NCBI GenBank assembly: GCA_026391515.1
Contig: JAPLEC010000435.1
Location: forward strand, 1-44,166
Length of the DNA stretch: 44,166 nt
Direction of reading: 5' to 3'
Origin: Bacteroidia bacterium
GTDB taxonomy: Bacteria; Bacteroidota; Bacteroidia; Bacteroidales; VadinHA17
Shown: positions 1 through 44,166 of the stretch, piece after piece
How the letters are laid out: every line of letters begins with the position of its first letter
Position numbering within the stretch: position 1 is the stretch's first letter
The notes under the pieces: model-generated
The model's database searches: none
What the model was told of the DNA's origin: nothing
What the model saw: only the letters and a program-made list of their open reading frames with translations
Made by a program: the position numbers and the translations under genes

Positions 1-609
1 TGGTCGTTTTTCTGGGGTAAATTCCTGACTGACGGTGTATGGTGGTTCTACCTTTTCTGGCTGCCGGATTACCTTATAAAGCAATTCGGTATGACAACCT
101 CCGAAGTAAGATGGCCTACGTTTATTGTCTATGGTGTGGCAATTGCCGGGAGCGTATTCGGTGGTAGTATTCCACTCTTCCTTATTAATAAAGGCCTGCC
201 AGTTTATAAAGCAAGAATGAGGGCTATGCTTATGATTGCAGTCCTTCCTTTAGCAGTACTTACCACCCAGTATTTTGGAAGTACCGAAAGGTTTGGAACC
301 TCTGCCATGTGGCTGGCTGTTGCGGTAATATGTATCGGAGCTGCTGCTCACCAGGCATGGTCGGCAAACCTTTTTACCACTGTTTCTGACATGTTCCCTA
401 AAAAAGCTGTCGGCTCAATTGTCGGAATCGGAACAATGGCCGGTGGCATAGGGGGTGTTATCATTCAGCAGCTTTCCGGCAGGCTTAATGATCATTTCCC
501 AAAGGTAGCTTACCTGATCATGTTCATTGTATGCGGCCTCTGTTATGTAACTGCGTGGGCTATTATCAAGACTTTAGTACCAAAACATAAGCCTATAACC
601 GACTTGTAA
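1..609 (+). CDS. MFS transporter, ACS/hexuronate (ExuT-like) family, C-terminal part; 5' end outside window
   Basis: Frame 1 is open from base 1 (WSFFWGKFLTDGVWWFYLFWLPDYLIKQFGM...), continuous with ORF 91..609; multiple TM segments; next to galacturonate genes. Confidence 0.85.
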   Translation, partial: WSFFWGKFLTDGVWWFYLFWLPDYLIKQFGMTTSEVRWPTFIVYGVAIAGSVFGGSIPLFLINKGLPVYKARMRAMLMIAVLPLAVLTTQYFGSTERFGTSAMWLAVAVICIGAAAHQAWSANLFTTVSDMFPKKAVGSIVGIGTMAGGIGGVIIQQLSGRLNDHFPKVAYLIMFIVCGLCYVTAWAIIKTLVPKHKPITDL

Positions 610-651
610 AAGTCTGTTCAGTTAATTAACCGGTATTGCTTATAATAGATT

Positions 652-1707
652 ATGCCGAAAAAGAAAGCCAGACTAAAAGATATAGCCAGCCTTTCGGGAG
701 TATCAATAGGTACAGTCGACAGAGTGTTACACGAAAGAGGTGAAGTTGCTGAAAAGACCCGTAAAAGAGTACTTAAAATAGCAAATGACCTGCGCTATAC
801 TCCAAATTTTATGGCGCAGGTGCTGAAAACCAAACGGCCTTTCAATATTGTATCGCTGCTTCCGGAATCGACAGAGGAAAATACTTTCTGGAGCAAGCAT
901 CCGCTGGGTATGAAAAGAGCTATGACCGAACTTGATCCTTTTCCCATAACACTGACACAGATCAATTTCGACATGCTCGATGAGAACGATTTTCTTGAAA
1001 AAACCAAAACAGTATTGAAACTGCATCCGGATGGAGTCGTACTTGCTCCAATATTTAAATCTGAGTCAATATCGTTTTGTTCAGGGTTGAAAAGGAATCA
1101 TATCCCGTTTGTCTTCGTCGATGGATATCTTACTGAGACTGAATTCCTTGCGTATATAGGTGAAGATGTATTTCAAAGCGGCAGGGTGGCAGGACAGTTA
1201 ATTAACATGGTAACTCCTGAACATAAGGATGTACTGATAGTCAACATCGCAAAGAACCTTCAGAATATTCATCATCTCGATAACAGGACAAAGGGATTCT
1301 TGAGCTATTTCCCTGAATCAGACCAGAATAATGGACGATTAATTAAATTGAACATACCTGATACAAAGTCTGAGACAATCAAAATCTCAATTGACAAAGC
1401 TTTCAGGAAAAACCCGGGAATAGCTTCAATACTTATAACAGGGTCAAAATCATATAAAATTGCATCCTATATTGAAGCTGCCGGGTTAAAATCCATCAAT
1501 GTAATCGGATATGATCTCCTTGATTCAAATATCGCGTTCCTTAAATCAGGGATAATAAAGTTTCTGATAGGCCAGCGACCTGAAGAACAAACTTACAAGG
1601 CCATTAAAAAAATGTTCGAGTATTTATCATTTAACAAAACACCCGAAAGGATGGAGTACCTGCCTGTGGATGTTGTCACATCTGAGAACGTTGATTTTTT
1701 TATTTAG
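652..1707 (+). CDS. LacI-family transcriptional regulator
   Basis: N-terminal HTH ARLKDIASLSGVSIGTVDRVLHERGEVAEKTRKRV plus periplasmic-binding-like domain. Confidence 0.9.
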   Translation: MPKKKARLKDIASLSGVSIGTVDRVLHERGEVAEKTRKRVLKIANDLRYTPNFMAQVLKTKRPFNIVSLLPESTEENTFWSKHPLGMKRAMTELDPFPITLTQINFDMLDENDFLEKTKTVLKLHPDGVVLAPIFKSESISFCSGLKRNHIPFVFVDGYLTETEFLAYIGEDVFQSGRVAGQLINMVTPEHKDVLIVNIAKNLQNIHHLDNRTKGFLSYFPESDQNNGRLIKLNIPDTKSETIKISIDKAFRKNPGIASILITGSKSYKIASYIEAAGLKSINVIGYDLLDSNIAFLKSGIIKFLIGQRPEEQTYKAIKKMFEYLSFNKTPERMEYLPVDVVTSENVDFFI

Positions 1708-1745
1708 ACTTTTACAGAAAGAAAAATTAAATAAATAAGTATAAT

Positions 1746-2999
1746 ATGAAAACAATTGGTAAAATTTCGATGGGACTTGGCGACAGATTCGGTCACCAGG
1801 GAAGCGCTCAGCTAAAAGCTATTATTGAAGCCGGTAAAAAAGGAATCGAGATCACACCCGTTTGGAATAAGTCGAACAGGGAGCATATGATAATCGGTAC
1901 ACAACCCGGTGATGTAAGAAAAGAAGCAGATTCTGTGACTGCAAAAGCAGTATTTAAGAAACCTTATTATGTTGATGCTGACCATATTAATTTAGATACA
2001 GTTGACAGATTCATAGAGAGCTCAGACTTTTTCACTATTGATGTAGCATCATATATAGGGAAAAAGGCCGGTGATTCTGAAATCAATGAATTTATAAAAG
2101 GAGCCGGCAAATACAGCGGAGAATTGAAGATACCTGGAATAAGAAAGCCTCTCAAAGTAACTAACCACCTTATCACAGAGATTGCAGAGAAATACCTGTT
2201 TGCAGCAATTAAAGCCTGGGAAATCTTCAGAAAAATAGAGAAGGCTAAAGGAAAAGGTAATTTCGTAACAGAAGTATCTATGGATGAAGTACCTAATCCT
2301 CAGACACCTGTCGAGCTTTTCTTCATCCTTAAAATGCTTGGTGAAGAAAATATACCGGTTCAAACTATTGCTCCGAAGTTTTCAGGAAGGTTCAACAAAG
2401 GGGTCGATTATGTTGGGGATCCTGATAAATTCGCCGAAGAATTTGAAGCCGATCTGATGGTAATTGATTTTGCTGTCAAAGAATTCGGTCTCCCCGCTAA
2501 TCTGAAGATGAGTGTCCATTCAGGTTCCGATAAGTTTACGATATATCCGTACATTGGATCAATAATAAAGAAACATAACAAGGGACTTCATCTGAAAACA
2601 GCCGGGACTACCTGGCTTGAGGAAGTCATCGGCCTTGCTGCTTCAGGTGGTAAAGCGCTCGATTTTGTAAAGGATATCTATTATAAATCCCTTGAAAAAA
2701 TAGAAGAGCTTTGTGCACCCTATGCTGATGTTATTGATATAAACATTTCAAAGTTGCCTTCCAAAGATGAAGTAGCAAAATGGAACAGCAAAAAGTTTGC
2801 AGATTCTCTGAGACATGTCCCGCGTAACAAAGATTTTAATCCTAACATGAGGCAGCTCATACATGTCGCTTACAAGCTGGCTGCTTTGAAAATGGATGAA
2901 TATTACCATCTTCTTGAAACTAATGAAAAGACAGTTTCATCTGCAGTTTATGAGAATATTTATAACAGGCATATCTGCAGGCTGTTTGACCTGAAGTGA
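1746..2999 (+). CDS. uxaE: Tagaturonate epimerase (UxaE-like)
   Basis: MKTIGKISMGLGDRFGHQGSAQLKAI... family-like sequence; sits beside a hexuronate-type MFS transporter and LacI regulator. Confidence 0.75.
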   Translation: MKTIGKISMGLGDRFGHQGSAQLKAIIEAGKKGIEITPVWNKSNREHMIIGTQPGDVRKEADSVTAKAVFKKPYYVDADHINLDTVDRFIESSDFFTIDVASYIGKKAGDSEINEFIKGAGKYSGELKIPGIRKPLKVTNHLITEIAEKYLFAAIKAWEIFRKIEKAKGKGNFVTEVSMDEVPNPQTPVELFFILKMLGEENIPVQTIAPKFSGRFNKGVDYVGDPDKFAEEFEADLMVIDFAVKEFGLPANLKMSVHSGSDKFTIYPYIGSIIKKHNKGLHLKTAGTTWLEEVIGLAASGGKALDFVKDIYYKSLEKIEELCAPYADVIDINISKLPSKDEVAKWNSKKFADSLRHVPRNKDFNPNMRQLIHVAYKLAALKMDEYYHLLETNEKTVSSAVYENIYNRHICRLFDLK

Positions 3000-3039
3000 A
3001 TTCTGCTTTAAATTGATAGTGGAGTAACAAGATAAGGTA

Positions 3040-5055
3040 CTATTTCACAAGCCAGGGAGCTTCATAGCCTTCAGGTCTCTTCCTGACAACAGGTGTTTTT
3101 GGAATAAACTTAATATCAATTTGTTCTGCTTTCCCGTTTTCTATCTTAAAAAGCAGGGACTGATAAGGTTCAAATTTCAGAGTCAATGAAATCTCCTTTC
3201 CTTGCCAGTTGATAGCAATTCTGGTACTGCTGGTCTGATCATTCAATGACTGTCCGTATTCCAGAGGAAATTTGATTCTGTCTGATTTTGGGTCAGGAAA
3301 GAAGATATAAAGGGTTTCCTTATCTTCTCTGCACCAATGATGTGGTATCTCATTTCCCGTCAAAAACGGTTTCAGATTTAGCGGAATATCCGACGATATA
3401 TTTTCTGAATTACTTAATGTTTCGACCATTTTTAAATAGTCAGGATGTAATATTGCTCCGGGCTCTTCCGGTTTCTTTTTCATAATGATTTTTAAACCAT
3501 CCCCTGCCAGCTCCAGAAGCCGTTTGAGTACTTTGTAATCGAGATAATCAGAGTTTAGATATAGAGCTTTAAATTCAGCATTACCTACTTTTAATGATCC
3601 ATTCTTTACAGATGCTTTATTAAGAAATTCACCATTGATCCATGCAGGACTAAAACCATTCAATTCCTTCGGGAAATAAATATAGCGTATCTCGTAATAT
3701 CCCCAGGCCCAGATAAACTGCTTTTCCTTAGGCATTACTCCGGCACTCCATGCATCTTCAGTTGGAAGATAAACGGCAATATCGGAATAAGTATTTCCTC
3801 TGCTCATATAGTCAGAGACGAGTTCAAGGTATTTATTAAAAGATAATAATTCAGGCTCCAGATTGCCTTTATCGCCAATATGAGTAGTCGCATAAAAGTT
3901 GACTGTATCCTGATTTTTCGGATTATGAGCCTTACCGTGCCAGATAATATGATTGATACCATTTGAAAAAAGGGCATCGGCTACCAATTTCAGGTCGGCT
4001 GTCTGTTCCTCACGGATATAATCACGAGGCCATCCGTACAGACATGTAAAGGTCTCTGATGAAACATATTTTTTGCCCGATAGTAATGCAGCTGAAGCAG
4101 GTATAGCGCAAAATTCAGGTTCGAATAACATGGATTCACCCTCAGGAATATCCATCACAGCATATCCGGAGATAAGATCACAAGGAGCACCAGATACCTG
4201 ACCTCTCGAAAAGATACCGACCGAGTTAAGCGATGAATCAAATTTAGAATAAAAATCAAGCACTTTACCGGAAATGAGAGACATATAGTCGTAAAGGTAA
4301 CGATGGTTTTTCGGGACATATAATGAATCCATGAAAGGAGTGATATCATACCCAAATGCTGAAATAAAATCCCGGTCAAATCCATCGCACCATAGTTTTT
4401 CGGTTTCAACCTCCCAGCTGTCGATAAAATATGATTGAGCTAACTTGGTGGAGGGACGAGGAAATGAATCGATCAATCTGTTAAAATAGTGCAGGTAATT
4501 TTTTGGAGTAAGATGGTCAATCACATAACCTGGTTTAGGATGTTCCCATGACCGGGTTATTACCTGCCTCCATTGTGGCTCACCAAATTTTTGTGAAGCC
4601 TGATCAAAGGTCACGTAACTATCACCAAATGGCCATAAAGTTCCCAGTGTCAGATCGCAGCCAAGACCAATTGAATCAGCATAACTGATTGTGTATCTTA
4701 CAATACTCTGCCATTCAGGGCTAAGCCATTCCTGCCGGGGAGTATATGTAGTATCCTTAGGATTAAATCTGTTAAGGGGATAAACCCATGCAAGTTCAAC
4801 ACCTCCAAAATCATGAGATTTAAGCCAGTCTAAATTATATTTCACATCCTCTTTTTTTATTTCCGAGGCGAACCACCAATATCGGGTGTAGGGCTTTGAA
4901 TTCGTATAAACCGATTTATAATTGTTATGCAGTACAGTATGAACAGAATTATCACACCCAGTTGAAAAGACCAGTAAATAACCAGCTATAAGACTTAGTA
5001 ACAAATACTTATAATGTTTATTGTACCTCATTCTTACGATTTTTTTAGTTTTCAT
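3040..5055 (-). CDS. GH106-like (alpha-L-rhamnosidase-like) lipoprotein glycoside hydrolase, short form
   Basis: Start MKTKKIVRMRYNKHYKYLLLSLIAGYLLVFSTGC (lipobox); YWWFASEIKKEDVKYNLDWLKSHDFGGVELAW resembles GH106-type N-terminal barrel; the ORF track start at 5301 runs into the upstream gene, so 5055 is preferred. Confidence 0.65.
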   Translation of the reverse strand: MKTKKIVRMRYNKHYKYLLLSLIAGYLLVFSTGCDNSVHTVLHNNYKSVYTNSKPYTRYWWFASEIKKEDVKYNLDWLKSHDFGGVELAWVYPLNRFNPKDTTYTPRQEWLSPEWQSIVRYTISYADSIGLGCDLTLGTLWPFGDSYVTFDQASQKFGEPQWRQVITRSWEHPKPGYVIDHLTPKNYLHYFNRLIDSFPRPSTKLAQSYFIDSWEVETEKLWCDGFDRDFISAFGYDITPFMDSLYVPKNHRYLYDYMSLISGKVLDFYSKFDSSLNSVGIFSRGQVSGAPCDLISGYAVMDIPEGESMLFEPEFCAIPASAALLSGKKYVSSETFTCLYGWPRDYIREEQTADLKLVADALFSNGINHIIWHGKAHNPKNQDTVNFYATTHIGDKGNLEPELLSFNKYLELVSDYMSRGNTYSDIAVYLPTEDAWSAGVMPKEKQFIWAWGYYEIRYIYFPKELNGFSPAWINGEFLNKASVKNGSLKVGNAEFKALYLNSDYLDYKVLKRLLELAGDGLKIIMKKKPEEPGAILHPDYLKMVETLSNSENISSDIPLNLKPFLTGNEIPHHWCREDKETLYIFFPDPKSDRIKFPLEYGQSLNDQTSSTRIAINWQGKEISLTLKFEPYQSLLFKIENGKAEQIDIKFIPKTPVVRKRPEGYEAPWLVK

Positions 5056-7090
5056 TCCATCCCGGCAATGATACAGTAGCCTGATAGTTGGAATAATTAT
5101 ATAGAGGATTACGGATTGGCTTATACAGTTTTCCGGATTTTGGATTATCGCTCTGCGTATAAACCCATAGCTCATTTGGGCTCCAGACAACAATTTCATC
5201 ACGGCAGTCGCCGGTGATATCAAGGACGGCATTGCACATGTCTGGATGCCCGTCATCAGGAAAAACAAGCACTCTCCTGCCCCATCCGTCAAAAACTCCA
5301 CCTTCTTTTATGTTCGGGTTGTGAACAAAATACTCTTCACCATCTCCTTTCCAGTTCAATGGCAGACACATGCTTCCATACTGATTGGGTTCAAAATCGT
5401 GATAGATATTCCCGTCAGCATCGTAAAGATGAATAATTCCCTGGCTTCCCCAGAAATCGATCGTAACAGTTTCAAGTCCCGGCATATCTGACCGGAAATT
5501 TGCAATTGCAGGATTCTGTACATGACCATTAAGGATATGCTTCAGAATTTTACCTTCCCCGCTGATCCGAAGGTAACCTGCATTGCTTGCCGAATACATA
5601 ATAACAGGCTTTGCGTCCGGATTGTCAGTATATTTTACAATTGCCACCCCATCGCAGTGATCATCTATTTCTTTATCGAGACACCATAGAAGCTTCCCGT
5701 TATCGTCGTACAATGAATAACCGATTGCCAGCTCATCCTTGCCGTCATTATCAATATCGTAAGCAAAAGGATAATGTCCTGTTTTACAGCTTCCTTCCCA
5801 GATCACTTTTAAATCATTATTCAAAACCCAGAAATTCGTATAGCGGTCTTTAATAAGGATATCAGCATCCCAGCCTTTACCTTCAGCATCGAAGAAGAAA
5901 AGGCAATCGCCAAGTATTTGAGGGAACTTATCATCCACAATCTTTGATTTTGGAGTCAGTGCCTTATAGAGAGTTTTTCCTGTCGCTGCATCTGCCACAA
6001 TAATCTCAAAATTCATGCAGTATATGACTTCATTCCTGCCATCATTGTTGATGTCATGTATCTGAAAGCCAACATCATTAGTAAGATTATTTTTCTCCGG
6101 ATCAGGCTTCCCTTTCTGCCAGAGAATATCACCGTCAAATGTCATAGCAGTAAGACAGCTTAATTCACTATGGCTGTCCCTCGGCCCGTGATGAACGACC
6201 TGGCCTATAAGAAGATCAATCTTCCCATCACCGTTCAAATCGCCAAATCTTATATTTCGGCCAACACCAAAGCCTTCGGTAATTATTTTCTTCCAGACCA
6301 CCATTTTAGGATTAGCATCCTGGAGCTTCAGCGACTCCAGCTCATAAGCAGCTTTTTTATTATTTAATGCTGTTATTTCTTCTGCTGAAGTAAGTACCTC
6401 AACACTTTTATATTCCGCTCTTGCATTTGATACCAGACCTATTTTACCACTTTTGTATGTACCATCAGTAACATTCAGTTTTACATTATCGTTAAGCCTG
6501 GCTTTGATCAAATCTCCTTTAACCGTCACAACAGCTTTTACTTCCTGCCCCTTGATCAGATTGAAAGGCTGCTCAGTCAGCCTGGTTTCTTTAAGTACAT
6601 TATAAGTATCTGAATGTCTGAATATTGAAATATATGCTGTCGAATCCTTAATACCAAAAAAATAGAAGCACCGGTCATTCTTATACCTGAAGGCCACTCC
6701 GGAATATTGTGAATCATTCTCCGGCATAAACCTGACTGTGAGCTTGTAATCTTGCCACAATGAGTCACCTGAAATTATCATGGGATGTGTCCATTTCTGC
6801 GATTTATTCTGGATTGTCTGACACATCACATGAGTACTTTCCTTCTCCTTCACCTGCCAGGCTTTTCCCCATGCATCTCCCGAAGCAAAGCTGGAAACGA
6901 CCCAGTTGCCCTTAGGTGCAGCTTCTGAAAGATAATGATACTCAGTGTGAGCGCCTACCGGTGCAGAGAAGAGGCCGGTATCGAGTTGAGAGAAATCATC
7001 TTTCAATAATACCTGGTTAAATTTATTTTGTTTGCAGCTAAAAAAGGCGATTACGGTTACAAAAAATAAAAGACAAAATTTATTGGACAT
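5045..7090 (-). CDS. Lipoprotein with LamG/DUF1080-like N-terminal domain and FG-GAP/VCBS propeller, rhamnogalacturonan-lyase-like
   Basis: Signal/lipobox MSNKFCLLFFVTVIAFFSC; repeated D-x-N/D-x-D-G-x motifs (GDLNGDGKIDLL, HDINNDGRNEVI, YDIDNDGKDELA); pectin gene neighbourhood. Confidence 0.6.
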   Translation of the reverse strand: MSNKFCLLFFVTVIAFFSCKQNKFNQVLLKDDFSQLDTGLFSAPVGAHTEYHYLSEAAPKGNWVVSSFASGDAWGKAWQVKEKESTHVMCQTIQNKSQKWTHPMIISGDSLWQDYKLTVRFMPENDSQYSGVAFRYKNDRCFYFFGIKDSTAYISIFRHSDTYNVLKETRLTEQPFNLIKGQEVKAVVTVKGDLIKARLNDNVKLNVTDGTYKSGKIGLVSNARAEYKSVEVLTSAEEITALNNKKAAYELESLKLQDANPKMVVWKKIITEGFGVGRNIRFGDLNGDGKIDLLIGQVVHHGPRDSHSELSCLTAMTFDGDILWQKGKPDPEKNNLTNDVGFQIHDINNDGRNEVIYCMNFEIIVADAATGKTLYKALTPKSKIVDDKFPQILGDCLFFFDAEGKGWDADILIKDRYTNFWVLNNDLKVIWEGSCKTGHYPFAYDIDNDGKDELAIGYSLYDDNGKLLWCLDKEIDDHCDGVAIVKYTDNPDAKPVIMYSASNAGYLRISGEGKILKHILNGHVQNPAIANFRSDMPGLETVTIDFWGSQGIIHLYDADGNIYHDFEPNQYGSMCLPLNWKGDGEEYFVHNPNIKEGGVFDGWGRRVLVFPDDGHPDMCNAVLDITGDCRDEIVVWSPNELWVYTQSDNPKSGKLYKPIRNPLYNYSNYQATVSLPGWNEN

Positions 7091-7164
7091 GATGGTTCTT
7101 GTTTTACGTTAATGATGAATCCATGCCATTATATCGACTGCAATCTGTAATTTCGTACTAACTC

Positions 7165-7262
7165 CCTTTGTGTTCCTTTGTGCTTTTGCCTTAGTGTTCT
7201 TTGTGGTTAAATAATTTTTTAAACCACGAAGGATTCAAAGTGCGCGCTAAGAGCACAAAGGT
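7165..7262. repeat. Long imperfect inverted repeat built from CTTTGTG/CACAAAG words
   Basis: cctttgtgttcctttgtgcttttgccttagtgttctttgtggtt ... aaaccacgaaggattcaaagtgcgcgctaagagcacaaagg. Confidence 0.75.
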
Positions 7263-7275
7263 CTTTTTATGTAAG

Positions 7276-7334
7276 TACCGATATGTAATCGGTACCAGCG
7301 GAATTCAAAGGCACGGATTACAAATCCGCGCCAG
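7276..7334. repeat. Two tandem REP-like hairpin units
   Basis: TACCGAT-ATGTA-ATCGGTA-CCAGCG and CGGATT-ACA-AATCCG-CGCCAGCG. Confidence 0.75.
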
Positions 7335-7354
7335 CGAACGTCGGGGGGTCCATG

Positions 7355-8548
7355 TTACCTGTTAAGTTCAATTGCAGCAAGGATGAAGGGCGCTACTCCT
7401 TTTGTATCGTTGTCGAACCGTTTTTCGTTGATGTAATATTCGTATGTTCCATCCCTGTAAGGATTACCGCCCAGGCCACATCCTCCGCAGATATTATGAA
7501 TCGTCACCATGCCTTTATTATCAACTGTGACAAGCTCTTTCAGATATCCGTCAAAAGCACTGCGAGCTATCTTTCTGTATTTCTTGTCGAGATACCCAAG
7601 CCTTGCCCCCTTTGCAAATACATATATATACATTGCTGATCCGGATCCTTCAAGGTAATTGCCTTCCCTGCCACCATAGTTAAGAACCTGGTACCATATT
7701 CCTGATTTTGGATCACGAACTTTCAGAAGGGCGTCGCAGGTTTTTTGAAGAATAGCTATCAGGTCATCCCTGTCAGGATGATTCGCCGGCAGATAATCGA
7801 GGATATCAGTTATCGCCAGGATATACCAGCCCATTGCACGGCTCCATGGATAATGAGACTGTCCAGTGGCCGGATCGCACCACTTCTGCTGATGGCTCTC
7901 ATCCCATGCGTGCATCAGCAAGCCAGTTTTCGGATCAAGAGTTTTCTCATATATCATTTTTGTCTGGGCAGTTGCAACATCGAACCATTCAGGTGCATTG
8001 AATTCTTTTGCATATTGAGCCATATATGTCGATGCCATGAAGATGCCGTCAAGCCACATTTGCCACGGATAGATATTTTTATGCCAGTAACCACCCGAGT
8101 TCGTTTTAGGATGTGTCTTAAGCTGCTCAATAAAATTATTAAGTGCAATTTTATACTTCTGATCCGGATTCCTTTTATAAACAGTAATGATATTTCTTCC
8201 TGGGAAAATTCTGTCGAGGTTATATTCTTTCAGCCTGTAATCTGTGACAGAACCATCAGGGTGGACAAAATAATTCACCCAGTTTTCCATATATTTTGAG
8301 TACTTCGGATCAATATTGCCAAGTCTGTCGATTGCCATGCCAAGAAAAGCAACATCATAAGCCCACTTAGGATTTCCTGCGACATAATGTATCAGACTGT
8401 CTGACTGTGTCATAACAGTGTTGGCCATACGAACAGACCACTTTTCTGAAACATTATTTTTGTTTCTCTGGCTAAAGCATGAAAATGATGTAAAAAGAAT
8501 GACCAATGAGGTAATAAATGCTGTAAAATGGAATTTCCGGCTTCTCAT
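7355..8548 (-). CDS. GH88/GH105 unsaturated rhamnogalacturonyl hydrolase (YteR-like)
   Basis: WQMWLDGIFMASTYMAQYAK, MHAWDESHQQKWCDPATGQSHYPWSRAMGWY motifs. Confidence 0.88.
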   Translation of the reverse strand: MRSRKFHFTAFITSLVILFTSFSCFSQRNKNNVSEKWSVRMANTVMTQSDSLIHYVAGNPKWAYDVAFLGMAIDRLGNIDPKYSKYMENWVNYFVHPDGSVTDYRLKEYNLDRIFPGRNIITVYKRNPDQKYKIALNNFIEQLKTHPKTNSGGYWHKNIYPWQMWLDGIFMASTYMAQYAKEFNAPEWFDVATAQTKMIYEKTLDPKTGLLMHAWDESHQQKWCDPATGQSHYPWSRAMGWYILAITDILDYLPANHPDRDDLIAILQKTCDALLKVRDPKSGIWYQVLNYGGREGNYLEGSGSAMYIYVFAKGARLGYLDKKYRKIARSAFDGYLKELVTVDNKGMVTIHNICGGCGLGGNPYRDGTYEYYINEKRFDNDTKGVAPFILAAIELNR

Positions 8549-8573
8549 AGTATTTATGTTTGAATCCTCTGTG

Positions 8574-8666
8574 TACCTCTGTGATCCTCTGTGTAACTCT
8601 GTGTAAGTTCTTTATTTTCTTTTGTTACACAGAGAACCACAAAGAAGACACAGAGAGCCACAGAGT
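8574..8666. repeat. Inverted repeat of CTCTGTGTAA/TTACACAGAG words
   Basis: Perfect 10-bp arms 8597-8606 and 8625-8634 with further degenerate copies on either side. Confidence 0.8.
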
Positions 8667-8667
8667 T

Positions 8668-10233
8668 TTATTTCTTCATTATATTGTTACTGGTTATTAT
8701 ATTCTTACCCTTATTATTTGTCAGCGATGTTGTGCCTGGGAAGATATTATTTGCTATAATGATATTTTCAGAAGTTTCATCTTCTCCGATAAGGAGAGGG
8801 AAAGCTTCCGGCTGATAACAGTTTGTATATGTCACACCATTGCAATTAGTAAGCTTCATAATTGGCAGATCGAGCAAAGGTGTAGTAACAGTGACCTTAT
8901 CCCAGCTTATCTTTTTAGAATTTTTAACTTCGATGGCATTACCTTCCTTTATTTCCATTTTAATATCGTGGAAGTTTATATCCGAACCGTTTTCAATGAG
9001 GATTCCTCTGCGGGTTGAAGATTCCATATTGCTGAATGAAACCTGATTTACCTCTCTCTCTTCAAGCCCGTAAATTGCCACAGGGCGTTGGCCTCCTCTT
9101 ACAATTATATTCGAAATACGGACATTGTTACAGGCAGGGGTACGTTCCGATAAAGGCTCAGGCTGGGTCTGCTGATACCTGAGTGTTATCAGTACCCCTT
9201 CATTTATCATGTTATTCATTACAATATTAGAGACAAGTAAATCTTCAATAACACCACCTCTGCCTCTCATTGTTTTAATCCTTATTCCACGATCGGTTCC
9301 TTCAAAAACACAATTAGTTATTGCTACCCGCTTAACATTACCGCTCATTTCGCTTCCTATTACAACACCTCCATGTCCCCTGAGCATCGTGCAATTTGTT
9401 ATAGTTATATCCTCAGTAGGCCTGGCAGCTTCTCTTCCATCTTCATCACGTCCTGATTTAATTACAATACAATCATCTCCAACAGTAATATGGCAATTTG
9501 AAATATGAACATATCTGCACGAAGAGGGATCAATGCCATCTGTGTTAGGAGAGCCTGCGGGATTTTCAATTGTAATACCGTTAATTGTAATGTTATCAGT
9601 AAATGCCGGCATTATAGTCCAGAATGGAGGATTCGAAAAGCTGACACCTTCAATTAACACGTTTTTACATTCATAGGTTGTCACCATTGGAGGTCTTAAA
9701 AAATTATTCTTAGCCCTTATATATGCGTTTTTTGCAAGAAGCTCTTCATTCTCTTTCTTAAAAGTCTCCTGCCATTTGCTTGGCTGTTGCTGCGAACCTA
9801 CAGTACGCATGAAATCCCACCATTTTTTTCCTTGTCCTTCAAAATGACCTCTGCCACGAATTGAAATATTCTCGCATTGATAGGCATATATCTGTGAAAC
9901 AAAGTTCTTTACTCTCACATCTTCCCATCGCGATTGAACCATAGGAAGATAATCATCAAAATCGTCCGAGAACTTTACTACTGCTCCTCCATCAAGCCAC
10001 AAGGTGATATTACTTTTCATTATTATGGGCCCTGTTAAAAACGTTCCTGCCGGAAAGTAAACCGTTCCACCTCCTTTAGCAGATAATTCACTGATTACAT
10101 CACTAATAATTTTTGTGCATTTTACATTCCCTGTGGGATCTGCTCCGCGTTCCTTAACATTCGTCCAAACCGACTGCGACTGTAATAAAATCGTACATGT
10201 GGTTAAAACAAAAACCAATAATACTCTTTTCAT
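8668..10233 (-). CDS. GH28 polygalacturonase family protein
   Basis: Pectate-type right-handed helix; NTDGIDPSSCRYVHISNCHITVGDDCIVIKSG and RGHGGVVIGSEMSG and RGIRIKT, GH28 active-site motifs. Confidence 0.93.
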   Translation of the reverse strand: MKRVLLVFVLTTCTILLQSQSVWTNVKERGADPTGNVKCTKIISDVISELSAKGGGTVYFPAGTFLTGPIIMKSNITLWLDGGAVVKFSDDFDDYLPMVQSRWEDVRVKNFVSQIYAYQCENISIRGRGHFEGQGKKWWDFMRTVGSQQQPSKWQETFKKENEELLAKNAYIRAKNNFLRPPMVTTYECKNVLIEGVSFSNPPFWTIMPAFTDNITINGITIENPAGSPNTDGIDPSSCRYVHISNCHITVGDDCIVIKSGRDEDGREAARPTEDITITNCTMLRGHGGVVIGSEMSGNVKRVAITNCVFEGTDRGIRIKTMRGRGGVIEDLLVSNIVMNNMINEGVLITLRYQQTQPEPLSERTPACNNVRISNIIVRGGQRPVAIYGLEEREVNQVSFSNMESSTRRGILIENGSDINFHDIKMEIKEGNAIEVKNSKKISWDKVTVTTPLLDLPIMKLTNCNGVTYTNCYQPEAFPLLIGEDETSENIIIANNIFPGTTSLTNNKGKNIITSNNIMKK

Positions 10234-10307
10234 AATATTTTTATTATTTAATTATGTGTCCTTAATTCCGTAACGCCGTTGAGCCATTGCACCGTTAAGT
10301 CTTGTTC

Positions 10308-12128
10308 TCATTCCATTGTCGTTGTTCCGGCAACAGGCTTCGGATCTTCCTGAAGGAGATCAAAAATTATTATTTCGTTCAGACCCAGTTTGAGAAACGA
10401 TGCAGGGCAATAAAGCCTCTTTTGAGGGCCAATATCCCAGTACCTGCCGAGATTATGACCATTCACCCATACAAATCCTTTCTTGTAACTTGAAAGATCA
10501 AAATATGTATCACCGGTTGACAGAATCGAAAAATTACCTTTAAAGAAGATACCTGGCTTATTAATAACCTTACCAGATGATCGCAAATCATATACAAATT
10601 TCCAATCCATCGGAAGCTTATATATTTTCCAATTCATTAAAGTCATTCCATTAAGAGTCACCCTCTCTGTAATGCCTTTTCTGTCAATCAGATACTGACC
10701 AAAATTAATTCGTCCCATACCTTCAACAAGAATTTCAAGCACCGGATTGGCGACTTTACTTTCGGGTAGATTAATGGAATTAATTCCTTCCCTGCGATCG
10801 AGACGGCCGATATATTCCCCATCGAGAAAAACAGTTGCAAAATCATGAATATCTGTAACAACCAGTTTTCCCTTTTTATGGCCGATAAGTTCTGTCCTGT
10901 ACATAATAAATCCATAATCCTGACCATACTCTTCAAATGTTTTTGGAGTAACTGAAGTTACTGGCTGTGGAAGGTTATCCCAGATTGATGTAAATCTTAC
11001 CGGGAAAATTAATGGTATTTCAATAGCAGGTACAGGATCAGGGATCTTTGGAAGTTTTTTCCCTTTAGGCAGATACGAATCAATTAATTCCCTGATAGCC
11101 ATGTATTTAGGTGTGGCCATACCCTGTTCATTTATTGGGGCATCATAATCATAGGATGTAACATCAGGTTCATAGCCCTTGTTGCCTGAGTTAGCTCCTG
11201 CAGTGAATCCAAAATTTGTTCCTCCGTGTACCACATACAGGTTAAATGATTTCTTATTTTCCATCAGGAACTTAACCTCTTTAAATAGTTCTACCGTATC
11301 AGGTCTGGCCCAGTTTTCACCCCAATGTGTAAGCCAGCCGGGATAAGTTTCACTGCTGAAGACTGGTACACCGGGATTCATTTTAGAAGCAAGTTCAAAG
11401 TCAGCAAGTGAGCTTCCTGAATCAAGTCCGACTGCGCTTCCGGGCAGCGATCCAGCTTCAAGCATATATGTTGTGGGTCCATCTCCGGTGAATGTTGGAA
11501 CATCAATTCCATTAGCAGCCCACACTTCTTTCAATCGTAACAAATAATTTCGGTCATTACCAAAGCTGCCATATTCATTTTCAATCTGTAACATTAATAT
11601 CGGACCACCTTTTGTGATAAGAAAAGGTCTGATCTCTTCAGCTAACCTTGCAATATATCGTTCAACTGCTGCCATATATCGAGGATCCATGCACCGGAGT
11701 CTTATATCAGGTATCCGAAGAAGGTAGGGCGGAATTCCTCCCAGCTCCCATTCAGCGCAAACATAGGGTCCAGGTCTGAGAATGAGCCACATATCTTCGT
11801 CCTGAACTGTTTTAATGAATTCAGCAATATTGTGGTTGCCTGTTGAAAAATCATATATTCCCTCTTCCGATTCATGGTAATTCCAGAAAATATATGCAGC
11901 AATTGTATTACATCCCATTGCTTTTGCCATCTGGATTCTTTGTCTCCAGTATTCAGCCGGAATTCTTGCAGGATGCATCTCTCCGCTGATTATCTGAAAG
12001 GGTTGATCGTCAAGAAGAAATTCTGTAGGACTGAATTTGAAGGAGTGCTTTGCTTTTTGAGCTTGCAGTGAAGCAGATGTTAAAACCAAGCTCAGCAATA
12101 ATAGAAAAATAGTACTTCGTCGAATCAT
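10308..12128 (-). CDS. GH35 beta-galactosidase
   Basis: FQIISGEMHPARIPAEYWRQRIQMAKAMGCNTIAAYIFWNYHE; GGPILMLQIENEYGSFG; VVHGGTNFGFTAGAN. Confidence 0.93.
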   Translation of the reverse strand: MIRRSTIFLLLLSLVLTSASLQAQKAKHSFKFSPTEFLLDDQPFQIISGEMHPARIPAEYWRQRIQMAKAMGCNTIAAYIFWNYHESEEGIYDFSTGNHNIAEFIKTVQDEDMWLILRPGPYVCAEWELGGIPPYLLRIPDIRLRCMDPRYMAAVERYIARLAEEIRPFLITKGGPILMLQIENEYGSFGNDRNYLLRLKEVWAANGIDVPTFTGDGPTTYMLEAGSLPGSAVGLDSGSSLADFELASKMNPGVPVFSSETYPGWLTHWGENWARPDTVELFKEVKFLMENKKSFNLYVVHGGTNFGFTAGANSGNKGYEPDVTSYDYDAPINEQGMATPKYMAIRELIDSYLPKGKKLPKIPDPVPAIEIPLIFPVRFTSIWDNLPQPVTSVTPKTFEEYGQDYGFIMYRTELIGHKKGKLVVTDIHDFATVFLDGEYIGRLDRREGINSINLPESKVANPVLEILVEGMGRINFGQYLIDRKGITERVTLNGMTLMNWKIYKLPMDWKFVYDLRSSGKVINKPGIFFKGNFSILSTGDTYFDLSSYKKGFVWVNGHNLGRYWDIGPQKRLYCPASFLKLGLNEIIIFDLLQEDPKPVAGTTTME

Positions 12129-12184
12129 ATTATGTTAATATTGTGTAATTAATTATAATTCAAATTAATAGCTTTATATTTAAT

Positions 12185-12214
12185 AACCCACCCCTCCCCC
12201 TCCAGGGAGGGGAA
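12185..12214. repeat. C-rich hairpin repeat, inverted relative to the 39.9 kb copies
   Basis: aacccacccctccccctccagggaggggaa. Confidence 0.65.
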
Positions 12215-12248
12215 CTTGCATGCAAACCTCTTCAACTTTCTTCAATGC

Positions 12249-14075
12249 TCATATTGCCTGATAACTATGCAGTTTTGCATAAAATCCGTCCTTCTTATTC
12301 ATCAGCTCGGTATGTGTTCCTTTTTCAACAATCATGCCATCATCGATAACTACAATCAGATCAGCATGTTGTATAGTTGAAAGTCTGTGGGCAATCACAA
12401 GAGATGTCCGGTTTTGCATCAGCTTTAATATAGCATCCTGAACGAGACGTTCTGACTCAGTATCCAGAGCTGATGTTGCTTCATCAAGAATAAGTACTGG
12501 CGGATTGGCCATTATTGCTCTTGCAATGCTTACCCTTTGTCTTTGTCCCCCGCTCAGTTTATTTCCTGATTCTCCGACAGAGTTTTCATAGCCCTCTTCT
12601 GTTTCCATGATAAAATCATGTGCATTAGCGTTATGGGCAGCACTTATAACTTTATCCATATCAGGGACATCGACACCAAAAGCAATATTTTCGGTAAAAG
12701 AGGTATTGAAAAGGATAGGGTGCTGACTGACGATACCCATAAGATAACGCAGATCGGTGGTTTTCAAATCCCTGACATCCACTCCATCGATCAGCACACT
12801 TCCTTTGTCAGCATCGATAAACCTGGGGAGAAGATCGGCAAGGGTAGACTTTCCCGCACCTGATTTTCCTACAATGGCAACGGTTTGTCCCTTATTAATT
12901 TTGAGATTAATATCCTTAAGTACCGGTTCGCTGTTATAAGCATACCAGACACCTTTAAATTCAATCGAATCCTTAAATTCTTTTATCGGAAGTGCGTTCT
13001 CCTTTTCGGTTATTTTTTCTTCAGCTTCAAGAATCTGTTCAATCCTGTCTATGGATGCCATTCCCTTCTGAATGCTGAACCAGGCAGTAGTTATATTCTT
13101 TGCAGGCTGTATAATTTGTGAAAAGACAACCAGGAAAGCAATAAGTTTTTCAGAAGTCATATGCCCTTTAAGAGCAAGCATTCCACCGGCAAATAAGAGC
13201 AACATTACCACAAAGGTTGAAAGGACTTCACTCAGCGGTGAGGCAAGATAAGATTTCCGGATCACTCTTTTAAATATCTTGGAATAATGATCGTTCACAG
13301 TCCCAAACTGATCCTTCATCTTTTTTTCAGCATTGAATCCTTTGACAATTCTCAGACCCGTAAGAGTCTCTTCCACTATTGACAGAAGTCGTCCCAGTTT
13401 TTGCTGACCAAGCAATGATGAAGAACGCAATGTTCTGCTTGCCTGTCCGATAAGCCACCCGCTGAGCGGCAATAGTGCGAGCGCAAACAGAGTCAGCTGA
13501 TAGCTTGTGATAAAAAGGTAAATGACGAAAATAAGAATATACATTGGATCTCTGAACATCATTGTCAATGATGACATTACAGAGATTTCTATCTCCTGGA
13601 CATCATTGGAGATCCTTGTCATAAGATCGCCTTTCCTGGCATCGGTGAAAAATGACAATGGGAGCCTGAGCACCTTATGATACATTTTTTTTCTAAGGTC
13701 GCGGACAGTGCAGGAACGGATATATGCCATACTGTTATTTGCAAGGAAAATGAATCCGTTTTTAAAAATGGAGGCTATAATAAAAACTATGCTTATCATC
13801 AGCAATGCTACCACCGGACCATTCGGACCAATCTTTTCGATAAAAAATGATAAGTAGTATTTTGCAAATGCCTGCATGTACTCAAGATTGAACTGGAATT
13901 TACCGGGTGATGATAAATGTAGCTTGACCCTTTCAAAAAGTATGTTTAAAAAAGGTATTACAAGTGTATATGAAAAGAGAGCAAAAATAGCACTCAGAAT
14001 GTTATACAGAATATTTTTTATTGCTGACCATTTATATGGCGATATATATTTCAGCAGAAGCCTTAACTTGCTCAT
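12249..14075 (-). CDS. ABC transporter ATP-binding/permease (MsbA-like exporter)
   Basis: TM domain followed by Walker A GKSGAGKSTL, signature LSGGQRQRVSIARA, Walker B VLILDEATSALD. Confidence 0.93.
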   Translation of the reverse strand: MSKLRLLLKYISPYKWSAIKNILYNILSAIFALFSYTLVIPFLNILFERVKLHLSSPGKFQFNLEYMQAFAKYYLSFFIEKIGPNGPVVALLMISIVFIIASIFKNGFIFLANNSMAYIRSCTVRDLRKKMYHKVLRLPLSFFTDARKGDLMTRISNDVQEIEISVMSSLTMMFRDPMYILIFVIYLFITSYQLTLFALALLPLSGWLIGQASRTLRSSSLLGQQKLGRLLSIVEETLTGLRIVKGFNAEKKMKDQFGTVNDHYSKIFKRVIRKSYLASPLSEVLSTFVVMLLLFAGGMLALKGHMTSEKLIAFLVVFSQIIQPAKNITTAWFSIQKGMASIDRIEQILEAEEKITEKENALPIKEFKDSIEFKGVWYAYNSEPVLKDINLKINKGQTVAIVGKSGAGKSTLADLLPRFIDADKGSVLIDGVDVRDLKTTDLRYLMGIVSQHPILFNTSFTENIAFGVDVPDMDKVISAAHNANAHDFIMETEEGYENSVGESGNKLSGGQRQRVSIARAIMANPPVLILDEATSALDTESERLVQDAILKLMQNRTSLVIAHRLSTIQHADLIVVIDDGMIVEKGTHTELMNKKDGFYAKLHSYQAI

Positions 14076-14090
14076 CTTGTGAAATTAGGA

Positions 14091-15434
14091 TTAGAAACCC
14101 GTAAAGTTAAATGGTGTGATTGCTCTTAATTCAGCTTTTACCGTTTCGCTGATATCAAGGTTGTCTATGAAAGAACGAATCGATTCACTTGTGATTTTCT
14201 GATTTGTCCTTGTCAGTTCGAGAAGGGCTTCATAAGGTTTGGGATAACCTTCTCTCCTCAGAATAGTCTGGATTGCTTCTCCGATAACTGCCCAGTTATT
14301 TTCCAGATCGCTCTTTATTTTATCAGTATTGACAATAAGCTTATTCAGCCCTTTAAGAATTGAATTAAATGCAAGTATTGAATGTCCAATCGGGACTCCA
14401 ATATTTCTAAGTACTGTCGAATCAGTAAGGTCGCGCTGAAGTCTTGACACCGGAAGCTTCTCAGAAAAATGCCCGAATATTGCATTGGCATAACCCAGGT
14501 TACCCTCTCCATTCTCAAAATCAATCGGATTTATCTTATGCGGCATTGCTGATGATCCTATTTCACCCTTCTTGATTTTTTGTCTGAAATAGTCCATCGA
14601 TATATAGGTCCAGATATCACGCGCCAGGTCTATCAGTATCACATTGATTCTGCGCATATTATCAAATAATGCTGCAAGATTATCATAGTGTTCGATCTGC
14701 GTCGTAGGTTTTGATCGTTGCAATCCTAGCTCCTCGTTGACAAAATTGTCTGCAAATGATATCCAGTCTATATCGGGATAGGCTACTTTGTGCGCATTAA
14801 AATTACCTGTAGCCCCTCCGAATTTTGCTGAATATGGTATCTGTCCGAAGTATTTTTGCTGTTCATCTATTCTTGCAATGAACACTGCGATTTCTTTACC
14901 CAGCTTTGTTGGGGATGCAGGCTGTCCATGTGTCCTGGCTAACATAGGAATATCCTTCCACTCATCAGCAAAAGTTGCAAGAATCTCCCTGAGTTCAAAC
15001 AGAAGCGGGAAATAGATATTAATAAGGCCATCTTTTATTGATAATGGAATCGCGGTATTATTAAGATCCTGTGAAGTAAGACCGAAATGAATAAACTCGC
15101 TCCACTTACCCCAGCCCGAATGAAAAAATCTTTCTTTAAGATAATATTCTATTGCCTTAACATCGTGATTGGTAATTTTCTCCCTTTCCTTAATTTTTTC
15201 AGCATCTTCAATCCCAAAATCCTCATATATTGAACGCAGTACCTTGTAATTATCTCTCTTGAAATCACTCAGCTGAGGTAAAGGAATATCGCAAAGGGCG
15301 ATAAAATATTCTATTTCCACCATCAGACGATATTTTATAAGCCCGAATTCCGAGAAGTAAAGATCAAGCTCATTCACCTTGTGTCTGTACCTTCCATCGA
15401 GTGGAGAGATGGCAGTAAGAGAATTTAATTCCAT
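14091..15434 (-). CDS. purB: Adenylosuccinate lyase
   Basis: MELNSLTAISPLDGRYRHKV...; SSAMPHKINPIDFENGEGN signature. Confidence 0.96.
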   Translation of the reverse strand: MELNSLTAISPLDGRYRHKVNELDLYFSEFGLIKYRLMVEIEYFIALCDIPLPQLSDFKRDNYKVLRSIYEDFGIEDAEKIKEREKITNHDVKAIEYYLKERFFHSGWGKWSEFIHFGLTSQDLNNTAIPLSIKDGLINIYFPLLFELREILATFADEWKDIPMLARTHGQPASPTKLGKEIAVFIARIDEQQKYFGQIPYSAKFGGATGNFNAHKVAYPDIDWISFADNFVNEELGLQRSKPTTQIEHYDNLAALFDNMRRINVILIDLARDIWTYISMDYFRQKIKKGEIGSSAMPHKINPIDFENGEGNLGYANAIFGHFSEKLPVSRLQRDLTDSTVLRNIGVPIGHSILAFNSILKGLNKLIVNTDKIKSDLENNWAVIGEAIQTILRREGYPKPYEALLELTRTNQKITSESIRSFIDNLDISETVKAELRAITPFNFTGF

Positions 15435-15546
15435 TATATTTTTATTTGTGTTACTGGTTATAACAACGATATATACAAAAATAGTATTTTAGAAGTTGTA
15501 AAAAAATTGAATTTTATGTTATTATTATATTCTGAAATAAAACTAT

Positions 15547-16308
15547 ATGTCTATAAAAAAAGTAAGAATTTCGGCAGTAAAATATGCAAATACGTATCCA
15601 TTCATCTTCGGTTTGACAGAAACCGGATTTGATAAAAAGGTAATTCTTACAACCGATCATCCGGCTGATTGTGCAGAAAAACTTATCAGCGGAAAGGTTG
15701 ATATCGGCCTTATTCCTGTTGCAGCACTCCCCTTGATGAAGGAATCTCACATCATTACAGATTACTGCCTGGGTGCATACGGTAAAGTCAGGACTGTTAT
15801 GCTATTAAGCAACTGCTCTTTTAAAAAGATTAAGACAATTAATCTCGACTACAGGTCTCGTTCATCAGTGAACCTTGCAAAAATTTTGGCCAAAAATTCA
15901 TGGAAACGGAAATTCCGGTGGAATAATACATCTGAAAAATTCGATTTTATGAATATACCTGTAAATGAGGCAGTTGTTTTAATTGGAGATCAATGTTTTG
16001 AATTTGAGGACAAGTTTAAATACAGAATTGATCTGGCAGAGGAATGGTATAATTTTACAGGGCTCCCCTTTGCATTTGCATGCTGGACCTCAAACAGGAA
16101 ACTCGATAAAAAATTCCTTCATGAGTTTAATGACGCTCTGGGAACGGGTGTCAGGAATATCCCGGCTGTTGTTAAAAAGTATGGCAGGTCAGGAACTATA
16201 AAAGGTAATGACCTTTTGATCTATCTTACTAAAAACATGGATTTCGATCTGAATGACGATAAAAGAAAAGCAATAAAGCTGTTTTTGGAATTGATGAGTC
16301 AACTTTAG
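15547..16308 (+). CDS. mqnA: Chorismate dehydratase MqnA-like (futalosine menaquinone pathway)
   Basis: RISAVKYANTYPFIFGL, SGKVDIGLIPVAALP, FAFACWTSNRKL typical of MqnA/MqnD fold. Confidence 0.75.
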   Translation: MSIKKVRISAVKYANTYPFIFGLTETGFDKKVILTTDHPADCAEKLISGKVDIGLIPVAALPLMKESHIITDYCLGAYGKVRTVMLLSNCSFKKIKTINLDYRSRSSVNLAKILAKNSWKRKFRWNNTSEKFDFMNIPVNEAVVLIGDQCFEFEDKFKYRIDLAEEWYNFTGLPFAFACWTSNRKLDKKFLHEFNDALGTGVRNIPAVVKKYGRSGTIKGNDLLIYLTKNMDFDLNDDKRKAIKLFLELMSQL

Positions 16309-16334
16309 CCCTCTTTAGGGGGGTAAAGGGGGGA
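16306..16334. repeat. C/G-rich hairpin repeat abutting the mqnA stop codon
   Basis: TAGccctctttaggggggtaaaggggggaa. Confidence 0.65.
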
Positions 16335-16347
16335 AGATTAAAGATAA

Positions 16348-16809
16348 ATGAAGAAAAGAATAGATCATAACAAATTCATTATCAGAGAGTATCGTAAAGG
16401 TGATTTTAATGCGATATCTCATCTCTGGGCTGTAACCGGTATGGGCAACCCGAAAAGGGGCGATAATGCTAAGATCATTGAAGACAGCATCGGAATCGGC
16501 GGCGAGCTTCTTGTGCTGGAAGAAAAAACCAGTGCCAAGATATGCGGTACTTCATGGATGACCTTCGACGGACGAAGAATCCATCTTCATCATTTCGGAA
16601 TACTGCCAGAATTTCAGGGGAAAGGTCTTTCAAAAATGCTGCTGGACGAATCTTTGAAGTTCGTTAAAAAGAAAGGGTTCCAGGTGAAGCTTGAAGTGCA
16701 AAAGACTAATACTAAAGCAATTAACCTTTATAAAAAGGCAGGATTTGAATATCTTGGAGATTATGATGTTTATATAATTCGTAATTTGCCCCCCGACCTT
16801 CTAAAGTGA
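16348..16809 (+). CDS. GNAT family N-acetyltransferase
   Basis: HHFGILPEFQGKGLSKMLLDESLKFVKKKGFQVKLEVQKTNTKAINLYKKAGFE. Confidence 0.9.
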   Translation: MKKRIDHNKFIIREYRKGDFNAISHLWAVTGMGNPKRGDNAKIIEDSIGIGGELLVLEEKTSAKICGTSWMTFDGRRIHLHHFGILPEFQGKGLSKMLLDESLKFVKKKGFQVKLEVQKTNTKAINLYKKAGFEYLGDYDVYIIRNLPPDLLK

Positions 16810-16914
16810 AGTTTGCCCCCCATCCCCTCTAAAGGGGGTTTAACTTTCAGATATATGAGATGTTTATAGTAAAAGAGCGAGATTTAACCCCCCTTCAGGG
16901 GGGCAGGGGGGCAG
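16785..16914. repeat. C-rich repeat cluster: two tandem copies plus one inverted copy
   Basis: tttgccccccgaccttctaaagtga (16785-16809), tttgccccccatcccctctaaaggggg (16812-16838), inverted ttaaccccccttcaggggggcaggggggcag (16884-16914). Confidence 0.8.
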
Positions 16915-16958
16915 AGAAATTGCAGGAGGGTCAAGTTTTTAAGTTAAAAATTAATGTT

Positions 16959-16966
16959 TATCTTTG
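16959..16966 (+). promoter_or_regulatory. Possible Bacteroidota -7 element TATCTTTG ahead of the 17011 gene
   Basis: Exact match to TAnnTTTG about 45 bp upstream of the start codon. Confidence 0.4.
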
Positions 16967-17010
16967 GATTTGATGTGGACTATAATAATAATGTATAAAA
17001 AGATAAAACC

Positions 17011-17256
17011 ATGGCAAAGACAATCACTTTCAATGAACTTCGGAAGATCAAAGATCAGCTGCCCTCCGGAAGTATGAAAAAAATTGCAGAAAAGCTGGAT
17101 CTGAATGAAGAAACAGTAAGAAACTACTTCGGAGGGAGAAATTTTGACTTGGGACAAAGCGTAGGTATTCATTTTGAGCAGGGCCCCGGTGGGGGAATAG
17201 TTACATTTGACGATACTACCATCCTGGATATGGCTCAGAATATGATCAAGGACTGA
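17011..17256 (+). CDS. Small HTH-type DNA-binding protein, conserved-hypothetical style
   Basis: SGSMKKIAEKLDLNEETVRNYFGGRN helix-turn-helix-like; 81 aa; followed by a terminator. Confidence 0.7.
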   Translation: MAKTITFNELRKIKDQLPSGSMKKIAEKLDLNEETVRNYFGGRNFDLGQSVGIHFEQGPGGGIVTFDDTTILDMAQNMIKD

Positions 17257-17280
17257 TTTAAAACTATTAAAGCCTGTTCA

Positions 17281-17312
17281 AAAGCAAAAGGCTTCGTCTT
17301 TTGCTTTTTTTG
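17281..17312 (+). terminator. Intrinsic terminator
   Basis: AAAGCAAAAG-GCTTCGT-CTTTTGCTTT perfect 10-bp stem followed by a T-run. Confidence 0.85.
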
Positions 17313-17349
17313 TTTTATGACATATTTGACCACAAAGGAGAAACAAAGA

Positions 17350-17994
17350 ATGAACCTATCAGAACTACTAATCATTATAGAAGAAAAATATCTTCGCTTA
17401 CTTGAAGATTATTTTAATGATACATGGGGTGATACAAAACTCTGGTCACATGATCTCAGTCATCACCGGCGCGTTTGGAATTATGCGAAGGAAATACTGT
17501 TGTATACTGATGATCAGGATGTTATGGAGCAGAAAGGTTTTTGCGACAAATTAATTATAGCATGTTATCTGCATGATTTAGGAATGGCAGTCGATACGGG
17601 ATTAAATCATGGACATCTCGGCCGGGAGCTCTGTCAAAAATTTATTCAGCAAAATAACTATGATATTTCTGATTTTCAGGATGTACTATTTGCAATTGAA
17701 AATCACGATGATAAAAATTACACTTTACAGGATAACAATAATAAACTCCTTTTGATACTCAATGCTGCCGATGACCTGGATGCAATCGGTTACACCGGAA
17801 TCTTAAGATATGCAGATATCTACCTCAAACGTGGTACTACTCTTGAAGATATCGGCAAAATGGTTCTCGAAAACGCAGGCAAAAGATTCGAAAATTTTGA
17901 AACCACCTTTCATAAATATCCTGCTTTAATCGAGAAACACCGTAAAAGGTACTTGGTTATCAGTGAATTCTATACAGCCTATAACCGGCAATAA
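17350..17994 (+). CDS. HD-domain protein (ORF may start at 17317)
   Basis: HDLSHHRRVWNYAKEIL, CYLHDLGMAVD, AIENHDDKN, NAADDLDAIG. Confidence 0.8.
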   Translation: MNLSELLIIIEEKYLRLLEDYFNDTWGDTKLWSHDLSHHRRVWNYAKEILLYTDDQDVMEQKGFCDKLIIACYLHDLGMAVDTGLNHGHLGRELCQKFIQQNNYDISDFQDVLFAIENHDDKNYTLQDNNNKLLLILNAADDLDAIGYTGILRYADIYLKRGTTLEDIGKMVLENAGKRFENFETTFHKYPALIEKHRKRYLVISEFYTAYNRQ

Positions 17995-18075
17995 ATAAAA
18001 AGCCTATTTATTCATAGTGCTATTTACATATAATAAATATGTATAAATACCATCATGATTATCGTACTATTGCTA

Positions 18076-18129
18076 ATAAGCTCATCTGAGCCGGTGCTTA
18101 CATTCGCTCATAAATGTAAAAACCGGAAT
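18076..18129 (+). promoter_or_regulatory. Structured leader candidate in front of the sulfate-assimilation operon
   Basis: CCGGT-GC-TTACATT-CGCTCATA-AATGTAA-AA-ACCGG stem-loop ending 3 nt before ATG 18130, with alternative pairings of TGAGC to two GCTCA copies. Confidence 0.5.
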
Positions 18130-18453
18130 ATGCTTGATGTACTCATAAACAGGCCTGAAGATAAAACTCCCAGGAAAGGAGTATTTAAATTCAGCGACAG
18201 GGCTGACAAACCTGTAAAAAGTGTCATAAAAGCTGTATCATGGCGGATTGTCGGAACTATCGACACCATGTTAATAAGTTACTTTATTACCGGCAGGGTA
18301 ACAGTAGCTCTTTCTATCGGAAGTGTGGAAGTCCTTACAAAAACCATACTCTATTATTTTCATGAAAGAGTCTGGGCACATATTCACAGAATAAGACTAA
18401 AAATTTTGAAAAAATCAAATGGAAGCAGATTTGAAGTTAAACGAGCTGGGTAA
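18130..18453 (+). CDS. DUF2061 membrane protein (ORF may start at 18055)
   Basis: KSVIKAVSWRIVGTIDTMLISYFITGRVTVALSIGSVEVLTKTILYYFHERVWAHI; precedes cysH as often seen in sulfate assimilation clusters. Confidence 0.85.
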   Translation: MLDVLINRPEDKTPRKGVFKFSDRADKPVKSVIKAVSWRIVGTIDTMLISYFITGRVTVALSIGSVEVLTKTILYYFHERVWAHIHRIRLKILKKSNGSRFEVKRAG

Positions 18454-19141
18454 TATTTTAAGAGGAAAAACCATTGAGGATTTTATTGAAACTCTTGTTT
18501 CATTATGGCCCGGGGAAATAGTTTTTACGACAAGCTTCGGATTTGAAGATCAGGTACTTACTCATAAAGTTTTCAAAAATAATATCCCAGTCGAGGTTGT
18601 GACACTTGATACAGGGAGACTTTTTCCTGAAACTTACAAAGTTTTCTCTGAGACTATCAAAAGGTACAACAAAAAGATAAACATGTTTTTTCCTGATCAT
18701 GATGATGTTGAGAAAATGGTCAGTGACAAAGGTCCATTCAGTTTTTATGATTCAAAGGAGAACAGGCTGGAATGCTGTAGGATCAGGAAAGTTATACCCC
18801 TCGACAGAGTATTGAAAGGGAAAAAATGCTGGATATCAGGTATAAGGGCAGAACAATCGGAAAACAGAGGTAAAATGGCAGAACTGGAATATGATGAAGA
18901 TAGAAAACTGTTTAAATATTATCCGCTCTTCTTATGGTCTTTTGAGGAGGTCGAAAAATTCATAAGAGAAAATAATGTACCCTATAATAAATTACACGAC
19001 AAGGGATATGTAAGCATAGGGTGTGAACCATGCACACGGGCAATTATTAAAGGTCAGGATTTCCGTGCCGGCAGGTGGTGGTGGGAAAATGACGGACCCA
19101 AGGAGTGTGGGTGCCATTTAAAGTCAAAAGTCGAAAGTTAA
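18419..19141 (+). CDS. cysH: Phosphoadenylyl/adenylyl-sulfate reductase, Fe-S (APS) type
   Basis: CCRIRKV ... CEPCTRAI cysteine pairs and C-terminal ECGCHL. Confidence 0.92.
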   Translation: MEADLKLNELGNILRGKTIEDFIETLVSLWPGEIVFTTSFGFEDQVLTHKVFKNNIPVEVVTLDTGRLFPETYKVFSETIKRYNKKINMFFPDHDDVEKMVSDKGPFSFYDSKENRLECCRIRKVIPLDRVLKGKKCWISGIRAEQSENRGKMAELEYDEDRKLFKYYPLFLWSFEEVEKFIRENNVPYNKLHDKGYVSIGCEPCTRAIIKGQDFRAGRWWWENDGPKECGCHLKSKVES

Positions 19142-19154
19142 AAGTCAAAAGTTT
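19120..19154 (+). repeat. Period-7 tract (AAAGTCA) across the cysH stop codon
   Basis: aaagtca aaagtcg aaagtta aaagtca aaagttt. Confidence 0.8.
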
Positions 19155-19171
19155 ATAGCAGAAAATTATAG

Positions 19172-20074
19172 ATGATAATAAACGACGAACATATTAAAGA
19201 GCTGGAGGATGAAGCAATTTATGTAATGCGTGAGGTGGCAGCTCAGTTTGAAAAAAAAGTGATTCTTTTTTCGGGAGGTAAAGACTCAATAGTGCTGGTG
19301 CATTTAGCAAAAAAGGCCTTCTGGCCTGCAAAAATGCCTTTCAGCCTTATGCATATCGACACCGGACATAACTTTGAAGAGACGCTAAAATTCAGGGATG
19401 ACCTCGCAGCAGAACTTGGTGTTGAACTTATTGTAAGGCTCGTGCAGGATTCAATCGACCAGGGAAAAGTTATCGAAGAAACAGGAATAAATGCAATCCG
19501 AAATAAAGCTCAGTCAGTGACTCTACTCGATGCTATTGAGGAACTGAAAATTGATGTTGCGGTCGGCGGAGGACGCCGTGATGAGGAGAAGGCAAGAGCT
19601 AAAGAACGTTTCTTCTCCCACAGGAATGAATTTGGTCAGTGGGACCCGAAAAACCAGAGGCCGGAACTCTGGAATATCTTTAACGGCCATAAAAACTTTG
19701 GCGAGCATTTCAGAGTATTTCCTATCAGCAACTGGACGGAACTTGATGTCTGGCAATACATTATGCTTGAAAAGATAAAACTCCCGGAGCTTTACTACAC
19801 ACATCGGCGGAAGATATTTCAGCGAAATGGAGTCTACCTTGCATGGGCTCCCTTTATGCTGCTCAAACCTTCAGAAAAAGTTTTTGAAACTGATGTCAGA
19901 TGCCGGACAATTGGTGACATAACCTGCACAGGAGTCACACTCTCAAAGGCAGATTCGCTGGAAGAAATCGTCACTGAGATAGCAGCTACCAGAGTTACTG
20001 AACGGGGTGGAAGGTACGACGACAAAAGGTCGGAAGCAGCTATGGAAGACCGGAAAAAAGAAGGATATTTTTGA
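19172..20074 (+). CDS. cysD: Sulfate adenylyltransferase subunit 2
   Basis: SGGKDSIVLVHLAKKAFWPAKMPFSLMHIDTGHNF...; GGRRDEEKARAKERFFS. Confidence 0.97.
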   Translation: MIINDEHIKELEDEAIYVMREVAAQFEKKVILFSGGKDSIVLVHLAKKAFWPAKMPFSLMHIDTGHNFEETLKFRDDLAAELGVELIVRLVQDSIDQGKVIEETGINAIRNKAQSVTLLDAIEELKIDVAVGGGRRDEEKARAKERFFSHRNEFGQWDPKNQRPELWNIFNGHKNFGEHFRVFPISNWTELDVWQYIMLEKIKLPELYYTHRRKIFQRNGVYLAWAPFMLLKPSEKVFETDVRCRTIGDITCTGVTLSKADSLEEIVTEIAATRVTERGGRYDDKRSEAAMEDRKKEGYF

Positions 20075-20137
20075 AGTTGAGAGTTCAGGGTTCAAATATT
20101 TGACAACGCTGAACTCGGAACACGGAACACGGAACAT
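20075..20137. repeat. Period-7 degenerate tract containing a 12-bp hairpin in the cysD-cysN gap
   Basis: GAGTTCAGGGTT (20081-20092) vs AACGCTGAACTC (20105-20116), 11/12 complementary; then GGAACAC GGAACAC GGAACAT. Confidence 0.75.
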
Positions 20138-20156
20138 AAAAAGCAATCAGTTCAAA

Positions 20157-21425
20157 ATGAAAATCAACGGAGAAAGTAAATATAAAAGCTTACTGAGATT
20201 TACAACAGCAGGAAGTGTGGATGATGGCAAGAGCACTCTGATCGGAAGGCTCCTTTACGACAGCAAATCGATATTCGAGGATCAGATGGATCATATTGTC
20301 GAGTCGAGTAAAAGGCTCGGAAAAAAGGATATAGACCTGTCGCTGCTGACAGACGGCCTGAGGGCTGAGAGAGAACAGGGGATTACAATTGACGTGGCAT
20401 ACAGATATTTTTCAACACCCACAAGGAAGTTCATCATTGCTGATACTCCCGGGCATATTCAGTATACGAGAAATATGGTCACCGGCGCAAGTACTGCCGA
20501 TCTTGCAGTGATACTTATCGATGCACGGAAAGGTGTTCTTGAACAGACCATGAGACACTCGTATATTGCAACTCTGCTTGATATCAGGCATCTTGTATTC
20601 TGCATCAATAAGATGGATATGACAGGCTATTCTGAAGATTGCTTTCTCAATATCAAAAAAACACTGGCCGGTCTTGTTAAAAAACTCAATATTGAAGATG
20701 CACATTATATACCAATAAGTGCAAAATACGGCGACAATGTTGTGGAACCATCCACAAATATGCCATGGTATACCGGAAATACATTCCTTCACCTGATTGA
20801 AACCATCGAAATAAAGAAAAATAAAAATTCATCTGATGCACGGTTTCCGGTCCAGACTATTATTCGACCCGATTCTAAGGAATTTCATGATTACCGTGGT
20901 TACTCAGGCAGAGTTGCCGGCGGAGCATTTCATATTGGCGATGAGGTAACTGTCCTCCCCTCTTTTTTGAAATCAAAAATTAAAAGCATTGATTCCCTCG
21001 AAAAACAATTTAAATCAGCCACCGCAGGTGATTCTGTCTCTCTGACCCTTGAAGATCAGATAGATATCGGCCGCGGCGACATGATTGTAAAGCCGGGTGA
21101 ATTACCTCAATCAGGTAATGACATTACCCTGACAACCTGCTGGTTCAATGAAAAGCCTTTAAAATCGGGAGGCAGGTATATCGTGAGGAATTATACAAAT
21201 GAAACAAGTTGTGTGATTAAATCAGTCAATTACAAAATGAACATCAATAATCTTGAAAAGGTGACTGATGATCTTTCCATTAATATGAATGATATCGCAA
21301 ATATTAGCATCCTGACAGCAAAACGATTATTCTTTGATAGTTACAGAAAAAACAATATCACCGGCAGCCTGATATTTATTGAGGAGGGGACTAACGAAAC
21401 TGTTGCCGTAGGTATGATTGAATAA
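20157..21425 (+). CDS. cysN: Sulfate adenylyltransferase subunit 1 (GTPase); ORF track start at 20007 overlaps cysD, MKINGESK start preferred
   Basis: TTAGSVDDGKSTLIGRLLYDSK, EREQGITIDVAYRYF, DTPGH, NKMD. Confidence 0.96.
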   Translation: MKINGESKYKSLLRFTTAGSVDDGKSTLIGRLLYDSKSIFEDQMDHIVESSKRLGKKDIDLSLLTDGLRAEREQGITIDVAYRYFSTPTRKFIIADTPGHIQYTRNMVTGASTADLAVILIDARKGVLEQTMRHSYIATLLDIRHLVFCINKMDMTGYSEDCFLNIKKTLAGLVKKLNIEDAHYIPISAKYGDNVVEPSTNMPWYTGNTFLHLIETIEIKKNKNSSDARFPVQTIIRPDSKEFHDYRGYSGRVAGGAFHIGDEVTVLPSFLKSKIKSIDSLEKQFKSATAGDSVSLTLEDQIDIGRGDMIVKPGELPQSGNDITLTTCWFNEKPLKSGGRYIVRNYTNETSCVIKSVNYKMNINNLEKVTDDLSINMNDIANISILTAKRLFFDSYRKNNITGSLIFIEEGTNETVAVGMIE

Positions 21426-21433
21426 TTGTCGTT

Positions 21434-21460
21434 CAGTCTTGCGGTCTTGCAGTCTTGCAG
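21434..21460. repeat. Period-9 degenerate tandem (cagtcttgc)x3
   Basis: cagtcttgc ggtcttgca gtcttgcag. Confidence 0.75.
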
Positions 21461-21520
21461 ACGAGATAAAGATTGTTGAAGGTTCAGTCAAATAAACTCC
21501 TCACTGTTAATTAATTAACA

Positions 21521-21606
21521 ATAAGATTCCTCGCTGACGCCCGGAATAATAATCCGGCCAGGGGAGAAATTAATGAAGAGATTCCTCGTATATGCGCGGA
21601 ATGACA
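21521..21606. repeat. Two degenerate copies of agattcctcg..cg..cggaat
   Basis: aagattcctcgctgacgcccggaataat (21521-21550) and agagattcctcgtatatgcgcggaatgaca (21575-21606). Confidence 0.65.
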
Positions 21607-21772
21607 TAATAAGGAATGATATTGCGTGAAGCATTGGCCTATATTAGTAAACCGAAGGTAGTGTAATCGACTGAAAATATAAAAAATTATATTTTCGTTT
21701 TCAGTCAATTTTGAAAATACAGAAATTTATATTTTCATTTTATGACGATTTTGAAAATATGATTGATTCTAT

Positions 21773-21820
21773 CCCTCTCCCGCTCTCCCGCTCTCCCGCT
21801 CTCCCGCCCTCTCGCCCTCA
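21773..21820. repeat. 8-bp tandem repeat (CGCTCTCC), six units
   Basis: ccctctcc cgctctcc cgctctcc cgctctcc cgccctct cgccctca. Confidence 0.9.
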
Positions 21821-21826
21821 TTTTTT

Positions 21827-22894
21827 TCATCGCTTATCAAACAGATCCAGCTGCCTCTCCCCGCTATCCTCCGACTCAAGATTTGAGATGCTTACACCCA
21901 GCAGCCTGATCTTAGTTCCGGGAAGTTCAAGAGATTTTCTGATTTCTGCTACCTCTCTATGAAGTGTCTCAAAATCACGTATATAGGTTTGAAGTGTCTT
22001 ACTTCGGGTGATCTGCCGGAAATCTGAAAATTTAACTTTCATAGTAACGGTTCGTCCGGTTGTCCCTGCATGTTCGAGACGTTCCATCAACTCTTTTTCC
22101 ACTTTATATAACTCAGCAATTATCTCAAATTCTTTGGTGAGGTCTTTTTCATAAGTAAGCTCGGTACCTATCGATTTGCGCTCAGATTCAGTCTCCACAA
22201 CACGGTCATCAATTCCCCTCACGATATCGAAATAAAACTTACCTGCCTTTCCAAAATTTCTTATCAGATCCTGTAAATCAAGCTTTTTAAGATCAGCGCC
22301 TTTATGAATACCCAGCTTATGCATTTTTCCGGATGTTACCTTTCCGATACCATAAAATTTTTCTACAGGAAGCTCGCAAATAAAACTCTCTGCCTCTTCT
22401 GGTTTTATTACGAACAGACCATCAGGTTTTTTTATGTCTGAAGCTATCTTAGCAAGGAACTTATTGTATGAAATCCCTGCGGAAGCAGTAAGACCAGTCC
22501 GCTTTCTGACTTCAGCTTTAATTTCTTTCGCTATTAAAGTCGCAGAACCTATATTCTTTTTATCATTTGTAACATCAAGAAATGCTTCATCAATTGAAAG
22601 AGGTTCGACAATATCGGTATATTCATAAAAAATTTCAAACACCTTTTTTGACATCTCTTCGTATCGATCAAAATGGTGCCTCACAAATATCAGGTCAGGG
22701 CATAATCTTTTTGCAGTTACAGATGGCATTGCTGATCTCACACCGAATTTTCTGGCTTCATAGCTGGCAGCAGCAACAACATGTCTTTCTCCGCTTCCCC
22801 CAACTGCCACAGGCTTACCTTTCAGCTCCGGATTATCGAGCTGCTCTACAGAAGCAAAAAAAGCATCCATGTCGATGTGTATGATCTTTCTCAT
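21827..22894 (-). CDS. dinB: DNA polymerase IV (Y family)
   Basis: MRKIIHIDMDAFFASVEQLDNPELKGKPVAVGG; SIDEAFLDVT; YNKFLAKIASDIKKPDG. Confidence 0.96.
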   Translation of the reverse strand: MRKIIHIDMDAFFASVEQLDNPELKGKPVAVGGSGERHVVAAASYEARKFGVRSAMPSVTAKRLCPDLIFVRHHFDRYEEMSKKVFEIFYEYTDIVEPLSIDEAFLDVTNDKKNIGSATLIAKEIKAEVRKRTGLTASAGISYNKFLAKIASDIKKPDGLFVIKPEEAESFICELPVEKFYGIGKVTSGKMHKLGIHKGADLKKLDLQDLIRNFGKAGKFYFDIVRGIDDRVVETESERKSIGTELTYEKDLTKEFEIIAELYKVEKELMERLEHAGTTGRTVTMKVKFSDFRQITRSKTLQTYIRDFETLHREVAEIRKSLELPGTKIRLLGVSISNLESEDSGERQLDLFDKR

Positions 22895-23151
22895 GAAAAA
22901 GTGCCTACCTTGTACACCGAAGCCTTGGCGTAGGTGTAAAGTACTTAGAGTACTTAAAGTTGGAAAGATAAAGATAGTTAATAAGACTGACCGGAATGAA
23001 GAACGAAGGACAAACGAATGTTGAATTAAGAAGTTCTTACTTCGCTGATCGATTGTTCTTCATTCTTACTTTAAAATCTATTATTAAAATCTAATTCAAC
23101 TTATTATACACCCGGCTCTATTTTTCTTTATTTTCGCAAAAAAGTCTGACA

Positions 23152-23772
23152 ATGAAAGCAATTGGAATAAACTGCAGTCCCAGGAAGGGAGGAAATACTG
23201 AAATCCTTATAAAAGAAGTTCTGAATGTCCTTGAAGAGAACGGAATAAAAACTGAGTTTATCCAGCTTGGAGGTAAAAAGGTAGCAGGATGCATTGCCTG
23301 TATGAAATGCAGGAAAGCAAAAGATGGCAGATGCCATCAGGACAATGTTGTTTTAAACAAATTCATTGAAAAAATGGTGGAGGCTGATGCTATTATTATA
23401 GGTTCGCCGACATATTTTTCAGATATTTCAGCTGAAGCCAAAGCACTTATTGATGTCGCCGGTTATTCACTTCGCGGAGCCGGCAATCCACTAAAGAAGA
23501 AGATCGGAGCAGCTGTTATTTCTGTAAGACGAGCCGGTGCAATTCATGCTTTCGACAGTATTAATCATTTCTTTTTAATAAATGAAATGATCATTCCGGG
23601 TTCATCATACTGGAATATCGGTATTGGCAGAGAGAAAGGTGAAGTAATTAAAGATGAGGAAGGTATGCAGGTAATGAAGACGCTTGGGGAGAATATGGCA
23701 TGGCTGCTTAAGAAGATAAAAGACAAAAGATCAAAGATAAAAGACAAAAGAAAAATAAAGAAGGCTGAATAA
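23152..23772 (+). CDS. Flavodoxin-like/NADPH-dependent FMN reductase family protein
   Basis: MKAIGINCSPRKGGNTEILIKEVL ... CMKCRK ... IIGSPTYFSDISAEAKALID. Confidence 0.9.
   Translation: MKAIGINCSPRKGGNTEILIKEVLNVLEENGIKTEFIQLGGKKVAGCIACMKCRKAKDGRCHQDNVVLNKFIEKMVEADAIIIGSPTYFSDISAEAKALIDVAGYSLRGAGNPLKKKIGAAVISVRRAGAIHAFDSINHFFLINEMIIPGSSYWNIGIGREKGEVIKDEEGMQVMKTLGENMAWLLKKIKDKRSKIKDKRKIKKAE
23707..23760 (+). repeat. Period-7 tract (AAAAGAC/AAAAGAT) inside the 3' end of the flavoprotein CDS
   Basis: taagaagataaaagacaaaagatcaaagataaaagacaaaagaaaaataaag. Confidence 0.8.
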
Positions 23773-23793
23773 CTGCAAGACTTGCATGACCTG

Positions 23794-24258
23794 CTAGGTT
23801 GCTGCAGCAGCTGCAGCTGCTCTTTGTTTGAAATAATTCTTTATAAACAAACCTGTCAGGATAAGAACTTCATCTCCGGTGTATGAAGTTATTTCTCCGC
23901 TGGAAAAACTTGACTGATACCTGATCATAACTCCGTTTTCATTGCTGATGCTCCATTTCGTATTCCAGAAATTATCATATTGCCACTGGTAATCTTTATT
24001 ATCATATCTGATCGTTGTTTTCGTTTTCCAGATATTAAAAATGATCTGAATAATAACTGAATTATCCTTCTGATCAATAATCCTATGCTCCTGTTTGAAA
24101 AAACCTTTGGTCTCAAACATCAGCTTACGTCCATTCAGCTCTCCGGAAGTTTTCCGTTCAAAACTTTTATTTTTTAATTCTCCGACAAGGTTTTCGTACT
24201 GGTATATTTCAAATCCTCTTCTGAAAAACTTGGATTTCCAGGTATAATGGGTTTCCAT
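23794..24258 (-). CDS. Hypothetical protein with poly-Ala C-terminus
   Basis: 154-aa ORF; ends in GCA/GCT alanine run then ACC TAG. Confidence 0.6.
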   Translation of the reverse strand: METHYTWKSKFFRRGFEIYQYENLVGELKNKSFERKTSGELNGRKLMFETKGFFKQEHRIIDQKDNSVIIQIIFNIWKTKTTIRYDNKDYQWQYDNFWNTKWSISNENGVMIRYQSSFSSGEITSYTGDEVLILTGLFIKNYFKQRAAAAAAAT

Positions 24259-24337
24259 AATTCTGATTTTTAAGAAAATTTACTTCCTCCAAGATATAAT
24301 TTATTATTCAATTTACTATTTGCAAGACTTGCAAGAC

Positions 24338-24372
24338 AAAAAAACCGCCCTTCGCTCAGGGCGGTTTTTTTT
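24338..24372. terminator. Intrinsic terminator serving the hydCBA (minus strand) transcript, symmetric
   Basis: AAAAAAACCGCCC-TTCGCTCA-GGGCGGTTTTTTTT. Confidence 0.9.
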
Positions 24373-24374
24373 AT

Positions 24375-26156
24375 TTAGTAGCTTTCCCGTTCCACATAAT
24401 GTGTATGGAGAAGCTCATGTGATGCATGGCTGTTTGGATTGCCAAGGAATTCTTTGTAAATGGCAATCACATCAGGATTCTCATGGGATTTGCGAAGTAC
24501 CATGTGCTCATCTTCTGAATATATAGCTTTCATACGATTCTTTCTGATCTCCATGCTGGTTGGTATCGGCTGTCCGCCGCCGCCAATGCATCCACCGGGG
24601 CATGCCATTATTTCAACAAAATGGTATGGCGATTTTCCTTTTCTGACCTGCCTCATAATCTTGTTCGCATTTACAAGTCCATGAGCTATTGCGACTTTCA
24701 GTTCGACACCTTCAAGGAATTTCCAGTCGTTTGTACAGCCTTCGATTTTTATTGTTGCCTCTTTGACCCCTTCCATTCCGCGAACCGGCGTAATATTGAG
24801 GTTTGCAAAAGGAACTTCCCTTCCGGTTACAATCTCATAAGCAGTACGAAGAGCTGCTTCCATTACACCTCCTGTCGCACCGAAGATAACTGCTGCACCT
24901 GTCGAATCGCCCATAATTGAATCATAATGAGACGATTCAAGATTTCTGAAATCGATTCCTGCCTGTTTTATCATTACTGCCAGCTCTCTGGTTGTGAGAA
25001 CAAAATCAATATCCTTGTATCCGCTGGATCTCATTTCAGGTCTGTCGGCTTCATATTTTTTTGCCGTACATGGCATTATTGAAACTGATACAATCTTTGA
25101 AGGATCAAGTTTCATTTTCGATGCATAAAATGTTTTTGCAAGTGCACCGAACATCTGCTGCGGCGATTTGCATGTCGACAGATTTGAAAGGAACTCAGGA
25201 TATTTATGTTCGATGAACTTTATCCATCCTGGTGAACATGATGTAAACATCGGAAGTGATAGTTTCTTATCACCATCGACAAGAATTTTCTTCAGTCTTG
25301 TGAGAAGCTCTGTTCCTTCTTCCATAATCGTAAGATCAGCTGTGAAGTCGGTATCAAGAATAGAATCAAAACCAAGCTGTCTGAGAGCAGTAACCATTTT
25401 CCCTGTTACTCTTTCTCCCGGATTATAGCCAAGATCTTCACCAAGTGCCACTCTGACAGCCGGTGCTGTCTGAACAACTACATGTTTTTCCTTATCATAA
25501 ATAGCATCCCAGACCTGGTCGATATATGTTTTTTCAACCAGTGCACCGGTGGGACAACGGTTAACACACTGCCCGCAGTTGGTACATACAACATGACTCA
25601 TTGGCCTGTCGTGAAATGAAGATATTTTCTGATGAGCGCCTTTGTTGGCAACTGCAATTGCTGAAATATACTGCAACTCGGTACATGTTCTGACACAACG
25701 CTGACAATGGATACATTTGCTATCGTCCTTCATGAATGATGGTGATGACCTGTCAATGGTATATTGATGATCTTCGATGAGATCAAGGAAAATTGTATCT
25801 CCGAATGCAAATTCATTTGCCAGAGCCTGGAGTTCACATTTCTGGTTTTTATAACATTTTGTGCAATCAGACCTGTGTTCAGAAAGGAGAAGCTCTACAA
25901 TATGCTTTCGGGCATTTCTTACTTTTAATGTGTTGGTGTGGATATCCATACCTTCTGCAACCGGCATTGCGCATGCTGCTATGAGAGTCCTTGCTCCTGT
26001 CTGTTCAACAACACAAACCCTGCAGTTTCCTGCCACACATAAATCGGGATGATTACATAATGTCGGGATATTTATTTTCAGTTTTCTTGCAGCATCAAGA
26101 ACTGTTGTCCCCGGCTGAACTGAAATTTTCTGATGATTTATACTAAGACTTATCAT
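24375..26156 (-). CDS. hydA: [FeFe] hydrogenase catalytic subunit, group A, NAD(P)-linked type
   Basis: N-terminal [2Fe-2S] and ferredoxin domains; H-cluster motifs FTSCSPGW, MPCTAKKYE, MACPGGCIGGGGQP. Confidence 0.95.
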   Translation of the reverse strand: MISLSINHQKISVQPGTTVLDAARKLKINIPTLCNHPDLCVAGNCRVCVVEQTGARTLIAACAMPVAEGMDIHTNTLKVRNARKHIVELLLSEHRSDCTKCYKNQKCELQALANEFAFGDTIFLDLIEDHQYTIDRSSPSFMKDDSKCIHCQRCVRTCTELQYISAIAVANKGAHQKISSFHDRPMSHVVCTNCGQCVNRCPTGALVEKTYIDQVWDAIYDKEKHVVVQTAPAVRVALGEDLGYNPGERVTGKMVTALRQLGFDSILDTDFTADLTIMEEGTELLTRLKKILVDGDKKLSLPMFTSCSPGWIKFIEHKYPEFLSNLSTCKSPQQMFGALAKTFYASKMKLDPSKIVSVSIMPCTAKKYEADRPEMRSSGYKDIDFVLTTRELAVMIKQAGIDFRNLESSHYDSIMGDSTGAAVIFGATGGVMEAALRTAYEIVTGREVPFANLNITPVRGMEGVKEATIKIEGCTNDWKFLEGVELKVAIAHGLVNANKIMRQVRKGKSPYHFVEIMACPGGCIGGGGQPIPTSMEIRKNRMKAIYSEDEHMVLRKSHENPDVIAIYKEFLGNPNSHASHELLHTHYVERESY

Positions 26157-26176
26157 TATTTCTGTACATTATTATA

Positions 26177-27337
26177 TTAGTAAATGATTTCTTCCCTGAA
26201 GTTTTCAACAATAGTTCTAAAGGCGTTACCCACTGATTGTCCGAGACCACATTTTGATGCAACTTTCATTGTATCAGCAAGTTTTATCAGTTCATTCAGA
26301 TATGTTGTTTTCACTTCTCCTTTCTTGACTTTCTGTACACCTTTAAGCAGCTGCTGGCATCCGACCCGGCAAGGTGTGCACTGCCCACATGACTCTTCTG
26401 CAAAGAAATCAAGATAGTTGTGAAGAACATTGTACATCGATCTTGAGCTGTTGAACAGCTTCATTGAACCGCCTGTAGGGACACCTTCAAAACCTATGAT
26501 GGTACTTCCAAATTTTTTCCTTGGTACACAGAAACCCGATGCACCTCCTACCTGTACCGCTTTTGTGTCGCCGTCACCAAATTCATTTACAAACTCCTGC
26601 ACTGACATACCGAGTTCAAGCTCAAAAATACCGGGTGTTGGAGTATCGCCAGATACTGAGAATACTTTCGAACCACGTGAATCTTTAGTTCCAAGATGGC
26701 TGTAAGATTCTGGTCCATGTGTTATTATCATCATTGCTGTGACTAATGTCTCAACATTATTGATTGCGGTTGGCTTATTAAAAACACCGGAAGTTGTCGG
26801 GTAAGGAGGTTTGTTGCGAGGTTCCCCACGCCCGCCTTCAACTGATTCAAAAAGTGCGCTCTCTTCTCCGCAGATATACGCCCCACTTCCAAGACAATAG
26901 TTTATTTTAAACTCGAATCCGATCTGTTTAATTAATTTGTGGAACGATTCGAGCTCAATCATCAGCTGAGGAAGCATAAATCTGTATTCGCCCCTGAGAT
27001 AAACGATACCTTTTTTTGCACCAATTGCTTTACCGGCAATTACCATTCCTCCATATACTTTGTAAGCTACTTTGTCGAGTATCTCCCGGTCCTTAAATGT
27101 TCCGGGCTCACCCTCATCGGCATTACATACAATATATTTTTCAGATTCTTTAACTGCTGCCGTATATTTCCATTTAAGACCAGTCGGGAATCCGGCACCT
27201 CCGCGTCCTTTAAGGCCTGAATCAAGTACCTGCTGAATGATCTTTTCCGGAGACATCTTAAAAACTTTAGTAAGAACCTCTTTTGCGTCTATTTTTTCGA
27301 AGATAAGATCTACCTTATTTAATCCTCTTTTTTCCAT
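26177..27337 (-). CDS. hydB: NuoF-like hydrogenase subunit HydB (short form); start taken as MEKRGLNKV
   Basis: GLKGRGGAGFPTGLKW, NADEGEPGTFKDR, GAGAYICGEESAL-like, ESCGQCTPCRVG; ORF track start 27424 would overlap the upstream gene. Confidence 0.92.
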   Translation of the reverse strand: MEKRGLNKVDLIFEKIDAKEVLTKVFKMSPEKIIQQVLDSGLKGRGGAGFPTGLKWKYTAAVKESEKYIVCNADEGEPGTFKDREILDKVAYKVYGGMVIAGKAIGAKKGIVYLRGEYRFMLPQLMIELESFHKLIKQIGFEFKINYCLGSGAYICGEESALFESVEGGRGEPRNKPPYPTTSGVFNKPTAINNVETLVTAMMIITHGPESYSHLGTKDSRGSKVFSVSGDTPTPGIFELELGMSVQEFVNEFGDGDTKAVQVGGASGFCVPRKKFGSTIIGFEGVPTGGSMKLFNSSRSMYNVLHNYLDFFAEESCGQCTPCRVGCQQLLKGVQKVKKGEVKTTYLNELIKLADTMKVASKCGLGQSVGNAFRTIVENFREEIIY

Positions 27338-27350
27338 TTTGCACAGGGTA

Positions 27351-27818
27351 TTATTTCTTTTGCATATAACCTTTAATAATCTCAACAATCTTTTCAGGAG
27401 TAAGCTCCGTATAAGGCATTTCATTAATCAGTATTGCAGGAGCTTTATGGCACCAGCCTATGCAGTTTGTTTCAATCAGGCTGAATTGCTTGTCAGAAGT
27501 TGTTTCGCCAACCGTGATTTTAAGAATATCTTCAAGGGTTTGAATGATTTCACCTTTGCCCTTCATCGAGCATGTTATTGTTTTACAAACTCTTATCACA
27601 TATTTTCCTCTGACATTTGTATCGAGAAAAGTATAAAATGATGCTGTTCCATAAACTTCAGCAGCTGAAATATCCAGCTCCTTCGCTACTTCAACCATGG
27701 CTTCATCGGTAAGATAATTATGTCTTTCGACTATACCCTGGAGTATAGGCATAAGACTCTCCCTTGCACGGCCATGCTTGTCGGATAGCTCCTTTACAAG
27801 ATTTCCTAGGTGGTACAT
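27351..27818 (-). CDS. hydC: NuoE-like [2Fe-2S] hydrogenase subunit HydC
   Basis: AAEVYGTASFYTFL, VCKTITC, ETNCIGWCHKAPAI. Confidence 0.92.
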   Translation of the reverse strand: MYHLGNLVKELSDKHGRARESLMPILQGIVERHNYLTDEAMVEVAKELDISAAEVYGTASFYTFLDTNVRGKYVIRVCKTITCSMKGKGEIIQTLEDILKITVGETTSDKQFSLIETNCIGWCHKAPAILINEMPYTELTPEKIVEIIKGYMQKK

Positions 27819-27956
27819 TTCTATCTGATTTTTAAGTAATTAATTAATATTTGGTCAACAATTAATAGCTTTTAAAAAGCGCCGTTAATTTAATAACAAT
27901 ACTCCTGAAAAAAAACTTACAAATGTCATACTTTCTAATTTAGAATCAAACTAAAC

Positions 27957-28098
27957 AAGTCTTGCTCCCTTTGGTCGCTGTCTGGCTCCTTTCAGTCGCC
28001 ATCTTACGCGCTTCGCTCATCGTCTTTATGTCCGCCAAATGGCGGACTGTCTTGCTCACGGAGTTTATCCCGCCCTAAGCGGGACGACAGACTTAAGA
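27957..28098. repeat. Mosaic of GTCTT-headed units each followed by a different imperfect or perfect palindrome
   Basis: Units starting gtcttgctccc, gtctggctcct, atcttacgcgc, gtctttatgtccgcc, gtcttgctcacgg; contains GTCCGCCAAATGGCGGAC and TCCCGCCCTAAGCGGGA. Confidence 0.65.
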
Positions 28099-28156
28099 CT
28101 TAATCAATTACATTCATTTCAGATGAATTGTTTATATTTAAGGATATTTTTCAACC

Positions 28157-29041
28157 ATGGATTACCAGTCAGTACTCAAAAACCTGAAACCGAATCATGA
28201 TTTCTTTATCGGGATCGATTCCGACGGTTGTGTCTTTGATTCCATGGAGGTAAAACAAAAAGAATTCTTTATTCCAAATGCGCTTAAATTCTTCAACCTT
28301 TTTCCAGTTTCAAAACCGCTTCGCGAAACATGGGAATTCGTAAACCTCTATTCCGTTTATCGCGGAGGCAACAGGTTCCCTGCAATGATCAAAGTTTTTG
28401 ATCTTCTTAGTGATCGGGATGAGATTAAAGAAACCGGATTTAAGCTCCCCGATTTGAGTGCATTAAAAGAATGGATAAGTATCGAAACTAAACTCGGGAA
28501 TTCAAATCTTAGGAAATATTTTGAGGAGAAAAATGTCAAATCACTGGAAGTTGTTCTGAAATGGTCCGAGTCCGTAAACAGGGATATAAGCGAATGGCTT
28601 CACGACATCCCTCCATTTTTTCATGCAATAAAAGCTATTGAAAGAATTTCTCAGATTGCAGACATTATTGTTGTATCCCAGACTCCGCTTGAAGCTCTCG
28701 ATCGCGAATGGCTTGAAAATGATATCAAAAAATATGTCAGGATGATAGCAGCACAGGAGCATGGAACAAAAGCAGAACATATAGCGGTTGCTGCTAAAGG
28801 CAAATATCCTGACGATAAAATTCTGCTAATAGGCGATGCATTTGGCGACATGTTAGCAGCACAAACCAACAATGTACTTTTCTATCCAGTAGTCCCGGGG
28901 CAAGAGGATCAGTCGTGGAAAAAGCTTCTGAATGAAGGACTTGAAAGGTTTCTCAATGGAACATTTGCAGGTTCTTATGAAGAGTCTTTAATGGCAGAGT
29001 TCAGAAAGGTTTTACCTATTACACCTCCGTGGAAGAGGTAG
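28157..29041 (+). CDS. HAD-superfamily hydrolase-like protein
   Basis: FIGIDSDGCVFDSM (DxDxxxxD-like motif I), VSQTP, ILLIGDAFGDMLAAQ. Confidence 0.75.
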   Translation: MDYQSVLKNLKPNHDFFIGIDSDGCVFDSMEVKQKEFFIPNALKFFNLFPVSKPLRETWEFVNLYSVYRGGNRFPAMIKVFDLLSDRDEIKETGFKLPDLSALKEWISIETKLGNSNLRKYFEEKNVKSLEVVLKWSESVNRDISEWLHDIPPFFHAIKAIERISQIADIIVVSQTPLEALDREWLENDIKKYVRMIAAQEHGTKAEHIAVAAKGKYPDDKILLIGDAFGDMLAAQTNNVLFYPVVPGQEDQSWKKLLNEGLERFLNGTFAGSYEESLMAEFRKVLPITPPWKR

Positions 29042-29684
29042 AAAGAATCTGCTTACTTATCCATTTTATCCATTCTTTCAATCCGTTTCCCCTTGTGCAG
29101 GAAATCTCAAATAAGGGGACTTGTCCATTAATATTCTTTAAATCAGAATTAAAAGTCTCCCTTTTAAAATTTGTATATGGTATCAGGTCAATCTTATTTA
29201 ACAGAACTGCTTTCGCTTCTCTGAAAAGCATTGGATATTTGCCAGGTTTATCATCGCCTTCAGTGGTGCTGACTATTGCCAGTTTGAACGTTTCACCCAG
29301 ATCAAATTGAGACGGGCAGATGAGGTTGCCGACATTCTCTACAAACAAGACATCAAGGTCGTCAAGGTCAAATGAGTCAAGGACTTTTGAGATGCTGTGC
29401 GAATCAAGATGACAGCCGCCCTCAGTATTGATTACCACTATCGGGATGTTGTATTTCTTCAAACGCTGAGCATCCCTATCAGTTGTTATATCGCCTTCAA
29501 TTATCCCAATCCGGAATTTCTTATTCAATTCTTCACAGGTGCGTTCAAGCAAAGTTGTTTTCCCTGCGCCGGGTGAGCTTATTAAATTTACCATCAACAC
29601 TTTTTTAGCTACAAGTAAATTCCTCACTTCTCCTGCTTTGTTCTGGTTTCTGTCCAGAATATTCTTCATTATCTTGATTTCCAT
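29019..29684 (-). CDS. hypB: Hydrogenase nickel incorporation GTPase
   Basis: NLISSPGAGKTTLLERT, EGDITTDRDAQRL, FVENVGNLICP, NKIDLIPY. Confidence 0.96.
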   Translation of the reverse strand: MEIKIMKNILDRNQNKAGEVRNLLVAKKVLMVNLISSPGAGKTTLLERTCEELNKKFRIGIIEGDITTDRDAQRLKKYNIPIVVINTEGGCHLDSHSISKVLDSFDLDDLDVLFVENVGNLICPSQFDLGETFKLAIVSTTEGDDKPGKYPMLFREAKAVLLNKIDLIPYTNFKRETFNSDLKNINGQVPLFEISCTRGNGLKEWIKWISKQILSTSSTEV

Positions 29685-29686
29685 TG

Positions 29687-30028
29687 CTACTCTCCTTCTA
29701 TACTTTTTATAAATAATTCTTTTCCATGAATGATTTCCAGGTCAGTTGACCTGCAATTAGCGCATACAAACCTATTTTCTTCCACCCCGAAATCGTTTCC
29801 GCACTTTTTGCAAATCATCTTTACAGAAACTATTTCAATATTTACTTCAGCATCCTGTGCGATTGTATTTCTTACTGTTTCGCTGAAAGCAAAAATAAAA
29901 ATATCAGGAACAATCTGCACCAGCACTCCAAAGCTGATATTCACCTTTGTCACCTTCGAAAGTTTCTCACGTTTCGCTGTTTCAAGCACGATGGCCGAGA
30001 GATCTTCTGCTATTCTTATTTCGTGCAT
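29687..30028 (-). CDS. hypA: Hydrogenase nickel insertion protein
   Basis: MHEIRIAEDLSAIVLE; zinc site CKKCG...CANC. Confidence 0.95.
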   Translation of the reverse strand: MHEIRIAEDLSAIVLETAKREKLSKVTKVNISFGVLVQIVPDIFIFAFSETVRNTIAQDAEVNIEIVSVKMICKKCGNDFGVEENRFVCANCRSTDLEIIHGKELFIKSIEGE

Positions 30029-30038
30029 AACTTATTTA

Positions 30039-31046
30039 TTAACAGATTCTTGGAAGCTGCGCTCCTGAAGGCATATCAAGAATACGTTTTCCTCCAACGG
30101 ATGTATTTAGCACTACAAGGTTTCTTTTATCCGGTACTATTTCTCCAAATATAGAAGAGAATGCTCCCAATGCATCAGACCTGAGAATTTCAAGCACTTT
30201 TTCTGCCTCCTCTGCACTAGTAACAATTAATAGCTTCCCTTCATTTGCAAGATAGAGTGGATCAAATCCAAGTATTTCACATACTCCTCTAACCGGATCA
30301 TCAACAGGTATTGACGCCTCATCAGCGATAATACCTGAATTTATCATCCCAGCCAGCTCATTCATAACACCAGCAAGACCTCCCCTGGTCAGGTCGCGCA
30401 TAAAATGAATCTCTTTGCAGCTTTTCAGAACACCCTCTATAAGATGGTTCAGCGATGCACAATCAGAAGTTACAGGAGTGGTGAAGCTGAGCTTGTTACG
30501 GGCCCCGGCGACAGCGATGGAATGATTCCCCAGCGGACCATTAATAATCAGCTTATCACCCGGTTTAATGCGTTTGCCGGTACTGATATGCTCCTGACTG
30601 TAATCAAGGATTCCTGTTCCGGAAGTCGTAATGAAAAGTCTGTCGCATTTTCCCTTTTCCACAACTTTCGTATCTCCTGTCACTATTTTCACTCCTGCGT
30701 TCGTTGCTTCATCAGCCATTGATTCTGCAATTGTGACAAGATCGTTTACAGGAAAACCCTCTTCAATAATAAATGAAGCTGCGATATATTTTGGTTCTGC
30801 ACCCGAAACTGCCAGGTCATTCACTGTACCACAGATGGCAAGCTTCCCAATGTTGCCACCGGGGAAAAATAGTGGATCAATAACATAGGAATCCGTAGTA
30901 AAAACCAGAGTTTTTCCCATCTCTTTAAGAATAGCAGAATCGGTTAAAGGCTCAGTCATTCCGAATTTCTTCACAAACACTTTTTTAATCAGTTCATGTG
31001 TCTGCTTGCCACCGCTTCCATGATTTAAAGAGATAAGATCATTCAT
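30039..31046 (-). CDS. hypE: Hydrogenase maturation protein (carbamoyl dehydratase)
   Basis: LNHGSGGKQTHELI...; C-terminal PRIC. Confidence 0.97.
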   Translation of the reverse strand: MNDLISLNHGSGGKQTHELIKKVFVKKFGMTEPLTDSAILKEMGKTLVFTTDSYVIDPLFFPGGNIGKLAICGTVNDLAVSGAEPKYIAASFIIEEGFPVNDLVTIAESMADEATNAGVKIVTGDTKVVEKGKCDRLFITTSGTGILDYSQEHISTGKRIKPGDKLIINGPLGNHSIAVAGARNKLSFTTPVTSDCASLNHLIEGVLKSCKEIHFMRDLTRGGLAGVMNELAGMINSGIIADEASIPVDDPVRGVCEILGFDPLYLANEGKLLIVTSAEEAEKVLEILRSDALGAFSSIFGEIVPDKRNLVVLNTSVGGKRILDMPSGAQLPRIC

Positions 31047-32128
31047 CTGACTATTTTGTATTTATACCATGTATTGCATGAACCTTCATTAGAAACCATA
31101 CATGCTCCTACAGGGTTTTCAGGGACACAAATATTTGCAAAGAGAGGACACTGCTCAGGTGTTTTCATTCCTCTCAGTATCTCCCCGCAGATGCACCGGC
31201 TGTCATCCTCCTTATAATCGATTGAAACAGGCACCTGAATATCAGCATTGAACTTTCCATAATTATTCTGCAAACGGAGTCCGCTGGATGGGATCACTCC
31301 AAATCCTCTCCAGATTGCATCACAAGGTTCGAAAACTTCTTTTAAATCTTTCTGAGCTATGGTATTCCCTTTCACTGTGACTGCACGTTTGTATTGTATC
31401 TCAACGAAAGGGGAACTGTTATTTACCTGGGTTATCAGCATCAGAATTGACTGCAATAAATCTGTCGGTTCAAAGCCGGTTATAACACAACCTATTTTAT
31501 ATTTCTCAGGGATGAAGCCGAAAATTGAAGAGCCTGTTATGGCAGCAACATGTCCCGGACAAATAAATCCATCAATATTAACTCCTTCACTTACAATAGC
31601 TTCCATTGCAGGAGGCATAATTTTATGAGCGCTAAGTACAAAGAAATTATTAATGTCCTCTTTATCAGCCTGCTTAACAGTGACTGCAGTTCCGGGAGCT
31701 GTTGTTTCAAAACCTATTGCCAGGAAGATAATTTTCTTATCTGGATTTGCTCTTGCGATCTCCAGCGCTTCAAGACCCGAAAAAACAACTCTTATATCTG
31801 CTCCTTTCACTCTCTTTTTTTCAAGTGAAGAAGCTGATCCGGGAACTCTTACCAGGTCTCCGAAAGTGGTTATGATCACATCCTCCATCTCAGAATAAGT
31901 AACAGCCTTATCAATGAAATCAGTACCTGTGACACAGACAGGGCAGCCAGGGCCTGAGATCAGCCTGATCTTTTCTGAAAGCAATGATGGAATGCCGAAT
32001 CTGTGTATCGCGGCCGTATGACCACCGCACACTTCCATAAAGGTATAATCGTGTATGACTGACTTATTTATCTGACTCGACAGATTCTCTATCAGATCCT
32101 TATCCCTGTATTCATCTATAAACTTCAT
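31043..32128 (-). CDS. hypD: Hydrogenase formation protein
   Basis: FMEVCGGHTAAIHRFGI, LISGPGCPVCVT, AIGFETTAPGTA. Confidence 0.97.
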   Translation of the reverse strand: MKFIDEYRDKDLIENLSSQINKSVIHDYTFMEVCGGHTAAIHRFGIPSLLSEKIRLISGPGCPVCVTGTDFIDKAVTYSEMEDVIITTFGDLVRVPGSASSLEKKRVKGADIRVVFSGLEALEIARANPDKKIIFLAIGFETTAPGTAVTVKQADKEDINNFFVLSAHKIMPPAMEAIVSEGVNIDGFICPGHVAAITGSSIFGFIPEKYKIGCVITGFEPTDLLQSILMLITQVNNSSPFVEIQYKRAVTVKGNTIAQKDLKEVFEPCDAIWRGFGVIPSSGLRLQNNYGKFNADIQVPVSIDYKEDDSRCICGEILRGMKTPEQCPLFANICVPENPVGACMVSNEGSCNTWYKYKIVR

Positions 32129-32130
32129 AC

Positions 32131-32355
32131 TTATTCATTCAGGGTATCACTAATTTCTTTCAGTATCTTAAGTGTTTCAGCTGCCTCTTCTTCACTGATT
32201 TTCTGAATCGCAAATCCGGCATGGAGCAGTATATAATCTCCGACTTTTGCATTTTCGATCATATGCAAGCCTGCTTTAAATAAGCTTCCTCCGACAGAAA
32301 CTTCTGCCATGCTGCCATCGATCGACACAATCTTTGCTGGAATACTCAGACACAT
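32131..32355 (-). CDS. hypC: Hydrogenase assembly chaperone
   Basis: MCLSIPAKIVSID ... GDYILLHAGFAIQKI. Confidence 0.96.
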   Translation of the reverse strand: MCLSIPAKIVSIDGSMAEVSVGGSLFKAGLHMIENAKVGDYILLHAGFAIQKISEEEAAETLKILKEISDTLNE

Positions 32356-34589
32356 TATCTTATTCGTTTTGAAGCGATTACAAGCTGACCAAGGGATATT
32401 CCTCCGTCATTTGGCGGCACCAGGCGATTAGTAAAAACTTTAAACTTGTTCCGGGTTAAAAGATATAAAGATTTTTCCAGAAGATATTTATTCTGAAAGA
32501 CCCCTCCTGAAAGAATTACTTTTTTGAGAGATGTCTCTGCTCTTATTTGCCTGGCCACTTCCAGAATTACCTGCGCAACAGTGTTATGAAATTTTGCTGA
32601 TATTATGGAGATCGTCTGTACTGGCAAATCATTTATAATTGCTTTCAGAGTTTCCGAAAATTCAATAGGTTTTTCTGCAATGAACGGATATATATCATCT
32701 GTTTTATCATTGATTGCCGACTCTAGCCTCATGGGAGCTTCAGAATCAAATGTGGCAACACTGCAAAGCCCGAGAATTGATGATACCGCATCAAAAAGAC
32801 GTCCCGCACCGGAAGACACTGGTGAATTCATTTTCATTTCCAGCATCTCCTTAACCATTTGTAGTTTCTTTTCATCAATTGAATTAAAAAGTGAAATTGA
32901 TTTAAAGTTAAAACTATTCTCAAAGTATTTATAAATATATGAAAAAGCTGTTCTCCATGGTTCATCAATTGCTTTATCACCACCGGGTAAAGCAATATTG
33001 TCGAAATGCGTGAAACGGCTGAAATCTTTCAGATCAGCAATAATAAACTCACCGCCCCATATATTTCCGTCTGAACCATAACCTGTTCCATCCAGACTGA
33101 TTCCAATAACTTTTTCATCGATCCCGAGTTCAGCCATGCATGATGCGATATGAGCATGATGGTGCTGAATCCTGAAAAGAGGTATTTTCAGTTCTTTTTC
33201 AAGAGCTTCAGCATATTGACCAGAAAGATAGTCAGGATGAAGATCACATGCAATGTATTTCGGCTTAAATCTGAAGAGTTTTGAAAACCGGTCAATTGCT
33301 TCGCTGAAGAAATCGTAGGTAGCAAGATTTTTCAGATCGCCTATGAACTGGCTCATTACAGCCTGGTTTCCTTTTCCGATGCAAAAGCTGTTTTTCTGTT
33401 CTGATCCAACTGCAAGTATACCTTCGACATTGCACTTAACTTCTACAGGACGTGGTACAAATCCTCTCGATCGACGTATCAGACTTTCTTTGTTGTTAAT
33501 TATTCTGATTACGGAATCATCAGTTCTGTTGAGTATCTGTCTGTTATAGCTCAGCAGAGAATCAGCAATCGGCATTAACTTTTTTTCAGCAAGCAGGTCA
33601 TCTGTAATTATCGGTTCATCCGAGATGTTGCCGCTGGTCAAAACAACTACTGGAGTTTTGAGCATCCTGAAAAGCATGTAATGGACAGGCATATAGGGAA
33701 GCATCGCTCCTATTGTGGTAAGTCCGTTGCTTACCTGCTCAGCTAATAATTTTTTCTGTCTAAGGATTAATATTGGTCTTCGCCATGATTTCAGCGCTTT
33801 TTCCTCTTCATCTTCAATGTAACAATACTTTTTGGCAGCATTTATACCTCTGAACATGACGGCAAAAGGCTTAGAATCTCTTTGTTTCTTTTGTCTTAGA
33901 TTTCTTACAGCATCGTTATTTAAAGCATCGCACATAAGATGATAACCTCCCAGACCTTTAATTGCTACTGTTTTTCCTGAAGATATCTGGACAGAAACCT
34001 CTTCGAGTATCTCCTTTATATTACTGAGGTTTTTCACAGGATCTTTATAACTGTAAACCGGTCCGCAGGAATTGCAGGCTATAGGCTGCGCGTGAAAGCG
34101 CCGGTCAAGGATGTCGTTATATTCCACGCTGCAGCTTTTACACATCCTGAAGCTTTTCATGGTAGTTTTTTGCCGGTCAAAAGGTAATTCTTCAATGATT
34201 GTAAAGCGAGGGCCGCAATTTGTACAATTAACAAAAGGGTAATCAATTCTTTCAGGATCTTTCTCCAGGTCATCAAGACAGTCCTGGCAGACAGCAATAT
34301 CTGGGCTCACTTCAGTAATCTGATTATCAAGTATTTTGCTTGCAACAATTTTGAAGCTATTAAATGCGGCTGATTGTATTTCGTTAATTTCTATCGATTT
34401 GATCTGTGATGCAGGAGGGGCATTCCGGAGAATATCATTGCTGAATTTATCGATCGTCTTAATATCGCCATTAACTATCACTCGAACACCATCGGTTCTG
34501 TTATCTACTTCTCCAAAGAGATCATATTTTGCGGCCATTCTGCAGATAAAAGGGCGGAATCCAACACCCTGAACCAGCCCTTTGATCAA
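32355..34589 (-). CDS. hypF: Carbamoyltransferase HypF; TTG start, N-terminus uncertain
   Basis: GLVQGVGFRPF acylphosphatase domain, zinc fingers CQDCLDDL..CTNCGPRF..CKSC..CNSCGP, YrdC and Kae1-like domains. Confidence 0.95.
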   Translation of the reverse strand: MIKGLVQGVGFRPFICRMAAKYDLFGEVDNRTDGVRVIVNGDIKTIDKFSNDILRNAPPASQIKSIEINEIQSAAFNSFKIVASKILDNQITEVSPDIAVCQDCLDDLEKDPERIDYPFVNCTNCGPRFTIIEELPFDRQKTTMKSFRMCKSCSVEYNDILDRRFHAQPIACNSCGPVYSYKDPVKNLSNIKEILEEVSVQISSGKTVAIKGLGGYHLMCDALNNDAVRNLRQKKQRDSKPFAVMFRGINAAKKYCYIEDEEEKALKSWRRPILILRQKKLLAEQVSNGLTTIGAMLPYMPVHYMLFRMLKTPVVVLTSGNISDEPIITDDLLAEKKLMPIADSLLSYNRQILNRTDDSVIRIINNKESLIRRSRGFVPRPVEVKCNVEGILAVGSEQKNSFCIGKGNQAVMSQFIGDLKNLATYDFFSEAIDRFSKLFRFKPKYIACDLHPDYLSGQYAEALEKELKIPLFRIQHHHAHIASCMAELGIDEKVIGISLDGTGYGSDGNIWGGEFIIADLKDFSRFTHFDNIALPGGDKAIDEPWRTAFSYIYKYFENSFNFKSISLFNSIDEKKLQMVKEMLEMKMNSPVSSGAGRLFDAVSSILGLCSVATFDSEAPMRLESAINDKTDDIYPFIAEKPIEFSETLKAIINDLPVQTISIISAKFHNTVAQVILEVARQIRAETSLKKVILSGGVFQNKYLLEKSLYLLTRNKFKVFTNRLVPPNDGGISLGQLVIASKRIR

Positions 34590-35269
34590 TATTTCATATC
34601 CTTGTATAATAGCTCGAGGTTTTTAAGTCCGTCAACTTTTATCTGTTTGTGAACATAATAGATAACGCTTTCAAGCTCATCGCATAGATTCACATTACTA
34701 ATAATAACATCCTGCGGTACTTTCAGAAGAACAGGAGCAAAATTCACAATACCTTTAATTCCATGTCTTATAAGCTTATCAGCGACCTCCTGCGCAGATA
34801 TTTCGGGGACAGCCAGGATTGCCACTTTTACTCTGAACCTGTCGACAATTTCCTTTAACCGGTCCATGGAATATACCGGGATATCAGACCTTTGCTTTTG
34901 TTTGAAAGGATCAATGTCGAAAGTCGCAACAATATTCATATTGCGTTGAACAAACTTACTGTATTTCGACAGGGCAAGACCAAGGTTACCCATTCCTATA
35001 AGAACTAAATTGTGATCTTTGTTGCGATGGAAAATTTTTTCCATCTTTTCAAGAAGATCATTAATATCATATCCTCCCCGTTTATTCCCTTTTATGCCGA
35101 ACTCTGAAAAATCTTTTCTGACCTGTTCGGATGTCACACCGGTCTCATTTGCAAGCGTGTATGAGAAGACCTTTTCGACTCCCATAAGCCTTAGTCTGAC
35201 CAGGCATGCCCGGTAAAGAAAAATTCTTTTCAGGCTGTTTTTTATTATATATTTTGTGATTTGTTTCAC
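34586..35269 (-). CDS. rex: Redox-sensing transcriptional repressor Rex; GTG start
   Basis: TGVTSEQVRKDFSEFGIKGNKRGGYDI; LVLIGMGNLGLAL Rossmann motif. Confidence 0.94.
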   Translation of the reverse strand: MKQITKYIIKNSLKRIFLYRACLVRLRLMGVEKVFSYTLANETGVTSEQVRKDFSEFGIKGNKRGGYDINDLLEKMEKIFHRNKDHNLVLIGMGNLGLALSKYSKFVQRNMNIVATFDIDPFKQKQRSDIPVYSMDRLKEIVDRFRVKVAILAVPEISAQEVADKLIRHGIKGIVNFAPVLLKVPQDVIISNVNLCDELESVIYYVHKQIKVDGLKNLELLYKDMKY

Positions 35270-35271
35270 AT
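35254..35271. promoter_or_regulatory. Candidate Rex (or Crp-like) operator overlapping rex start
   Basis: TTGTGA-TTTGTT-TCACAT. Confidence 0.6.
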
Positions 35272-35435
35272 CAATTTCTATTAATATAAATTTTTATGCA
35301 AGTTAGTTATTTATTATTTAATAGAAAATACATTGTATGTACTTGATATATAATAATTTAATAAGCTTATTATTTTAATCGTGAATAAAATATGAGGGAT
35401 TATATTGTTATTTATTTATTATGATATTATATTTA

Positions 35436-35455
35436 TATGTGAATCTTCTCACATA
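35436..35455. promoter_or_regulatory. Candidate Rex (or Crp-like) operator abutting start of the hydrogenase beta gene
   Basis: TATGTGA-ATCTTC-TCACATA, ends 1 nt before ATG 35457. Confidence 0.6.
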
Positions 35456-35456
35456 A

Positions 35457-36446
35457 ATGCAATATAAAAGCATAAGAAAAGAAGAGTGGGACAAAGCCTT
35501 AGAGGAGCTTTCCGAATCCCATACTATTTTTGCAAACGTCAGCAATGATTTCGGGCAGGACTATGAACTGATGAGACCTGCTGATATTATAAGAATCATA
35601 TATAACAAACCTAAACCTGCAACATCTCTTAAGAGTTTCTTCCTGCCTGTCAAAGAAAATGTAACTTCAGACAGAAAAGGTGGAAAGCCAAGAATTATTA
35701 TCGGAGTGCCAAACTGCGATATCGAAGGAATATGTTTGCTGGATGAGATATATCTCGATAAGGATTTTAATGATATTTTTTACAGGAAGCGCCGTGAGGA
35801 AACACTGTTGATTTCATCAGATTGTTTTGGTATTCAGGAGCATTGTCATTGTCTTTCTTATGGCTTTAAGCCTTATTCAACAAGTAATGCTGACCTGGCA
35901 ATAATCCACCTTAATGAATTGATTATCTTCAGGATAATAACCGAAAAGGGGTCCGATTTCATTAATAAAATCCCGTCAGCAACACCACTTGACGATAAAG
36001 AAATTCTATCGGCTATTGAAAAAGAGCATCTTGCAACTGAATCGTTGCTTTCAACAGCAAACAAAGGATTACCGGATTATAAGACGACCGGTAAGATCGT
36101 CGCTGAAGCAAAAAATGAAACCTGGAATAAGTATTCTTCCCATTGTGTTTCATGTGGTGCCTGTGCAACTATCTGTCCGACATGCACCTGCTTTCTTTTG
36201 ATTGATAAGCCGGGATTTGAAAAAGTAAAACAGCTGGATGCCTGCCAATACCCTGGTTTTGAAAGGGTTGCGGGAGGAGAAGATGCTTTGTTCGAACTTC
36301 AGAACCGCTTCAGAAACAGGTATATGTGTAAATATGTATGGAAGCCTGAAAAATTTAAATCGCTTGCCTGTACAGGTTGCGGACGATGTATCGAAGCATG
36401 TATAGGTAAAATAAACAAGAACGAACTTTTTATGGAATTTGCTTAA
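35457..36446 (+). CDS. Sulfhydrogenase beta-subunit-like 4Fe-4S protein
   Basis: HCVSCGACATICPTCTC and CTGCGRCIEACIGKI clusters; N-terminal domain as in HydB/ShyB-type beta subunits. Confidence 0.85.
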   Translation: MQYKSIRKEEWDKALEELSESHTIFANVSNDFGQDYELMRPADIIRIIYNKPKPATSLKSFFLPVKENVTSDRKGGKPRIIIGVPNCDIEGICLLDEIYLDKDFNDIFYRKRREETLLISSDCFGIQEHCHCLSYGFKPYSTSNADLAIIHLNELIIFRIITEKGSDFINKIPSATPLDDKEILSAIEKEHLATESLLSTANKGLPDYKTTGKIVAEAKNETWNKYSSHCVSCGACATICPTCTCFLLIDKPGFEKVKQLDACQYPGFERVAGGEDALFELQNRFRNRYMCKYVWKPEKFKSLACTGCGRCIEACIGKINKNELFMEFA

Positions 36447-36454
36447 CAATTTGT

Positions 36455-37279
36455 ATGGCAAATAACCAGAACATATATAAACCCATAAAGGCAAAACTGA
36501 CAGATGTCATTGAGGAATCGCCTCTGATAAAGACATTTGTTCTTATTCCTGAAGAAGAGTTCTCGTTCAAAACAGGCCAATTCATTGAATTGTCTGTTGA
36601 CGGGATCGGGGAAGCTCCTTTTACCCCTTCTTCTTCCCCTCATGTTACGGATAAACTTGAAGTGACAATTATGAAAACAGGTTATGTAACTGAATACATG
36701 CATAATCTGAAGCCGGGAGGATACATGGGAATAAGGGGACCATACGGGCGAGGGTATCCTGTTGAAACTTTTTTCGGCAAGGAGGTGCTGATCCTTGGAG
36801 GCGGCTGCGGCCTTGCTCCCATCAGATCGTTATTGTATGCATTGGAACATGTGAAGGACAAACTAAAAAAAGTCATTCTTTGCTACGGATCGAAAACTCC
36901 GTCAGACTGTATTTATAAACCTCTTTTTGCCAGGCTGAACCAGATAGAAAAATTTGAAGCTTACCGAACTGTTGATAAAGCTGACGAAGAGTGGGATGGC
37001 TCAGTCGGTGTCGCTACCACATTGCTGAATACTATAAAAGTCGATATAAAGAATTCCGTAGCAGTTGTTTGCGGACCTCCGATCATGATGAAATTCGGAA
37101 CCATACGGATTATAGAAATGGGATACACCGATGATCAGATATACCTTTCTATGGAAAAAAATATGTCATGCGGTCTAGGTAAATGCGGTCATTGTATGAT
37201 GGGTGAATTCTTTGTCTGCAAAGATGGTCCGGTCTTTACATACAAAGAATTAAAAAATACCCCTGATATCTGGAAATAA
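36455..37279 (+). CDS. Sulfhydrogenase gamma-subunit-like FAD/NAD(P)-binding oxidoreductase
   Basis: EAPFTPSSSP FAD region, LILGGGCGLAPIRSLLY nucleotide site, CGLGKCGHCMMGEFFVC [2Fe-2S] site. Confidence 0.9.
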   Translation: MANNQNIYKPIKAKLTDVIEESPLIKTFVLIPEEEFSFKTGQFIELSVDGIGEAPFTPSSSPHVTDKLEVTIMKTGYVTEYMHNLKPGGYMGIRGPYGRGYPVETFFGKEVLILGGGCGLAPIRSLLYALEHVKDKLKKVILCYGSKTPSDCIYKPLFARLNQIEKFEAYRTVDKADEEWDGSVGVATTLLNTIKVDIKNSVAVVCGPPIMMKFGTIRIIEMGYTDDQIYLSMEKNMSCGLGKCGHCMMGEFFVCKDGPVFTYKELKNTPDIWK

Positions 37280-37313
37280 AAATCCAGGGAAAATTTTAAT
37301 TAGTTGACGACAA

Positions 37314-37784
37314 ATGAAAACTGAGAGCAATAAAGTAATAATAGAAGACCTGAAAAAAATAAGGTTTTTCGAAGGATACAGCGATAAGCAACTGACTGCA
37401 ATTGTGGAGATGAGTTCTGTTAAAGAGTTCAAGGTTAAGGAAATACTTTTTGAACAATACGATGAACTCCATGATGTTGATATACTTCTTGAAGGTTCAT
37501 TATCGCTTGGAATAAGCCTGGCTCATGAAAAAAGAATTCACCTTGGTACTATTGAAGAAGGTCAGCTTTTTTCATGGTCGGCTGTATTCAGTCCTTATAT
37601 ATCAACTGCATGGGTAATGGCAATGAAACCGGCAAAAGTAATATCAATAAATGCAAAGCAGCTGAATAAAAAGATTGAAGAGGATTGCGATTTCGGATTT
37701 AAAACAATGTCAAAAATTGCCCAGACTATTTCGCACAGGTTAAGCGACACAAGATTCCAGCTTATGAACCAGATGACAATTTAA
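37314..37784 (+). CDS. Cyclic-nucleotide-binding-domain (Crp-like sensor) protein without visible HTH
   Basis: IRFFEGYSDKQLTAIVEM...FEQYDELHDVDILLEGSLSLGI; only 156 aa. Confidence 0.8.
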   Translation: MKTESNKVIIEDLKKIRFFEGYSDKQLTAIVEMSSVKEFKVKEILFEQYDELHDVDILLEGSLSLGISLAHEKRIHLGTIEEGQLFSWSAVFSPYISTAWVMAMKPAKVISINAKQLNKKIEEDCDFGFKTMSKIAQTISHRLSDTRFQLMNQMTI

Positions 37785-37790
37785 AAAATA

Positions 37791-37871
37791 AACCCCCTTC
37801 CCTGCTTTCCCCGCCAGCTGGCGGGGGAAGGAGTGAAAAGCATCCCGCTTAGGCGGGACGGGAAAGGGGGT
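37791..37871. repeat. C/G-rich intergenic hairpin repeat with two nested palindromes
   Basis: CCCCCTTCC...CCCCGCCAGCTGGCGGGG...TCCCGC-TTAG-GCGGGA...GGGAAAGGGGG. Confidence 0.8.
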
Positions 37872-37905
37872 AAAAAAGAAAGAGTTAAAGTAAAAAAGAG
37901 TGATA

Positions 37906-38397
37906 ATGAAGATACTGATAGATATGATAAAGCTTCGTGCTGCCATGATTGAAAATTCAACCATGACATTGCCTGAAGCTTATTTCTATCCGTCAGCCAA
38001 TACTAATGGTCTTAAGACAATCCGTGAGCTTGCCACATTCAGGTTCACCTGCAGGAAATGCGAGGATGCTCCATGTATCAGCGTTTGTCCGGCAGAAGCT
38101 CTTGAAAAAGATGAAGATGGTATTATTACACGGTTTACCAATCTTTGTGTATCATGCAAATCGTGTGTTACAATCTGTCCGTTCGGCACAATGATGACCG
38201 ATTTTTTCAAGCATCACAGGAACAGGGATATTTTATATGATCTCAAAGATGGCAATGCTGTTGAAAAATTCATCAAAGCCTGTCCGGCAGGAACAGTAAC
38301 ACTTACCGATGAAGATGAGTCGCCTGCAAAGAATATTTACAGGCTCAATGATAAAGTACTGATAAAAGATTATTTATATATAACTGAAAAACAGTAA
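37906..38397 (+). CDS. HycB/CooF-like 4Fe-4S ferredoxin hydrogenase subunit
   Basis: CRKCEDAPCISVCPAEAL and CVSCKSCVTICPFG. Confidence 0.88.
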   Translation: MKILIDMIKLRAAMIENSTMTLPEAYFYPSANTNGLKTIRELATFRFTCRKCEDAPCISVCPAEALEKDEDGIITRFTNLCVSCKSCVTICPFGTMMTDFFKHHRNRDILYDLKDGNAVEKFIKACPAGTVTLTDEDESPAKNIYRLNDKVLIKDYLYITEKQ

Positions 38398-38407
38398 ATT
38401 ACGACCT

Positions 38408-39340
38408 ATGGCAGTTAATTTGTTTTATTTTCTTGTCTTCCCCGGCCTGCTGTTTGCAGGAGTTGTCGGAGCCTTTCTTTCGTGGTTCGACAGGAAGATT
38501 TCTGCCAGGGTCCAGTTCCGCAAAGGGCCTCCACTGCTTCAACCTTTTTACGACTTCTTCAAATTACTATTGGTCAAGGAAACAATACTTCCAAAGCACG
38601 GATCTCCGTTGGTATTTCTGATAGCACCCATCTTTGCGGTTTTTGGTGCGACAATGGCTGGAGTTTTCATTCTTCTACCTTTATTTAATATAACTACCGG
38701 CTTCAGGGGCGATCTGCTTGTCATATTCTACTTGCTGACAATCCCTTCATTTTCGTATATCATCGGAGCACTTGCTTCGGGTAATCCGCTTGCAGCTGTC
38801 GGTGGTTCAAGGGAGATGAAGCTTATAATCAGCTACGAGCTTACCTTCCTTCTGGTTATTGCCGGCGTTATAATGAAATGTGGACAGAAATTTGATCTCG
38901 ACTCAATAATTCAAACACAGCAGGCAGGATCTCCGTTTATCGGAAGCATTTCAGGTGTCCTGTTATTTATTGCAGGTATATTTTGCATCCAGGCTAAGCT
39001 GGCGCTCGTTCCATTCGACATGCCTGAAGCGGAAGCTGAAATAACTGAAGGAATTTTTATTGAATATTCCGGAGCCGCTTATGCGATGATAAAGCTTACA
39101 AAATATATTATGTTTTTCATATTGCCGGCTTTTCTTATTGCACTGTTAATGAACGGATTCAAATTGGAAGGGATCGGTATTTTGTGGGCAGTGCTTAAAG
39201 TTCTGGCAGTTGTTCTGGCTCTCACTTTAATAAAGAACACAAATCCGAGGATAAAGATCAAGCAGGCTATAAGCTTCTTCTTAATCTGGATGAATCTGTT
39301 GGTAGTTATTGCCCTGGTACTAATTGCATTTGGTTATTAA
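38408..39340 (+). CDS. NuoH/EchB/HycD-like membrane subunit
   Basis: GVVGAFLSWFDRKISARVQFRKGPPLLQPFYDFFKLL; EAEAEITEGIFIEYSG. Confidence 0.93.
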   Translation: MAVNLFYFLVFPGLLFAGVVGAFLSWFDRKISARVQFRKGPPLLQPFYDFFKLLLVKETILPKHGSPLVFLIAPIFAVFGATMAGVFILLPLFNITTGFRGDLLVIFYLLTIPSFSYIIGALASGNPLAAVGGSREMKLIISYELTFLLVIAGVIMKCGQKFDLDSIIQTQQAGSPFIGSISGVLLFIAGIFCIQAKLALVPFDMPEAEAEITEGIFIEYSGAAYAMIKLTKYIMFFILPAFLIALLMNGFKLEGIGILWAVLKVLAVVLALTLIKNTNPRIKIKQAISFFLIWMNLLVVIALVLIAFGY

Positions 39341-39440
39341 GAGCGTGTAATAAATGTTTAAATGAATATTATAAATCGTAAATTGATAATTTGATTAAGT
39401 ATTAATAAAGTGTTGTAATATTTTTCTTATTACACACTCT
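39340..39440. repeat. AT-rich element bounded by 14-bp inverted repeats
   Basis: AGAGCGTGTAATAA (39340-39353) and TTATTACACACTCT (39427-39440), 13/14 complementary. Confidence 0.6.
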
Positions 39441-39453
39441 AAATATAATAGTT

Positions 39454-39864
39454 GTGGGTTTTAAAAATTATTGCTTCAAAAAATCGCTCTGGGTCTTCCA
39501 TTTCGGAGGAGCCTCCTGCAATAATTGTGATATTGAGATTCTGGATTGTCTGACACCGAGACATGACCTTGAACGATTTGGAATTCTTCTGGTGGGAAGC
39601 ATAAGGCATGCCGATGTTCTGCTTGTAAACGGGTCTATAAACATGCATGATAAAGAGCGACTTATTGAGGTTTATAACCAGGCTCCGAAACCGATACTTG
39701 TTATTGCTATTGGTGCGTGCGGATGTACAGGAGGATTTTTCACCGAGAGTTATACATTTGCAGGACCAGTTGATAAAATCATCCCGGTCGATGCGTACGT
39801 TCCGGGGTGTCCTCCAAAACCGGAAGCGATTATAGCGGGGATTGTGAAGCTGTTGAATAAATAG
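39454..39864 (+). CDS. NuoB-like [NiFe] hydrogenase small subunit (GTG start)
   Basis: FHFGGASCNNCDIEILDCLTPRHDLERFGI, GACGCTGG, YVPGCPPKPEAI. Confidence 0.93.
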   Translation: MGFKNYCFKKSLWVFHFGGASCNNCDIEILDCLTPRHDLERFGILLVGSIRHADVLLVNGSINMHDKERLIEVYNQAPKPILVIAIGACGCTGGFFTESYTFAGPVDKIIPVDAYVPGCPPKPEAIIAGIVKLLNK

Positions 39865-39872
39865 CACCCATA

Positions 39873-40014
39873 GATCCCCTCCTAGGAGGGGCAAGGGGTG
39901 GGTTTTAAAAGATAAAAGACAAAAGATAAAAGAAAAAAGAAAAAAACAAAAGATCCCCTCCTAGGAGAGCCTGTCCCGCGTAGCTTTAGCGAAGTGGGGG
40001 CAAGGGGTTGGTTA
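39873..40014. repeat. Two adjacent copies of a C-rich element, first with AAAAGAC tail, second with an internal insert
   Basis: gatcccctcctaggaggggcaaggggtgggttttaaaagataaaagac... and gatcccctcctaggag[...]gggcaaggggttggtt. Confidence 0.85.
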
Positions 40015-40035
40015 AAAAAACTGAATATCAGTTAA

Positions 40036-40479
40036 ATGGATACAAAAACGATCATAGGAGAATTTAAAGAGAAATTTAAATCTGCTATTCTTGGTGAAGT
40101 AGCTAAGAATGAGAAGCGTGTGATCATTTCTATAAAACCTGATTCCATTTTGAAGGTTGCGGATTATTTATATAAAACTGATGGTTTCAGGTTTATTATT
40201 GCTTCAGCATTACATACAAAAGAAGGATTTGAGATCCATTACCATTTCAGTAAAGATGAAATCGGACTTATTCTCAACATACATGTCCTCCTCGATAAGA
40301 ATAAGCCGGAAATTGAATCACTATCGAACATGTTCAATGCTTCGAACTGGATAGAACGGGAGATGCATGAACTGTTAGGCATCAATTTTCTGAATCATCC
40401 GAATCAGGAGAAGCTGATTTCGGAAGGTAACTGGGCTGAAGGAATTTATCCATTACGAAAGGAATTTAAAAACTCGTAA
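40036..40479 (+). CDS. NuoC-like (30 kDa) hydrogenase subunit
   Basis: FNASNWIEREMHELLGINFLNHPN ... GIYPLRKEF. Confidence 0.9.
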   Translation: MDTKTIIGEFKEKFKSAILGEVAKNEKRVIISIKPDSILKVADYLYKTDGFRFIIASALHTKEGFEIHYHFSKDEIGLILNIHVLLDKNKPEIESLSNMFNASNWIEREMHELLGINFLNHPNQEKLISEGNWAEGIYPLRKEFKNS

Positions 40480-40487
40480 AAGAGACA

Positions 40488-41696
40488 ATGAGTAAGAAGA
40501 CACTTATACCGATCGGACCTTATCACCCATTGCAGGAAGAGCCTGAATTATTCAAGCTCTATTGTGACGGAGAGATTGTCAAGGACATTAAATGGGAAAC
40601 CGGGTATAACCACAGGGGAATTGAAAAACTCAGTGAATCAAAGACTTATGAGCAGATATTCTTCCTTGTTGAACGTATTTGCGGTATATGCTCAAATTCT
40701 CACCCGTTTGCTTTTGCCAACGCAGTTGAAGAGATAGCTGACATTGAACTTACAAACAGGGCAAAATATATCAGAACAATAATTGCAGAGCTTGAGCGGA
40801 TACACAGCCATTTGTTATGGGTCGGTCTTGCCGGGCACTTTCTGGGCTATAATACTGTTTTCATGTGGGCATGGAAATACCGCGAGCCTACTCTCGATCT
40901 TTTTGAAATGATCTCAGGAAACAGGAACAGCTATGCAATGTTTAAAGTGGGCGGTGTAAGAAGAGATATTGAAGAAGCAAAAATCCCTGTTATACAGAAA
41001 GTTCTGGATGATATTAAGAAGAAGACCGATCTGCTGACAGGTGCTGTGATGGATGATCCTGTCATTCACGCAAGAACAAAAGGAGTTGGCATTCTGACCA
41101 AGCAGGATGTCATTGATTATGGAGCTGTAGGCCCGACAGCAAGAGCTTCTGGTCTGGCAATCGATGTACGAAAGGATGATCCTTATGCAGCTTACCCGCT
41201 GGTTAACTGGAAAGTGATTACCGCAGAAGCCGGTGATGTATTCGCTAAAGCCCAGGTCAGATTACTCGAGATGTACGAATCAATATCAATTATTGAACAA
41301 TGTCTCGATGGTCTTAAAAAGGAAAAAGAGGGAGCCATTGAGGTAAAAGTCAAGGAGATTCCCGAGGGAATTGGCAATGGCCGGGCAGAAGCACCACGCG
41401 GCGAAGTGTTCCACTTTGTGCAGTCGGATGGATCTAATTCACCCGTCAGGCATAAGATACGGGCTCCAAGCTATGTAAATATTGCGACCTTCAGAAAATC
41501 GTGTGTAGGACAGACTATTGCCGACGCAACAATTTCATTGGCTGCAGTTGATCCATGTTATTGCTGCACTGAACGTATGGCAGTCGCTTATGACAATAGT
41601 TCAGGTAAAAAGATCCTGAACGCAAAGGAATTAATTGATCTTTCAATATTGAAAACAGCGGAAATAAAGAAAACTTTATCAGGACGGAATGAATGA
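40488..41696 (+). CDS. NuoD-like group 4 [NiFe] hydrogenase large subunit
   Basis: ERICGICSNSHP (L1) and DPCYCCTERM (L2): both CxxC pairs for Ni-Fe ligation present. Confidence 0.94.
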   Translation: MSKKTLIPIGPYHPLQEEPELFKLYCDGEIVKDIKWETGYNHRGIEKLSESKTYEQIFFLVERICGICSNSHPFAFANAVEEIADIELTNRAKYIRTIIAELERIHSHLLWVGLAGHFLGYNTVFMWAWKYREPTLDLFEMISGNRNSYAMFKVGGVRRDIEEAKIPVIQKVLDDIKKKTDLLTGAVMDDPVIHARTKGVGILTKQDVIDYGAVGPTARASGLAIDVRKDDPYAAYPLVNWKVITAEAGDVFAKAQVRLLEMYESISIIEQCLDGLKKEKEGAIEVKVKEIPEGIGNGRAEAPRGEVFHFVQSDGSNSPVRHKIRAPSYVNIATFRKSCVGQTIADATISLAAVDPCYCCTERMAVAYDNSSGKKILNAKELIDLSILKTAEIKKTLSGRNE

Positions 41697-43563
41697 GTTT
41701 ATCTCCATATTTACACGACCTGTTGACAGCCAGGTTCTGCAATTCATTATCTTATTGCCCATCCTTGGGGGGTTATTACTTCTTTTCATTCCTGAGAAAT
41801 TCAGAACTTATAAAGGGCTGATTGCTATTCTGATAAGTGTCATTACAGGTTATTTGACAATTGTTATTTATCGTTCAGAAAACCAGATGCTGAGCCAGGA
41901 TCAGTTGTTTTCAGGATCACTCCTGCTTCATGGTTTTGGCAGGTTTCTGACATTCAACATCGATAATCTGAGTAAGCTGATTATTTTGTTTATCAGTCTC
42001 TTTGCTCTCTTAATTCTTGTATACTCAATTGTTTATATTAAAGAAGGAAGAGTTAAGAATTATTATCCTTATTTCCTGATTACCCTTGGCTGTTCATACG
42101 GAGCCATTTTGTCTGATAATCTTCTTCTGTTTCTGTTCTTCTGGGGAATCCTCGGACTGACATTATATAAGCTTATCCATGGTCATGATGAAGAGAGCTC
42201 GGCAACAGCCAAGAAAACTCTTATTCTGATTGGTGCGTCCGATAGCATTATGATTATAGGAATAGCCATAATCTGGAAAATTACAGGTTCGCTGAGCATG
42301 GGTGGAGTAAAAGTGCCGACCACGAATATTGTTTCAGTGGTTGCTTTCCTGGCTTTGCTGACAGGCAGTTTTACCAAGGCAGGTGCCTTCCCTTTCCATA
42401 CCTGGGTCCCTGATTATGCAAAGAGTGCTCCTGCTTCTTCATCGGCTTACCTTCCGGCATCACTTGATAAGCTCCTTGGGATATATTTTCTTGCGAGGAT
42501 TACCACTGATATGTTTGTGCTTAATGGATTCCTGACTTTTCTGCTTCTCTTAACAGGCGTCATAACGATTATTATTGCCGTTATGATGGCCCTTATTCAA
42601 CATAATTACAAAAGATTGCTTGGATTCCATGCCGTGTCCCAGGTTGGATATATGATCCTTGGACTTGGCCTTGGATCAACGATTGGTGTTGCAGCCGGTC
42701 TTTTCCATATGGTTAACCATGCTCTCTATAAGAGTGGACTTTTTCTGTCTGCCGGAAGTATTGAATATCGTACTGGAAAAGAAGAAATTGAAGATCTGGG
42801 TGGCTTGTCAAAAGCAATGCCGATTACCTTCTTTGCATCTCTCGTCTTTGCCATGTCGATTTCAGGAGTGCCTCCATTCAACGGGTTTGCTTCCAAATGG
42901 ATGATCTACCAGGGAATAATTGATTTTGGTTCAGGTACCGGAATTGCAAACAAGTTATGGATATTATGGCTTGGTCTGGCAGTACTTGGATCGGCTCTTA
43001 CGCTGGCAAGTTTCATTAAACTTATTGGAGGAATCTTCCTGAGCAGAAGGAAAGCAGAGTTTGAAAATATAAAGGAAGTTCCCGTGATAATGTGGTTACC
43101 ATTGGTTATTCTCTCTGTATTTTGTATCCTGTTTGGTGTATTTGCGACAAAAGTTGTATCTAAATTATTCATGCCGATAACTGGTCCATTTAAATTCACA
43201 GGGTTCTGGGATTCTTCATTTGTTTCACTACTTGTTATTATCTCACTGATTCTTGGAATAATACTTTATCTTGCTCTTAATATTAAAAAATTCAGGACTG
43301 AAGATAGCTTTATAGGCGGTGAAAGAATTCAGGACCGGACCAGTTATGCAACAACGGAGTTCTATAAGACTATTGGGGAATTTAAATTTTTCTCCTGGAT
43401 ATATAAAAAAGCTGAAGAGCGGTGGTTCGATTTATATGATTTATGCAAACAATTTGTGCTCTGGCTGAGCCACCAATTGAGTGAAGCTCATTCAGGTGTG
43501 TTAACGGGGTATATTATCTGGGTCTGTGCCGGACTGATTATTATGTTGCTCATTATGATATAA
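41689..43563 (+). CDS. NuoL/NuoM/MrpD-like ion-translocating membrane subunit
   Basis: FTKAGAFPFHTWVPDYAKSAPASSSAYLPASLDKLLGIYFLARI; HMVNHALYKSGLFLSAGSI. Confidence 0.93.
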   Translation: MNEFISIFTRPVDSQVLQFIILLPILGGLLLLFIPEKFRTYKGLIAILISVITGYLTIVIYRSENQMLSQDQLFSGSLLLHGFGRFLTFNIDNLSKLIILFISLFALLILVYSIVYIKEGRVKNYYPYFLITLGCSYGAILSDNLLLFLFFWGILGLTLYKLIHGHDEESSATAKKTLILIGASDSIMIIGIAIIWKITGSLSMGGVKVPTTNIVSVVAFLALLTGSFTKAGAFPFHTWVPDYAKSAPASSSAYLPASLDKLLGIYFLARITTDMFVLNGFLTFLLLLTGVITIIIAVMMALIQHNYKRLLGFHAVSQVGYMILGLGLGSTIGVAAGLFHMVNHALYKSGLFLSAGSIEYRTGKEEIEDLGGLSKAMPITFFASLVFAMSISGVPPFNGFASKWMIYQGIIDFGSGTGIANKLWILWLGLAVLGSALTLASFIKLIGGIFLSRRKAEFENIKEVPVIMWLPLVILSVFCILFGVFATKVVSKLFMPITGPFKFTGFWDSSFVSLLVIISLILGIILYLALNIKKFRTEDSFIGGERIQDRTSYATTEFYKTIGEFKFFSWIYKKAEERWFDLYDLCKQFVLWLSHQLSEAHSGVLTGYIIWVCAGLIIMLLIMI

Positions 43564-43577
43564 ATAACTCAAGCTAA

Positions 43578-44105
43578 ATGGAAATTGCCATATCCATAAT
43601 AACCGGGTTGATGATCTTGGGAGCGTTGTACGCCATTCATGCAAAAGATCTGCTTTCAGCTGTGATAGCTTGCGGCATTGTCGGCTATGGTCTGGTGATA
43701 TGTTTCCTTCTTCTTAAAGCTCCTGACCTTGCAATTGTTCAAATTGTTGTGGAGACAATCACTCTTATTATTATGGTTGCCGTTGTTCTTGACAGCTCAA
43801 GGGAAGAAAAATTCTCAAAACCCGATCCACAGGAATATATTTCAATTGTAACGAGCATATTTTTTATTGTGATATTGTTCTACTTCTTTAAGATAGCTAT
43901 AGGTAGTCTTGATGCATTTGGTGAAAGCACACTGCGTATGGCAGGTCCTTATATTGAAGGAGCGACTGCAAAAACAGGCAGCGCTAATCTTGTTACAGGT
44001 GTCGTTTTTGATTTCAGAGGATATGACACCATGGGTGAAGCAACGGTTCTGGTAACTGCAGTGCTGGGGGTATTGACAATCTTACGCATTAAAGGAAAAA
44101 AATAA
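43578..44105 (+). CDS. DUF4040/MbhD-MbhE-like (MrpB-like) membrane subunit
   Basis: [74 protein letters not shown]. Confidence 0.9.
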
Positions 44106-44113
44106 AATACAAG

Positions 44114-44166
44114 GATTCCCTCCCAGGAGAGGCAAGGGGTGGGTTTTAAAAGACAAAAGACAAAAG
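44114..44166. repeat. Third copy of C-rich element with AAAAGAC tail, cut by window end
   Basis: gattccctcccaggagaggcaaggggtgggttttaaaagacaaaagacaaaag. Confidence 0.85.

What the first reader, a model, noticed from the sequence alone, without database searches (positions are those of the whole stretch)
35457..44105. NAD(P)H-diaphorase module joined to a Mrp-like group 4 [NiFe] hydrogenase
Seen: nine same-strand genes with small gaps encode sulfhydrogenase-like beta (Fe-S) and gamma (FAD/NAD(P)/2Fe-2S) subunits, a cNMP sensor domain, a HycB/CooF ferredoxin, NuoH-, NuoB-, NuoC-, NuoD-like subunits, a NuoL/MrpD-like pump and a DUF4040/MbhDE-like subunit. Established: beta/gamma subunits normally accompany soluble group 3b hydrogenases, while the H, B, C, D and Mrp-like set belongs to membrane-bound group 4 enzymes that usually use ferredoxin, formate or CO. 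Inference: this may be a membrane hydrogenase exchanging electrons with NAD(P)H, using an ion gradient to drive H2 evolution from NADH or conserving energy the other way. The operon continues beyond the window.
Basis: partly seen in the sequence, partly recalled or inferred. Interest (0 to 1): 0.75.

Follow-up and report, generated by a model that had tools for sequence, protein, structure and literature searches.

The report
NADH-linked, ion-coupled hydrogenase operon
A fermenting Bacteroidales bacterium carries a membrane hydrogen-making enzyme that appears to take electrons from NADH and to be coupled to an ion pump; the same gene set, often with an NADH-sensing switch in front, occurs in several distant phyla, so a hydrogenase class usually labelled 'ferredoxin-driven' probably has another electron donor here.

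Summary
Observation confirmed. Ten same-strand genes (not nine) encode sulfhydrogenase-type beta/gamma, a cNMP-domain protein, a CooF-like ferredoxin, NuoH/B/C/D-like hydrogenase subunits, a NuoL/MrpA-like subunit and MbhD/E. The window is a whole contig; the operon resumes on contig C232 with MrpD-G, a NuoI-like subunit and a HycI protease. MrpB and MrpC fall in the assembly gap. Beta/gamma are not incidental: 47 of 49 readable relatives in Bacteroidota, Cloacimonadota, Omnitrophota, Clostridia and others keep the order, the Fe-S/Ni cysteines are conserved, D and gamma trees agree, and no other [NiFe] large subunit was found in the genome. New here: Rex (NADH/NAD+ sensor) operator palindromes upstream of beta in 29 of 55 loci across phyla, about 690-fold above background. 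Rex lets go when NADH is high, which points to NADH disposal as H2. A group A6 (NADH-dependent) [FeFe] hydrogenase lies about 8 kb upstream. Prior art: one Saganbacteria locus with asrA/asrB, cooF and Mrp was reported in 2019, donor unknown; HydDB labels group 4g 'ferredoxin-coupled (putative)'. Verdict: a testable new variant of Mrp-linked group 4 hydrogenase; donor, direction and coupling are unproven.

The parts
35457..36446 (+). beta subunit (HydB/ShyB/AsrA-like, multiple Fe-S clusters)
   Evidence: best solved relative is P. furiosus sulfhydrogenase 1 beta, 9nez_B, E 2.7e-30; 16 conserved Cys, 15 invariant in 56 sequences and C291 in 54
36455..37279 (+). gamma subunit (FAD, NAD(P), [2Fe-2S] diaphorase; HydG/AsrB-like)
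   Evidence: 9nez_C sulfhydrogenase 1 gamma, E 2e-49; four 2Fe-2S Cys invariant in 62/62
37314..37784 (+). cNMP-binding (CRP-fold) protein, no DNA-binding domain found by Pfam; variably present
   Evidence: present in 9 of 49 readable relatives
37900..38397 (+). CooF/HycB-like ferredoxin subunit, two [4Fe-4S] sites in this lineage
38408..39340 (+). NuoH/MbhM-like membrane anchor
   Evidence: PF00146 E 7.9e-63
39454..39864 (+). NuoB/MbhJ-like small subunit
   Evidence: PF01058 E 2.5e-30; C22, C25, C89, C119 kept in 75-76 of 76 sequences
40036..40479 (+). NuoC/MbhK-like subunit
   Evidence: PF00329 E 3.2e-23
40488..41696 (+). NuoD/MbhL-like [NiFe] large (catalytic) subunit with C-terminal extension after DPCYCCTER
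   Evidence: only [NiFe] large subunit found in the genome
41689..43563 (+). NuoL/MrpA-N-like antiporter subunit; TM5 Glu replaced by Gly
   Evidence: PF00361 E 5.1e-57
43578..44105 (+). MbhD/MbhE (MrpA C-terminal)-like subunit
   Evidence: PF13244, PF20501
35255..35270 (.). palindrome TGTGATTTGTTTCACA (candidate Rex operator 1, overlapping the called rex start)
   Evidence: Only two exact TGTGA-N6-TCACA in the window, 0.05 expected
35438..35453 (.). palindrome TGTGAATCTTCTCACA ending 3 bp before the beta start codon (candidate Rex operator 2)
34586..35269 (-). Rex, NADH/NAD+-sensing repressor, divergent
   Evidence: NF003996 215.8 bits, cut-off 138; PF06971, PF02629
32355..34589 (-). HypF, [NiFe] maturation
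   Evidence: Sequence; kept next to the operon in relatives; name from its sequence features, no profile run
32131..32355 (-). HypC
   Evidence: neighbourhood conserved; no profile run
31043..32128 (-). HypD
   Evidence: neighbourhood conserved; no profile run
30039..31046 (-). HypE
   Evidence: neighbourhood conserved; no profile run
29687..30028 (-). HypA
   Evidence: neighbourhood conserved; no profile run
29019..29684 (-). HypB
   Evidence: TIGR00073 251.7 bits, cut-off 121.2
24375..26156 (-). neighbouring [FeFe] hydrogenase HydA, group A6 (NADH-dependent)
   Evidence: NF040763 885.7 bits, cut-off 765; 14-20 kb from D in 15 genomes including this one
26177..27424 (-). NuoF-like subunit of that [FeFe] hydrogenase
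   Evidence: TIGR01959 E 3e-103
27351..27818 (-). NuoE-like subunit of that [FeFe] hydrogenase
   Evidence: TIGR01958 E 2e-36

Best explanation
The operon encodes one membrane-bound, Mrp-linked group 4 [NiFe] hydrogenase whose electron-input module is a sulfhydrogenase-type NAD(P)H diaphorase. Inferred electron path: NADH -> FAD and [2Fe-2S] (gamma) -> [4Fe-4S] clusters (beta) -> CooF-like ferredoxin -> NuoI-like subunit (on C232) -> NuoB-like cluster -> [NiFe] in the NuoD-like subunit -> H2. The NuoH-, NuoL/MrpA-, MbhDE- and MrpB-G-like membrane arm couples this to ion movement. NADH -> H2 without coupling is only favourable at a few tens of Pa H2, so the likeliest direction under load is H2 evolution from NADH helped by inward H+/Na+ flow, as a sink for excess NADH; at high H2 it could run backwards and export ions. 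Rex represses the operon while NAD+ dominates and releases it when NADH accumulates. Shown by computation: gene content, conservation, cofactor ligands, co-inheritance, operator-like sites. Inferred: physical assembly, donor identity, Rex binding, direction, ion and stoichiometry.
For: Order beta-gamma-(cNMP)-Fd-H-B-C-D-L-DE-MrpB-G-NuoI-like: beta/gamma in 47 of 49 loci readable upstream and MrpB-G plus NuoI-like in 47 of 48 readable downstream, across Bacteroidota, Cloacimonadota, Omnitrophota, Clostridia MAGs and other lineages, and in a phylum member whose D is only 57% identical. D forms a supported clade apart from MBH and FHL. Operon gammas group together, apart from Hdr-linked gammas and SHI gamma (94/90); D and gamma distances correlate, r 0.77, 0 of 2000 permutations. 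Fe-S and Ni cysteines conserved. No other [NiFe] large subunit found in the genome. Closest solved structures: MBH for D, SHI gamma and beta. HycI protease in the operon. Rex divergent. Operator palindromes: 2 in the window against 0.05 expected; only 8 in the 3.5-Mb genome; 44 in 19 kb upstream of beta against 4 in 1.2 Mb elsewhere. Omnitrophota/Clostridia sites such as TTGTGAAAAAATTCACAA match the S. aureus Rex consensus TTGTGAAW4TTCACAA, whose binding NADH decreases (PMC2883068). Rex found in 8 of 9 non-Bacteroidota genomes with the site. Uncoupled NADH-dependent HydAB reaches only 2-40 Pa H2 (PMC7311640).
Against: No biochemistry is known to me for this clade. The NuoI-like subunit is what ferredoxin-driven Mbh uses, so ferredoxin entry remains possible. 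TGTGA-N6-TCACA is also the core of the CRP consensus (own knowledge). Some clade members lack both an exact site and Rex (Cloacimonadota L131, L132; also L127, L150, L152). One relative (bin64 chromosome, L124) has H-B-C-D-L-DE without beta/gamma or Mrp, and L115 lacks a recognisable beta. The NuoL-like subunit lacks the TM5 glutamate. NADH versus NADPH was not determined from sequence. In Bacteroidota the CooF-like subunit has lost two of four cluster sites, so the wire from beta may differ from the inferred one.
Confidence: 0.66

Rival explanations
1. Energy-conserving uptake enzyme: H2 is oxidised, electrons go to NAD(P)+ through beta/gamma, and ions are exported, giving NAD(P)H and an ion gradient.
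For: The chemistry is reversible; HydDB notes reversibility for groups 3b and 4e (PMC5037454); the Mrp arm could export ions.
Against: A Rex-type promoter would turn the operon on when NADH is already plentiful, the wrong logic for making NADH; the NADH-dependent [FeFe] A6 neighbour fits H2 disposal.
Confidence: 0.16
2. Ferredoxin-driven Mbh with the NuoI-like subunit as entry, where beta/gamma serve as a second branch (ferredoxin:NAD(P)+ exchange, or joint use of NADH and ferredoxin).
For: NuoI-like subunit conserved with 8 Cys in 51/51; HydDB lists 4g as putatively ferredoxin-coupled; Rnf, hence a ferredoxin/NADH economy, is encoded in the genome.
Against: Gamma carries a single FAD/NAD unit like SHI, and no NfnB-type or NuoF-type second flavin protein is in the operon, so there is no recognised confurcation site; formate hydrogenlyase also combines a NuoI-like and a HycB-like subunit with a non-ferredoxin donor (own knowledge).
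Confidence: 0.14
3. Beta/gamma are only neighbours and act with another partner, for example a sulfite or polysulfide reductase.
For: Beta/gamma resemble AsrA/AsrB about as well as HydB/HydG; a paralogous pair lies in an Hdr-like cluster.
Against: Beta/gamma in place in 47 of 49 loci across phyla, tree agreement with D; no gene matching a sulfite reductase catalytic subunit in the operon or its C232 continuation.
Confidence: 0.04

Closest known systems
Unnamed group 4 hydrogenase locus of Saganbacteria RX5A (Matheus Carnevali 2019, PMC6349859)
   Same: Group 4 subunits, Mrp-like subunits, cooF, asrA and asrB; related to Omnitrophica and Zixibacteria enzymes; electron donor called unknown
   Different: That locus also has a molybdopterin oxidoreductase (as does our Clostridia locus L142); the window operon has none. 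Rex sites and NADH were not found proposed in the passages read of the main text.
HydDB [NiFe] group 4g
   Same: Mrp-linked 4g enzymes are reported in Cloacimonadota and Omnitrophota (PMC8542988), phyla that carry this operon
   Different: 4g is labelled ferredoxin-coupled (putative), undetermined role (PMC5037454); the classifier could not be run here
P. furiosus membrane-bound hydrogenase MBH (group 4d)
   Same: Closest solved large subunit (6cfw_L, E 2.7e-86); MbhD/E, MrpB-G and NuoI-like parts
   Different: MBH takes ferredoxin and has no beta/gamma, CooF-like or NuoL/MrpA-N-like subunit (own knowledge); separate clade
P. furiosus soluble hydrogenase I (group 3b sulfhydrogenase)
   Same: Beta and gamma subunits with the same cysteine pattern
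   Different: SHI is soluble with its own alpha and delta; no group 3b alpha was found in this genome
E. coli formate hydrogenlyase (group 4a)
   Same: HycB-like plus NuoI-like relay between a donor module and the [NiFe] subunit
   Different: Donor module is formate dehydrogenase and there is no Mrp arm (own knowledge)
Group A6 NADH-dependent [FeFe] hydrogenase (Syntrophomonas Hyd1ABC type)
   Same: Also disposes of NADH as H2; encoded about 8 kb from beta
   Different: Soluble, not ion-coupled, limited to low H2 (PMC7311640)

Membership tests
Group 4 (energy-converting, membrane-bound) [NiFe] hydrogenase | NuoD-like large subunit with both CxxC motifs for NiFe | tested here: met
   C65, C68, C357, C360 invariant in 80/80; PF00346 and PF00374
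Group 4 (energy-converting, membrane-bound) [NiFe] hydrogenase | NuoB-, NuoC-, NuoH- and NuoI-like subunits and an antiporter-like subunit | tested here: met
Mrp-linked (Mbh-like) subset | MrpB-G and MbhD/E type subunits in the operon | tested here: met
   MbhD/E in window; MrpD-G on C232; MrpB and C seen only in relatives, lost in the gap here
HydDB group 4g | Assignment by HydDB classifier or reference tree | not testable with these tools
   No HydDB reference set; only same phyla and same Mrp linkage reported as 4g
Group 4d (P. furiosus MBH type) | Large subunit within the MBH clade | tested here: not met
   Clade of 56 rows (98/98) excludes MBH and FHL; only one MBH reference available and its branch is long
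Group 3b sulfhydrogenase | Group 3b alpha (and delta) subunits with beta and gamma | tested here: not met
   Only [NiFe] large subunit found in the genome is the group 4 one
Sulfhydrogenase-type diaphorase (beta/gamma) | FAD and NAD domains, 2Fe-2S Cys in gamma, full Cys set in beta | tested here: met
Sulfhydrogenase-type diaphorase (beta/gamma) | Reaction with NADH or NADPH | not testable with these tools
   Needs assay
Rex-regulated operon | Rex gene in the genome and Rex-type operator at the promoter | tested here: met
Rex-regulated operon | Rex binds the operator and NADH releases it | not testable with these tools
   Needs gel shift; CRP-type regulators share the core motif
Flavin-based electron-confurcating hydrogenase | A recognised bifurcating flavin or NuoF-type subunit in the complex | tested here: not met
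   None in the operon or its continuation

The most novel reading that the evidence does not exclude
A widespread clade of NADH:proton oxidoreductases that use an ion gradient to push electrons uphill from NADH to H2 under Rex control, i.e. an ion-driven hydrogen-evolving relative of complex I, raising the H2 pressure at which fermenters can still discard NADH.
Probability: 0.45. Interest if true: 0.82.

Novelty: new variant of a known kind. Interest (0 to 1): 0.66.

Why it matters
Group 4g [NiFe] hydrogenases are annotated by default as ferredoxin-coupled with undetermined role. If this clade uses NADH and an ion gradient, hydrogen budgets of anaerobic Bacteroidota, Cloacimonadota and Omnitrophota in sediments and digesters need re-reading. 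NADH could then be discarded as H2 without a tightly coupled hydrogen consumer: by my estimate one ion moved inward at about 180 mV per H2 lifts the equilibrium H2 pressure about 1000-fold. The Rex-type operators give a donor-side clue independent of homology, and Labilibacter sediminis CG51 (80% identical large subunit, same gene order) gives a named strain in which to test it.

Tried and rejected
MnhB search in own genome: none, explained by the assembly gap. Searches centred on Omnitrophota or Clostridia genomes: not accepted by the tool. Considered and rejected: beta/gamma belonging to a group 3b enzyme in the same genome; beta/gamma borrowed from the Hdr-like cluster (gammas separate in the tree); an Ehr-type complex without Ni (all four Ni ligands present). 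Literature search for the cultured Labilibacter strain found nothing. Structure prediction was not used: sequence matches to solved SHI and MBH subunits already fix the folds, and single-chain models cannot show whether the modules bind each other. NADH/NADPH specificity from sequence motifs was looked at and left open.
Full report
WHAT IS THERE. The window is one whole contig (C423, 44,166 bp) of a 3.5-Mb, 463-contig genome, 92% complete. Its nearest named relatives are Bacteroidales MAGs. Divergent on the other strand are rex, then genes that read as hypF, hypC, hypD, hypE, hypA and hypB.

THE REST OF THE OPERON. The contig stops at a dispersed repeat. In the same genome contig C232 begins, at base 15, with an MrpD 80% identical to that of a congener. 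It continues with MrpE, MrpF, MrpG, a NuoI-like two-cluster ferredoxin subunit, a HycI-type maturation protease and a protein with two CxxC pairs and no Pfam match. Relatives have MrpB and MrpC between the two pieces; they are missing from this assembly. The full set is therefore a hydrogenase, a complete Mrp-type membrane module and a beta/gamma module.

IS BETA/GAMMA PART OF IT? Of 49 related loci with enough upstream sequence, 47 have beta and gamma in place, and 47 of 48 have all of MrpB-G plus the NuoI-like gene. The loci come from Bacteroidota, Cloacimonadota, Omnitrophota, Clostridia, Desantisbacteria and others. A phylum member with a large subunit only 57% identical still has the whole operon, while a 45%-identical one has a different set without beta/gamma (L047). 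The exceptions are L124 (bin64), which lacks beta/gamma and Mrp, and L115, which lacks a recognisable beta. In 59 genomes of the same family, genes at least 68% identical to gamma lie close upstream of the D gene in nearly every genome where both are on one contig. The large-subunit tree gives a clade of 56 rows with 98/98 support apart from MBH and FHL (the reference branches are long). The operon gammas group together (94/90) and apart from Hdr-linked paralogs and P. furiosus SHI gamma. D and gamma distances correlate with r 0.77, 0 of 2000 permutations as high; this also reflects shared descent, so it shows co-inheritance, not contact.

COFACTORS. Conserved cysteines: 16 in beta (15 invariant in 56 sequences, C291 in 54), 4 in gamma (62/62), 8 in the NuoI-like subunit (51/51), 8 in the CooF-like subunit (67/67), and the four Ni ligands of D (80/80); C22, C25, C89 and C119 of the NuoB-like subunit are kept in 75-76 of 76. 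The best solved relatives are P. furiosus MBH for D and sulfhydrogenase I for gamma and beta. In Bacteroidota the CooF-like subunit has lost ligands of two further clusters that other phyla keep (2-3 of 44 retain most of them). D keeps a C-terminal tail after DPCYCCTER and the operon has a HycI protease, as expected for a processed [NiFe] subunit.

ARE BETA/GAMMA FROM A GROUP 3B ENZYME? No sign of it. PF00374 finds no other [NiFe] large subunit in the genome. The one other beta/gamma pair is in a cluster with HdrC/B/A-like and FlpD (MvhD-like) genes.

THE DONOR: REX. The pattern TGTGA-N6-TCACA occurs twice in the window, both between rex and beta, against 0.05 expected. It occurs eight times in the genome; of the other six, four lie inside ORFs, one between convergent gene ends (L178) and one upstream of a gene (L176). 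Upstream of beta, 29 of 55 loci have at least one exact site. The density there is 44 sites in 19 kb against 4 in 1.2 Mb of the remaining locus sequence, about 690-fold; related genomes are not independent, so this is an enrichment and not a probability. Omnitrophota and Clostridia sites read TTGTGAAAAAATTCACAA or nearly so, which fits the S. aureus Rex consensus TTGTGAAW4TTCACAA; NAD+ strengthens Rex binding and NADH weakens it (PMC2883068). In Omnitrophota loci no rex lies next to the operon in the DNA read, yet 8 of the 9 Omnitrophota, Clostridia and unclassified genomes with the site have Rex, against 3 of 8 compared genomes without an exact site. CRP-type regulators share the core motif (own knowledge), so binding must be tested. 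If Rex is the regulator, the operon is switched on when NADH accumulates, which argues for NADH oxidation and H2 evolution.

NEIGHBOURHOOD. At 24375-27818 (minus strand) lie an [FeFe] hydrogenase that passes the NCBIfam model 'NADH-dependent [FeFe] hydrogenase, group A6' and its NuoF- and NuoE-like subunits, ending about 8 kb from beta. In 15 genomes including this one it sits 14-20 kb from D. A purified uncoupled NADH-dependent HydAB reached only 2.2-40 Pa H2 (PMC7311640). A plausible reading is two gears: the soluble enzyme at low H2, the ion-coupled one at higher H2. This is inference. Rnf is also encoded. Genomes of four genera of the family (g4, g12, g13, g14) have the large subunit without any [FeFe] hydrogenase match, so the pairing is not obligatory.

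MECHANISM. See best explanation. One ion entering at about 180 mV yields about 17 kJ/mol, i.e. about three decades of H2 pressure per ion per H2 (my calculation; the gradient is assumed). The NuoL/MrpA-like subunit has Gly in place of the TM5 Glu in 72 of 73 sequences while K230, K261, K348 and K403 are kept, so the number of active ion channels is unclear.

WHAT IS KNOWN. HydDB: 4g is 'Ferredoxin-coupled (putative)', 'Undetermined role' (PMC5037454). Mrp-linked 4g enzymes are reported in Cloacimonadota and Omnitrophota and read as ferredoxin-driven or by analogy with Mbh (PMC8542988). The same kind of gene set (Mrp-like, cooF, asrA, asrB, plus a molybdopterin enzyme) was noted once as 'enigmatic' in Saganbacteria RX5A, with unknown donor (PMC6349859). 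So the combination is not unseen. What is added here is its breadth, its conservation, the absence of a 3b enzyme, and the Rex-type operators pointing to NADH. Ten literature searches in an open-access library cannot exclude other reports.

VERDICT. Observation confirmed, interpretation supported, with donor and direction sharpened but unproven.

Noticed in passing
window 24375-27818: Group A6-type NADH-dependent [FeFe] hydrogenase (HydA, NuoF-, NuoE-like) in the same H2 island; synteny with the [NiFe] operon in 15 genomes.
   Followed up: partly
window 39878-39912 and 44119-44153: Dispersed repeat of about 50 bp (core CCTCCTAGGAGGGGCAAGGGGTGGGTTTTAAAAGA), about ten places in the genome, one inside the operon between NuoB- and NuoC-like genes and one at the contig end.
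   Followed up: partly
window 41689-43563 (residue 153): The NuoL/MrpA-like subunit has Gly where NuoL, NuoM and MrpD have the TM5 Glu, in 72 of 73 relatives; the channel lysines are kept.
   Followed up: partly
window 37900-38397: CooF-like subunit has two [4Fe-4S] sites in Bacteroidota but ligands for more in other phyla.
   Followed up: partly
L164:4436-19852, L165, own contigs C238 and C170: A second beta/gamma pair lies in an HdrABC/FlpD-like cluster, in relatives directly next to a complex I operon in which no NuoE, F or G was seen.
   Followed up: partly
L142:567-6917: A Clostridia locus puts a molybdopterin oxidoreductase and a second beta-like protein before a Rex-like gene, beta and gamma, resembling the Saganbacteria RX5A description.
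   Followed up: partly
window 37314-37784: cNMP-binding protein without a recognised DNA-binding domain sits between gamma and ferredoxin genes in only 9 of 49 relatives; role unknown.
   Followed up: no
L124, L034 (bin64 chromosome): Isolated H-B-C-D-L-DE block without beta/gamma, Mrp or NuoI-like gene: decay, variant or assembly fault.
   Followed up: no
L161:3689-4108: Last gene of the operon, 139 aa with two CxxC pairs and no Pfam match; homologues seen only in Bacteroidota loci here.
   Followed up: no
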